60,081 nucleotides of DNA, from assembly GCA_019448385.1 (NCBI GenBank), contig JAGTXO010000078.1:50001-110081 (forward strand), written 5' to 3'. Below the pieces are notes generated by a model. The model did not search any database and was not told the DNA's origin. It was given only the letters and a program-made list of their open reading frames with translations. The translations under genes were made by a program, and so were the position numbers. This DNA comes from Diacronema lutheri (taxonomy: Eukaryota; Haptophyta; Pavlovophyceae; Pavlovales; Pavlovaceae). Shown here piece after piece: positions 1 through 60,081 of the stretch; the first letter of the stretch is position 1, and each line of letters begins with the position of its first letter.

Positions 1-393
1 GCAGGCGCCTCGCGCCTCCTGGCAGCCCGCGCCGCATCTCTGCTCGTCGTCGAAGTCGACAAGCAATGGCGTCGCTCCCTACCGGACGGGACGGTTGTAA
101 CCGTCAGCGATGCGGTGGACGAATTCGTCGGAACGTGCGAGCGCCATGGCTACGCGGTGTATCTCAAGGTGTGCGCAGCCGGACCACCGGACTCGCAGCC
201 ATGCCGGACCACCGGACTCGCAGCCATGCCGGACCACCGGACTCGCAGCCATGCCGGACCACCGGACTCGCAGCCATGCCGGACCACCGGACTCGCAGCC
301 ATGCCGGACCACCGGACGGGCAGCCATGCGCATGCGCCGATTTGCCCGCGCGGCCGACCGCCGCGGCCGACCGCACGTCGCGCCGCTCTGTGT

Positions 394-445
<52 letters not shown>

Positions 446-464
446 CTCCCGTACCCCATTATCC

Positions 465-508
<44 letters not shown>

Positions 509-863
509 CCCCCCCACACGTCGCGCCGCTCGGCCTGCCAACCCGCGCGCGCGCGCGCGCTGTGGGCAGGTGCCGTGTGCCATCGCCGTGCTGCGCGCGT
601 GCCGCACCGCGCTCGTGGCCGCGGGCGTATGCGTGAACGACCAGCAGCGTAACCGCACGATCGGTTACGAACGGTACTTATTGATCTCGCACCACAAGCG
701 GCAGCGGCTGCCGCGCGCACTCAAGCTGCAGCAGGACTTGCTGCTCGTCGACACGTCGCAGCGGGAGCTCGTCGCGCTCATCGATGCGTTCTCGCCGCCC
801 TGCCCAACGAGCGGGCCGCCCGACACCTCGCCGCGCCGCGAGGCGGCCATCACGATCAGCTGA
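1..863 (+). CDS. 3' part of an unrecognised protein gene, two exons visible
   Basis: The window opens inside an exon (1-168, frame 1) that reads as ordinary protein, including LLVVEVDKQWRRSLPDG and ERHGYAVYLK. A GT donor follows at 169. The frame resumes after an AG acceptor at 568-569 with exon 570-863, giving RTIGYERYLLISHHK and LLLVDTSQRELVALIDAF and ending at TGA 861-863. Both junctions are phase 0, so the spliced frame is continuous for 153 codons. The 401-bp intron holds a 25-bp tandem repeat, a 49-base G run and a 37-base C run. I do not recognise the family, and the start lies upstream of the window. The exon and intron calls rest on frame continuity and GT..AG ends only. Confidence 0.6.
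181..330 (+). repeat. 25-bp intronic tandem repeat, about 6 copies
   Basis: The unit ggaccaccggactcgcagcc plus five bases recurs at 181, 206, 231, 256, 281 and 306 with almost no divergence. It sits inside the first intron, just upstream of the G and C homopolymers. Confidence 0.9.
397..504. repeat. Poly-G (49) and poly-C (37) tracts, potential hairpin
   Basis: An uninterrupted G run at 397-445 is followed after 22 bases by a C run at 468-504, both within the first intron. The transcript could fold as a G/C hairpin or form a G-quadruplex. Homopolymer lengths may be imprecise because of sequencing limits. Confidence 0.85.
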
Positions 864-1112
864 TGGTGACGGTGACGCTGACGCTGATGGCGCGTGTCAC
901 ATTTTGTGGCCCCTCGGGGGGGGTGGGGGTGGAGGGAAGGGGCCGCAAGACGAACTTCAGTGTGCGCCCACACTGGCGTGTGTGGCGGGCAGCTCCGAGC
1001 AACTCGAGCGCAGTCCACAGAAGCTGCCGTGCGCCCACGACTGGAGACTGGAGACTGGAGACTGAAAAAGAAAAGAAAAAAAGAAGCAAGAAAAGGAAAA
1101 TAGGGGGCGCCA

Positions 1113-2207
1113 TCACCAAGCGCGCGCGGCATCGCTCAGCTGCGCGAGCAGAGAGCCAACGGCCACCTCCGGCTCCGCGCACGCGCTCGCCGTGGCAGCG
1201 CGCGCGAGCGCGGCGCGCAGCTCGGGCGCGCACGCGCCGCTACGCTCGCCGACGCTCACGACGATGGGCGGTGGCACGCGCACGCCGAGCCGCGAGAGCG
1301 CGGCGGCGAGCGCAGCGCGCGCGTCCGCGTACTTGCCCGCCTTGGCGGCGGTGCGGTCCGCGAGGGCATCGTCGCGGCAGACGGTGATTTCAAAGATGAG
1401 CAGCTCGGCGCAGCATGGCGCCTCCGCCTCCGCCTCCGCCTCCACCTCCACCTCTGCCACCACCGTCCCAGCTCGCAACGGCGACGCCTGAGCGCTGGAC
1501 TGGGAAGGGCCGGACAGGGCGGGGCCGGACTGCGCGGGGCCGGACTGCGCGAGGCCGGACAGGGCGGGGCTGGACGGTGCGAGACCGCCGCCGCTGCCGC
1601 CGGTGTCGCTGTGCGCGCGGCTGGCGGCGCGCAGCGGCACGAGCGCGACCACGTCGGGCCGGCGCGACTTTGCGCACAGGTTTGCGCGCAGCTCGGAGGC
1701 CGCGCCGGCGACCGCGCCGCGCGCGTCGCCACCGTCCGCGCGGCGCGCGAGGAGGCGCGAGGAGAGCAGCGCGTCGGGGATCGCGCAGAGCGGCGTGTCG
1801 CCGCGCACTAGGCTCGCGCGCAGGCTGACGCGCGCCCACTCGTGCACCAGCGCGCACAGCGCGTTGTGCCGAACCCGCCGCCTGCGCTGGTCGGCGGCGC
1901 GCGAGGCGGCGGCGGCGGCGAGAGCGGACGGACCACCACGTGGTGCGCGCCGATTGCTGCGGTGTGCGCGGCGTGCGGGTGCGGGTCGAGCCAAATCCGT
2001 CACGGGCGGAGCGCCGCTGCGCGTCGCCGCCTCTGCGGGCGCAAGCGGCGAGGCGGGCCGCACGGCCTCGTTGGCGGTCGCAGTCGGCGACGAGAGCGCA
2101 GCGGCGCGATGTCTCAGTGAGGCGCGCGCCTGCGCGGGGATCCTACACTCGGATCGGGTGGCCACCGCGAGGAGGAGGAGCACGACGACTCGCGCGCCAT
2201 CCGCCAT
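1113..2207 (-). CDS. Hypothetical protein with possible signal peptide
   Basis: A single open frame of 364 residues starts at ATG 2205-2207. The N-terminus (MADGARVVVLLLLAVATRSEC) looks like a cleavable signal peptide. A disordered stretch follows, then a more ordered part with HNALCALVHEWARVSLRASL and, near the end, ELLIFEITVCRDDALADRTA followed by KYADARAALAAAL. That last part resembles the short segment after the reverse-transcriptase fingers in some LINE-type elements (EITV..DD....R...K..KY), but the match is too weak to name it. A repeated SGP/QSG segment (1497-1580) is low complexity. The gene ends 249 bp from the plus-strand gene at 1-863, so the two converge. Function unknown. Confidence 0.5.
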   Translation of the reverse strand: MADGARVVVLLLLAVATRSECRIPAQARASLRHRAAALSSPTATANEAVRPASPLAPAEAATRSGAPPVTDLARPAPARRAHRSNRRAPRGGPSALAAAAASRAADQRRRRVRHNALCALVHEWARVSLRASLVRGDTPLCAIPDALLSSRLLARRADGGDARGAVAGAASELRANLCAKSRRPDVVALVPLRAASRAHSDTGGSGGGLAPSSPALSGLAQSGPAQSGPALSGPSQSSAQASPLRAGTVVAEVEVEAEAEAEAPCCAELLIFEITVCRDDALADRTAAKAGKYADARAALAAALSRLGVRVPPPIVVSVGERSGACAPELRAALARAATASACAEPEVAVGSLLAQLSDAARAW

Positions 2208-2237
2208 CGCTGTTTTTGAGGCATGAGTGTGGCGCCC

Positions 2238-2260
2238 TTTTTTTTTTTTTTTTTTTTTTT
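2238..2260. repeat. Poly-T tract, 23 bases
   Basis: This T run is rare in such G+C-rich DNA. It lies between the start of the minus-strand gene at 2207 and the stop of the one at 2323, so on the minus strand it is an A run 31 bp upstream of the ATG. It may be a promoter element or a captured poly-A tail. Confidence 0.8.
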
Positions 2261-2322
2261 CCCCTTCATGTTTGCGGCAAGACGAACGCGACCGTCACTC
2301 TGTGTGTCCGTGACTGGGTGCG

Positions 2323-5300
2323 TCAGACGCCATGTGAGGCCGCGCCCTCCGCGGGCGGCTGCGCCGCACAGCCGCTGGCCCCGCCGCCATTGCCTCCGAC
2401 CCCAGCGCTTGCGCCCGCCGCCGCATCGTCGCGCAGCGACGGCGCAGCGCCGGCCGTGGCCACGGCGGCCGCGGGCGCCGTGACGCCATTGCCAGCGGCC
2501 GCCGGCGCGCTCGCGCCGCGCGGCGCCGCGCGCGCGCCGGCCGCCTGCGCGGCTGGCGAGTGGACGGCCGCAGCCGCGGCCGCGAGCGCGAGCACGCCAT
2601 TGCCAAAGTTCGACCCATCGCCATCGCCACCCCCGGCCCCGCCCGCGCCCGCGCCCGAGCCGTCGGCGCCGGCGTCGGCGGCGTCGGCGTCGGCGTCAAC
2701 GGCCCCGGCCCCGGCCCCGCCGCCGGAAGCGGCGGCGGGGACGGGCGCGCCATCCACGGCTGCGCCCTGCGCGTCGGCCGGGTCGCAGCCGCCACGCGCA
2801 AACAGTTTGACGTCGCACACCGCCGCCATCGTGCCACTGGGCGCGCGGCCCGGACAGTCCGGCGCGTGCGTCGCCACCTCGCCACAAAAGGGCAGCGCCG
2901 GAACTGCGCCCGTGCCACCGGCCGTTTCAAGCAGCGCGCCGCCGCCCGCCAGGCCATCGGCGCCGTCCGCGTCCGCACCGGCGCTGGGGGCGCCAATCAC
3001 GATGGCTGTCACCATCCCACCGCCACCCGCTGCGCCGCCCGCGGCAGCCATGGCCGCCATCGTGGGCAGTTGGCCCATGGCCGCCATCGTGGGCAGTTGG
3101 CCCATGGCCGCCATCGTGGGCAGTTGGCCCATGGCCGCCATCGTGGGCAGTTGGCCCATGGCGTGCAGCCTCCTGCGAGCACGGAAAATTCGCATGCGCG
3201 CGGACGATTGCGCGCGCGCGCGCGCCGGGCCGGCGGCCACGGCGCACGCCGAGCACGCGAGGTGCGCCTGCGTATTGGCCGCGTAGCCGCACGATTCGCA
3301 CCGCCACGTGAACGCGACGCGCGCGCCCGCGCCGGCGGGCACGTGCGCGGCCGCACGCGCCGACGCGGCGGCGGCGGCAGCGGCGGCGGCGGCCTCGTCG
3401 GCGGCCGCCGCCGCGTCCGCCGGCGCGCCGTCGGCGGCAGCGGCGGCGACGAGCGTCGCGCGCGCGACGACGGCCGCCGCCGCGGCGCCCGTGCGCGGGC
3501 CGCGCGCGCCGCCGCCGGCGCGCGCGTTGGCGGCGCGCGCGACGCTGTTGTCGCCACCGGCCCCGCCGCGTCGGGCCCCGCCGCCGTCTTGGCCACCATC
3601 GCCTCGGGCCCCGTCTGAGGCGACGATGGCGGCACCACCGCCATCGTCGCCGCCACCACCACCACCGCCACCACCACCACCACCGCCACCACCGCCACCA
3701 CCACCACCACCGCCACCACCGCCACCACCACCGCCACCACCACCATGGCACCCGCCGCCCGCGGCCCGCTGTCGCTTCCGCCGTGCACGATGGAGTCGCA
3801 TGCGTGCGCTCGAGTAGGCACGTTTCCTGTTGGCGCCGGCCGAGGCGCCACACCGCTCGCACGCGCGCGCCTCGCCCGCGTTGCGCTCGTGTAGGCACGC
3901 CTCGCACTGCCACGTGAAGGCGAGCGGTGAGAGCGCATCGGAGGTGCCCGCCGCGCCCGCCGCGCCCGCCGCGCCCGCCGCGCGCGGCGCCTCGCGCGCC
4001 ACCTGCGCGAGGGGCGCGAACGCGCCGCCGAACGGCGCGGCGCCAACGACACGCGACGATGCGCCGTTGATCGGCGCGCTATCCGCCGCGCCAAAGGCCA
4101 TGGCGCCGTGCGCGTTGCGCGCCGCGCCCAGCGCGTCCGCGTGTGGCGCGGCGTCGGCGGCGAGGTCAGCGGCCACGGCGGCGGCGCGTGGTGGCGCGGC
4201 GACGAGCAGCGCCGCGCTGCCGATCGCGCCCGTCTCAACGGCCGCCAACGCCGCCGCGCCGCCGTGGCCGGCAAGCGCGACCGCGTCGGCGGCTGCGCCA
4301 ACATCCGCACCCACCGGCTGCAGCGGCGCGAGGGTCCCGCCGCCGTCGCCGGCGCCGGGCGGGCGCGCGCCGCCGCTCGCCGCGCCGCCGCCGCCGCCTC
4401 CGCCCGCCAACGCCCGGCCCTTGAGGCGCTGGCGATAGAGGCGCATGCGAGCGCGCGCGTGCGCGCGCCCGCGCTCGGGGCCCGCGGGCGCGGCGCACTG
4501 CACGCACGCGCGGACGGCGGGCGGGTTGAGGGTGTGGCCGCAGTCGGCGCAGCGCCAGACGAAGGGAGGCGGCGGCTGCGCCGGCGCGGGCGGCGTCGAC
4601 GCGATCGCGGCTGGCGCGAACGGGATGCAGCCGGTGGGCGGGAAGAGCAGCACGCCGGACATGCCGCCACCGGACATGCCAGCACCGGACATGCCGCCGC
4701 CGCCATCGTGCAGCGCGGCAGAGCGGTCGGCGGTGGCGCCGGTGGGCGGGCTGAAGCCGCCGCCCAAGCCGTGGGCGTGCGCGCCCGCGCTGCAGCCGCC
4801 GCCGCCGCCAGCGCCGCCAGCGCCCACAGTCAACGAGCCCACGGTCAACGAGCCCACAGTCAACGAGCCCACAGTCAACGAGCCCACAGTCAACGAGCCG
4901 CCGAGGGCAGGCGCCGGCGCGGCCGCTGCCGCGTGCGCGGACGCGGCGGCGGCGGCGGCGGCGGCGACGTCCGCGGCGTCGAGTGCGTCAGCGGCCGCGG
5001 CGAACGCGGCGGACGAGGGCGAAAGGCCGGCGCCGCCGCCGACGGCGACGGCCAGCGCCGGCAGCTCGGCGTGCTGCTGCTGCTGCTGCTCCGCCGCCGC
5101 GCGCCGCGCGCCGGCGTCCGCCGCGTCCGCGGCGGACGCCGCGGCGGCCGCCGGCGGTGGCGGCGGCCATACAAGCGTCGATGGCGGCGTGTGCGCGGGC
5201 CACCACGCGCACGCGCCCGAGGCGTGCCGCGTGCGCTGCGCGGCGGCGCTGCCGTCGGCGGCGCTGCCGTCGGTGGCGCTGCCGTCGGTGGCGCACGCGG

Positions 5301-6030
5301 CGCACGCACTGGGGAGGCGCGCCGTTTCGTCGCGCGCCGTTTCGTCGCGCGAGCCGCATGCGTCTGCCTCCCAACTGACGCAACTGCCGAGCGCGCGCTC
5401 TGCCTCCAACTTGGCGTCACTGCCGAGCGCGCGCGCGCGCGAGTTGGCGGGTGGGCGGCAAAGAGGTGGCGGCGGCGTGGGCGATGCAGGGTGGTCGCGC
5501 ACAGCGCGGGCGGCGGCGGGCGTTGCGGCGCGTGCGAGCGGCGCGGCACACGGCTGATGCACGCGCGCGTGCGCGCGCGCGCGCAGCGGCCGCGGCTCGC
5601 GCGGCTCGCGCGGCGGCGCGCACGTAGGCTCGACGGCGCCGGCGAGCACGGGTAGCGCGTCGATCATCTCCACGTCCGCGCCGACGCAGCCCGCCATCGC
5701 GCCCGCGCCCGCCGCATGCATCGGCGCGGGTGGCCCGCCGGAAGCGCCGGCCACGCCCGCCCCGCCGTGCTCGTGCGCGGGCGACTCGGCATCGGCGTGG
5801 TGGACGTGCGCGTGCGCGATGGCGTGCTGCACGGAATCAAGCACGTCCGCGCCGTCGAGCGCCACGGGCAGCGAAAGAAGCTCGCCGTCGGGCCCATCCA
5901 CGCCAGAGGCGGCGAGCGCGAACGCCGCGCCGTCGGCCGCCGCCGCGTCGGCGGCGCGCGCGACGCGGCGGGCTTCGACGGGCGCGTCGGGCGGTGCAAG
6001 CGCACGCAGGGTGCCGCGCGCGGCCGGCAT
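2323..6030 (-). CDS. Low-complexity protein with three W-x-C zinc finger plus basic segments
   Basis: A 1,235-residue single-exon frame runs from ATG 6028-6030, the first Met after an in-frame TGA near 6112, to TGA at 2323. Three copies of one composite module stand out at about residues 488-540, 700-750 and 904-955. Each is a W-x-C-x2-C-x11-C-x2-C finger close to the RanBP2 type. After it comes a conserved basic stretch ending ARMRL/I-x-R-x-R (ARMRLYRQRLK, ARMRLHRARRK, ARMRIFRARRR). Between them lie Ala, Gly, Pro and Gln runs, five SLTVG repeats and four MGQLPTMAA repeats. The paired finger and basic helix suggest nucleic-acid binding, by inference. The DNA-level tandem repeats make the gene length-variable. 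It is not a family I can name. Confidence 0.65.
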   Translation of the reverse strand: MPAARGTLRALAPPDAPVEARRVARAADAAAADGAAFALAASGVDGPDGELLSLPVALDGADVLDSVQHAIAHAHVHHADAESPAHEHGGAGVAGASGGPPAPMHAAGAGAMAGCVGADVEMIDALPVLAGAVEPTCAPPREPREPRPLRARAHARVHQPCAAPLARAATPAAARAVRDHPASPTPPPPLCRPPANSRARALGSDAKLEAERALGSCVSWEADACGSRDETARDETARLPSACAACATDGSATDGSAADGSAAAQRTRHASGACAWWPAHTPPSTLVWPPPPPAAAAASAADAADAGARRAAAEQQQQQHAELPALAVAVGGGAGLSPSSAAFAAAADALDAADVAAAAAAAASAHAAAAAPAPALGGSLTVGSLTVGSLTVGSLTVGSLTVGAGGAGGGGGCSAGAHAHGLGGGFSPPTGATADRSAALHDGGGGMSGAGMSGGGMSGVLLFPPTGCIPFAPAAIASTPPAPAQPPPPFVWRCADCGHTLNPPAVRACVQCAAPAGPERGRAHARARMRLYRQRLKGRALAGGGGGGGAASGGARPPGAGDGGGTLAPLQPVGADVGAAADAVALAGHGGAAALAAVETGAIGSAALLVAAPPRAAAVAADLAADAAPHADALGAARNAHGAMAFGAADSAPINGASSRVVGAAPFGGAFAPLAQVAREAPRAAGAAGAAGAAGTSDALSPLAFTWQCEACLHERNAGEARACERCGASAGANRKRAYSSARMRLHRARRKRQRAAGGGCHGGGGGGGGGGGGGGGGGGGGGGGGGGGGGGGGDDGGGAAIVASDGARGDGGQDGGGARRGGAGGDNSVARAANARAGGGARGPRTGAAAAAVVARATLVAAAAADGAPADAAAAADEAAAAAAAAAASARAAAHVPAGAGARVAFTWRCESCGYAANTQAHLACSACAVAAGPARARAQSSARMRIFRARRRLHAMGQLPTMAAMGQLPTMAAMGQLPTMAAMGQLPTMAAMAAAGGAAGGGGMVTAIVIGAPSAGADADGADGLAGGGALLETAGGTGAVPALPFCGEVATHAPDCPGRAPSGTMAAVCDVKLFARGGCDPADAQGAAVDGAPVPAAASGGGAGAGAVDADADAADAGADGSGAGAGGAGGGDGDGSNFGNGVLALAAAAAAVHSPAAQAAGARAAPRGASAPAAAGNGVTAPAAAVATAGAAPSLRDDAAAGASAGVGGNGGGASGCAAQPPAEGAASHGV
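3050..3157 (-). repeat. 27-bp in-frame tandem repeat, 4 copies
   Basis: Four perfect copies of a 27-bp unit encode MGQLPTMAA on the minus strand within the zinc-finger protein, just after the third finger. The unit is a multiple of three, so copy-number change keeps the frame. Confidence 0.9.
3636..3743 (-). repeat. Trinucleotide (ACC/GCC) repeat encoding polyglycine
   Basis: An imperfect ccaccaccgcc array of about 108 bp gives a long glycine run on the minus strand between zinc fingers 2 and 3. Confidence 0.85.
4823..4898 (-). repeat. 15-bp in-frame tandem repeat, 5 copies
   Basis: The unit cccacagtcaacgag recurs five times, with one base change in the second copy. It encodes SLTVG on the minus strand in the linker before zinc finger 1. 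Confidence 0.9.
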
Positions 6031-6249
6031 GGCGCGCGCGCGTGTGCGGCCGGGCGGCGAGGTCGAACGCCCCTCGCGAGATCGCTCGGCAGCCGGTGCG
6101 GTCGGTCGGCGTCACCACTCCTGTGAGACGCGCCACTGCGACTTCGGGGCCGGGGTGACGTAACCTGCTGAACGAAAGTGGTTACGCGTCCGGACTGCTT
6201 CACCATCCGGACTTGTTGGCCCGGACCGTACCCGCGCGCGCGCCGACGC

Positions 6250-6519
6250 TCAACGCGGCGGGCGCCGCTCTGCGAGCGCGGCGTGCACGGCGAGATGCCG
6301 CGCGCGCGCGAGCTCGCGCTCGGCCATCGCCGCCGCCGCCGCCGCGTCCGCCTCCGCCTCGGCGCGCGCGCGCGCCGCCGCCACCTTGGCCGCCCACACG
6401 CCGAGCAGCGCCGCGCGCCGCTCGCCGTGCGCGCGCGGCGCTCGAGCGCGCGCGCATGCGCCACTTCGCGCCGCGCCTCGCGCGCCGTCGCCGCCGCCGT
6501 CGCGTCGCGCTCCGAGCAC
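6250..6519 (-). CDS. C-terminal coiled-coil fragment of a minus-strand gene
   Basis: This frame ends ERELARARHLAVHAALAERR..stop (TGA at 6250-6252) and contains ALLGVWAAKVAAARARAEAE, an alanine/arginine/glutamate coiled coil. Immediately upstream on the same strand, but in another frame, is AREARREVAHARALERRAR. A two-base shift around 6430-6445 would join the two into one coiled coil. It is probably the 3' end of the gene whose 5' part lies at 16321-17318, on the far side of the minisatellite. The frame change may be an unrecognised intron, an assembly error or a mutation. Confidence 0.4.
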   Translation of the reverse strand: MLGARRDGGGDGARGAARSGACARARAPRAHGERRAALLGVWAAKVAAARARAEAEADAAAAAAMAERELARARHLAVHAALAERRPPR

Positions 6520-6640
6520 CGCGCGCGCGGCACTGGCCGTGTGGGCGCGCGCCGCCGCGGCGTCGGCGCACGCCGCCGGCAGGCGCGCGGCGCGCTCGAC
6601 GCGCGGCGCGCTCGCGCGTGGCGTGCTCGGCCACGCCGCG

Positions 6641-9600
6641 CGTCACGGCCACCGCCTCCTCTTCCTGCGCGGTCGCCACGCGCCACGGCCACCGCCTCCC
6701 TTTCCTGCGCGGTCGCCACGCGCCACGGCCACCGCCTCCTCTTCCTGCGCGGTCGCCACGCGCCACGGCCACCGCCTCCCTTTCCTGCGCGGTCGCCACG
6801 CGCCACGGCCACCGCCTCCCTTTCCTGCGCGGTCGCCACGCGCCACGGCCACCGCCTCCCTTTCCTGCGCGGTCGCCACGCGCCACGGCCACCGCCTCCC
6901 TTTCCTGCGCGGTCGCCACGCGCCACGGCCACCGCCTCCTCTTCCTGCGCGGTCGCCACGCGCCACGGCCACCGCCTCCTCTTCCTGCGCGGTCGCCACG
7001 CGCCACGGCCACCGCCTCCTCTTCCTGCGCGGTCGCCACGCGCCACGGCCACCGCCTCCTCTTCCTGCGCGGTCGCCGCGCGCCACGGCCACCGCCTCCT
7101 CTTCCTGCGCGGTCGCCACGCGCCACGGCCACCGCCTCCCTTTCCTGCGCGGTCGCCACGCGCCACGGCCACCGCCTCCCTTTCCTGCGCGGTCGCCATG
7201 CGCCACGGCCACCGCCTCCCTTTCCTGCGCGGTCGCCACGCGCCACGGCCACCGCCTCCCTTTCCTGCGCGGTCGCCACGCGCCACGGCCACCGCCTCCT
7301 CTTCCTGCGCGGTCGCCACGCGCCACGGCCACCGCCTCCTCTTCCTGCGCGGTCGCCACGCGCCACGGCCACCGCCTCCTCTTCCTGCGCGGTCGCCGCG
7401 CGCCACGGCCACCGCCTCCTCTTCCTGCGCGGTCGCCACGCGCCACGGCCACCGCCTCCCTTTCCTGCGCGGTCGCCACGCGCCACGGCCACCGCCTCCC
7501 TTTCCTGCGCGGTCGCCATGCGCCACGGCCACCGCCTCCCTTTCCTGCGCGGTCGCCACGCGCCACGGCCACCGCCTCCCTTTCCTGCGCGGTCGCCACG
7601 GGCCACGGCCACCGCCTCCCTTTCCTGCGCGGTCGCCACGCGCCACGGCCACCGCCTCCCTTTCCTGCGCGGTCGCCACGCGCCACGGCCACCGCCTCCT
7701 CTTCCTGCGCGGTCGCCACGCGCCACGGCCACCGCCTCCTCTTCCTGCGCGGTCGCCACGCGCCACGGCCACCGCCTCCTCTTCCTGCGCGGTCGCCATG
7801 CGCCACGGCCACCGCCTCCCTTTCCTGCGCGGTCGCCACGCGCCACGGCCACCGCCTCCCTTTCCTGCGCGGTCGCCACGCGCCACGGCCACCGCCTCCC
7901 TTTCCTGCGCGGTCGCCACGCGCCACGGCCACCGCCTCCTCTTCCTGCGCGGTCGCCACGCGCCACGGCCACCGCCTCCTCTTCCTGCGCGGTCGCCACG
8001 CGCCACGGCCACCGCCTCCTCTTCCTGCGCGGTCGCCACGCGCCACGGCCACCGCCTCCCTTTCCTGCGCGGTCGCCATGCGCCACGGCCACCGCCTCCT
8101 CTTCCTGCGCGGTCGCCACGCGCCACGGCCACCGCCTCCTCTTCCTGCGCGGTCGCCACGCGCCACGGCCACCGCCTCCTCTTCCTGCGCGGTCGCCACG
8201 CGCCACGGCCACCGCCTCCCTTTCCTGCGCGGTCGCCACGCGCCACGGCCACCGCCTCCCTTTCCTGCGCGGTCGCCACGCGCCACGGCCACCGCCTCCC
8301 TTTCCTGCGCGGTCGCCATGCGCCACGGCCACCGCCTCCCTTTCCTGCGCGGTCGCCACGCGCCACGGCCACCGCCTCCCCTTCCTGCGCGGTCGCCACG
8401 CGCCACGGCCACCGCCTCCTCTTCCTGCGCGGTCGCCACGCGCCACGGCCACCGCCTCCCTTTCCTGCGCGGTCGCCACGCGCCACGGCCACCGCCTCCT
8501 CTTCCTGCGCGGTCGCCACGCGCCACGGCCACCGCCTCCTCTTCCTGCGCGGTCGCCACGCGCCACGGCCACCGCCTCCTCTTCCTGCGCGGTCGCCGCG
8601 CGCCACGGCCACCGCCTCCTCTTCCTGCGCGGTCGCCACGCGCCACGGCCACCGCCTCCCTTTCCTGCGCGGTCGCCACGCGCCACGGCCACCGCCTCCC
8701 TTTCCTGCGCGGTCGCCACGCGCCACGGCCACCGCCTCCCTTTCCTGCGCGGTCGCCATGCGCCACGGCCACCGCCTCCCTTTCCTGCGCGGTCGCCACG
8801 CGCCACGGCCACCGCCTCCCTTTCCTACGCGGTCGCCACGCGCCACGGCCACCGCCTCCTCTTCCTGCGCGGTCGCCACGCGCCACGGCCACCGCCTCCT
8901 CTTCCTGCGCGGTCGCCACGCGCCACGGCCACCGCCTCCTCTTCCTGCGCGGTCGCCGCGCGCCACGGCCACCGCCTCCTCTTCCTGCGCGGTCGCCACG
9001 CGCCACGGCCACCGCCTCCCTTTCCTGCGCGGTCGCCACGCGCCACGGCCACCGCCTCCCTTTCCTGCGCGGTCGCCATGCGCCACGGCCACCGCCTCCC
9101 TTTCCTGCGCGGTCGCCACGCGCCACGGCCACCGCCTCCCTTTCCTGCGCGGTCGCCACGCGCCACGGCCACCGCCTCCCTTTCCTGCGCGGTCGCCACG
9201 CGCCACGGCCACCGCCTCCTCTTCCTGCGCGGTCGCCACGCGCCACGGCCACCGCCTCCTCTTCCTGCGCGGTCGCCACGCGCCACGGCCACCGCCTCCT
9301 CTTCCTGCGCGGTCGCCACGCGCCACGGCCACCGCCTCCTCTTCCTGCGCGGTCGCCATGCGCCACGGCCACCGCCTCCTCTTCCTGCGCGGTCGCCACG
9401 CGCCACGGCCACCGCCTCCTCTTCCTGCGCGGTCGCCACGCGCCACGGCCACCGCCTCCTCTTCCTGCGCGGTCGCCACGCGCCACGGCCACCGCCTCCT
9501 CTTCCTGCGCGGTCGCCGCGCGCCACGGCCACCGCCTCCTCTTCCTGCGCGGTCGCCACGCGCCACGGCCACCGCCTCCCTTTCCTGCGCGGTCGCCACG

Positions 9601-12600
9601 CGCCACGGCCACCGCCTCCCTTTCCTGCGCGGTCGCCATGCGCCACGGCCACCGCCTCCCTTTCCTGCGCGGTCGCCACGCGCCACGGCCACCGCCTCCC
9701 TTTCCTGCGCGGTCGCCACGGGCCACGGCCACCGCCTCCCTTTCCTGCGCGGTCGCCACGCGCCACGGCCACCGCCTCCCTTTCCTGCGCGGTCGCCACG
9801 CGCCACGGCCACCGCCTCCTCTTCCTGCGCGGTCGCCACGCGCCACGGCCACCGCCTCCTCTTCCTGCGCGGTCGCCACGCGCCACGGCCACCGCCTCCT
9901 CTTCCTGCGCGGTCGCCATGCGCCACGGCCACCGCCTCCCTTTCCTGCGCGGTCGCCACGCGCCACGGCCACCGCCTCCCTTTCCTGCGCGGTCGCCACG
10001 CGCCACGGCCACCGCCTCCCTTTCCTGCGCGGTCGCCACGCGCCACGGCCACCGCCTCCTCTTCCTGCGCGGTCGCCACGCGCCACGGCCACCGCCTCCT
10101 CTTCCTGCGCGGTCGCCACGCGCCACGGCCACCGCCTCCTCTTCCTGCGCGGTCGCCACGCGCCACGGCCACCGCCTCCCTTTCCTGCGCGGTCGCCATG
10201 CGCCACGGCCACCGCCTCCTCTTCCTGCGCGGTCGCCACGCGCCACGGCCACCGCCTCCTCTTCCTGCGCGGTCGCCACGCGCCACGGCCACCGCCTCCT
10301 CTTCCTGCGCGGTCGCCACGCGCCACGGCCACCGCCTCCCTTTCCTGCGCGGTCGCCACGCGCCACGGCCACCGCCTCCCTTTCCTGCGCGGTCGCCACG
10401 CGCCACGGCCACCGCCTCCCTTTCCTGCGCGGTCGCCATGCGCCACGGCCACCGCCTCCCTTTCCTGCGCGGTCGCCACGCGCCACGGCCACCGCCTCCC
10501 CTTCCTGCGCGGTCGCCACGCGCCACGGCCACCGCCTCCTCTTCCTGCGCGGTCGCCACGCGCCACGGCCACCGCCTCCCTTTCCTGCGCGGTCGCCACG
10601 CGCCACGGCCACCGCCTCCTCTTCCTGCGCGGTCGCCACGCGCCACGGCCACCGCCTCCTCTTCCTGCGCGGTCGCCACGCGCCACGGCCACCGCCTCCT
10701 CTTCCTGCGCGGTCGCCGCGCGCCACGGCCACCGCCTCCTCTTCCTGCGCGGTCGCCACGCGCCACGGCCACCGCCTCCCTTTCCTGCGCGGTCGCCACG
10801 CGCCACGGCCACCGCCTCCCTTTCCTGCGCGGTCGCCACGCGCCACGGCCACCGCCTCCCTTTCCTGCGCGGTCGCCATGCGCCACGGCCACCGCCTCCC
10901 TTTCCTGCGCGGTCGCCACGCGCCACGGCCACCGCCTCCCTTTCCTACGCGGTCGCCACGCGCCACGGCCACCGCCTCCTCTTCCTGCGCGGTCGCCACG
11001 CGCCACGGCCACCGCCTCCTCTTCCTGCGCGGTCGCCACGCGCCACGGCCACCGCCTCCTCTTCCTGCGCGGTCGCCGCGCGCCACGGCCACCGCCTCCT
11101 CTTCCTGCGCGGTCGCCACGCGCCACGGCCACCGCCTCCCTTTCCTGCGCGGTCGCCACGCGCCACGGCCACCGCCTCCCTTTCCTGCGCGGTCGCCATG
11201 CGCCACGGCCACCGCCTCCCTTTCCTGCGCGGTCGCCACGCGCCACGGCCACCGCCTCCCTTTCCTGCGCGGTCGCCACGCGCCACGGCCACCGCCTCCC
11301 TTTCCTGCGCGGTCGCCACGCGCCACGGCCACCGCCTCCTCTTCCTGCGCGGTCGCCACGCGCCACGGCCACCGCCTCCTCTTCCTGCGCGGTCGCCACG
11401 CGCCACGGCCACCGCCTCCTCTTCCTGCGCGGTCGCCACGCGCCACGGCCACCGCCTCCTCTTCCTGCGCGGTCGCCATGCGCCACGGCCACCGCCTCCT
11501 CTTCCTGCGCGGTCGCCACGCGCCACGGCCACCGCCTCCTCTTCCTGCGCGGTCGCCACGCGCCACGGCCACCGCCTCCTCTTCCTGCGCGGTCGCCACG
11601 CGCCACGGCCACCGCCTCCTCTTCCTGCGCGGTCGCCATGCGCCACGGCCACCGCCTCCTCTTCCTGCGCGGTCGCCACGCGCCACGGCCACCGCCTCCT
11701 CTTCCTGCGCGGTCGCCACGCGCCACGGCCACCGCCTCCTCTTCCTGCGCGGTCGCCACGCGCCACGGCCACCGCCTCCTCTTCCTGCGCGGTCGCCACG
11801 CGCCACGGCCACCGCCTCCCTTTCCTGCGCGGTCGCCACGCGCCACGGCCACCGCCTCCTCTTCCTGCGCGGTCGCCATGCGCCACGGCCACCGCCTCCT
11901 CTTCCTGCGCGGTCGCCACGCGCCACGGCCACCGCCTCCCTTTCCTGCGCGGTCGCCACGCGCCACGGCCACCGCCTCCTCTTCCTGCGCGGTCGCCACG
12001 CGCCACGGCCACCGCCTCCCTTTCCTGCGCGGTCGCCACGCGCCACGGCCACCGCCTCCCTTTCCTGCGCGGTCGCCACGCGCCACGGCCACCGCCTCCT
12101 CTTCCTGCGCGGTCGCCACGCGCCACGGCCACCGCCTCCTCTTCCTGCGCGGTCGCCGCGCGCCACGGCCACCGCCTCCTCTTCCTGCGCGGTCGCCACG
12201 CGCCACGGCCACCGCCTCCTCTTCCTGCGCGGTCGCCACGCGCCACGGCCACCGCCTCCTCTTCCTGCGCGGTCGCCATGCGCCACGGCCACCGCCTCCT
12301 CTTCCTGCGCGGTCGCCACGCGCCACGGCCACCGCCTCCTCTTCCTGCGCGGTCGCCACGCGCCACGGCCACCGCCTCCTCTTCCTGCGCGGTCGCCACG
12401 CGCCACGGCCACCGCCTCCCTTTCCTGCGCGGTCGCCACGCGCCACGGCCACCGCCTCCCTTTCCTGCGCGGTCGCCACGCGCCACGGCCACCGCCTCCC
12501 TTTCCTGCGCGGTCGCCATGCGCCACGGCCACCGCCTCCCTTTCCTGCGCGGTCGCCACGCGCCACGGCCACCGCCTCCCTTTCCTGCGCGGTCGCCACG

Positions 12601-15600
12601 CGCCACGGCCACCGCCTCCTCTTCCTGCGCGGTCGCCACGCGCCACGGCCACCGCCTCCTCTTCCTGCGCGGTCGCCACGCGCCACGGCCACCGCCTCCT
12701 CTTCCTGCGCGGTCGCCACGCGCCACGGCCACCGCCTCCCTTTCCTGCGCGGTCGCCACGCGCCACGGCCACCGCCTCCCTTTCCTGCGCGGTCGCCATG
12801 CGCCACGGCCACCGCCTCCCTTTCCTGCGCGGTCGCCACGCGCCACGGCCACCGCCTCCCTTTCCTGCGCGGTCGCCACGCGCCACGGCCACCGCCTCCT
12901 CTTCCTGCGCGGTCGCCACGCGCCACGGCCACCGCCTCCTCTTCCTGCGCGGTCGCCACGCGCCACGGCCACCGCCTCCTCTTCCTGCGCGGTCGCCGCG
13001 CGCCACGGCCACCGCCTCCTCTTCCTGCGCGGTCGCCACGCGCCACGGCCACCGCCTCCCTTTCCTGCGCGGTCGCCACGCGCCACGGCCACCGCCTCCC
13101 TTTCCTGCGCGGTCGCCACGCGCCACGGCCACCGCCTCCCTTTCCTGCGCGGTCGCCATGCGCCACGGCCACCGCCTCCCTTTCCTGCGCGGTCGCCACG
13201 CGCCACGGCCACCGCCTCCCTTTCCTGCGCGGTCGCCACGCGCCACGGCCACCGCCTCCTCTTCCTGCGCGGTCGCCACGCGCCACGGCCACCGCCTCCT
13301 CTTCCTGCGCGGTCGCCACGCGCCACGGCCACCGCCTCCTCTTCCTGCGCGGTCGCCGCGCGCCACGGCCACCACCTCCTCTTCCTGCGCGGTCGCCACG
13401 CGCCACGGCCACCGCCTCCCTTTCCTGCGCGGTCGCCACGCGCCACGGCCACCGCCTCCCTTTCCTGCGCGGTCGCCATGCGCCACGGCCACCGCCTCCC
13501 TTTCCTGCGCGGTCGCCACGCGCCACGGCCACCGCCTCCCTTTCCTGCGCGGTCGCCACGCGCCACGGCCACCGCCTCCCTTTCCTGCGCGGTCGCCACG
13601 CGCCACGGCCACCGCCTCCCTTTCCTGCGCGGTCGCCACGCGCCACGGCCACCGCCTCCTCTTCCTGCGCGGTCGCCACGCGCCACGGCCACCGCCTCCT
13701 CTTCCTGCGCGGTCGCCACGCGCCACGGCCACCGCCTCCTCTTCCTGCGCGGTCGCCACGCGCCACGGCCACCGCCTCCTCCTCCTGCGCGGTCGCCATG
13801 CGCCACGGCCACCGCCTCCCTTTCCTGCGCGGTCGCCACGCGCCACGGCCACCGCCTCCTCTTCCTGCGCGGTCGCCATGCGCCACGGCCACCGCCTCCT
13901 CTTCCTGCGCGGTCGCCACGCGCCACGGCCACCGCCTCCCTTTCCTGCGCGGTCGCCACGCGCCACGGCCACCGCCTCCTCTTCCTGCGCGGTCGCCACG
14001 CGCCACGGCCACCGCCTCCTCTTCCTGCGCGGTCGCCACGCGCCACGGCCACCGCCTCCCTTTCCTGCGCGGTCGCCACGCGCCACGGCCACCGCCTCCC
14101 TTTCCTGCGCGGTCGCCACGCGCCACGGCCACCGCCTCCCTTTCCTGCGCGGTCGCCATGCGCCACGGCCACCGCCTCCCTTTCCTGCGCGGTCGCCACG
14201 CGCCACGGCCACCGCCTCCCTTTCCTGCGCGGTCGCCACGCGCCACGGCCACCGCCTCCTCTTCCTGCGCGGTCGCCACGCGCCACGGCCACCGCCTCCT
14301 CTTCCTGCGCGGTCGCCACGCGCCACGGCCACCGCCTCCTCTTCCTGCGCGGTCGCCGCGCGCCACGGCCACCACCTCCTCTTCCTGCGCGGTCGCCACG
14401 CGCCACGGCCACCGCCTCCCTTTCCTGCGCGGTCGCCACGCGCCACGGCCACCGCCTCCCTTTCCTGCGCGGTCGCCATGCGCCACGGCCACCGCCTCCC
14501 TTTCCTGCGCGGTCGCCACGCGCCACGGCCACCGCCTCCCTTTCCTGCGCGGTCGCCACGCGCCACGGCCACCGCCTCCCTTTCCTGCGCGGTCGCCACG
14601 CGCCACGGCCACCGCCTCCCTTTCCTGCGCGGTCGCCACGCGCCACGGCCACCGCCTCCTCTTCCTGCGCGGTCGCCACGCGCCACGGCCACCGCCTCCT
14701 CTTCCTGCGCGGTCGCCACGCGCCACGGCCACCGCCTCCTCTTCCTGCGCGGTCGCCACGCGCCACGGCCACCGCCTCCTCCTCCTGCGCGGTCGCCATG
14801 CGCCACGGCCACCGCCTCCTCTTCCTGCGCGGTCGCCACGCGCCACGGCCACCGCCTCCTCTTCCTGCGCGGTCGCCACGCGCCACGGCCACCGCCTCCT
14901 CTTCCTGCGCGGTCGCCACGCGCCACGGCCACCGCCTCCTCTTCCTGCGCGGTCGCCATGCGCCACGGCCACCGCCTCCTCTTCCTGCGCGGTCGCCACG
15001 CGCCACGGCCACCGCCTCCTCTTCCTGCGCGGTCGCCACGCGCCACGGCCACCGCCTCCTCTTCCTGCGCGGTCGCCACGCGCCACGGCCACCGCCTCCT
15101 CTTCCTGCGCGGTCGCCACGCGCCACGGCCACCGCCTCCCTTTCCTGCGCGGTCGCCACGCGCCACGGCCACCGCCTCCTCTTCCTGCGCGGTCGCCATG
15201 CGCCACGGCCACCGCCTCCTCTTCCTGCGCGGTCGCCACGCGCCACGGCCACCGCCTCCCTTTCCTGCGCGGTCGCCACGCGCCACGGCCACCGCCTCCT
15301 CTTCCTGCGCGGTCGCCGCGCGCCACGGCCACCGCCTCCTCTTCCTGCGCGGTCGCCACGCGCCACGGCCACCGCCTCCCTTTCCTGCGCGGTCGCCACG
15401 CGCCACGGCCACCGCCTCCCTTTCCTGCGCGGTCGCCATGCGCCACGGCCACCGCCTCCCTTTCCTGCGCGGTCGCCACGCGCCACGGCCACCGCCTCCC
15501 TTTCCTGCGCGGTCGCCACGCGCCACGGCCACCGCCTCCTCTTCCTGCGCGGTCGCCACGCGCCACGGCCACCGCCTCCTCTTCCTGCGCGGTCGCCACG

Positions 15601-16320
15601 CGCCACGGCCACCGCCTCCTCTTCCTGCGCGGTCGCCGCGCGCCACGGCCACCGCCTCCTCTTCCTGCGCGGTCGCCACGCGCCACGGCCACCGCCTCCC
15701 TTTCCTGCGCGGTCGCCACGCGCCACGGCCACCGCCTCCCTTTCCTGCGCGGTCGCCATGCGCCACGGCCACCGCCTCCCTTTCCTGCGCGGTCGCCACG
15801 CGCCACGGCCACCGCCTCCCTTTCCTGCGCGGTCGCCACGCGCCACGGCCACCGCCTCCCTTTCCTGCGCGGTCGCCACGCGCCACGGCCACCGCCTCCC
15901 TTTCCTGCGCGGTCGCCACGCGCCACGGCCACCGCCTCCTCTTCCTGCGCGGTCGCCACGCGCCACGGCCACCGCCTCCTCTTCCTGCGCGGTCGCCACG
16001 CGCCACGGCCACCGCCTCCTCTTCCTGCGCGGTCGCCACGCGCCACGGCCACCGCCTCCTCTTCCTGCGCGGTCGCCATGCGCCACGGCCACCGCCTCCT
16101 CTTCCTGCGCGGTCGCCACGCGCCACGGCCACCGCCTCCTCTTCCTGCGCGGTCGCCACGCGCCACGGCCACCGCCTCCCCTTCCTGCGCGGTCGCCACG
16201 CGCCACGGCCACCGCCTCCTCTTCCTGCGCGGTCGCCACGCGCCACGGCCACCGCCTCCTCTTCCTGCGCGGTCGCCACGCGCCACGGCCACCGCCTCCC
16301 TTTCCTGCGCGGTCGCCACG
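6641..16320. repeat. 40-bp minisatellite, about 242 head-to-tail copies
   Basis: The unit begins cgccacggccaccgcctcct and continues cttcctgcgcggtcgccacg. It repeats without interruption for about 9.7 kb. Variation is confined to a few positions: CTC or CTT at the Pu/Py step, and ACG, ATG or GCG at the unit end. Because 40 is not divisible by three, each frame cycles through three phases every 120 bp. No phase contains a stop, so all three plus frames and one minus frame are open throughout. The other two minus frames are each cut by one TAG from the variant tttcctacgc at 8821 and 10941. The minus-strand phase continuous with flanking coiled-coil sequence reads VATAQEREAVAVARGDRA, so the array probably grew from one coding or intronic unit. 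Confidence 0.97.
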
Positions 16321-17318
16321 CGCTGCGCCGCCGCCGCCGCGGCGCGCGCGCGCGTCGCGGCGGCTTGCGCGCTCGCCGCTTCGGCGTCGCGCGCGCGCAT
16401 CTCCGCCTTCACAGCGTCGTGCTCGTTTCTCCGCTACGCCGCCGTGCCGCCCGCCTTGGCGCGGGCACGCGCGCTGGCCGCCAACGAGGCGGGGGCGCGC
16501 GCCGACTCGCGGCGGAAGGCGGCAAGCCGGCGGTGCGCTCGGCGTCGGCCGCGCGGCGATGGCGGCGCGGTTGGCGGCGAGCGAGGCGCGCAGCGCGGGC
16601 AGCGAGCCGAGCCGGCGCGGCAGGCGGGTGGGCGGGCTTCCGCGGCAGTGTGCGGACGCGTCGCGTCGGCGCGCGCGCGCGCCGCGCCGCGACGCGACGC
16701 ACGCGCGCCGGCGCCGAGATCAAACGACCGCTGCGCAACGCACCGCTCCACATGCGCACGCTCGACCGCCGCCGTCGCGCGCGCGCGCTGCTCGTGGCGG
16801 AGCGGCGCGAGGGCGGGCGCGTTGGCGGGAGAGGCTCGCCAGCGCGTTGGCCTGCGCGCGTGGTGCGCGCGCGTCTCCGCCCAGCGGCCGTGAAGCTGGG
16901 CGATGGCGTCGCGCGCGGCCTCGAGCGACGACGCGCGCCGGTCGACGTTTGCGTCGCGCGCGAGCTCGCGCTCGGTGCGGCTGGCGTGCCGCGCGGAGGG
17001 AGAGGGAGGGTGACCGGATGTGCGTGGCGCGGCAACGGTCCGGATGGCGCGCGCGCGTTGGCGGGGCGGGCGCGGCGGCGGCTCGGTGCGCGTTGGGACG
17101 CCGCGGGGGCAGCGAGCGCGAAGGCAACGGACAAAGCGCGCGCACAGGTCCGCCTGGGCCGCGGCGCGCCAGGAGCGCTCCTTCTCGCGCGAGAGCGCGC
17201 GCGCGTCAGAGAATGCGCTGCGCGTCTGTCGGCACAGCGTGCCGAGCTCCTCGTCACCCAACGCGCTGCCCCACCCGCCGTGCGAGCTCGCGCGCGCGCT
17301 CGCCGAGCGCGCGCGCAT
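16321..17318 (-). pseudogene. N-terminal part of a coiled-coil protein gene, interrupted by a stop
   Basis: From ATG 17316-17318 the minus strand reads a plausible coiled-coil protein: SAFSDARALSREKERSW, RTERELARDANVDRRASSLE, DAIAQLHGRWAETRA and RHEQRARATAAVERAHVER. The frame meets TAG at 16434-16436. The same frame continues past it as NEHDAVKAEMRARDAEAA straight into the first minisatellite unit. The sequence on both sides looks coding, so the TAG is an inactivating change, a sequence error, or lies in an intron. The start is 69 bp from the divergently transcribed lipoyl/Kgd4-like gene, which suggests a shared promoter. Family unknown. Confidence 0.45.
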
Positions 17319-17387
17319 GCGTCCAGTTTCGTCGTCACGGCCGGGAAATCTCCGGGCTGTGAGGTCGCTCTTCCCGAGTTGCTCGCC

Positions 17388-18203
17388 ATGTCGGCCCATC
17401 GGCTCGTCGGCGTCGCTGCGCGCTGGGCGCGCGCGCCGGCGTGGCGCGCGTGCGGCGCGCTCGGCGCGCGCGCGCGCTCGCTCGCGTCCACCACGGCCGC
17501 GCTCAAGCGCTTCCCCGTCCCGCCGATGGGCGACTCGATCAGCGAGGGCACCGTCGTCGCCGTCTCGAAGAAGGTGGGCGACGCCGTCGGCGCAGAGGAG
17601 GTGCTGCTCTCGGTCGAGACGGACAAGGTGACGATCGACGTGCGCTCGCCGGAGGCGGGCGAGCTCACCGCGCTCTTCGCCAACGTCGGCGACACCGTCG
17701 AGGTCGGCGTCGAGCTGTTTGAACTCGCGCTCGGCGCGAGCGGCGCGGCAGCCGCGCCGCCCGCGCCCGCGCCGCCCGCGCCCGCGCCCGCGGCCGGTGA
17801 TGGCGGCGGCGGCGGCGGCGATGGCGCGGCGTCGACGGCGTCAGCGCGAGCGCCGCCCTCGCCGAACGCCCATTCCGCGCCGCCCGCGCCCGCACGCGTC
17901 CGCGTCCACCCGTCGGGCAACCCTGTCGGAATCCGATTTGTCGGGAGCCGCGCGCACGGACCGGCGGCGGCCGGCGCCGTCGAGCCGGCGGTGGCGGCGC
18001 CGGCGGCGCCGGTGGCGACGGCATCGAGCGCGGGCCGCGCGCCCGCGCGCTCGGCGCCCACCGCACCCGCCGCGCCCGCCGCGCCGCGCGGCGCGCTCGC
18101 GCCGCTGTGGTGCGCGCGCGACGAGGCGGCGATCGCACGGCGCGGGCGGCTGGCCGTCGGCGACGCGGAGGCGCGCGCGGTCGCGTCGGGCGGCGCGGAG
18201 TGA
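17388..18203 (+). CDS. Lipoyl-domain protein with Kgd4/MRPS36-like motifs (2-oxoglutarate dehydrogenase component)
   Basis: A 271-residue intronless protein. Residues 1-38 are Arg/Ala-rich and look like a mitochondrial presequence. Residues 40-115 are a lipoyl domain of the OGDH E2 type with the modified Lys80 in ETDKVTIDV. A Pro/Ala linker follows. The protein then lacks the E2 catalytic acyltransferase domain. Instead it has GIRFVGSR at about 181-188 and ends LAVGDAEARAVASGGAE. These resemble the two hallmark motifs of Kgd4/MRPS36: an N-terminal I-K-F-V-G-x-R core-binding motif, and a C-terminal x-E-x-x-x-I-x-S-G-G motif that recruits E3. The inferred role is carrying lipoyl groups and tethering E3 in the 2-oxoglutarate dehydrogenase complex. 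The lipoyl call is strong and the Kgd4 call rests on short motifs. A separate catalytic E2 gene would be needed. Confidence 0.8.
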   Translation: MSAHRLVGVAARWARAPAWRACGALGARARSLASTTAALKRFPVPPMGDSISEGTVVAVSKKVGDAVGAEEVLLSVETDKVTIDVRSPEAGELTALFANVGDTVEVGVELFELALGASGAAAAPPAPAPPAPAPAAGDGGGGGGDGAASTASARAPPSPNAHSAPPAPARVRVHPSGNPVGIRFVGSRAHGPAAAGAVEPAVAAPAAPVATASSAGRAPARSAPTAPAAPAAPRGALAPLWCARDEAAIARRGRLAVGDAEARAVASGGAE

Positions 18204-18242
18204 GCGCGCACTGGGGGAACGGGGGGAGGGGGAACGGGGGGT

Positions 18243-18277
<35 letters not shown>

Positions 18278-19060
18278 GGAGCACAGGCAGGGGCTGGGCA
18301 AGTAACGGGCTGGGGCCTGGGGTTGGCTTGCCCTCCAGCCGAGGGCGAGTGAGGGCGAGACAGGCCCGCCGAGACTCATGAGGGAGCTTATTGTAATACA
18401 AAAGATACTAACGACGCTTACAGGCGGGTCAGCAGGAGGGGCGCGCACGGGGCCGAGGCTGGACAAACGGAGCGAGCGAAAGGGCGCACGCAACATCAGG
18501 CCGAAATCAGGGCGTCGACCCTGTGCACGCCGGCAGCGGGAACGGCCGGGACGGCAAGGACGTGGCAGGACGCGTCATGGGCGGACACCCACACACGCCT
18601 AGCCACCCCTCGCCGGCCCCCGCCGGCCGCCGCCGCCGTCGCCGCGCCGGAAGCAGAGGCCGTCCACACCGCCGCAGGCGTCCACATCCGCCTGGACGCC
18701 GTGAGCCGCGTGGCGGTGCGGCGGCGCCTGTCCGCGCGCCATCTGCGCGCGCGCGAGCAGGAGCTGCGCGTGCCCACGCACGACGCACGCGGCGAGCTGG
18801 AGGCGCATGTGGCGCTCGAGGGCCGCGCGGGCGACGTCATACAATACAAAAGATGCGCCGACGCCGTCTCAAAAATAATAGCGCAATTTCAATTCGGACC
18901 CCTCCCCTCCCAGCGGCAGCTAGGCCGCGGTGGCTGGCGCGTGGCCATTCCGTCGCGCGACGACGCCGCGCTCCGTGCCCTTCGCCCGCGCAGTGTGCGC
19001 GCGCGCTCGCCCCCGCCCGTGCGCCATCGCAAATCCGTCGCTCGCGGCCTCTCCGTCGCC
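18204..19060. other. Convergent intergenic region between the lipoyl/Kgd4-like gene and petC
   Basis: This 857-bp stretch holds a G run (18243-18276), an AT-rich patch with a TACTAAC branch-site-like motif followed by TTACAG (18407-18422), and a second AT-rich patch (18836-18893) sharing aatacaaaagat with 18396. A plus-strand frame at about 18650-18851 reads coherently (AAGVHIRLDAVSRVAVR, REQELRVPTHDARGELEAHV) and may be an exon. The minus strand is also open there. No gene can be assigned with confidence. Confidence 0.4.
18243..18276. repeat. Poly-G tract, 34 bases
   Basis: A G homopolymer lies 40 bp after the stop of the lipoyl/Kgd4-like gene. Elsewhere in the window such runs are C-rich on the sense strand just before acceptors, so this one may belong to a minus-strand transcript. 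Confidence 0.85.
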
Positions 19061-19219
19061 TCACTTCCACCACGGCGCGAGGCCCGTGCGGAAGTCGGTC
19101 TCCGTCCACGTGGACAGGACGACCTTGCCCGAGTCGCCGTTGACGTGCGCCAGGGCGAGGGAGAGCGGCGCGGGCCCGCGCACGACCTTGCCCGTCGAGT
19201 CGTACTGCGCGGGTGAGCC

Positions 19220-19253
<34 letters not shown>

Positions 19254-19482
19254 GAGCCAGGCCCCGGGGTGGTGATGTGAGCCAGGCCCCGAGGGGATGG
19301 GGGGAGGAGGGGGACAGGCGGAAGGGGCAGGGGCGCGGGAGGGCAGGAGCGCACCTGCGAGCCGTGGCAGGGGCAGATGAACTTCTGCTGCGCGGCGTTC
19401 CACGGCACGACGCAGCCAAGGTGCGTGCAGACCGCGTTGAGAGCATAGCTGTCGGGGGGCAAGCGACGGGATGAGGACGGAA

Positions 19483-19514
<32 letters not shown>

Positions 19515-20348
19515 CGATTGAGGGGTGGTGAGGTGCGGCAGGTGATGCGGGGGCAGCAGGCGGCGCCTGCTGCTGCGCGCGCAGCGGAAGGGACGGGATG
19601 GGAAGGGATGGGAAGGGATGGGAAGGGATGGGAAGGGAAGGGAAGGGAAGGGACGGGATGGGAAGGGACGGGAAGGGATGGGAAGGGATGGGAAGGGGTA
19701 AGGGAGGCGCGCACGTCTCGATCTTCTTGTCCGGGGTGACAATCAGGTAGGTGGCGTCGCCCTTGAGGCCCTCGACCAACTTGCGGTCGCCCGCCGGGTG
19801 CGTCGCCAGCCACTTCTCGACCTGCGCCCGCCCGAGCCGACCGCGGCGGGAACAGGGCGGGTGGCACGAGACCAAGACGGAGGGGTCGTAGGAGGGGTCG
19901 CAATGGGGGCCAATGGGCGAGTGCGTGAGTGGCCGCGCGTGCCGGTCCGCACGCCGCGCAGCGTTCTGATTCCCCGCTTGCCCCGTCAACCCGCCCGCCC
20001 CTTCACTCGCCCGCCACGTCACCCGCCCGCGCGCACCGTCACATCGTCACCGAGCGCGTCGTGCGCGGTGACGCCACCGCCGCCGGCGGCGCTGCCGGGC
20101 GGCGCGAAAAAGTACGCGTAACCGCCGGCGAGCCAGAGGCCGGGCACGGCGGTCGCGCCGACGAGGAGCGCGTTCATGATCACGCGGCGCTCCATGTCGG
20201 GGACAAAGCCGTCGTCGGCCGCCGCCATGAGCGGCGTGGCGCGGTGCGTCGTGGCGAGCGCGGACCGCGAGGGCGCAACGGCGCGCGGCGAGGCGTAGCC
20301 CGAGGCGGCGGCGAGCGTGCACGCGGCGAGGAGGATCTGGCGGAACAT
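19061..20348 (-). CDS. petC: Cytochrome b6f complex Rieske iron-sulfur protein, plastid-targeted
   Basis: Four exons, complement of 20037-20348, 19715-19821, 19355-19448 and 19061-19204, give 218 residues. The protein carries the [2Fe-2S] subunit that passes electrons from plastoquinol to cytochrome f in the thylakoid. The ligand boxes CTHLGC (147-152) and CPCHGS (165-170) are intact, with VVPWNAA between them and the typical ending [10 protein letters not shown]. One transmembrane helix lies at about 57-82. The first 19 residues look like a signal peptide ending ASGYAS, followed by a transit-like region, as expected for a secondary plastid. Introns start GTGCGC, end AG and contain long poly-C tracts on the sense strand. 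Exon 2 splits Thr140 (phase 2). All catalytic residues are present. Confidence 0.95.
19222..19252 (-). repeat. Poly-C (sense) tract in petC intron 3
   Basis: A run of 31 G on the plus strand is poly-C on the petC sense strand. It ends 17 bp before the exon 4 acceptor, where a polypyrimidine tract is expected. Confidence 0.85.
19483..19514 (-). repeat. Poly-C (sense) tract in petC intron 2
   Basis: A run of 32 G on the plus strand, poly-C in the petC transcript, lies upstream of the exon 3 acceptor at 19449. Confidence 0.85.
19588..19697. repeat. Degenerate 10-bp (gggaagggat) tandem repeat in petC intron 2
   Basis: About eleven copies of ggaagggatg-like decamers, some shortened to five bases, occupy the donor side of petC intron 2. 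Confidence 0.85.
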
Positions 20349-20979
20349 GCTGATGTGCTGCTGCGCGGTCGCGCGGTCGCGCGATCGTCGCGGTGGCGCG
20401 GCGGCGGCGGTGAGCGGCCGGCGCCGCGCGCGCGCGCCGACTACGGCGCGCGTGCGACGCGGCGTGCGGCGGCACGCCTCGCCGCGCCGAGCGTGCGCTC
20501 GGTATGGACGTGCGCTGCGAACAACGCGTGCCTCGGCCCACCGCGCCGCGCCTCGCATACCGCCCGTGCGCGCCGGCGTTGCGCCGGCCCGCGCCGAGCC
20601 GCGCGCGCCCCGTGGTCGCGGCGGCACGGGCGAGCGGCGGGACAGCCAGCCGCCGGGGCGACGGCGCGCAGCGCTCCCTACTCCACGCGTCCCGCGCGGC
20701 GGGCGGCGCGCGTGCCCTGCCCACGCCGGCGTGGCGGGCGGCGGCGCGGCGAGATGCGCGCGCGTAGCCTCTCACCAGGAGGTTCGCGTACAGACACGGA
20801 GGAGCCCCAACGCCGCTCCTGCGGCAAATTAACCGGACTCACTTTGAAACTGAGCTGTCCGGACGGCTGCCCCTGCGAGCCCACTCAACGACGTCTCAAA
20901 ATCCAAAAAGTCAAAAGGCCTTTTTGAACGGGCTTGCCTCGCTTGGGACGAGCGGACGACGTGTTTCGCGGCAAGCGCG
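20349..20979. promoter_or_regulatory. Divergent promoter region between petC and the TPR-like gene
   Basis: These 631 bp separate the petC start (-) from the ATG at 20980 (+). Most of the stretch is G+C-rich without recognisable motifs. An AT-rich patch at 20886-20930 contains the palindrome AAAAGGCCTTTT 55 bp upstream of the plus-strand ATG. Promoter function is inferred from gene orientation only. Confidence 0.4.
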
Positions 20980-22833
20980 ATGTGGAGCTGGCGCGCGGCG
21001 CTGCTGCAGCGCAGCGCGAGGACGTGGCCGCTGTGCGTGCTGCACGTCGCGATCGCCGCCGGGCACCGCCCGCCGCCCGCCGCCGGCCGTCCGCTCGGCC
21101 ACTCCTCCGCCGCGCGCCTCCACACGGGCGCGCGCCTCGCGCCGGCCGCGGGCGCGCGCGGCGCGGGCGCGCCCACGCCCGCGCCGTTTGCGCTCCGTGC
21201 GCACGGCGGGCCGTACGCCGAACGAGCGCTGCGCGACGCGACGGCGTGCGCGCGCGCACGCGGCGCGCGCCGTCTCTGCGCCGCCGGCGGCTCGGCGGCG
21301 CCGCCGCCCGCGCCGCCGCCGCCGGCGCCGCCGCCCGCGTCCGCCGCCGGCAGCTTCGCCGCCGTGCGCGCGATGACGATCGACTCGCTACGCGAGCTGG
21401 AGGACGGCGAGGCGCTCGAAAAAGCGCGCATCGCGCTCGAACGCGCGCTTGCCGCCGCCACCGCCGACGACGGCGACGTGCTCGCGAGCTCGGCGGCCGC
21501 CGCGAAGGCGTCGGCGCGCGACGGCGGCGGCGGCGCGTCGAGCGCGCGCGCGGCGTCGGCGTCCGCGGCGGCCGACGCGGCGATCGGGCCCGACGCGCTC
21601 GCGCGCATCCGCCTCCTCCTCGGCTTTGCGCAACTCCGCCTTGGTGACGCGTTCGCCGCGGAGGACCAACTGGCGCTCCTGCTCGGCACGGGGATTGCAC
21701 CAGTGCTTGGCGACAACGATGGCGGCGGGGGCGGGCGCGGCGGGCGAGGCGACGCGGAGGGTGGCAAAGGCGCGGAGGGCGGGCTGGGCGGCGTCGATGC
21801 CTTTGAGGGCGCCGATGACGGCGTCGACGGCGAGGCGGGCGGAGACGGCGCTGGCCCGCGGCTCGCGCCGCCGCTTGGCGCCGCGGCCGCCCGTCTGCCC
21901 GCGTGGGCGCGGCTTGAGGCACAGTTTCTGCTCGGCGTGGTCTACCAGGTGGGTCGCCGTGCGGTGGCGGGCGGGGCGGGGCGGGGCGGGGCGGGGCCTG
22001 GCGGGCGGGGCGGATGGGGCGGGGCGGGGCGGGGCGGGGCGGGGCGGGGCGGGGCGGGGCGGGGCGGGGCGGGGCGGGGAAGGATGGGATGAGGCGGGGA
22101 AGGGTGAGGCGGGCGAATGGCTGCCGGCACGGCGGCTGTGGCGGGCGGGGTGGGCAAGGTGGGCAAGGTGGGCATGGTGAACGAATGATTGTCGGCACGG
22201 CGGCCGTCGCGTCGTGGGCACGGGCGCGGCTGGCGGCCTCGCCGCGCGCGATGGCGCAGTTCCGGCTCGTGGCGGAGCGGAGCGCGCGACGGTGGTTTTC
22301 GCTGCGCCCCGAGCCGTACCACCATCACCACCTGCACGGCCGCCGCCGCGCGCTGCTCACGCGCGCCTCCGCCCACGCCCGTTTCACCGCCCCCCCCCCC
22401 CCCCCCCCCCTCCTTTTCCCCCTTCATCTCACCTCCCCCCCCCCCCCCTTCCTCCTCCCCCCCCCTCCCTTTCCCCTTCCCTTCCCCCCTGCCGGACCCC
22501 CCTCCCCCCCCCCCGGACCCCCCCTCCCGGACCAGCGCACCGCGCGCGAGGAGATGGCGCTCGACCTGCTCGACGCCGTCGCCGACGCGGACGCGACACA
22601 CTGGCGCGCGCGCTTCCACCTCGCGCTCACTGCCGCACAATGGGGGATGCACGAGGACGCGCGCGAGCTGCTGTTGCAGGTGGGCCACGCGCAGCGTTGT
22701 CGTCGTGTAGCCCGCCATGCGCGAGGGGCTGCTGCGTCGCTGGCTCGTCGCATGGCCGGTTGCCGTGGCGCCATGCTGAAATCGGATGCCGTTGCGTGGC
22801 GCCAGCCGCGCATCGCTCAAGGCGCGCCCGTGA

Positions 22834-22885
<52 letters not shown>

Positions 22886-23194
22886 TCTCAGGTGCAAGCG
22901 CTCAACCCCACGCACGAGCAGACGGCAGCCATCCTGCGCAAGCTCGCCGATTTAAAAGAGGCCGCGGAGCTCGACGCGGCCGATGACGCGGCCGCAGCCG
23001 CCGCGGTCGCCGCGGAGCGCGCCGCGCTCGACGCGGACACGGCGCTGCCCACCGAGGCGGAGATCAACGCAGAGCTCGAGGCGGACGACCTCGAGGCGGG
23101 CGTGCGGGCGGCGGTCGACGCGGGCGGCGCGGAGCAGGCGGATGCCGAGGCGGACGCGTCGGCACGCGAGCGGCGGAAGGAGGGCCGCGAGTAG
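20980..23194 (+). CDS. TPR-like repeat protein
   Basis: The exons read are 20980-21948, 22536-22679 and 22892-23194, all phase 0, about 471 residues. The N-terminus has an Arg-rich then hydrophobic stretch (RTWPLCVLHVAIAAG) that may be a targeting signal or membrane anchor. The body carries tetratricopeptide-like helices: LARIRLLLGFAQLRLGDAF, ARLEAQFLLGVVYQ, THWRARFHLALTAAQWGMHE and VQALNPTHEQTAAILRKLADL. It ends in an acidic Ala/Glu-rich tail. TPR proteins are scaffolds and no partner can be named. Another frame at 22260-22330 (FRLVAERSARRWFSLRPEP) follows a gcgcag acceptor and may be a further exon. Introns hold (GGGGC)n and a 48-base C run ending seven bases before the last acceptor. Confidence 0.6.
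21967..22080 (+). repeat. (GGGGC)n pentanucleotide repeat in an intron
   Basis: About twenty GGGGC units with a few interruptions lie just inside the first intron of the TPR-like gene. The transcript would be strongly G-quadruplex-prone. Confidence 0.9.
22836..22883 (+). repeat. Poly-C tract at a 3' splice site
   Basis: Forty-eight C followed by tctctctcag and exon 22892. This is the clearest case in the window of a pure C run serving as polypyrimidine tract. Confidence 0.9.
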
Positions 23195-23586
23195 ATTTTG
23201 GTGGGGGGTCTCACGCGAGGAGCGGCAGGAAGGCCGAAGGTACGACTCTGCGATCCGACTCGTGGCGCGCGCTGGGAAGCATCGCCCTGCTGACAGAACG
23301 GCGCTGACAACAGACGCGGCGCTACACGATCGCCATGCACGCCTCATGCCGCACACGTGCGTTCGTCGCTGATCATCTGCTCGGCTGCAGCTGCCGCTGC
23401 CTGACCTGGCCGCGGCCTTGCGGTGATGCGTAGGTTCCTCGCGTGCACACCATCTGCGCGGCATGTGGCACGCAGATGCGCGAAGGTTGGCACGTGGCAC
23501 GCAAGGCACGTGGCACGCAAGAGTGGCCCACACTGCCACGAGCGAGCGCCCGCCGCCACGTTGCGCCTGGCGTGTTGTGCCGCGAG

Positions 23587-23657
<71 letters not shown>

Positions 23658-24383
23658 TCCTCCTGGCGGGCACACATTGCGCACGCATGACGTGATTGCG
23701 CCATCACCCATCTCTTGGGCGACGAGCAGGCGCGCCGCGCGCTACGCGCGCATGCGGCCGCTGCGGCTGGTGGCACCGACCACGCGCGAGATGGGGATGC
23801 GGCGCGGTCCCCATCTCGGCACGTGCAGCGCCGCAGTGTTCGCGCTGGGGGAGCAGTGCGGCGCCGGCGCGCCGCAAATTCAAGCGCGTACGCGCCATGG
23901 CTTGACGTGACGTGTTTACCGCTGGTGCGACGGCACGCCCGCCCTCATCATGTCCGAAGGAAAAGTGTCGGAATGGGAGGGAAGCGACGCCGTCGGCGTG
24001 TTCGAGGGAATCCCGACACTCGGGAAAACTCGAATCTTGATCCCAAGCAAAACCTTCTCGAATCCCCCACCGGCGATTTGTGCCGGCACATCTTCTGGAG
24101 GCAACGATTCCCACCAGCCAGCAGGGAGCGTCGCTTCCCCTGCGCTTCATCCGCCGCATCCGGGGCGGAGCAGACTCGGCGAGGACGCAGAGCCTCGTGC
24201 ACGGCTGCCCGGCGCTCCTCTCCGGTGACCGCGCGCGCGCGCGCCCACGCCGCGCTTCGGCCCGCACCCGCCCGGGCGCGCCGCGCGGCGCGCGACCTCG
24301 CTCTGACCGCGCCCCTTCATTTCTGCTTGGCGCGCTCTCGCGCCCGCAGGTTTCGTCGGCAAGCTCGCCGACAGACCGTGAGG
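23195..24383. other. Intergenic region with 68-base poly-C tract
   Basis: No convincing gene was seen in these 1,189 bp. The stretch contains short gcacgtggcacgcaag-type repeats (23489-23522), a C run (23587-23654) and a moderately AT-richer patch (23940-24070). Directly upstream of the next ATG, ctcgcgcccgcag at 24338-24350 looks like an acceptor, so the next gene may have an intron in its 5' untranslated region. Confidence 0.5.
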
Positions 24384-26946
24384 ATGGCCACCTTGTTCGA
24401 GTCCGCGATCAAGCACCCCGACGGCGCGCCGCTCGCGCCCCACTCGCCTCCCGCCGTCGGGCGCGCGCTCTCCGTCGCGGCCGACGGCGCGCACGCGCGC
24501 ACGGGCGGCATCGGCGCGTGCGCGACGATGCCGGTGCTTCCAAGCTCGTGGGCCGCGATCCTCGAGGCCGCCGAAGCCGACGCGCCGTTCCACGCCACGC
24601 GCGCCGCGGGCGGCCGGCGCGACTCGGGCGCGCCGCAGCTGCTTCCCACTTTTGAGATCCCGCGGCTGCCGCCGCGCTTTCAAAGCTCAACGGGGCGCGG
24701 CGGCGCGCCGTCGGGGTGCAACTTCAAGCTGCGCGCGACGCCGCCGCCACTCCCGCGCTCGCCCCTCCTCGCGCCCACCGCCGCCGGCGCGGCCGCCGGC
24801 GCGTTGCCGGCGGGCGCGCCGCCGCGCATCGCTGGCTCTGCAACGCTGCCGCCATCGTTTTTTGCCTCGCTCGTGCAGGTGACGCAGGTGTCGACGCGCG
24901 CGCAGCAGGCGGCGCGCGACTGTGCGCTCCGCCCGCCCGTCGCGCCGCCCTTTGCCGGCGCGACGCGGCGCGGCGCGCCGTCGCATCTCGCGCTGCCCGC
25001 GCGCGCTGATGGTCTGGGCGCGGGCGCGCCGGGCGCGGGCGGGCCGGGCGCGGGCGGGCCGGCGGCGGGTGGGCCGGCGCGGATCGCGCCGTCGGCGTCC
25101 GTCGCGTCGGCCGCGCTGTCGCTCGCGCACGACGGCGCGTCGCTCACCGACGTGGACTCGCTCTCGTCCGCGTCCGCGCCTTCCTCGGCCGAGCCGTCGG
25201 AGCGTTCCGAGCAGTCCGAGCATTCCGAGCGTTCCGAGCCGTCCGAACCGTCGGAAGCTTCCGGAACTTCGGAGGCGGGCGATGGCATCCCGCGGTCGGC
25301 GTCGTCGTCGTCGCACGGCTCGGCGGCCGCCGGCGCGCGCGACGGCGCCGGCGCGCACCGCTCGCACGGCGCCGTCGCCGTGACGCTCACGGCCGCCGGC
25401 CTCGCCGCGTGCCGCACCGCGCTCGACACGGACACGGACGACGTCGACTCGCTCGCCGACGCTTCGCTCGCCGAGCCCGTCGCGGTCGCGGCGGCTGCGG
25501 CCGACGCGGCGATCGCGGCGGCCGTCGGCGCCGCGGCGGCGAGCGCGGCGGCGACAGTCGTCGCCGCCGCGTTGCGCGACGCCGACGCCGCCGCGGCGAG
25601 CAGCGCGGCGTCCGCCGCGTCGACCGTGGCGGCGCTCGGCGACGTTGACGCGGACGGCGACGAGCCGACGGCGGCGCTCGGCGCGTCAGCGGCGCGCCCG
25701 CTGCTCTCGGCCGAGTACCTCGCGCACCTCTTCGACGCGTGCGTCGCCGCGTCCGCCGCCGCCACGTCGGAGGAGGGCCGGCTGATTGCGTACGACGCGG
25801 CAGACTGTACCGTCACCAAGCGGCTCGGCGCGTTCAAGGCGCGGCTCGACGCGCGGCGCGGCAAGAAGCCAAACCCGCAGGCGGCGGCGCTCGCAGCCGA
25901 CCCGGCGTCCGACCCGAACTCGACCGTCAACGTGATGGCGCCCGTCGACCCGTCCAAGTTCAACTTCACCAAGGTGAACGCCGCGGAGGTGCTCGAGCGC
26001 GAGCTGCCGCTGCCCCGCGCGCCGTCGTCGGTGGCGAGCTCGCCGCCTGCCTCGCCGCACCTCGACGGGCCGAGCTCGAGCGACGCGCTCGCCTCGCCGC
26101 CGCGCGCCGCGCCGTCGGCGGCGGCGGCGGCGGAGGCCGGCGACGGCGCGGCCGGCGCGGCCGGCGCGGTCGAGCCGTGCACCGTCTTCTCGCTGCTGCC
26201 GAACAAGTACCCCGTGGCATCGCGCCACCTGCTCCTCGTAGACGCGACGCTCTCGCCGCAGCGCCTCTCGCGGCGCGCCGTCGACGCTCTCGCGTCCCTC
26301 CTCGAGGCGTGCCCGCCATTCGCCGCCGCTTTCAATTCGTGGGGCGCGGCAGCTTCCATAGGCCACCTGCACGTGCACCTGACGGACGAGCCGCTGCCCG
26401 TCGACTCGTTCGAGCTCGCGCGCACGGACACGGTGCGCTTTGGCGCGCCGCCTGCGCGCGCAGGGCGAGCGCCGACGCGCGGCGGCCGCGCGCGCGCGCG
26501 CGCGCGCACGCTTGCTTGCTCACCGCCCGCCGCCGCGCCGCGCCCCGCTGCGCGCCCCGCGCGCGCAGGCGGCGAACGGCGCGCCCGTCTACGCGCTGCT
26601 CGGCTACCCCGCGCACCACCGCGCGTTCCTGTGGTCGACGCCGAGCGGCCGCGCCGCGCTCGTCGCGCAGCTCGACGGGTTGCACGCGCTCGGCATCCCG
26701 TACAACGTTGCCTTCTCGCCGCGCGGCCACGCGACGGTCTTCGCCCGGACCAAGGCGCAGCCGGACTTCTCGTGGCGCGTCTACGGTGAGCGGCTGGGCG
26801 GCTTTGAGCTCGCGGGCATCTTCACCGCCTTCCAGGAGAACACTTATGCCGCGCTCGACGAGGAGAGCGTGGCCGCCATGCTGCGCCTCGCGACGGTGCC
26901 GATGCCGCCCGCCGCGCAGCTGCCGGCCGACGCGGCGCGCGCGTGA
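24384..26946 (+). CDS. GDP-L-galactose phosphorylase-like (VTC2/GDPGP1 family) protein
   Basis: Exons 24384-26432 and 26569-26946 (intron GTGCGC..CAG, phase 0) give 808 residues. The family phosphorolyses GDP-hexoses. In plants and algae it is the committed step of ascorbate synthesis. Family-like blocks in order are YDAADCTVTKRLG, DPSKFNFTKVNAAEVL, SLLPNKYPVASRHLLLVD and FNSWGAAASIGHLHVHL (near residue 658), which holds the HxHxH nucleotidyl-transfer motif. Exon 2 has the C-terminal half (IPYNVAFSPRGHATVF). Unusual points are a long Ser/Ala/Asp-rich N-terminal region (about residues 200-430) and a Ser/Glu/Pro-type repeat near 25200-25270, which make the protein roughly twice the usual size. 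The exact substrate (GDP-L-galactose or GDP-D-glucose) cannot be decided. Confidence 0.78.
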
Positions 26947-27553
26947 GCCGGGACGAAGGATGCGGGCGAGGCTGGGCTGGGCTGGGCCGTGCGCGCCGCC
27001 TCTTGGCCGTCGGCGTGCGGAGGGCCGCAGCTGCCGCTGCCGCCGCGGCTGTGGTGGCATTGCGAAGCAAATGGGGAAGGGAGGGGCTCATTCCGCTGCG
27101 CTGAGGCGGTCGTAACGCTGCGCCGAGGCGGTCGTAACGCTGCGCTGAGGCGGTCGTAACGCTGCGCTGAGGCGGTCGTAACGCTGCGCTGCGTGCGGCG
27201 CGCGCGGCCGTGGCCGCGGCCGCGCGCGGCATGTGGCGCGGTGTGCGCGCCGCGGCGGCGGACGGACGGCGGACGGACGGCAGAGGCGCGGCTAGCGGCG
27301 GCGGACGGCTGCTGCGCGCTCGTCACAGGGGCGCGCCGCCGAGGGCGCAGCGTCGGCGTTCACAGACGGCGCGCTGGTACACGCGTGCTGCGCGGCCGCT
27401 GGTCGCGGCGCGGCGCTTGGCGCGGAGACGGCGCGTCTTTGCCGCGGGAGCTTTGGATGAGGTGTGGTTGTACAAGGATTGCACTGCGTGCACTGTTGTG
27501 ACGATGACGGGCACGTGCCCCACTTAGGTTTTAGCCGAGTGTCGCACGCTCAC
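26947..27553. other. Convergent intergenic region with 22-bp tandem repeat
   Basis: 607 bp lie between two converging genes. A 22-bp unit (cgctgaggcggtcgtaacgctg) is repeated four times between about 27095 and 27190, with one base change in copy 2. Nothing else was recognised. Confidence 0.6.
27095..27190. repeat. 22-bp tandem repeat, 4 copies
   Basis: gtcgtaac recurs at 27109, 27131, 27153 and 27175, giving an exact 22-bp period. Confidence 0.9.
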
Positions 27554-29924
27554 TCAGGGGCCCTCTACAAAAAGACCTGTCGGCGTGACTCGATTCGTCG
27601 AGCGCCTCGTGCGGCCGAGCCCGACCAACGCAACGCCTTCGCGCGCCGTAGCACCCATTGACGCGCCGGCCATGCGCGCGCGCGCGCTGCGCGCCGCACG
27701 GCACGGCGCGGCGTGGTCGCAGCGCAGCAGCATTGCGCGAATTTCGCTGTGGAAGCGCGCAAGCCCGCCCGGATAGGTCTCGACCAGGTCGAGCAGACGG
27801 TCGTGATCGCCGCTCACCGTGCAGACCGCGTCGCGCGCGTGGAAGCGCGCGACCAGCGCCTCGATCGACGGCATCTCGCACGCCTCGTCCGCCAGCGGCT
27901 CCGCGCCGCTCGGCGCAGTGCACGACGCGCGCGACCCGCCCAGCGAGGCGCGCGCCGCACCGGCGGCCGCGCTCGGCAGTCGCGCAATGACGCGCTGCCC
28001 CGCCAACGCCGTCGTCGCCCCCCACGCGGCGGCGCGCGACGCCGCACGCACGCACGCGCTCGGCTCGGGTGCGACGATCTGCGGCGCAGCCGCCGGCGCG
28101 GCGCGGTGCGCGCTCACGCCCAGCTCGGCGCACTCGGCCGTCTGTGCGCCGATGGAGCGTTCGGGCAATTCCCGCGACGCATTGGCCCCGCGGCGTGTGT
28201 CGCGCACGTCGACGCACTGTGGGTCGCCGCCCATCTGCGCGGCGCACGGACGAGGCGGCGGGCCGCGGACGCGCGTGCTCGGCGCCTTCGCATCGGACGC
28301 GCGCTGCGCGTCCGGACTTTTCTGTGCCACGCGCCGCGCGCTGCGCGCTCGGGGCGCCTCACCGCCAGGAAGCACCATAGCTCGACGACGCACCACAGCC
28401 GCGAGAGGAAGGTCTCGTCGAAGAGCACGAGCAGCGTGTTGCACGCCGAGACGAAGACGGGCAAGCACGCGACGCTCATCGACGCGTCGCGCGAGCTGAC
28501 GCAGAATCGGTCGATCCACAGCAGCGGCCATCGGCCATGCTGCCGCTTAAAGTCGTCGCACCACGCGACGAGCGCCGCCCACTTTGCGGCCGGATCGCCT
28601 TGCCAGCTGCACGGCGCACGGGCGCGGCAGGCGTGCGCCGGAATCGTCATGGGTGCGCGCCGTCGCGCCGGGGACACAACGCGCGTGTGCGGAGCGGCGA
28701 CGCGCACAGCGGTGGCAGGGCGGCGAGCGCGCGCACCTGTGCGAGACGAAGGCGTCGATCTCGCCCGCGTGCGCGCGGCGCGTGCGTGCGGCCGCGTCCG
28801 CCGGGATGAAGGCGGTCGCAAAGTCGCTTGCGCGCAGCTGCTCGGCGGAGACAGCGCACAGGAGCTCGCGACTGCGAGCAAGCACCTCGTCCGTCGAGCC
28901 CGCGCCCATCAGCGTCGAGATGGCGATGGCCGACGAGCCCGCCTCGCCGCGCGCCGCGAGCCAGCCGACGAGCGCCGCTCGCAGCGATGGCCGCAGCGAG
29001 AGAACGCCGACGGCGACGATGACGGCGTGGCCGACGAGCGAGACGGGCGGCGTGGGGAAGGAGGCGCGACCGCCGATCACGGCGGCTGCGAGAAAGACCG
29101 TCGTGTGCACGGTTCCGAAGATGACACAGTTGCAGCCAAGCGAGAAGAAGAGCGCGTCGAGACGCGGCCGGCCGTGCGCAAAGCGTGCAAGCGACGCAGC
29201 GACGTGGGCGGCGCCGAGTATCCAACCGGTCACCTGCACAATGCCTGCGGCAAAGTGGACGGTCCGGATCGCGCACTCCATTTGATCCGCCGCCCACGCC
29301 TCCGCGGACAGGCACCAGTGCTCGACGCCGAGATGCGTGCCGGCGGCGAACGCGAAGAACGGCGCGTCGCGCCGCGCATCCTGCGTGTCGGCTGTCTTCT
29401 GGTCGCCGTGCTCGACGCGCAGGACGACGTACACAAGAATACCCGCGCCGTACAACACGAGAAGCGCGAGCGTCACCACGCCTATCGCCGTGACCGTCCG
29501 CCGCTCGGTCGGCAGCACCGACAGGAGGAAGACGACGAGCCCGATCAGCGTCATCTCGATGACCGCGAGCCGGAACGCCGCGCCCTCCATGAGAAGCGTG
29601 ACGGCGACGGTGCCAACGAACAGGCATGTCACGCCGAGGAGCATCGGCGGTAGCTTGGCGCGCAGCCGCCGCCGCCGGCCCTGCACGGCGCGCGACGCGG
29701 CGCCGGACGGGGCGGCGAGCAGCGGACACGCGCGTGACTCGCGCGCACGCACGCGCAGGCGTGCACGCCCGGCATGATACGGGCGCGCGTGCGGACACGA
29801 CTGCGCGTACGAGATCACGCGCCGCGCGCAGACGCGCGCGGATGTGGCGGATCTGCGCGTGATCCTCCGCGTGGCCCTCTGCGTGCGCCTCCGACACGTT
29901 GGCGTGTGTCGCGGGGCCTGCCAT
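27554..29924 (-). CDS. Multi-pass membrane protein with TIR-like domain
   Basis: Four exons, complement of 29811-29924, 28737-29680, 28363-28606 and 27554-28321, give 689 residues. Exon 2 has about six or seven hydrophobic helices, for example MLLGVTCLFVGTVAVTLLM, MTLIGLVVFLLSVL, VVTLALLVLYGAGILVYVVL and AVIVAVGVLSL. A cytosolic linker leads to a TIR-like domain split by an intron exactly after IDAFVSH. Splicing restores DAFVSHSWQGDPAAKW. Later blocks are LLWIDRFCV, LPVFVSACNTLLVLF and SRLWCVVEL. Glu428 in WCVVEL sits where TIR NADases have the catalytic Glu. The C-terminal exon has ARDAVCTVSGDHDRLLDLVE. A role in signalling or stress sensing is inferred. TIR-type domains of this style with a leading DAFVSHSW are known from algae and oomycetes. 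Confidence 0.75.
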
Positions 29925-29977
29925 GTCCTCCGGGCTTGTTGGAAGCCGCCGTCGTTTCTTGCACGTAAGAGGGTGAT

Positions 29978-30928
29978 GTGCGTTCCGTATTACTTTCCTC
30001 AATAAAGGCTTTTGAACAGCTGCGAGGCACCGTGGTCCCCGTCGGCGCGGCGCGCGCCGGCGCGGCCGTGCCGGCCGGCAGCTTCGAAACGCCGGCTGCC
30101 TTGACGACGCCTGCCTTTGCCATCCAGGCTGCGCCCTCGCGCTCTGCTGGCCGCGCTCCGCGCGCCCCGCCGCCCCTGCCCATCGACTGCGCCGGCACCG
30201 CGAACAACGTACTTTTCGCCCCGGTCGGTGGGTTTGGGGGTGGCGGGGCGCGCGCGCACGGCCGCACGAGCGACGGCGGCGTGGCCTTCTCTACGACGAA
30301 ACCTTCGCTTGCGACGGCTGCGCCCTCGCGCTCTGCTGGCCGCGTTCCGCGCGCCCCGCCGCCCCTGCCCATCGACTGCGCCGGCACCGCGAACAACGTA
30401 CTTTTCGCCCCGGTCGGTGGGTTTGGAGGTGGCGGGGCGCGCGCGCACGGCCGCACGAGCGACGGCGGCGTGGCCTTCTCTACGACGAAACCTTCGCTTG
30501 CGACGGCTGCGCCCTCGCGCTCTGCTGGCCGCGCTCCGCGCGCCCCGCCGCCCCTGCCCATCGACTGCGCCGGCACCGCGAACAACGTACTTTTCGCCCC
30601 GGTCGGTGGGTTTGGGGGTGGCGGGGCGCGCGTGCGCGGCCACGCGGCCAGCATCGCGGCGCTTGCCACGCTGGCGGCGGGTGGCGGTGCGCTTCGCCGC
30701 GGCGACAGGGGGCTGCGACGCGGCGGGGAGGGCGGCGGCTCGCTGGCGGCGGGCGTCGCGCTCTGCAGCGGCGGCGGGCGGCTTGGCGACGTGGCAGGCG
30801 GCGGCTCGGGGGTGGCGGTCGTCGCCGACGATCTTCGGGCCTCGGCGTGCGCGTGCGCGTCGGCCGGTGGTGTGATTGACGGCAGCCACCGGTGCGGCGG
30901 CGCGCGGGCGGCGGCGCGCGGTGGCTAG
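29978..30928 (+). other. Open frame over a 189-bp tandem repeat, coding strand uncertain
   Basis: The plus strand is open for 316 codons but lacks an ATG start (it begins at a GTG). It contains IDCAGTANNVLFAPVGGF three times and a Gly/Ala-rich tail. The minus strand is also open over the repeat (TGAKSTLFAVPAQSMGRG). Either could be an exon, or the region may be non-coding repeat. It lies just upstream of the TIR-like gene start (29924), so it could also be that gene's 5' region. Confidence 0.35.
30131..30635. repeat. 189-bp tandem repeat, two full copies plus a partial one
   Basis: gcgccctcgcgctctgctgg recurs at 30131, 30320 and 30509. The copies differ by a few substitutions only. The length is a multiple of three, so frames are kept on both strands. 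Confidence 0.9.
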
Positions 30929-31570
30929 GCGCGTGTGGGCCTTTGGGCCTGCTCCGCCTGGCGCCTCGCTGCGCACTTCCTGACCCCATCTGTTGACCCG
31001 TCGGAAAGCGTCGTTAGTATCTATATACGGCGCGGTCCGGGCTGGTCCGGCCAGTGTAAGGCTGAGAGTACGACCCGGGTCGTACAATCAAGGGTTAAAA
31101 GCCAGGCAATGAGCGCTCGAGGGGTCGGAGCGATGCTTAGGACGAGCCTAGGACCGAGACCCCCCTCCTGACCGGCCGATTTTGAGTAGAATTCGGGGTC
31201 GAGCGGGCGCGGCGGACGGAGGGCCCGAGCCGGGCCGACGGAGGTACCGACCCCGGAATGCGGGCGACCGGAAGGGCTTGGGTGATTGACGCAGAGTAGA
31301 ATAGAATGGCGGATTCCGGGGGGGATCGCAACTGGCATCGCGCAAGCTGAGGCCCTCTGACTGACCGGACCGCGCCGAGTGCGCGTGCACCCCGTGGAGG
31401 GCGCGGCCAGTCGGACACTCTTCGCGACTGAGCTCGCCGCGGCATACCGTGCGCTGCGCCGGCGCGCTACTTGCCGTTGGCCGAGCTGCGGGTGTCGCGC
31501 ACGGCCGTGCTGCGCAGCCAGCGCCTCGATGCGCCGGTGGCCGGAACCAGCGCCTCGACAGCATGTTGGC
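30929..31570. other. Intergenic region with dispersed TACTAAC-bearing motif
   Basis: 642 bp have no convincing coding sequence. On the minus strand at 31023-30985 is AGATACTAACGACGCTT followed by a CGGGTCAACAG-like end, closely related to 18406-18440 (+). AT-rich bits such as gtagaattc (31187) and agtagaatagaatgg (31295) flank it. Confidence 0.5.
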
Positions 31571-32930
31571 TCACTTGGGCTCGGTGCGCGGTGCGCGGCT
31601 CTGCCGGCGCGGGCGCGTGCGCGGGCGCGGGCGCGACGCTTCGGACTCGCTGCCCGGCTCTGCCTGTGCGGGCGCGATGCACTCGGACTCGATGCCCGGC
31701 TCTGCCTTCGTGGGCGCGGTCGCGGGCACGGGCGCGCCCTCGACCCCGTCGCGGTTGAAGACATCGAACTCGACGCACACGCCGTGGTCCTTGAAGTCGG
31801 TGGCCTCGCTGTCGTTCGCGTAAGCCTCGGGCGAACTCGCAACGAGCGACGACATCTCGGCGTGGAGCCAGCACATCTCATGCTGCACCGCGTGATCAGG
31901 TTCTTGAGCGCTCCGTTGAAAGAGTCACTCTCACGGAGGCGCTCGCTGCATTACACCAGATAGCCATCGAGCTTGTGAGCGTGCTCGTGCGCCCGTGCGA
32001 GGTCCTTGGAGAGCGCGTCGGCGCGCGCGCACATGCCGTCGCATGATTTGGCCGGTGTCATGCTGTGCTTCCACGGCCTGGTGCTCGGCGTTGAGCGTGT
32101 CGTGATCCACGCGAACGAGCTGCAACCAGCTGCAGCAGCCGCGCGACGCCGCTGTCGCCGACGATGCGCTGGAGCATGTGGCCCATGAGGTGCGCGCGGC
32201 ACGTGGCGAGCGCGACGTTCTTGCGCAGCAGCGCGAGGATCCGGGCGCCGCGGACGAGCCGGCCCATGCACTTGAGCGCGTAGATTCGGCCGCACATGCA
32301 CGCGCCGACGACCGAGTCGGCGGGCCCGCCGTCGAGCCAAAAGTTGGCCTCGGCCGCATCGCGGCGGCGGGCGACGCGCTGAAGGATGCGCACGCGGTAG
32401 TGCCGGTCGACGAGCAGCTCGTCGCCGAAGATCTCGTCGGGCAGCAGCTCGGAGACGTTCTGGGGGTACATGTTGTGCGAGCGAGCACGCGACGAGATCT
32501 CGTCGGGCGTGCCGTCCGTTCGTTCAGAGCAGAGCGCGTCGGACCGGCAGACAGACGATGCAGCGCGCGAAGGCACCTGCAGCGCGCGGCGTGGCCTCGC
32601 GTGCCGTCACGAAGCCGCCTGCGCGCAGTGCGGAGGCGGCGAGCGCGACGAGGGCGGGCGCGGACGAGGTGCTGAGCGGCGTCACGTACGCGCCCTCGCC
32701 CGCCGAGCTCGACGCCGCGGCGCTGACGATGCGCGCGGCATACCACACCGACCGCCTCTGAGACGATGCGCGGCGCCTGCGGAGGACTGGTCCGTTGGCG
32801 CGCAAACCGTGGGCGAAAGGGCGCGAAGCCAACGGCCGTCCGCGCACGTTCAAACGCGCGCATACGGGTGGCTTCCTCCCACCTTCGGCGCCGCTTTTCA
32901 AAAGGGTGTAGGGTGTAGGGTGTCGGATGC
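31571..32930 (-). pseudogene. Unrecognised minus-strand gene, apparently broken into several frames
   Basis: Three successive frames on the minus strand read like protein. About 32760-32545 gives RRSVWYAARIVSAAASS. About 32500-32130 gives LLPDEIFGDELLVDRHYRV, CMCGRIYALKCMGRLVRGA and ILALLRKNVALATCRAHLMG. After shifts, 32110-31950 gives DHDTLNAEHQAVEAQHDTG and LSKDLARAHEHAHKLDGYL. The last piece (31888-31571) gives VQHEMCWLHAEMSSLVASS and DFKDHGVCVEFDVFN and ends at a stop at 31571. Frame changes lack good GT..AG pairs, so decay is likelier than introns, but this is uncertain. Family unknown. It abuts the fold-back element. Confidence 0.35.
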
Positions 32931-33207
32931 AAAACAAGCCCTCCCCACATTTGGGCCCGACGTCATTCCTTCTTCGAAGCCGTGACGTTACTCACATACG
33001 AGTACTTTTACTTAGCGTAGGATGGATCTATTCTCTAAGTATTTACATAGTGTAGGGTGTAGGATAAGTACGGTTATGAAAGTCCCATAGGGGGAGAAGG
33101 AATGACGCTGTGACGGAAGAAGGAGTGACGTCGGGCCCAAATGTGGGGAGGGCTTGTTTTGCATCCTACACCCTACACCCTACACCCTTTTAGAAAGCGG
33201 CGGCGCC
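32887..33207. mobile_element. Fold-back / MITE-like element with about 75-95-bp inverted arms
   Basis: The left arm (about 32887-32983) and right arm (about 33108-33207) are near-perfect inverted repeats. aaaagggtgtagggtgtagg at the left edge matches the reverse complement of the right edge, and gggcccgacgtca matches tgacgtcgggccc at the inner ends. About 120 bp of AT-rich DNA lies between. Three tandem gggtgta heptamers mark each outer end, and another pair occurs inside at 33053-33063. There is no ORF. A clear target-site duplication was not found, although ggcgcc flanks both sides. Confidence 0.8.
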
Positions 33208-33360
33208 TCGGAGCATGGCGGCTCGACAGCATGGCGCCTCGACAGCATGGCGTCGTCCAGCGTCACGCCGCGTCGTGGTCCTGCCGCTCCTCCGTGGCGC
33301 ACGGATGGCGCTCCTCCGTGACGCAGCCGAACGACGCCGCGGCGTCACGGCCCGGGCGCA

Positions 33361-35421
33361 GTCGCCATCCTGGACGCCACGGATAGCGAACCGGTCGACG
33401 AGATCCGGCACGAGGACGTCTGCGCCATCGCCACGCAGCTCGACTGCGTCTACACGGGGCTCACGGGCTCGATGTTTGGCACCAAGTGGAACGTGTGCGG
33501 GGTCATGCTCCCGAAGCGCGCCGAGCAGCGGCCGCAGCCCGGCTCGGACGCCTTCGCCTCGTACAGCGTGGCCGCCTGGGCCGACACGTTCGACTCCACG
33601 GGGCTGTACGTGCCCGACGAGCGCGAGCGCGCGGCGGCGCTCGCGGCGGTGGCCGGTCTGCGCACGGCGCGCGCGCCGGCCGGGCCGGGCGGGCGCGAGC
33701 TCGCGCGCGCGCAGGGCTACGATCGCGCCGAGCAGGCTGCGAGCGCGGCGGCGGCGCGCGCGGCGATGGCCGAGGCCGGCCAGCAGCGCGCGCTCCACGG
33801 CGCGGTCGTCGACTCGGCGCTGCGCGGCGTGGGCGACCGGCTGCACTTTTGCGACGCGCCGGGCGGCACGGGCAAGACGTTCGTCGAGCGCGCCATCATC
33901 GCCGCCGTGCGCGCGGATGGGCACGCGGTCGTCGTGTGCGCGTCCTCGGGCGTCGCCGCCACGCTGCTGCCCGACGGCCGCACCTTCCACTCGACCTTCA
34001 AGGTGCCCGTCGGCGCCGACTCGGACGGGCAAGCCGTTCAATGGCGTGCCGCGCTCCGAGCGCGGGCGCTCCGTGGCCGCCGCGGCGGCTGGTCGTGTGG
34101 GACGAGGCGCCGATGCAGAAGCGGGGCCGCCTCGACTCGCTCGATCGGTGTTTGCGCGACGTGACGGGCGTCGACGAGCGCTTCGGCGGCAAGACGTTGC
34201 TGCTCGCCGGCGACTTTTGCCAGTGCTTGCCGGTGGTGCGGCGCGGCTCGCGCGCGCAGATCGTGCGCTCCTGCCTCGAGTACTCGGCATCGTGGCAGCA
34301 CGATCGGCCGTACGCCTTGGTCGAGAACTCTCGCGCCTCGAACGCGGCGCGCGACACGGGCGACGCGCTCGGCGCGGGCGAGTGGGCGAAGCTGCCGCGC
34401 AGCCTCGGCGACGGCGCCTTTCCCGCGGCGGTGCCGCCTGCGGGGGCCATGCCCGGCGCATTCCCGCTCGATCCCGTGCAGCTGCCCGAGGCGTCTCGGC
34501 CTACCCGGCGGAGCTCGTAGCCACTCGCCTCCTCTCGCTCGGCGAGGGGCTGTGCAGCGGCACGCGGCTGGTCGTGCGCGGCGTGCGCGCCGGCGGCCGG
34601 CTGCTCGAGTGCGCGCGACCCGGCGCGGCCGCCGGGCGCGACAGCACCGTGCTCATCGCGCGCATCGACCACCACTCGCCCGACGAGGGCACGTTCGCGT
34701 TTGCATGGCTGCACCGCCAGTTCCCGGTGCGGCCGGCGTAACAAGGCGCAGGGTCAAGCGCTCGGGTGCGCGGGCGTGTGGCTCGCCGAGCCGTGCTTCA
34801 CGCACGGCCAGCTCTACGTGGCCGCTTCGCGCGTCGGGCACGCGTCGCGCATCCGCTTTGCGCTTGGCCCGGACCATGTGACGCGCACCGTCGTCTTCAA
34901 AGAGGTGCTCCGCGCGGTCAGCGGTGGCGAGGCGGCGGCGGCGGCGGCGGCATTCGCCGCGGCCGCCGTCGCCGCCGCGCGCGAATGCGCGGCGGCGGCG
35001 CGCGGTGGCGGCGGGCGCGGCGGGCGCGGCTCGGACGGCGCGCGCGGCGCCGGCGGCGGGCGGCGCGCTGGCGGCGGGCGCGACGCCGGCGCGCGGTGCT
35101 GCCCAGCACCCGCCGGCGCGACGCCCGTCGCGCCGCTCGCGGCCGACGCGCAGCCGGCGGGTGCTCGCCAACACCGCGCGCCGCGCGACTGGCCCGCGTA
35201 CCTGCGCGCCCTTCTAGGGCGCGCAGGGGCCTCAAGCCGGCGCGCTGCCCGCCGCCGCGTGGGTCGCCGCCGCGCGCGTGCCGTCGGCGCTGCCGCCGTC
35301 CGGCGTCGCGCTCGCGCCGCTGCCGCAACCGCAGCCGCCGCCGCCGCCGCCGCCTGCCGGCAAGCTGGGCAAGCGCGCAGCGGCGGCGACGGCGGTGCGC
35401 GGCCCGGCGAGCAAGCGGTAG
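33361..35421 (+). pseudogene. Pif1-family (Helitron-type) DNA helicase, frameshifted
   Basis: Four consecutive frames give a recognisable Pif1 helicase of the Helitron sort. 33361-34030 has Walker A in FCDAPGGTGKTFVERAI, then VCASSGVAATLLPDGRTFHS. 34080-34440 has VVWDEAPMQKRGRLDSLDR (Walker B) and LLLAGDFCQCLPVVRRGSRA. 34490-34740 has GLCSGTRLVVRGV and LHRQFPVRPA. 34741-35215 has NKAQGQALGCAGVWL and FTHGQLYVAASRV. The conserved FAMTI-like segment normally between PVR.A and NKAQGQ is missing, leaving TAA at the joint, so a short deletion is likely. The C-terminus (35218-35421) is Pro-rich and basic. It probably no longer encodes a full helicase. No Rep/HUH domain was seen beside it. Confidence 0.75.
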
Positions 35422-36728
35422 CGGTGCCGCCGAGCCGGGGGCGGGCTCCGTGGGCGACGCGGCTTGGCCCGCCACTCGCACCACTCGCGCCGGGCGCGCA
35501 CAACGCGCCGTGGTCCGCTGCGCGGCCGGGCGAAAATGCGGTCCTGGCTGCGGGGCGGATCCGACACGCCGTGGCCGTACAGCGCGTTCGGCATGGATTT
35601 GTTACTCATGCCATGGCGTCGCGCCACGATGACGCCCGTGGCCCCGGCGGCCAGCCTCGCGCCGCTACGCCGTGTCGTCGCGGCCGGCGCACACAGCGAA
35701 CTGTGTGTCCGCGGCACATGCCCGGCTGCTCGCGCGCTGCAAGCTTGCCGAACTGCTCGCGCTGGAATGGCGCGCTGCGGGCGTGCCCGCGCACCGCGCG
35801 TGTGCCATGCGCGTTCCGGGAGCGCCGCGCCGCGCGCCGAAGCGGCGCGCGGCGCACGTGCGGCCTCGGGCCGAAGAGGGGCCGGCGCGACCGGCCGCGA
35901 GGCGGGCGCAGACGCTCGGCGTGCCGGTCGATGCGTCGTCCAAATCCGCGTCGGGCGGGTGCGCGCCTGGGCCGGCGCTGCGTGCAGTCGGCGGGGCCCG
36001 GCCACGCGCTCGGGCGTAACGTTCGCGCCTGTTCGGCCGAGGCGCACTCGCCGTCCCCTCGCGCCGGCAACGTGCGTGCGGGCCAGCACGCAGGCAGCGT
36101 ACGATGCCACGGCAGCGGCGAGCGCGTCCCCGCCGGTGTGCCGCTCGGCGCCCCGTCACGCGCAACGTGCGCGCCGCCCGCTGCATGCGCACGCATACGC
36201 GCGCTGGCAGCGTGCGCACAATTGCCCGGGCAAGATCGTCCCGCGCTCGCGCCGCCGACGCATCATTCCATGTGTCCGTTTCGGCATCTGCCACCATCCA
36301 CCAGCCCTCGAAAGCCGGCTTGCGCGTGGGCGCCCGTCCGGTGCGAGAAGCGGCTCGCGTCCTCGCGCGGGGCGCCTCCGCGCCAGGCGCCCGGCGCGCG
36401 CTCGTCTTGCCGCGCCACCACGCTGATCTGCGCCCAACCCTCGCTCGCCAATTCCCCCGTCGTCCCTGCTGCGCAGCCCGCAACAGCGCGCGCATGGCGC
36501 GCGCACGGCGCAGCGCCCTTGAGCAAGTTTTACGTCGTCGGTCGGCAGCCTGTGGAAGACGCGTTTGACGGCCCGATGTGGCCGGTGAGAGTGCCCGGCG
36601 TGCCGCGTGGTGAGCGCCTGCACGGCTTGCCGGGCTCGGCGCGCGCCCAGCCAGCCTCCCTCCACCCCGCCGCAAACCGTGCGTGCGCACCCCGCACACC
36701 CGGCGCTGCGCGGCGCGGCGCAGGCGCG
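35422..36728. other. Degenerate region between helicase remnant and USP-like gene
   Basis: About 1.3 kb with many overlapping Arg/Ala-rich frames on both strands and no recognisable domain. Plus-strand fragments that read best are SAAHARLLARCKLAELLALE (about 35711-35770) and SKFYVVGRQPVEDAFDGPMW (36522-36580). The latter may be an upstream exon of the USP-like gene. Nothing else was supported. Confidence 0.4.
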
Positions 36729-37917
36729 AAGAACGAGGGCAACGCGTGCTACACGACGTCCTTATGCAATCGCTCTTCGCCCTGAACGTGCTCCGTGCGA
36801 TGCTTCGCTCCGCTTCGCGCCGTGCCAACAGCGTCGAGAGGGCGCGTTTTCGGGACTTTGGCACGCTGATCGAGGACACCAAGGCGCCGACACGGCTGTG
36901 TCTTGTGTCCGTCATCGACGTCATCTCGGGCCGTGGCGCGCGAAGGACGCCGCAGGATGCCGCTGAGTTCTTCCGGTTGCTACTCGGCCGAGTGCCCGGG
37001 CTCGCTGCGGCCTTCGGAGCCGACACACGCGTCGGGCCAGTGCTCGAGCAGATCGCCGTGCCTTCAGAGTCCGGCGAGGGCATCGCCGTACTCGTCAGCG
37101 TCGGCGGCGATGCGGCGCGCGCGCTTGCACACGCTCTGGGGTGCGCCGCTGGGCCGCCGCGGGATCGCCACACGAACGCGGGCCACTCGGGCGTGCTCAC
37201 GCCAGCCAGCATCGCTGTCGAGGCGCCGCGCACGACGCGCGGCAATGGCCCGCAGTGCAAGAACAACCGCGCGCTCGTGTGCGCGCCGCGGCTGCTACTC
37301 GGCGGGCGCGACCACCTCCTCGTCGCCGGCGTGGTGCACGTGGGCGAGGGGCCGATGAGCGGGCACCTTGTCGCCATCGTGCTCCGCAACGAGGCTTGGC
37401 TTCCGTGCGACGACTACAACGTGCGGCGGCGCGCACGGTCGCTCGGTGCCGCGACCGGCGGTCGAGCGCAGCCGCAACCGCCCCGTCCTCCCGCGCGGCA
37501 CGCGCGCGTGGCCTGAAAGCTCGCGCGCGCGCCTGCCGCACGCACGCGCGTTGCCCGCGCAGATCTACAACGTGCCTGAGTCCGACGCGCTGGCGTGGGC
37601 AAGTGGTGCGAGCATGCTCGTTCACAGCCGGCTCGACGTGGAGCCGTTGGACCCGGCGCCGGGCTCAGCGTCACCGCCGTCGGCCGCATCGCCTGCGTGG
37701 CCGAGCTCGGAGCCCGACGCGCCGACCTTGCCGGCAGCCTGGCCGCGGGTGCGGCAGATGGCAGCGGTGCCAACAGATGCGACGATCGGCATCGCGGAGA
37801 CGGCTGCAGACATCTCTACGGCGGCGATCGGCCCAGCTGCGCGCGAGGCCCGCCAAGTTGTCTCCGTGACGCGCGCATTGCCAACAGCGGTGAGTGCGTC
37901 CTCGTCTCCGGCGGCCG

Positions 37918-37966
<49 letters not shown>

Positions 37967-38266
37967 ACCACTCTCCCTACCTTCTTCCTCCTTTCGCACC
38001 TCGCACGCGCACGCCGTCCGCTGCCCGCTGTCCGCGGCCCAAATTGCCTTGCGGAAGCCGAGCAGGCAGAGCCCTGCTTGGATGGCTCCAGCGCGCATCT
38101 TGTGGATGGCGACGCTGTGGGCGAGCACGGACGCTTAAATGTGACCAGTGGCGCGCTAACTGGACGTCGAGCGTGTGCGCCTTGTCCGCACGTGTGCACT
38201 TACGTGCGTCTGCGGCGATCTGCCCGGCGTAGTAGTCCGCGCGCGCGGGAACCGCGTCGGCAGTAG
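36729..38266 (+). CDS. Ubiquitin-specific protease (peptidase C19)-like, one-base lesion at the Cys box
   Basis: The Cys box KNEGNACYTTS (36729-36761) is followed by MQSLFALNVLRAML, but the two are one base out of frame (35 nt where 36 are needed). The body reads DFGTLIEDTKAPTRL and RTPQDAAEFFRLLLGRVP. The His box SGHLVAIVLRNEAWLPCDDYN ends at a donor (37420/37421). Exon 37563-37889 adds IYNVPESDALAWASGASML, the usual end of the USP fold. A third exon, 38066-38266, ends at a stop. Catalytic Cys, His and Asp positions are present, so the family call is good. It removes ubiquitin in active members. The lesion may be a sequencing error or make it a pseudogene. The start is unknown. Confidence 0.65.
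37923..37969 (+). repeat. Poly-C (30) followed by (CA)n in an intron
   Basis: The tract lies in the second intron of the USP-like gene, after donor GTGAGT at 37890. Sense-strand C polarity agrees with the other introns. Confidence 0.85.
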
Positions 38267-38425
38267 GAGCAGGATAACGTACTTGCGCCTGACGAGGACG
38301 GCGATAAGTGCGGCTTTTCGCTCGAGGCCTACCATGCCGCAGAGGTTGGCGCTGGCGCGCGTGAGGCAGTCGGAGCGCGCTGGGCCCGGGTTGAAGGCCT
38401 CACCCCAGGGGACGGGAGGATTCAA
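38156..38425 (-). mobile_element. Possible LINE endonuclease N-terminal remnant
   Basis: The minus strand reads GEAFNPGPARSDCLTRASANLCGM, split here as GEAFNPGPARS then CLTRASANLCGMVGLERKAA, then LIAVLVRRKYVILLLLPT. The order NPGP, then an N-x-x-G-(8)-K-x-x-x-L block, then a hydrophobic strand ending L-x-x-T is how apurinic-type endonuclease domains of non-LTR retrotransposons begin. The catalytic Asn and Glu would be in N-L-C-G and the position now Pro, so it is decayed. No reverse transcriptase follows. Confidence 0.35.
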
Positions 38426-38495
38426 GGCGCCGAGCCGCTGCGGGTGCGGCGGGAGGCCCCGGGCGGGTGTGCTAATGCGGCTCGATGGCCGCCTG

Positions 38496-38497
<2 letters not shown>

Positions 38498-38529
<32 letters not shown>
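38498..38529. repeat. Poly-G tract, 32 bases
   Basis: This is C on the minus strand. It is followed there by ggcag, a possible acceptor. Confidence 0.85.
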
Positions 38530-38933
38530 CGCGTTGGGCCGCCCGCGGAAACGGAGGTGAGCGTGTGGGAGCGGCGCGCGTCGGCGCGCGCGGCTGGCGT
38601 GCAGCACGGATAAGTCTTGTGTGGACTTCGCGGGGCGGATCCCGGTGCAGGGATTGCCGACGTAGGCCGCGAGCGCGAGCAGGGCGGGGATGAAGACGGA
38701 TGATGGGGTTGGGGCCAAGGCCGCCGCACCCGCAGCTATCACGGTGGCAGCGACCGCCACGGTCAGTGCGAGGCTCGCGTGGCCGCTGCGCGGGCAGCTC
38801 GCCCGCCAGGTCCAGGAGGGCCGGCCTGCGGCCTCAGTGCCCAGCGTTGGGCATGTCAGCGTCTGCGTCTGCGGGCCCGCCACTGCGATGGCGCTTTGAG
38901 CCTGGCGCACCAAAACGCAATCGGTCCGCCGAT

Positions 38934-38934
<1 letters not shown>

Positions 38935-38968
<34 letters not shown>
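38935..38968. repeat. Poly-G tract, 34 bases
   Basis: This is C on the minus strand, immediately upstream of an exon-like minus-strand frame. Confidence 0.85.
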
Positions 38969-40332
38969 CGAGGCGTGCGGGCTTGGGGTGGGCTCCGGGT
39001 GCCGGCGCTGTGCCAGCGGCGGGCTTGGTTGACGCCGTCTCGCCGGGGCCCTTGCGCCTTGCGGCGCGAGCGTCGCGGAGGGGCGTCGGCTGCGCTGGCT
39101 CCGCGTCGGCGGTGGCGTGGGGCAGGCTCTTGTGGAGGGCGGAGCGCTCGCGCACGAGTCGGTTGCCAAGGCGGGCTGTCTGCGTGCCGTTGGGCTGCGC
39201 TTGGGCAGGTAGGACCTGCGGCCTCGGGGGCGGGCGCGTTTTCGTGTTGGGCCAGGCGGCAGCGCGCACCGGCCGTGTTCGCGGCCGGCAGGCGGACGTC
39301 CGCAGCGGGGCGGAGAATGCGGGCGAAGCGCCTGCATGAACGCGGTTCGCACCTGGCGGCCAGGCGATCACGAACCGTTGGGTCGCCCGGCTGTTTGGTG
39401 GAGCCGAGGGCAGCAAGGATAGCAAGCTTGGCCGCCTCATCGGTGACGAGCGGCACTGTTGCCCAGCTCTGTACCTCGAAGCCCTGGATGTGCAGGCGTC
39501 GGGGAAGTTCCCGGCAGCGTCGCCTGCGTCCGTCGAGAGGCGGACCGAACTCGCGCCCGTGCCCCCGTTGGCGACACCGAGCTCTCGCTCGTTCACACCG
39601 GCCCGCCGACGCGGGCGCGTGGTGCGCGCGCGTTGGGTGCGTGTCTGCCTCGAGCAGCGTGCCCAGTCGCAGTGTGGGCGCGTGTCCGTCTGCCTCAAAA
39701 CGCCACGTGGAGGGGAAGGCGCGGGGCGGGCTCGCCGAGGAGGTGCCGCCGCTCGCTGCCACCCGGCGCGGGCTCGGGGCAGCCGTCTTCGGGTGCCGCG
39801 CTCTTCGCGCCATGCACGAACGTTCCGCCGCGCTCGCAGCGCGCGAGCGCACACACAGAGCGCGCGGCGACCCCGGCGGGGGCAGTGCGTCCCGGTGGCA
39901 CTCGCGGGCGCGCGCCTGGTCTGGGCGCAGCTTGGCGCGTTGCCGCCCGCGCAGCGAGCCGCCCGCGCGCCTCGCCGCGCGCGCGCTTCGTCGCACGCGT
40001 GCGCCCTGCATGCACGCGCACAGCGCGCGGCGGCTCGGCGCAGTGCAAGGCAGAGCGTGCTGCAACGGTTGCGAGGGCGCGCACGCGCGGCGCGGCGCGC
40101 CCCTGTGTGGTCGCCTGCGCGCGGCGCGTGGTCCGGACGCAGCTCGGTGGCGTGATGCCGTTCGTGCAACACAGTGCGCGTGAGAGCCGCACGTGCACAT
40201 CTGCAGTGCAACGCGGCATTGCGCGCGTTGCGTGCGCGGAGCGCGGCTGGATGTGCCTGAGGTCGCGCAGCATGCCGCGCGCCGCGCGCTGTGCGGCGCA
40301 GCGAGTCGGCCATGCCCCTGGTCCTCGTCTCC

Positions 40333-40352
40333 GGGGGGGGGGGGGGGGGGGG
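40333..40352. repeat. Poly-G tract, 20 bases
   Basis: This is C on the minus strand, flanked by ggtggtggtgg. It follows the exon-like frame 40538-40355. Confidence 0.85.
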
Positions 40353-40876
40353 TTTGGTGGTGGTGGCAACCAGGATCCGCCAGCGCGTGGTGGGCGCCGT
40401 CCAACTCCCAACCAGGATGCGCCCCGTTCTTCCCCGACACTCTCCGTCCAAACCCGCCGCCCAGCCTGCCGCCGCACCCGCCGCCAACGCCGCCGCGCAC
40501 CCATCCGCCGAGCTCACCGCGCGCGCGCTCGCGCTCACGCTGCGCGACGAGGCTGCGCAGGCCGGCGCGCGGCCGTGCAGAGCAGCGCAGGCCGGCGCGC
40601 GGCCGCGCGCGCGCGCTCACGTTGCGGCCGCGCAGCGAGCTTTCGCCGCGTCGCAGCCCCTCCGAGCAGCCACGATGCACGCCCCCGGAGGACGTTGGCC
40701 GCGCTCGGAGGCCGCGCTCGGGCGCGCAAAGAGAGGCGGCGCGGGCAAACGAGTAGGCTCGGCGCGCTGGCGGGTCCTGGTTGTGGGAGAGCGGGGCATT
40801 CTCCAGGGCATCATGTAAATTCTCCCAAGTATCATCCGGGCCGCCATCCGGACACTGACGTGCCCACAGTCTGCAG

Positions 40877-43800
40877 ATGGAGGACTCCGTGAAGGACGCT
40901 TTGCCCGGCGGGCGGGGCGGCTCGGACAGTTTCTCGCTGGCCCTCAGCACCATTCTGTCGCCGGGAGATACCCACCCCCACGTGGTCCCATCCACTTGCC
41001 TCATCGCCCTGCTGCGTTACGCGGATTTCGGCACGAGCAGGGTTAGGGTGGGCGACACGGGGTGCTCGCAGCATGCGCTCAAGGTGGCGCTGCGCAACCT
41101 GGGCAAAGCATGCGCGGATGCGGACCGGTTTGGGCAGGTGCTCGTGGTCGTGCTACCGTTCTGCCTCCGCGCGTCCAGCGGCCTCGCGCACTGGACGGCG
41201 GCGTACCTGCTCCTCGCGCCGCCCGCGCAGCGCGGCGCGCCGCCCGGCGCCGCGCTCGCCCTGCTCGCCGATTCGCGCACCTTGGGCAACGGCGAATCGG
41301 CGTACGCCACGGCGGCCGGCGTGCTCATCAAGAAGCTTGCGCAGCGCATCGGCAGAACAGCGCCGCCCATCGATGCCTTCAAGGCGCCCCCGCAGAGTGG
41401 GGCCGCGTGTTGCTTCGCCGCGGCAACAGTCGCGGCCGAGGTCGCGGCGAGCGCATCGACGCTCTACGGCCGCCGCGCGAATGTCCTTGTCGAGATCAAG
41501 AAGGCTTTGGACGCGCGCCTCGCGCGCCTCACGACGGCCGCGTACGAGGAGACCCGCGCGCGCACGCTCCGCGCCGCCATCGGCGCTCTGCTCGGCGACC
41601 GCGCCAGGCGCTTCGGCCCGTTCACCCGCGAGGCCGCGCGGCTCGCCGAGGCCGCGCGGCTCGCCGAGGCGTGCGATGCCAGTGTCGGCGGATCCGCGCC
41701 CGACGGGCTGCTGCAGGCCGTCGAGGCGGCGCTGCGCGCGCCCGACGACCGCATCGCACGCACGGCCGCGCTCGACGCGCTCACGGGCGCTGCAGGCCGC
41801 GCGCTGTCGACGGCGGCCAGGCCGCGCGGCGCGGCGGCGCCAAGGCCGCCGTCGCGAGCGCCACCGCCGCGTGCGCCGCAGCGGCGCGCCGCCTCGGCGT
41901 GGGGGCCCCGACCATTCAGCCTCCTCGGCGGGGGCGAGGGCGACGGGGACGATGGCGACGCCACCACCGCTGACAACGGGGAGGGCGCGGAGGACGGGGA
42001 CGACGACCTCGCGGGCGCGGCGGCTGCGGCGGTGGCGACGGGCACGGCGGCGACGAGCGCGGTGGCGGCGGGCGCGGCGCCAACCTCGCCGGCGGCGGCG
42101 GACGGCGGTGGCTCGGCGCCGCTCGAACGCCGCTGCGTCTACACTGCGCCTGATGAGGGCGACGCGGACGCGCGCGTGTACGACGCCAAGGACCCCGAGC
42201 AGCTAAAAGCGGGTAGGGCGCGGCTGCGGGCGAACAGCGGGCGCGCGCCCGCCGTGGTCGACACGCTTTTCGCGCACGCGACGGGCACGATCGTCACGCG
42301 GCAGCGCACGGAGGGCGTGACCGGCGCGGGCATGCACCACCTCGCCGCCCCGACGCAGGGCGCGGGGTACGGTACCGTCGTGCGGGCCGAGCTGGGCGAG
42401 CCCGGCTTCGCGGGGACGACACGGCACATGACGTCGGGCGTGGAGAACCAGCCGCGCGCGGTACGAGCGGCCGCGCGCGCGTACGCGCACGACGGCTGGG
42501 GCGGCGTGTACAATGCGCACGAGGACTTTGCCGCCTTCGAGGGCTTGCCGCGGCTCGCCGCGCCCGAATCGCTCGCGGCCATCGCCGGCGGGTCGGCGGA
42601 CGCGGTGTTCTGCTGGCGGTCCGGCCGGTCCGTCAACGGCGAGGTGACGACGGTTCACTTCAATGGCGACCGCGCCGCCGCCATCGACCACGCGCGGGCG
42701 CTGCGCGTCAGGCCCGATTGGCGCTCGCAGCCCAGGATCTACGAGGCGGCGTGCGGCGCGGAGGGCACGGTGCTGCTCGTGTGGGTCGTGCCCGACCGTC
42801 ACAAGAACCCGCGGCTGGACTGGGCGCCGATTCTCGTCGTGATCCACCTGCCCGCCGACCCCGACTGGCTCGCGCGCGCCACGCCGGCGATCGCGAAGGC
42901 GCGGCGCGAGGTCGAGGACGGACGCGCGCGCGCGGAGGCGCGCGGCGTGCCGCAGCACCTCGCCTACACGCTGAGCCCACGCTTCCGAGGCACCGCGCCG
43001 CGCGGCGCCGCGCGCGTGCCGCCGCGCCTCGGCGCGAGCGACGCGCGCGAGGCGCGCGCGCTCGCGGCGCTCGAGTCGGCGCTCATGTTCGCGCCGGCCT
43101 GGCGGCGCGCGGTGCGCGCGGCGAGCCGCGCCCCCGGCAGTGGCGCCGCGGCCGTCGAGCGCGCGCTCGCGCGCCTGCACAACGCGCCCGAGCCCGATGA
43201 CGAGAGCGCGCCCGAGTCGGCGCGCGTCGCGCCGCTCGCCGCCGCGCTCGAGCAGTCGGCGGGCTGGCCGGCGGGCACGGCGCGCATGGCGGCAAGCGTG
43301 ACCAAGGGCCCCGGCGTCGGAGATGGCGCAGGTGGCGACGAAGCGATCAAGGTGGAGGAAACGGCGAAGACGAGCGGCGACGGCTGCACCGGCACGCCTC
43401 CTCTGCGCCCGGCCGCGCGCGCGGCCGGCGCGGCGGACGACGGAGGGGCGGCGGTCGTGGCGGGCGTCGAGGGCGAGCGCGACGCACTCGCCAAGACGGG
43501 TGCCGGCGGCTGCGACGACGACGCTCGCGAGCCGCTGTCGGCCGGCAAGCCCGGCGCACTCGCCGCCGCGGCGACCGTCGGGGGTTTCGGCGAGCTCGTC
43601 GGCAGCCTATGCGCGTGGCTGGCGCACGGCGCGGCTGGCGGCGCCATCGCGGCCATCTCCCCCGGGACGGCCGCGCGCGGAGCAAACGGCACGCCGCAGC
43701 GCGCCGAGCCGCCGGCCGCCGGCGATCCCGTCGCTCCGCACGCGCGCGTCGCCGCTGCGGCGCCCTTGGCGGGCAGCGCGGCGGCGCCGTCGTCGGACGC

Positions 43801-46800
43801 GCGCGACGCGCAGCGCGGCGTCGCGGGATTCGACGCGGCCGCGCACGCGCACGCGCGCGACGGCAGGCGGGCGGCACGGCGGATGCGCGAGCAAGAGGGG
43901 GCGGTGCACAGGGCCTTCCGCATGTCCCTCTGGCGCGACGCGACGTTTGCCGAGTTCGTTGAGAAGCTGCGCCCCGACGGCGGCGCGCAGCTGCTCGCGC
44001 GCGAGCCCACGCGGCGCGCGGCGGCGGTGCTGTGCGAGCTCGCGCGCGGCCGCGACGGCGCGAGCGGCGCGGCCGGGCTGCTGCACGAGATGAGAGCCGC
44101 CGATGCGCGCGCGCGCGAGGCCGCCAAAGCGGCGGCGGAGGCAGCGCGGCCTGCGCACGGGACGCTGCGCATCGTGGCAACCGTGGCGCTGGGCGGTGCG
44201 GTCTTCGCCGGCGTGTCAGCGCTGGTCGTTGCTTGCGCGGCGCGCACGGCGACCGGTGCGCTCTTTGGGGCCCGCCGCCCGCGGGCGGCCGCGCGCGGAG
44301 CCGACGACGCGCTCGGCGCGCCGCAGCGCGCCGAGCCGCCGCCCGCCGACAAGGGCAAGCGCAGGCGCGCCAGAGCCAACGACGACCCCGTCGACGCGGC
44401 GCGCAAGGCCGTGGGCAAGGCGGAGGGCAACTGCCGCAAGGCAGCCCGCCGGCTGCACCTCGCTGCACTGGGCGAGGAGGAGGCGCAGCAGCGCGTGCTC
44501 GACGCCGAGGCGGCGGAGCAGCTGGCGCGCTCGCGCGAGCCGGCCGGCGGCTGGGTAGGCAGCGCGCGCGCGCGCGCGCGCGCGCGCCCCGCCGCGCGCG
44601 CGCCCGTCGATTGGCGTGCGCGCAGCGCAGAACGGCGCGCCAGCTCCGTCACCCGCGCGCCGCCGCGCCCGTGCCCCTCGCGCGCAGGGGCGCCCTGCGG
44701 ACCTGCGGCTGCAACAGGCGCACTTTGGCATGCGCGAAGATGCCGACGCGGATGTGCGCCGCGCGCACGAGGCGCTGCGCCGGGCGAGACAGGGTGTGGC
44801 GTGCGCCAAGGCCAGCGTGCGGCAGATGGAGGCGGCGTTGCTCAACGCGACGCGCTGCGCCACCGCGGTGCTCGCGCCGCGTGGCGTGCCGGAGGGTGAC
44901 GAGCAGGCCGCGGCGAGAGAGCAGGCGGCGCTGGACCGGGAGGCGCCGCCGGCCGCGCAACGCGTGGCGCCGACGGCGCGCTCGCCCTCGGAGCCGCCGT
45001 CCGAGTGGGGCCCGCCAGCGGTCGGCCGGCGCCCGACGCCGCGTGCACTGTCGCACGCCGCGGGGCGCGGGGACGACAACCCGTTTGCGCCGCTCGCAAC
45101 CGTCAGCGGCGATTGGTCGCCCACGCCGAGCTCGCGCTCGCCGTCCTCGCCGCCGCGGCAGCCGCCGTCCGACCGCCGCAGCGCGCAGCGTCGCAGCGCG
45201 CGCGCGCGGCCGCCGAGGCCGACCGTTTCGCCCGAGGACGCGCTCGCAGCCGAGCGCCAGGCGCGCGCGCTGTCGGAGCAGGCGGAGCAGAGGCGCGCCA
45301 AAAAGGCCGCCGCCAAGGCCGCGCGCCGCGCCGCGCGCGCCGCCGACAAGCGGACGGCGCGCGTCGTCCACGCGTGCGTAAGCGCCGCCTTGCGGCGCGT
45401 CTGCACGAGCGTCGCCACGGGCACGCCGCTCGCCGTGCTCCGCGAGCGCGCCGAGGGGCCGCGCGCGCCGAAGGCGGCGCCCGCGCCGCCACGCCGCGCA
45501 GCGGACGGCGGCCGCGCGCTCCGCCACGCGCGTACGGCGGCCGCCGCGGCGGCGGAGCGCGAGGCGGCGGTGGCGGCCGACGCCGACGAGCGGTTCGAGC
45601 GGCAGCCCTCCGCCGCCCGGTTCGACGGCGGCGATGGCGGCGGAGGCGGCCACGTCGAGGCGAGCGCGCGACCGCGCGCCGGCGAGGCCGGCGAGGCTGG
45701 CGCGCACGGCGCGCCTGGCGCAGCGGGGACCCCGGCGGCGTCGCTCGCGTCGCGCAGCCCGTGTGATGCGCGCCGCACGGCACGCCTCCCGCACGCACGC
45801 GCCGCAGCCACCTGCGCACGCAACGGCGGCTGGGGTGGCAACGTCGGCGGCGACGTGTGCGGCGATTGTTTCGGCGGCGGCGGCGTCCGTCGCGACGCCT
45901 GCGGCGGCGGCGACGCCACCTGCGGCTGCGGCGATGGCGGCGTCGGTGCTGGCGCTGGCGAGGCCCCTGCACACGGTGCGCCGGCGCGCGCGACGGCGTC
46001 GCGCTTGCTGCGCTTGCTCGGCGCGCCACGCGCCGTGCTCGGTGCGATGGCGCACGCCGCGGTCGTGTTGGCGCGCGGCGTGGCCGCAGCCGTCGCTGGC
46101 GTGCGCGCCGCCGCGCGCGCCGTGCGGCGCGCGCGCCGCCGAGCGCCTCGCGCGCGCCGCACGGCTGCGCGGCGGGCTCGCGGCCCGCCGATGCGCGACG
46201 TCGACGGCGCCCTGCGGCCCTCGCCGTCCTGGTTGCGCACACGCCTCGTCTGCGGCCGGCGCCTCGCGCCTCTGCGCCGCGCGGGCGCGCGCCCGCCGCC
46301 CGCACACGCCGCGCCGAGTTCCCGCGCGCGCGCTGCGCAACCCGACAGCGACGCGCCGGCGTGCGCGCCGCGGCGCTCGGCGCCTGTCGGTGCGCCGCCG
46401 CGCGCGCGTGGCCTACGCGCGGCGCGCGCACGGCGCTTCCTCGACGTCGCCGGCCGCGCGGCGCGGAGCGCGCGCCTCGGCGCGCGCATCACGCGCCAGC
46501 GCACGCCGGGTTCGCCATCGGAGCCCTGCACGGCCGAGAGCGGCGACGGCGCGGGCGCCGGCGGCGTCGGCGCGGCGGCGCCTGGCGCGGCGACGATGCG
46601 CGCCACCGGCGCGCGCGCAGCGCGCGCTGCGGCGGCGGCGGTCGGTGGCGCCTCGCGTCTCGCGCGCCGCGCGATGGCAAGCGCCGCCGCCGCTGCCACC
46701 TCCATCGCCGGCGCTGCCGCCTCGACCGTCGCCGCCGCCGCCGTTGCCATCGGCGCGGCCGTCACGTCACCGGCGTTCGCCGCGGCGCGCGGCATGGCGG

Positions 46801-49084
46801 CCGCATGCGTCGCTGCCTGCGCCCGCCCCACCGCCGCGCAGGCGGCCGCGTCGCGCGCGCTCGGCGCGCTCTTCGTGCTCGTCGACGCGGCCGACGCGGC
46901 GGGCGACAGCGACGCCGCGCTCGGCGCGCTCGCGGCCGCGGTCGACGCGACGGAGCTGCGCCCGCCGCCGGCCTTTTGGCGCGCGGGCCGCGCCGCGGCG
47001 TACGCACCGCGTCCGCCGCCCCTCGACTCGGCGCGGCCGCGCTACAACCGGCGCGCGCGCGCACCTAGCCCTCCCGTCGCGGCCGCGCGGCGCAATCTCG
47101 CGCGCGCGGTGCGCGAGCTCACGCGCGCCGCGCGCGCTGAGCGCGATCGCGCGCCGGCGCCGCGCGGCGCGCGCGGCGGCGTGCTCCACGCGCTGCGCGC
47201 GTCGCTCCCCGTGCACGCGCGTGCCGCGCTCGGCACGGACGCGGAGCTGCGCGCGGACATCGCCGCGTTCGCGCGCGCGCGCCGCGAGCTGCACAGCCTC
47301 ACCGACGCCGAGGTGGCGGCGCTCGCGCGCCCGGACGGGCCGCCGCTGCCCGTGCGGCTCGCGTGCACGGCGGTCGCGCGCGCGCGCGGCGTGACCGTGC
47401 TGCTCGACATCGTGCCGCGCGGCGGCGGCGCGCCCGAGCGGCTCGTGTGCCGCGCCCGTCGCCGCGGCGCCGCCACGCGCACGCCACGGCCGACAGCCGC
47501 CGTTATCGCGCGCGCGCCTTGCATAGCGGCGCGCGTTGGCCACACTGAGCCGGCGCGCGCGTGCGCGGGCGGATCGATCGGGGTCGCGCGCCTCCGTTCA
47601 GCGCGCCGCCGCTCTTGGCGTGGGGCGCGGCTCGACGTGCACACCCGCGAGCGGCTGGCCACACCGGTGCCAGGCCACGTCGTGGCCTGCGCCGCCGCCT
47701 CGGCCATCGGCGCGTGCGTCGCTCGCGCGCGGCTTGGGCTTGCACGGCTGGCGCGCGCGTGGCCCTGCGCCTCCGCTCCACTGGCCACTGCTGCTGTCGC
47801 CTTCGCGCCTGCCGCCGACGGTGTTTTCTGCGCCCCGCTGGGCGCTCCTGCATCCGCCTTCGCGCCTGCCGCCGACGGTGTTTTCCCCGCCGCACTAGCC
47901 GCTGCTGCATCCGCCTTCGCGCCTGCCGCCGATTTTCCCGCCCCACTAGTTGCTCCTGCACTCGCCTCCGCGCCAGCCACCGACGGCATTTTCCCCGCCC
48001 CACTAGTCGCTGCCGCTGTCGCGTCCGCGCCTGCCGCCGCGGGCGTGTCTTCCGCCCCACCAGCCATCGCCGCCGCGCCCGCCGCCAACGTGCGCACCGC
48101 CAACGTGCCCGTTGCCAACGAGGCTACCGCCACCGAACCAGCCGCCCTTGAGCTTCCCCTCCAACCCGCCAACTCGGCGCTGCTTGCGTGGGCGGGCGAC
48201 GCGGCTGCGCGCCGGCTGGCCTCCGCCGCCGCGAGCGCCGGCCTCCCGCAGGCAGAGGTGGAGCGCATCGCCAGCGGCGACATGCTCGCCTCAACCGTCG
48301 ACGCGTGCTGCGAGGTCGTGCTGCGCGTGCACGGGCAGGCCGGCGGCGGGCATGTCTGCCACGTGCCGCTCGCCGCGCAACCCGCGGTGTTCCAGGACGG
48401 CGCCGAGCGCGCCGCGCTGCTGCACCGCCTGCGCAGCGAGGCGACAACGCAGGCTGTCATCGGCGTGTGGAGCCCGTCGGACGAGCGCGGCGGCGCGGGC
48501 GGTGACGACGGCGCGCAGCTCGCCTCCGGCCATTTCACCGCGTTGCGCCTTGTGCGCGTCGCGCGCGCGGGCGAGCATCGCTACGACGCGGTGCTCGTCG
48601 ACACGCTCGCGTCGCCCTGCAGGCAGGCGCTCATGCTCGCCAAGGCGATAACTGCCACGCTGCACGCGGCGGGTCTCGACATTTCGCGCGTGCGCCGCGC
48701 GCTGCTGCTCAACGAGGCGGCGCAGCGTGGCGCGACGTGCGGCCTCGCGATAGTGGGCGCGCTCAACGACGCGCTCGCCGCGGCGGGCTGCTCGTCCGCG
48801 CCGCGCACGTTCAGCGTGGCGGACATGTACGCTGTCGGCGAGCGCCTCCGCGTCGCGCTGACCGGCGCGGCCAGCGATCGTGCGCCGGGCGGCGTCTGCG
48901 CGGTCACGAGCGCGGTGCGTGGCGGGGGCAGCCCCGATCGCGCCGAAACGCCGCCGCAGACGCGCGGCGCCAAGGCCGCCGCTGGCGTCACCGCCGCCGC
49001 CACCGCCGCCGCCGCCGCTGCTGCCGCCGCCGTGGCCGCGCCGCCACCGCCGCCACCGCCGCCGCCGGCCGGCGACGAGGACGA

Positions 49085-49132
<48 letters not shown>

Positions 49133-52100
49133 GCGCACGTTCTTGAAGCTCGCGCCCAGGGCGCGCGCGGCCGCCTCGGCGCGTGAGGCGTTGCGCGCCG
49201 CGTGTGCGCGCGCGGACGCGGCGGCGTCGTCACACGCGTCGGCGCCGCACGCGCCCGCCGGTGCGCGCCGCCGGCGGCGCGCGGGCGCAGGCGAGCTGGC
49301 GCTCGCGGCTGCGCGCGCGCTCGCCTCGACGGAGCACGGCGATTTGACGGACGACGCGCTCGAGGCCGCCATCGAGCAGGAGCTGGGCGACGAGCGCGGC
49401 CAACTGCTGCTGTGCACGCGGGGCGCAGCGGCGCAAAGGCCCGCGCTTTGCCGGCTCCTGAAGCACGCGTGCGCGTCGGCGCGCGCGGCAAAGCGCGCGC
49501 AATTCACGGTGTTCGTCGTGCGCGCGGCCACGCGCGGCGAGCGGGGGGGCGCCGCCGCGAGGCGCGTGGACTCGGTGGTCGAGCTGTCGTGCGCGCTGCA
49601 CGAGAAGGCGGGCGCGCTCGGCGGCCTCCAGAGCGTCTGTGTGCGTGGCTTCGCCCTCGAGCGCCGCCGGACACTCGACGCTGGCGCCGAGGCCGGCGCG
49701 TCCGCCATCGGCCAGGACGAGCAGGTCGAGGCAGAGGCGGGCGAGGCGTGCGTCGCCGGCGTGACGATGGCCAAGCAGCTGCGTCAGTTTGCCGAGCAAG
49801 CTGCCCGCGACGACGTGCTCTTCCACGTCGCCGTGTCCGAGGCCGACGCCCACGCCCGGCTGGCGCGCGTTGCGGGTGACGATGTCGGCGCGTACAGCGT
49901 CGTGCTCGCAGTCGCCGGGCTCGTCTGGCTGGCCAAGGCCGACGAGGTTACGCCGGCGGCCGCCCAGCCCGCCGCCGCGCCGCCCGCCGCCTCGCCTGCT
50001 GCCGCCACGTCCGCCGACGCCGAGCGCGACGCCTCGCCTTCCGACCGCCTGCGCGCGCTGACGCTCGCCGTGCGAGTCGCGCTCGCGCGCGGCGTGCTGC
50101 GCCACCTCCTCGCCGACGCGTCGCCGGGCGCGTCCGCGACCGCTGGCGGTAGTTGCGCGACGCCCGTCGAGGCGGCCGCGTCCGCCGCCGCGCCGCCCGC
50201 CACGGGCGTCGTAACGAGTGGCGTTGCGGCGGGCGCTGTGGCGGCCGCACCGGCTGCTGCGGGCGGGGCGACGGCGGGTGCATCGCCCATCACGCGGCCG
50301 GCGAAGCGCGCGCGGCGCACGCTCACCGCCGCTCCAGCCACCTCGGCCGTTGCGGCCGCTGGAGGCGCACGCGCTGGCGCACGCGGCGCGGCCGGCGCGC
50401 CTCGCGCGCGCGCCGCGCGCGCGCCGGCCGAGTACGTCTGGCTTGCCATCGCGCGCCGGATGCTGGCGGCGCGACACGCGGCGGCCGCGGGCGGCGACTT
50501 TGTCGCGTCGTGCGTCGCCGCGATGCAGGCCGAGTACGGCGACGGCTGTGCCGTCGTCGTCGGCGACGCGCCTGGTGACGCCTTGGTCGAGGCTGCGGCG
50601 GCGGCGCTGCTCGAGGGCAAGCACGCGGCGGTGAGCCTCGGCTGCGTCGACCGGCCGGCGGTGCTCGTCGTGCAGCGCGCCGTGGACGCGCCCACGTCGC
50701 GCGTGCACGGGTGGTGCGCGCACGCGGCGGGCGCCGCCGAGTTTGACGAGGGCGCCGCGCACGGCGTGTTCAACGCGATCGTCGAGCGCGCGTGGGCGCT
50801 GCGTCCGGACCCGGCCGACGGCAGCCCGCCGCCCACGCGCACGTGGGAGGTCGAGCGCATCGCTGACGACGCGCCCGACCAGGCGGGCGTGGCCGCGCTG
50901 CGCGTGCTCTACGCGCTCGTCGCGGCGCACGGCCGCTACCGCTCGGCCGCCGCGCTCTCTGGCGCGCTCGCGCAGCTGCACGCGCCCGACGCCGCCGGCG
51001 CGCGCGCGGAGGTCGTCGCGGCGGCGTGCGCGGTGCCGCCCGGCGCGCGGCCGGGCGCCGCGCCGGCGGCCGCGCGGGACGACGCGAGGGAGCGCGCATG
51101 GGAGGGCGCTCGGATCGCCGCGCTCGCCGTCGGCGCGGACGCTGCGCGCAGGCGTGTCGCGCCCGTGCGCGCGCTCGTCGACGCGCTCGGCACGCCACCG
51201 ACCTCGGCGATCACGGGCGGGCCGGCGGTGCGGCTCGCGGGCGCGGGCGACGGCGGCCACGGTGCACGGTGGGTGGGCGGGCAGGCGGCGACGCCCGCCG
51301 AGCAGCTGCCGAGGGAGCTGCTGCGCGCCTACCACGAGGCGGTGCTGTGCGTCACGCCCGGCAGCCTCCAGCTCGACTCGGCGGCGCTCGACGCGGTCAC
51401 GCGGCCGCGCGAAGACGACACGCTGGAAGGCCTCCTCGCGCGCGTCAGCTGGCAGTGCGGCGCGAGGGCGAGCACGTGCGCCATGCTCGCCATGTTTTCC
51501 GAGCAGGCGGGCACCGGCTCGCGCGTCGCGCTCAAGGCCCTCCGCACGAGCTCCGACCTGGCCGGGCTGACGGCGGCTGCGGTCGGGCAGCAGGCGCCGC
51601 AGACGCCGCCGCCGCCGCTGCTCGTGATGCTCGGCCGCTGCCCCAGCCCGCTCGTCGGCGGCGGCCTCTTCCCGCCCGACCGCGCGACGGGCGAGCCGGC
51701 GGTGCACGCGGCGACGTCCGAGCTCGCCGTCGAGCTGCTGCGCGACGCGCGCGCGCTGGCCGGCACGGACGGGCGGCTCGTCGTGCTGTGCCTCGAGGCG
51801 TCCAACCCGCTCTGGTTCTGCCCCAAGGTGCGCGAGCTCGAGCTGCCGCGGACGCGGTCGGACGGCGTGCGCGCGTCCGGCTGCACCTGCCCTGCGACGT
51901 GCAGCGATGCGCGCGGCGCGGCGGGTGGCGCTGCCCGCGGCGCATCGACGCGGCCGGCGGCGCGCGCGATCAACAAGGCGGTGCTCGACCACTTCGTCGC
52001 GCTTTTCGGCCGCGAGGGCTTCGCGACCTTTGAGTTTGCGGGCGGCGGCGAGGCGAGCTGGCTGTGCGACAGCGCGGCCGGCAAGACGACCGTCGCGGCG

Positions 52101-55100
52101 TGCGCGTCGCTCCCGCCGCGCATGGGCGATGGGCAGCTGGCCATCCGGCGGCACACGCTCGGCACGGGCGCCGACGCGCCGGCGCACGCCGTCGTCTCGC
52201 TCCGCGTCGCGCACGTGAGCCACGCCATCCGCCGCGCGGCGGACGACGGCGGCGCGCGCGCCGAGCGGATGGCGCGCGCCGCGCGCGCGTTTTGCGATGT
52301 GGCGGCCGCGCTGCGCGTCGACGCGATCCTGGCGGAGGTGCCCGAGGACCGCCCGACGGGCACGCCCTTCCTTGGCGGGCTGCTCGAGTTTTGGAACAAA
52401 CGCCACGGGAGCTCGACGGCGCCAGCCACGCTCGCGCTCGGAGACGTGCGCGAGGTGGCCAAGCGGACGGCCGACGCAGCGGCCGGCCGAGCGGACGAGG
52501 TCCCTGCGGCTGGCCGTCCGCAGGTCGCGGCGCGCGCGTGCGCTGGCGCGATTGGCGGCGGCGCGGGCGCGGCGGGCGCCTCGGACGCTGCGCCCCGTGC
52601 ACTGGCGGGCGCGTCGGGTGCGCGCACGGACGGCGGCCCTGCCGACGCACCGCGCCAGCTGGAGAGCCGCTACGGCGAGGCGAGCAAGCTCGACCTACCC
52701 CAAGATTCCACTACGGGCTGCGTCCTCGACGCTCGCGAGGCCCAGGACCGCGCGCGCGTGCCTGCTGCGCCCGACGGCACAGCGCTGCGCCGCGTGCTCG
52801 ACGCCGTCGGCGCGGGCGCGCCCGCGCAGCGCAGCCCGCGCTGGCACGACGAGCGATGGGAGGAGGTCACGGGCAGCAAGGTTGGCGACGTCGTGAACGA
52901 CAACGCCGGCGTCGCGCACGAGACGCTCACCGACGAGTACGTGCACCGGCGGCGGCGCGAGGTGCGGACCAAGGCGACGACCGCGGGCATCCTCGGCGAG
53001 GCCGTCGCGCTGCGCAAGCTGGCGGCCGCGTACGGCATCACCGTCGTGTGCAACCTGCCGATGGTGCGTGCGGACCCGCACGACAAGAGCGCGCCGTTCG
53101 CCTTCTCGCCGGACGGGCTCGCCATCCTCCCCGAAGACAACGAGCAGGTCCTCGTCGAGGTGAAGACGCTCACCAAGGCGGACGCCAAGGCGCACGAGGA
53201 CGGGCCGCCGCAGCCGCACCGCGATCAGCTGCAGCTCGGCATGCACGTCCTCGGCGTGCGCAAAGCGCTCTACGTGCAGTACCTCAGGCACGAGGACCGG
53301 ATCGTCGTGCACGTCGTGACGCGCGGCGTCGGCTGGCTTGCATTCGCGCAGCCGAGGGTGCAGGCCTTCTGGGCGCGCGTCGTCGAGCGGCGCGCGCGGC
53401 TCGAGCGCGCGCGCGCCGACCACCCGGCTGCGAGCCGGCGGCACCGGCGGCAGCAGACGCCGGCCGGGCCGCCGCTCGTGCTCGCGCTGGACGGGCGCAT
53501 CCCCGCCGCGCGCGCCGCCGCGCTGCACGCCGTCGCGCACGGCACCGCGAGCGCGGCGGCGGTGGCGGCGACGGCGGCGACGGGCGACGCGACGGCGTTG
53601 CAAGACGCGATCGCGGCGCTGCGCGCGCCCGTCGGCAATGCGGCGATCGACAGCGCAGCGCGTGCGGAGCGCGCGGCCGTCGAGCGGGCGATCGCGTACC
53701 TCGGGCAGCCGGCAGGCGACGCCGCCGCCCGCGGCACGGCCGAGGCAGCCGAGGAGGAGAGGACGGTCGACGCCGACATCTGCGCGTTGCTGCACCAGCT
53801 CGGCGCGAGCGTGGCGCACGTGCACGTCGAGGACGCGGATTGCGTCACGCGTGAGCACTGGGGCGAGGCGGTGCTCGCTGCAGCGGGCGACCCGTCGAGC
53901 GCCCCCGCCATTTCGAGCGTCATCGTCGCGCACATCGTGCGGCTCGCCGGCTTTGGCGTCGAGCTCCCGCAGTCGATTCGCGTCGCCCCCAGCACGGCCG
54001 ACTGGCACGAGGGCTGGCTCGACGTGCAGTGCGTGCTGCTGCGCACGCGCCGGCGCGGGCGGCGCGACGACGACTTTGTGGCCGTCGTCAGGCGCGGTGG
54101 GCGCTGGTTTGCGTGCGAGCCCGGCCGCGCGCGGCGGCTGCAGTGGCGGTCGGTCCTGCGCCGCGCGCGCGGCGGCGTCGACGGGACCGGCGAGGAGGCG
54201 TTCGCGGTCGTCTACGTGCGGCGCGGCGACGCGGCCGGCGACGCGGCTGGCGACGCGCAGGCCGAACGGGCGCGCGGCGGGCGCGCGCGCAGGCGCACGC
54301 GCGGCGGCACGCGCAAGCGCAAGCGCGGCGCCTCCGCCGGGCTCGAGGCGGCCGCGCCCGCCGGCGCGCCGGCTGCCGCGCCCGCCGGCGCGCCGGCGGG
54401 CGCTGCTCACCGCCCGCCCGCCATGCGCGCGACGGTCGCCGCGCGCACCACGCGCTCTGTGACCGACGCGCGGCACTCGGCGCCTGCCGCCACGGTTGCA
54501 CCTGTCTTCGACTGGCGCGCCGGCCGCCCGCCCCCCGCCGCTCGAGCCCGCCACCCGCGGCCGCGTGGGCGCGCGCCACCGGGCAAGGCCTGGGACAGCG
54601 TCTCGGGTGCGTGGGCGGACAAGCCGACTGGTGCTGCCGTCGCCGGCGCGCCGCCGCCGCTGCCGCCCGCCGCCGCGCCGCCGCCCACCGCCGCGCCGCC
54701 GCCCGCCGCCGCGCCGCCGCCCGCCGTCGCGCCGCCGCCCGCCGCCGCGCCGCCGCCGCCGCCGCCACCGGCGGCGCTCAACCGCTGGCAGCACGTCGGC
54801 GCGGGCGGCAGCGCGGCAGGCCGGCGGCTCGCGGCCATCGCACGGCGGCAGCGCGGCGTGCGCGCGCCGCCGCCCGCCGCGCGCTTCCTCGCTACGCTGC
54901 CGCCACCGCCACGCGACGGCCTCGCGCGCACGAGCAAGCAGGCGCGCGCGAGGCGCAACGCGGACGGACGGCCGGCGCACGCGCGCGCGGCCAACGCGCG
55001 CGCCTTCTACCGCGGCGTGGAGCTCGGCGTGCACGCGACGCGCGCCATCGTCGACGCGCGCCACGCCGACCTGCCGCAGGCCGTCTTCGTGGCGGAGGCG

Positions 55101-58100
55101 CGGGCGATCGTCGCGCGCTCCGCCGGCGGCGGCGCGCTGCTCGCGCCGGACGACGTGCGCGACCTGTGCGACGCGCAGACGGACGCCGATCGCGCTGCGA
55201 TCTGGGCGTCGGTGGGCGCGCACGAGGCGACGCGCATCTTCGCGCTCGTCACGCGCAACGCGAGCTTGGCGGGCGCGGCGCTGCTCGTGCTGCACACGCC
55301 GGCGGGCGCGCCGGCGCGCGCGCTCGGGCTCGTGGCGACGCGCTCGCGCGCGCCGTCGACGGGCGCGCCGCGCGACGCGCACAGGGCGCTGGTGCAGCGG
55401 TTGGACGTGCTGATGGACGCGATCGCCGCGGCGCGAGGCGCGTCGCCGCTCGAGCTCGAGCTCGCGCTCGCGCCCGAGCCGCAGAGCGCGTGCAACGCGC
55501 GTGCGGCCGCGCTGCTCTGCCTGCAGGCCGTCGCGGACGCGAGCGGCCGTCCCGCCGCTGAGGACGCGCTGGCCGCGCTCGACGACGCGCGCGGCATCGA
55601 CCGGCACTGCCACGCCGTCCGGCAGCAGATCGAGGCGAAGCTCGCGTGGCGGCGCACCGACGGCGCCGTCGGCGTTGACGGCGCCGACGGCGCGCCCGCG
55701 CTCGCGCCTGCCGCCGCACCGCCGGCGTGCGCGCCGGCGCACGCTGCCGGCGAGGCGGCGGTCGACCAGGCGATCATCACGCGGGTGCGCGACGCGCTGC
55801 GCGCGTGGGCGACGACTGACACCGCGCCCAGCGCGGCGGTGCTCGACGACGCCTGCGCCGCGTACACGGCGCGCGCACGCGCGCGCAAGGACGCGCGCAC
55901 GGCGCTGGGCCCGACGCGCGCGGCCGAGCTGCTCGCCGCGGCCGCGCGCGGCGGAGCCGACGGGGCGGATGCCGCGCGCGCGCTGCTCGGCGGCACGCCG
56001 CGCCTGCTCGTCGTGCTCCTCTGCGTGCCCGTCGCCGCGCCGTCCGGCGAGCCGCCGCGCCCGGTCGGGCTGCTCGTCGCCGACCGGCCGACGGACGACT
56101 CGCGCCCGGCCGCGCTCGTGCGCTACGACTTTGCGCCGCTCGACGCGGACGTGGCCGTCGCGGTCGGCGCGCATGCCGTCGCGCTGGCCAGTGCGATCTG
56201 GCCGCTGCTCGCGGCCGAGGGGGAGCCGCGGCCATCGCCCGTCGTGCGCTCGCAGCCGCGCGGCGGCGACGATGGCGCGCGTGCGCTCGCAACGTTCGCG
56301 TGCCTCGACGCGCTGATGACCGCCAGCGTCGGCGCGCTCGGCCTCGCGGGCGGCGCGGGCATGCTGCCCGCGCTGGTCGCGCGAGGCGCCGCGGCCGCCC
56401 AGCGCGAGCGGCAGCTGCGCGCGGCCACCGAGAGGCTGGGCGGCACGGTCGCTGGGTGGCCGGACACGGGCGCGAGCGCGGCGGGCGCGAGCGTCGACGA
56501 GGAGGCGCGCACGTACGAGGTCGAGGCGGTCGTCGACGAGCGCCGCAAGGCGGGCAAGAGGGTGACGTTCCAGTTCCGGATCAGGTGGCGGGGCTACGAC
56601 GAGAGCGCCGACACGTGGGAGCCTGAGGCCAACGTGAGCAGCGACCTCGTCGCCCAGTTCCGCAAGACGCGCGACGAGCAGAAGCGGCGCGCGGGCGGAT
56701 CGGGCAGCGGCAGCGGCGGCGCGGGCGCGGCGTCGGCATTGGCGTCGGCGCCGCTTCGCGCGCACGGCGTGTCGGGCGCCGCGGGCAAGCGCGCCGTGGC
56801 GGGTGCCGCCGCGAGCGCGCGCGACGCCGCGGGCGCGCGCGCGCCGAGCGTTCCCCGCGCGCGCGGCGTCGAGCGCGCGCGCGTGGACGAGCCCGCTGCG
56901 CCGAGCGCGCGCGCCGCCGGCGGCGCGACGGCGCGCACGCGCGGCAGCGTGCTCCCGGGCTTCGTGGTCAAGCGCTCGACGCTCAACGCGGGGCCGCAGG
57001 CGGTGACGGCGCAGCCCGGTGCGCGGAAGGAGCTGCGGCGCATCGCGGCGGCCGTGCACAGGCTCACGACACAGGCGTACCGCGTCATCAACAAGGTGGT
57101 GCGCGACGAGGCTGCGGTGGCGAGCGCGCAGGCCGTCGGCGCGGCGTCGGGCGGCCCGTCGACCAGCGTGCACACGTCGACCACGATGGACAAGGGAACC
57201 GTCCTTGCGATCTTCTCGGCCATCGGCTGGCACAAGGACGAGAGCACGTACGGTGCAGCGCCCCGAGGCAAGCCCGCCGAGCAAGCCGCCGCGCAGACCA
57301 AGGCGGCGACGGCGCGCGCCGTCGGCGAGATGGCCGAGGGCGTCCAGCCCGTCTGCGCGGTGGGCCTCACGAGCATCCTCAAGGAGGAGGCGACGCAGGT
57401 GTCCACCGCGTGCCTGATGCACCCATCGCGCGTCGTGAACGGGCTGCTCCGCGACGTCGTCCGCGCGGCAGTCGAGCGCGACGAGGCGCTCGTCGCGCTG
57501 CCCGAGATGCAGCGAAACGCGCGCGTGCGCGAGCTGTGCGAGCGGCTGCTGCGCGGCGACGTGGAGGGCGCGCGCGTCGGCTGCCCCGCCGCGCTCGACC
57601 GCCACCTGCCCGACATGGTCCTCCACGAGGTCGACTACAAGTGCGCGCCCACGGATAGGTGGAACTACGACCGGCACACGACGCGCTACTTCCTCGTGCA
57701 GATCCGCAACCTGCAGCACGTGGCCGAGGGGCAGGCGCTGCTCTGCCGGCTCGCGCGCCTGTACACGCAGCTCACCGACCGGCCGCCGCGGTATAATGTG
57801 GCGCCACTGCGCACGCACAATGTGCGCGCGAGGCGCGGCTGCCGCTGCCGCCGCCGAGCGCCCAAGCGCGCGCGCCGCCGCCGTGCGCGCCGCCCCGCGG
57901 CCAGGTTGGTCACGCGCCCGCGCGCTCGCATGCCGCGCGCTGCGCGCAGGTGCCGCGCAACGTGCGCCTCACCGCGAACGCCATCTGGGAGACGCTCCCG
58001 GACGACGAGCGCAAGGAGCTGCGCGCGCGGCTCAAGGCGCTGGACCTGCGCGACCACGATGGCGAGCCGATCAAATGGACAGGCACAAACGGCAACACCC

Positions 58101-59674
58101 CGCCGATGTCGGACGTGCGTGTCAGGTACGCGGTCTTTGCGACGCGCTTCGACATCTCCAACCGCGTCTTCGACTACGCCGGGCGCGAGCGGCCGCCGGC
58201 CGATCTGCCGTGGCACGCGCGGCGCTCGTGGGTTGGCCTCGCGCCGCTGCCGCGCGTGCCGCTTCCGGGCCGGCAGCCCGTCAAGTCGGTGGTGACAGAT
58301 GGCGTCGCCGTGCACGCCGTCGGGACCGTCCTCGTGCCGAAGGCGCAGGCGCCGGCCGGCGGCTCGGGCGTCCTGCACCGCTGGCGCCGGCCGGACGGGC
58401 GCATCGCCGTCGCGCTCGGCTCCGAGCTGCGGCGGGCGATCGACGTCGAGGCGGCGGTCGTCGTCGCGGCCGACCCGAACATGGGCAACATCACCACCTA
58501 CTCTGCGCACGTCGGGCGGGCGGCCGTCTGGCGGCAGTTCACGCAGCGCGCGCGCGCGCGCGCCGCGGGCTTTGCGCGCGAGACGGCCAAGACCAACGCG
58601 GCGCGGCGGCGCGTGCGCAAGGACGGGCGCGGCGGTGAGTTCAGCGTGGAGGCGGACGAGGCGCGGCTTGGCGAGGCGCACAGCGCCAAGGTGCTCGGCG
58701 AGGGCGAGTTCCACGCCTTCCACCGCGAGAGCGCGCGGGTGCGCGAGCGCGCCGCCGAGCACGTGTACGACGCGCCGGCGCGCCGGAAGGAGCGCTGGCG
58801 GCGCGACAGCGGCGGGCGGTCCAACGCGGCGCGCGTCGCCGAGGCGCTCATCGCGGCGCACTGCGTCGACGGCGTGACGCGCGACCGGCTGCTCGTGTGC
58901 GTGGGCAAGTGGCTGCGCGACCACAAGGGCGCGCAGCCCAAGGGCGCGCCGCCCGCCTTCCAGGTGGGGCTGCTGCGCGAGCTGCGGCGGCGCGGCGTCG
59001 CGGCCGTCTTCGTGCCCGAGCCGTACACGTCGATGCACTGCTCGATGCCGCGGCTCGCCAAGGGCGGCAGGCTGCAGCGCTGCGGCGCGGAGCTCGCGCA
59101 GAACCCGCGCCTGCCCGTGGCAAAGGGCGGCACGCGCACGGTGCACGCGCTCGTCATCTGCCCGGCGTGCAACGGCGGCAAGAAGCCCGTGCACCGCGAC
59201 TACAACGCCGCGCGCAACATCTTCTACGACGTGCACGACATGGCGGCGCACGCGGCCGGGCGCGACACCACGTCGACGCCTGAGCGCTTTGCCCTCGTGC
59301 TCGCCTGGTGGGCGCGCGGCGAGGTGTGGGAGCGTGAGGAGCGCATGGTGCACGGCGAGGGCGACGACTGCGACGACGAGTGCGACGGCGACGACGAGGG
59401 CGACGACGAGGGCGACGACGACGACGACGACGACGGCAGCGGCGACGGCGGCGGCGGCGAGGGCGACGGCGACGGCGACGGCGACGGAGGCGGCGGCGGC
59501 GGCGACGACGATGACGGCGGGGGAGGCGGCGGCGGCGACGGCGGTGGCGACGACGGCGGCGGGCGCGGCGACGGTGGCGGCGGCGGCTCTCGCGCCCGCA
59601 CCCCCGCCCGCGGAGCTGCCAGCGCCAGTGCCGGCGGCGGCAGCGCGCGCGGGCCGAAGCGCGGCCGGCGTTGA
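40877..59674 (+). CDS. Giant polyprotein: Ulp1-like proteases, YqaJ-like nuclease, chromodomain, Fanzor nuclease
   Basis: Exons 40877-44554, 44688-57797 and 57950-59674 join in phase 0 at GT..AG introns of 133 and 152 bp, giving about 6,170 residues. The central exon is open for 13.1 kb. Order: Ulp1-like module (about 95-180), variable region, coiled coil across the first splice (to about 1300), Ala/Pro repeats, second Ulp1-like module (about 2500-2580), degenerate copies (about 3000-3400 and 4700-5100), YqaJ-like PD-(D/E)xK nuclease (about 3938-4108), chromodomain (about 5169-5225), Fanzor nuclease (about 5330-6060), an Asp/Gly-rich tail and terminal KRGRR. The start Met at 40877 opens the first exon. 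A chain cut by its own proteases would release a chromatin-tethered, RNA-guided-type nuclease. This is inference. Internal starts or unseen introns are possible. Confidence 0.7.
41137..41440 (+). other. Ulp1/C48-like cysteine protease module 1 (in polyprotein)
   Basis: The linear order of the Ulp1 catalytic set is visible: His105-Trp106 in LAHWTAAYLLL, Asp132 in LLADS, Gln173 and Cys178/179 in APPQSGAACCFAAA. Such proteases cut SUMO-like or viral polyprotein sites. Activity here is inferred from residue order and spacing only. Confidence 0.55.
47810..48060 (+). repeat. Degenerate 60-70-bp coding repeats (FAPAADGVF-type), about 5 copies
   Basis: The protein reads FAPAADGVF-x-A-P/A-L five times with drift (ASAPATDGIFPAPL and so on) just before protease module 2. 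This is a flexible linker produced by tandem duplication. Confidence 0.75.
48180..48870 (+). other. Ulp1/C48-like cysteine protease module 2 (in polyprotein)
   Basis: His in SGHFTALRLVRV (about residue 2508), Asp in AVLVDTLASP, and Gln..Cys in NEAAQRGATCGLAIVGAL (about 2571) keep the Ulp1 order and the CG pair at the nucleophile. This module is closer to the family consensus than module 1. Confidence 0.6.
52820..53330 (+). other. YqaJ-like PD-(D/E)xK nuclease domain (in polyprotein)
   Basis: QRSPRWHDERWEEVTGSKVG is the typical opening. It is followed by ILGEAVALRKLAAAYG, SPDGLAI..NEQVLVEVKTLT with the D..ExK metal-binding core, and HRDQLQLGMHVLGVRKALYV with the helical Q-x-Q motif. YqaJ/lambda-exonuclease-type domains occur in viruses and eukaryotic transposons. 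The active-site set appears complete. Confidence 0.8.
56513..56685 (+). other. Chromodomain (in polyprotein)
   Basis: YEVEAVVDERRKAGKRVTF, then FRIRWRGYDESADTWEPEAN, is a canonical chromodomain with the aromatic Tyr, Trp and the TWEP box. Chromodomains bind methylated histone tails and direct some transposon integrases to heterochromatin. Here it directly precedes the Fanzor part. Confidence 0.9.
57000..59674 (+). other. Fanzor (eukaryotic TnpB-like) RuvC nuclease, C-terminal part of polyprotein
   Basis: The N-terminal helical part (57000-57797) runs into exon 57950-59674. RuvC-I Asp lies in VAADPNMGN (about 5771), RuvC-II Glu in FVPEPYTS (about 5953) and RuvC-III Asp in HRDYNAARNIF (about 6013). 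A treble-Cys ribbon sits between II and III: C at 59039, 59081, 59159 and 59168, with CPAC as the last pair. The first CxxC is changed to CSMP, and RCGAEL supplies another Cys. Fanzors are RNA-guided DNA endonucleases of eukaryotic mobile elements. All three acidic residues are present, so activity is plausible. The end is a GAC-repeat acidic tail and KRGRR. Confidence 0.85.
59345..59580 (+). repeat. Asp/Gly-coding GAC/GGC trinucleotide-type repeat
   Basis: About 80 codons of D and G with few others form the acidic tail of the Fanzor portion. It is prone to length change. Confidence 0.85.
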
Positions 59675-60081
59675 CGCACGGCCGAGCCGCGCAGCGGTCG
59701 ACGCTTTGCGGGCTCTGCCCAGGTCGCGCGCGGCTGGCGACGCGTACCGCATTCGGCACGCCCGTGCACGCCGCCACCCGTGGCCGAGCGCGCCGCACCA
59801 GCCGGCCCGCTCCAACCGCCGTGCGGATCACGGACGCTCGCTACGGCTCGTCGGCGCGCGTCACCTGCGCCGGCGGCCACGGCGCCGTCTGCTCCGGCCT
59901 CGTCGCGAGCAGCCCGACCGCTGCTCGCCGCCCGCACGCCGCCGCAGCAACGCTGCGCGTCGTGCTCCCCCGCTCGCCAAACGCGAAGAGCTCCCTCACA
60001 AGGACGTCCTTCCGAATGGCCCGCGCTGCACTCGGGGCGCTCGATCGTGCCCCTGATCGGATTTGGCTTGACCATCTATAA
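59675..60081. other. Region downstream of the Fanzor polyprotein to window end
   Basis: 407 bp. The plus strand is open to the end, reading TAVRITDARYGSSARVTCAG. The minus strand is open from ATG 60073-60075 (MVKPNPIRGTIERPE). Neither is recognised. TnpB/Fanzor guide RNAs usually come from sequence overlapping or following the nuclease 3' end, so a guide RNA and element end would be expected here or just outside. No fold was identified by eye. Confidence 0.35.

Follow-up and report, generated by a model that had tools for sequence, protein, structure and literature searches.

A high-copy transposon of the haptophyte Diacronema lutheri with a giant gene that appears to end in a Fanzor1-type nuclease

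Results

Structure and copies of the element

The window, i.e., the whole stretch of 60,081 nucleotides that was analyzed, contains a single copy of a DNA transposon that is abundant in the genome of the haptophyte Diacronema lutheri; the features of this copy are collected in Table 1. Its left breakpoint is common to copies C9, C70, and C1, its right breakpoint recurs wherever a fetched copy has a right flank, and the contig runs out one base past this right end. The preliminary description, made from this DNA alone, had singled out a giant gene at 40877..59674. The frames of this gene do lie there, but the span covers only the right two-thirds of the element, and the gene does not stand alone: it is the main gene of a transposon of ∼31 kb and ∼200 copies that also carries a PIF1-type helicase and a USP-type deubiquitinase.

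The search for further copies that had been suggested as a way to define the ends returned sharp common ends. Genome-wide, there were 239 matches to a 26-mer just inside the left terminus (at most 2 mismatches) and 215 matches to a 24-mer ending in C at the right terminus (at most 1 mismatch; the 100 listed are all exact), and the reversed end patterns gave 0 matches in the same search. These counts put the copy number at ∼200. At the left terminus, 181 exact matches show C or G directly after TATATA; the base after the right terminus is C in nearly all copies, with A in its place in 4 exact matches, two of them at contig ends. Long terminal inverted repeats were not seen at the element ends. 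TATA is present at both termini, where it may represent a target duplication or a fixed terminus. Size classes were defined by pairing left ends with a listed right end, which covered 62 among the 100 left ends listed: 25 measure about 31.0 kb, 12 about 21.5 kb, 8 about 29.2 kb, and 6 about 26.3 kb, and 11 have other sizes. The commonest class of ∼31.0 kb among these 62 is presumably the complete element; the window copy belongs to the ∼29-kb class and is internally rearranged.

Compared with the 31-kb copy C1, one segment of the window copy is inverted (Table 1), and ∼1.1 kb of C1 adjoining it is missing. The PIF1 region is rearranged as well relative to the 31-kb copy, and a longer N-terminal part of the helicase was found in L042. 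The match of the deubiquitinase to the Pfam UCH model reaches 23.7 bits in the window versus a cutoff of 23.9, and an E value of 4.3e-8 in copy C1. Its Cys box lies in a different frame in the window copy, whereas the Cys and His boxes share a single frame in C1 and C70; between copies, the dN/dS ratios of 1.19 and 1.07 give no sign of purifying selection. The small ORF near the left end has a similar codon signal in the 31-kb copy and no Pfam match. In the ORFs scanned, Pfam recognized no transposase, no Helitron N-terminal/HUH, tyrosine recombinase, or DDE domain, and no capsid, packaging ATPase, polymerase B, or integrase. In the element, neither an integrase or reverse transcriptase nor a RecT/Beta annealing protein was recognized.

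Of 10 fetched contig starts, 6 lie within two bases of the right end (C1, C5, C6, C10, C12, and C92), those of C26 and C29 within about 20 bases, and those of C71 and C90 not at the right end, and the window contig (C57) also ends at the right end. An association with telomeres was dropped as an explanation, since contig C32 begins at the left end, which makes assembly breaks at the repeat the simpler reading. The match of copy C69 stops at window position 38,813, preceded by 7.6 kb of unrelated sequence, and copy C30 meets its contig end at window position 37,923.

Table 1. Features of the transposon copy (window coordinates)
Feature	Position	Strand	Evidence
Whole transposon copy, 29,060 bp	31021..60080	+	breakpoints common to several copies
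Left terminus (C)TATATACGGCGCGGTCCGG	31021..31046	+	26-mer matches
Small ORF, in part with coding-like codon usage	32058..32606	-	signal at 32221-32520
Segment inverted relative to 31-kb copy C1	32886..33381		copy comparison
PIF1-like helicase pieces, two frames	33781..34424	+	Pfam PIF1, E 9.4e-19 and 3.2e-25
USP-type deubiquitinase (UCH), 3' part	36614..37516	+	Pfam UCH, E 4.3e-5
Exon 1 of the giant protein, 1,226 aa, frame 2	40877..44554	+	coding scans
Ulp1-like module 1 (His 41189, Asp 41270, Gln 41393, Cys 41408 or 41411)	41189..41413	+	motif
Putative intron 1, GT..AG, with (GC)n repeat	44555..44687	+	sequence, frame switch
Exon 2, 4,377 aa, 13.1 kb, no stop	44688..57818	+	ORF, coding scans
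Open frame without coding codon signal	47341..48360	+	codon-usage scan
Ulp1-like module 2 (His 48531, Asp 48600, Cys 48738)	48180..48869	+	motif; dN/dS
YqaJ/RecE/lambda-exonuclease-like nuclease (EVK 53157, QLQLG 53226)	52842..53249	+	Pfam, PHROG, TIGR03033
Chromodomain, HP1-like	56514..56666	+	Pfam, E 1.3e-13; PDB sequence search
Putative intron 2, ∼131 nt	57819..57949	+	frame switch; ungapped against copy C48
Exon 3, RuvC half of Fanzor1	57950..59674	+	ORF, Pfam TNB, motifs
3' noncoding end, expected site of Fanzor guide RNA	59675..60080	+	RNA fold
Right terminus GGATTTGGCTTGACCATCTATA	60059..60080	+	24-mer matches

Frames and exons of the giant gene

The giant gene had been described as one reading frame in three exons, and its ORFs are as stated: from stop to stop they measure 1,346 (40859-44899), 4,578 (44559-58295), and 625 codons (57797-59674), and exons 40877-44554, 44688-57818, and 57950-59671 translate to 6,177 residues. 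Scans of GC content by codon position and of codon usage place the coding signal in frame 2 at 40.9-44.5 kb, in frame 0 at 44.7-57.8 kb, and again in frame 2 at 57.9-59.6 kb, i.e., with two frame switches that fit putative introns. The absence of stops from the central exon was likewise confirmed, with 0 observed versus 30.8 expected under a first-order Markov model; the longest open run in 200 simulations was 1,172 codons, and the other two forward frames across this exon contain 31 and 21 stops. The position of its 3' splice donor is uncertain within about 57,796-57,820. The coding signal is patchy at 44.9-46.7 kb, lapses at 47.4-48.3 kb, which possibly marks a gene boundary or a low-complexity linker, and dips at 54.3-54.8 kb, coinciding with a proline/alanine-rich stretch.

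Intron 1 is likely real, but we no longer take it as certain, because in copies C48 and C75 the intron region is 2 bp longer owing to a longer (GC)n tract, and exons 1 and 2 are continuous in a single frame, of 5,746 and 5,733 codons, respectively. We keep it as likely because 66 of 150 scored YqaJ copies have unfused frames of 4,480-4,530 codons and only 7 of the 150 exceed 5,000 codons; 105 of the 150 keep a frame of 4,000 codons or more. The longest frame, of 6,136 codons, was found in copy C11, whose fetched piece begins at window position 44,861, just right of the junction.

In copy C70 (21.4 kb), the one copy of the ∼21.5-kb class that was read, another in-frame N terminus takes the place of exon 1 and of the initial 3.5 kb of exon 2; the copy lacks window 37.9-48.16 kb, and the break lies just before Ulp1-like module 2. 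The N terminus of the giant protein thus appears to be modular, with a probable common core of ∼3,900 residues. The ∼6,170 residues proposed earlier agree with our translation, but they should be read as an upper estimate, given the different N terminus of C70, and the signal lapse at 47.4-48.3 kb makes two genes possible.

Between copies, exon 3 is under purifying selection (dN/dS about 0.38, p 0.005). For exons 1 and 2, compared among C9, C16, C30, C69, and C70 with alignments limited to pieces of 400 bp or more that are at least 93% identical, dN/dS was 1.78 and 1.06, respectively, which indicates no purifying selection, so that divergence between copies was dropped as proof that these exons are coding. 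Drift of recent copies would produce such values in exons 1 and 2 and in the USP gene, but they lend a function no support. The comparison of exon 2 also contains 44 indels whose lengths are not multiples of 3, most of which are located in a GCC tract around 49.0 kb or occur as pairs only a few bases apart, and these resemble alignment artifacts.

Domains of the giant protein

The profile searches that had been proposed recovered the YqaJ domain, the chromodomain, and the TNB domain of Fanzor, but not peptidase family C48. The two Ulp1-like modules described earlier share the order H-D-Q-C, and a three-row alignment of the modules brings the His, Gln, and Cys columns into agreement, with the Asp offset. 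The motif occurs twice in the chain versus 0.0035 times per shuffled chain, with 0 of 2,000 shuffles containing two, a control that flatters the result because the pattern was set after both occurrences were known. The Pfam C48 model (PF02902) fails on both modules, its 9 matches in the genome (8 candidates) include none in the window contig, and the modules show no significant match to each other as profiles. Module 2 is under purifying selection relative to C70 (dN/dS 0.41, Fisher p 6e-4).

The nuclease region in exon 2 was borne out as YqaJ-like: it matches the RecE-like PHROG 434 (E 2.1e-16), Pfam YqaJ exactly at the cutoff (22.0 bits, E 2.2e-4), and, under the cutoff, the lambda-exonuclease family TIGR03033 of NCBIfam (E 1.3e-6). 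It contains EVK and QLQLG, which we take to be the E-x-K and Q motifs of the YqaJ nuclease, and profile match and both motifs together place it in the YqaJ/lambda-exonuclease family; a PDB sequence search with this region returned nothing relevant. The chromodomain was recovered too, with CDYL, CDY1, CBX5, and HP1 as the closest solved chains. Its three-aromatic cage, presumably formed by the Y of YEVE and the W and Y of RWRGY, agrees with the profile match in assigning it to the HP1/CDY type. Both domains lie within one uninterrupted exon, and ∼131 nt separate this exon from the Fanzor frame downstream. The chromodomain may steer the nuclease to chromatin, as proposed earlier, but the data lend this no support.

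Exon 3 carries a TNB domain (Pfam E 1.2e-6, 29.0 bits, cutoff 26.3) at 58982-59221, together with a TDG motif at 58295 and RuvC residues Asp 58472, Glu 59018, and Asp 59198. It follows the Fanzor1 pattern D-X(125,275)-[TS][TS]XX-[C4 zinc finger]-X(5,50)-RD given in the accessible part of PMC3627910: in exon 3 numbering, 184 residues separate D175 from T360, followed by TSMHC, a last Cys at 407, and RD at 416-417, and a loose regular expression of the pattern also matches. The second zinc pair, CPAC, is canonical, whereas the first (C364, next Cys 378) is not CXXC. An alternative position of the RuvC Glu, a DPG motif, and a TDG in the WED domain are Fanzor1 traits according to the accessible text of PMC10711439. 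Here, the Glu stands in E-P-Y-T-S just ahead of the zinc region, i.e., in the alternative position by alignment with L040, a member of a second Fanzor family in this genome; the TDG reads VVTDGVAV; and the first RuvC Asp reads D-P-N-M-G, with the DP present and the G two residues off relative to DPG. About 560 amino acids separate the chromodomain from the RuvC Asp. While the RuvC half aligns with L040 at a z score of 15, the N-terminal half shows no significant similarity to the N terminus of L040 (z 1.3 and -0.2). The earlier assignment to Fanzor with all three RuvC acidic residues therefore stands for the RuvC half, with the N-terminal half not recognizably homologous.

The last 181 nt of the element fold with a z score of -2.69, and three 150-nt windows of the 3' noncoding end gave -1.06, -2.26, and -1.53. 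Among ten control windows, a noncoding one went down to -1.92 and the left terminus reached -1.39. The excess of RNA structure at the right end is thus modest, and Rfam gave no match in the 3' noncoding end at the gathering threshold.

Discussion

Our preferred reading, to which we assign a probability of about 0.5, is that of a high-copy transposon whose ∼31-kb form carries PIF1, USP, and a giant gene ending in Fanzor1, and that would act as follows. The core of the giant gene encodes a Ulp1-like module, YqaJ, the HP1-like chromodomain, and a C-terminal Fanzor1, in this order, and longer forms add an extra Ulp1-like module in a preceding exon. The chromodomain would keep the protein on methylated-histone chromatin, and Fanzor, with a guide RNA reaching from the 3' end of the element into the flank, would cut beside the TATA motif. 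PIF1 and the YqaJ exonuclease would process the break, and an element copy would become the repair template, preserving or spreading the element. The Ulp1-like and USP enzymes would strip the SUMO/ubiquitin marks that belong to host silencing or repair, or else cut the giant protein. The analysis shows the element with its ends, copy number, and gene content, as well as the open frames and the intact catalytic motifs. We consider the above the most likely mode of action, and we infer that the giant protein is expressed as a single chain.

Several points of this reading have competitors. Maturation of a polyprotein by the Ulp1-like proteases, as proposed earlier, is not supported by the data, and because the element also carries a deubiquitinase, an action on host ubiquitin/SUMO is as good a reading: the modules would de-conjugate host proteins and blunt silencing or DNA-repair signaling. 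We place this only a little short of even odds, given that members of the Ulp1 and USP families have ubiquitin-like proteins as substrates and that the USP boxes share a frame in C1 and C70, but also that the modules are too divergent for the C48 model, that their substrate is not readable from sequence, and that the USP gene lacks purifying selection. Somewhat less probable, but to be reckoned with, is a division of the giant gene into an upstream gene (exon 1 to ∼47.4 kb, with module 1) and a core gene of ∼3,900 residues from 48.2-48.3 kb. This is possible because the N terminus of C70 is replaced, with its break just ahead of module 2, and the coding signal lapses, resuming where a Met lies at 48,282. 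However, frame 0 stays open through the lapse, which is like the dip at 54.3-54.8 kb; the different upstream 2.4 kb of C70 is open in the core frame, so that the core gene seems to extend upstream; and in C48 and C75 a single frame spans exons 1 and 2. A Fanzor gene of its own, transcribed from a promoter within the large frame, with the chromodomain protein ending near 58 kb, seems unlikely to us. Described Fanzors are indeed separate and far shorter proteins (PMC3627910 and PMC10432273, in their accessible parts), the unspliced exon 2 frame is open to 58,295, and exon 3, which in many copies lies in an open frame of 1,015 codons, contains a Met of its own some 50 codons from its start. Nevertheless, the exon 3 frame of the window has no Met between the upstream stop and 57,950, and the coding signal changes frames (0 to 2) over a distance of about 150 nt, so that a promoter would fall inside the coding sequence of exon 2.

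As to the type of element, Helitrons are marked by Rep/HUH plus helicase and by TC...CTRR ends, and Cryptons by a tyrosine recombinase and a short direct repeat at the ends. The PIF1-type helicase, the lack of long terminal inverted repeats, and the short TATA common to both ends could suit a Helitron-like or Crypton-like transposon that captured a Fanzor, and both are known as Fanzor1 carriers (PMC10711439, accessible part). We doubt this origin, since Pfam found neither a HUH domain nor a tyrosine recombinase nor a DDE domain in the ORFs scanned, and the ends differ from those of Helitrons. Of the Helitron marks, the helicase alone was seen, and of the Crypton marks, the TATA at both ends. 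Far less probable still is an integrated virus related to giant viruses or polintons. Such viruses commonly encode PIF1, YqaJ, and Ulp1-like proteases, and the word YqaJ occurs in giant-virus papers, one of them on a haptophyte virus (PMC12085832, PMC6792449, and PMC10962738). Against this, the ORFs scanned gave none of the viral hallmarks searched with Pfam, and the ∼200 copies of the element have fixed ends and fall into size classes.

Returning to the preferred reading, a bolder version of it, which we regard as rather improbable, would make the element a new class of giant DNA transposon without a known transposase, with RNA-guided, recombination-based transposition in a eukaryote. One chromatin-tethered chain would cut next to TATA by means of Fanzor and recombine the ends with its lambda-exonuclease-type domain and PIF1, while the ubiquitin- and SUMO-type proteases of the element would disarm host defense. 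Four scans of viral contigs found no relatives outside the D. lutheri genome, which is weak evidence of absence because the patterns derive from one or two sequences. The D. lutheri element makes the question of why transposons carry Fanzors testable in a sequenced, culturable alga, given its more than 200 near-identical termini, its recent copies, the apparent joining of Fanzor, exonuclease, and chromatin reader, and the lack of a recognized transposase. The 31-kb and 21.5-kb classes offer natural domain variants, and if the fusion is real, it would be a natural chromatin-targeted RNA-guided nuclease.

Among known systems, SPu-1-type Fanzor1 transposons of eukaryotes (Bao and Jurka 2013, PMC3627910, accessible part) are alike in being mobile elements with a Fanzor1-type RuvC protein, in multiple near-identical copies, and in the order D-x(125-275)-[TS][TS]xx-C...-RD. 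SPu-1 itself has ∼2.1 kb, a 633-aa Fanzor, and 33-bp inverted repeats according to the same text, whereas the D. lutheri element has ∼31 kb, no long inverted repeats, and a Fanzor that is apparently the C terminus of a protein of ∼3,900-6,200 residues with YqaJ and a chromodomain. Chromodomain retrotransposons (chromoviruses) also fuse a chromodomain to the element's own DNA-acting enzyme, which is an integrase in their case (PMC3605345, accessible part) and apparently a Fanzor-type nuclease here. Phage RecE/lambda exonucleases (PHROG 434 and TIGR03033) share the YqaJ domain with its EVK and QxQ motifs, which in D. lutheri is embedded in a giant eukaryotic transposon protein. Helitrons share the PIF1-like helicase, the absence of terminal inverted repeats, and a possible Fanzor1 cargo, but differ in their ends and in the Rep/HUH domain, which is missing from the ORFs scanned here. 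In agreement with the preliminary description, which knew of no element with such a domain set, no description of YqaJ, chromodomain, and Fanzor in one chain appeared in the literature searched, among the matches listed and in their accessible text.

The second Fanzor family of the same genome (L039-L041) has the TDG, DPG/DP, E.YTS, and RD(F/Y)NAARN motifs in common with the exon 3 Fanzor. Neither YqaJ nor a chromodomain was found in the one L040 ORF scanned. The identity between the two Fanzors is about 30%, and the TNB score of the second family is 43.9 bits versus 31.3 for exon 3.

Transposon family and its copies

In the assembly searched (43,492,796 bases in 103 contigs, with the window at positions 50,001-110,081 of contig 57), no fewer than 70 copies of the exon 3 Fanzor reach ≥98% identity, a count from the 70 candidates scored among 487. 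The search for other copies that the preliminary description had proposed as a way to define the element ends gave sharp boundaries at window positions 31,021 and 60,080. In an alignment of fetched copies, the left boundary is common to those on contigs C9, C70, and C1; the copy on C69 matches from 38,813 rightward only, and that on C30 begins to match at 37,923, where its contig ends. A 26-mer from the left end had 239 matches in the genome (≤2 mismatches) and a 24-mer from the right end had 215 (≤1 mismatch), with no genome match for either pattern reversed. Among the first 100 left-end matches listed, 62 were paired with a listed right end, yielding lengths of ∼31.0 kb (25 of 62), ∼29.2 kb (8), ∼26.3 kb (6), ∼21.5 kb (12), and other values (11); these listed pairs total 1.75 Mb, or 4.0% of the assembly. 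The sharp ends, the numbers of end matches, and the paired lengths show a transposon family with size classes; its member in the window is 29 kb long and abuts a contig end.

Contigs also terminate within 2 bases of the element right end at 60081 of the window and at the starts of contigs C1, C5, C6, C10, C12, and C92, and the start of C32 coincides with the left end, so that the assembly seems to be broken by the transposon. The published genome of D. lutheri NIVA-4/92 comprises 43,502,671 bp in 103 contigs (longest, 3.042 Mb), with 73.25% GC and 22.9% repeats, and the main text of that paper contains no words beginning with “transpos” (PMC8379373).

Coding potential of the giant gene

Translation reproduced the three open frames described for 40,877-59,674, which when joined encode 6,177 residues. 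The central exon is indeed free of stops. A first-order Markov model fitted to the sequence itself predicts 30.8, and in 200 simulated sequences the longest open run was 1,172 codons, which excludes chance as the source of the exon's openness; the remaining two forward frames contain 31 and 21 stops. Two codon-level scans were run, one of GC content by codon position and one of codon usage, the latter trained on portions of the same exons (leave-one-out, 0.41 to 0.54 bits per codon). In both, the coding frame runs in the order 2, 0, 2, with the changes falling at both proposed introns. Coding signal is patchy over 44.9 to 46.7 kb and missing from 47.4 to 48.3 kb, with a dip at 54.3 to 54.8 kb.

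Proposed exons and repeats in the window
Feature	Position	Strand	Frame	Basis or description
Exon 1	40877-44554	+	2	Open frame and coding scans
Exon 2	44688-57818	+	0	Open frame and coding scans
Exon 3	57950-59671	+	2	Open frame and coding scans
Satellite	6634-16323			40-bp unit, ∼242 copies, 97% matches
Repeat left of element	27684-29869			Recurs at 88 to 95% identity beside the copy on C16 (loci L001, L027)
Tandem repeat	30127-30641			189-bp unit, 2.7 copies, 98%; <400 bp from element left end
Pure G or C runs outside element (30 to 68 bases)	397-445, 22836-22883, 23587-23654			
Pure G or C runs within element (30 to 68 bases)	37923-37952, 38498-38529, 38935-38968			The contig of the C30 copy ends at the first

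Domains of the giant gene

The Fanzor part of exon 3 was recovered above the Pfam TNB cutoff (29.0 bits), and exon 3 reached an E value of 0.015 against the NCBIfam TnpB model. Over its RuvC half it can be aligned to a second Fanzor from this genome (z score, 15), and its N-terminal half showed no recognizable similarity to that protein by alignment. Against the PDB, exon 3 alone gave Cas12f1 at an E value of 0.3, and with a two-sequence profile the E value was 1.3e-4 for Cas12f1 and 0.8 for Guillardia theta Fanzor1. By comparison with published Fanzor1 marks (PMC10711439, PMC3627910), exon 3 has TDG, a Glu directly before the zinc region, and RDYNAARN, but differs in that the first zinc pair is irregular and DPG is interrupted, reading DP(NM)G. 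The second Fanzor family is found at loci L039 (contig C9), L040 (C89), and L041 (C85); at L040 the reading frame continues without a stop over at least 1,146 codons, and the Fanzor there is preceded by a long Gly-rich stretch. Of 150 TNB places scored, the top 21 (≥39.5 bits) probably belong to this second family.

Profile searches also recovered the chromodomain (Pfam, E value of 1.3e-13), whose best solved relatives in a PDB sequence search are CDYL, CDY1, CBX5, and HP1, and the YqaJ domain, as a RecE-like exonuclease in PHROGs (2.1e-16). The Pfam score of YqaJ, 22.0 bits, lies exactly at the cutoff, and its match to the NCBIfam lambda-exonuclease family (1.3e-6) lies below that model's cutoff. 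As for the two Ulp1-like modules, both carry His, Asp, Gln, and Cys in Ulp1 order, an arrangement that arises 0.0035 times per shuffled chain, with the pattern fixed after the modules were seen. Pfam C48 recovered neither module in searches of the modules and the genome, and a profile-profile comparison of the two gave no match. Judged from sequence, they are probably Ulp1 type, and exon 2 may by eye hold more degenerate module copies.

One chain or several genes

Of 150 scored YqaJ copies, 105 keep a frame of at least 4,000 codons (4,480 to 4,530 codons in 66), and 30 have frames below 3,300 codons. The copies on C48 (5,746 codons) and C75 (5,733 codons) have exons 1 and 2 in a single frame, owing to 2 additional bp in a (GC)n tract, and the coding signal shifts from the exon 2 to the exon 3 frame within ∼150 nucleotides. 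These observations favor one chain. Against it weighs the C70 copy (21.4 kb, the only member of its size class compared in detail), in which a 2.4-kb in-frame alternative encoding a different N terminus takes the place of exon 1 and of exon 2 as far as 48,160; the coding-signal lapse at 47.4 to 48.3 kb lies just ahead of this replacement point. The Fanzor may also be a separate gene with a promoter within exon 2. The safe statement is of a ∼3,900-residue core (module 2, YqaJ, chromodomain, and Fanzor) with exchangeable N termini, 6,177 residues being the maximum here. The alternative N terminus (L023:6592-9999) contains (REQ)n-like repeats and hydrophobic stretches.

Between the window and C70 copies, module 2 has a dN/dS of 0.41 (30 synonymous and 35 nonsynonymous changes; Fisher P = 6e-4), with its His, Asp, Gln, and Cys identical. 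Among five copies, exon 3 shows 21 nonsynonymous and 15 synonymous changes (0.38 of neutral; P = 0.005), exon 2 shows 155 and 51 plus 1 stop (1.06, neutral), and exon 1 shows 37 and 7 (1.78). The USP is neutral (dN/dS, 1.19 and 1.07), and a PIF1 piece has 0.79. Free drift of recent copies would explain most of this pattern.

Left part, termini, and proposed mechanism

Left of the giant gene lie a PIF1-like helicase (Pfam, E values of 3.2e-25 and 9.4e-19) and a USP-type deubiquitinase, whose Cys and His boxes share a single frame in the 31-kb C1 copy (E value of 4.3e-8) and in C70 and are split across frames in the window copy. The C1 left part is longer than that of the window copy by ∼1.1 kb and 0.3 kb, and a 0.5-kb segment is in opposite orientation between them. 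Pfam scans of the entire giant frame and most longer left-side open reading frames recognized no transposase, integrase, reverse transcriptase, tyrosine recombinase, Rep, or capsid.

At left termini, TATATA precedes C or G (181 exact matches). Right termini carry CTATA, after which nearly all copies have C; at 4 places, 2 of them at contig ends, the next base is A, and the 215 right-end matches may count these 4. There is no long inverted repeat at the ends. The TATA shared by the two ends would be explained by a 4-bp duplication at a TATAC target or by a fixed terminus. Fanzor and TnpB guide RNAs derive from the element right end, and their target adjoins a short motif, CATA in SpuFz1 (PMC10432273). 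By analogy, the 406 nucleotides 3′ of the Fanzor stop are a candidate guide-RNA gene, and the TATA adjoining the left end is a candidate target-adjacent motif. Folding of the last 181 nucleotides beats 199 of 200 shuffles (z score, −2.69), and three 150-nucleotide windows in the 3′ noncoding end gave −1.06, −2.26, and −1.53. The excess of structure is only modest, since the z scores of ten control windows (8 noncoding from the left part and 2 coding) span −1.92 to 1.50 and that of the left terminus is −1.39. In the mechanism that we propose by inference for all its functional steps, RNA-guided cutting would occur at TATA, PIF1 and the exonuclease would process the break, the chromodomain would tether the protein to chromatin, and the proteases would strip host marks.

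A literature search, mostly without subscription papers, found no description of this domain set among the matches listed; Fanzor-bearing transposons are already known, and this architecture and element size look new.

Elsewhere in the window, the sequence at 27684-29869, left of the element, is itself a repeat, given its recurrence beside another element copy, and the satellite keeps several frames open for thousands of codons, making it a source of false giant open reading frames.
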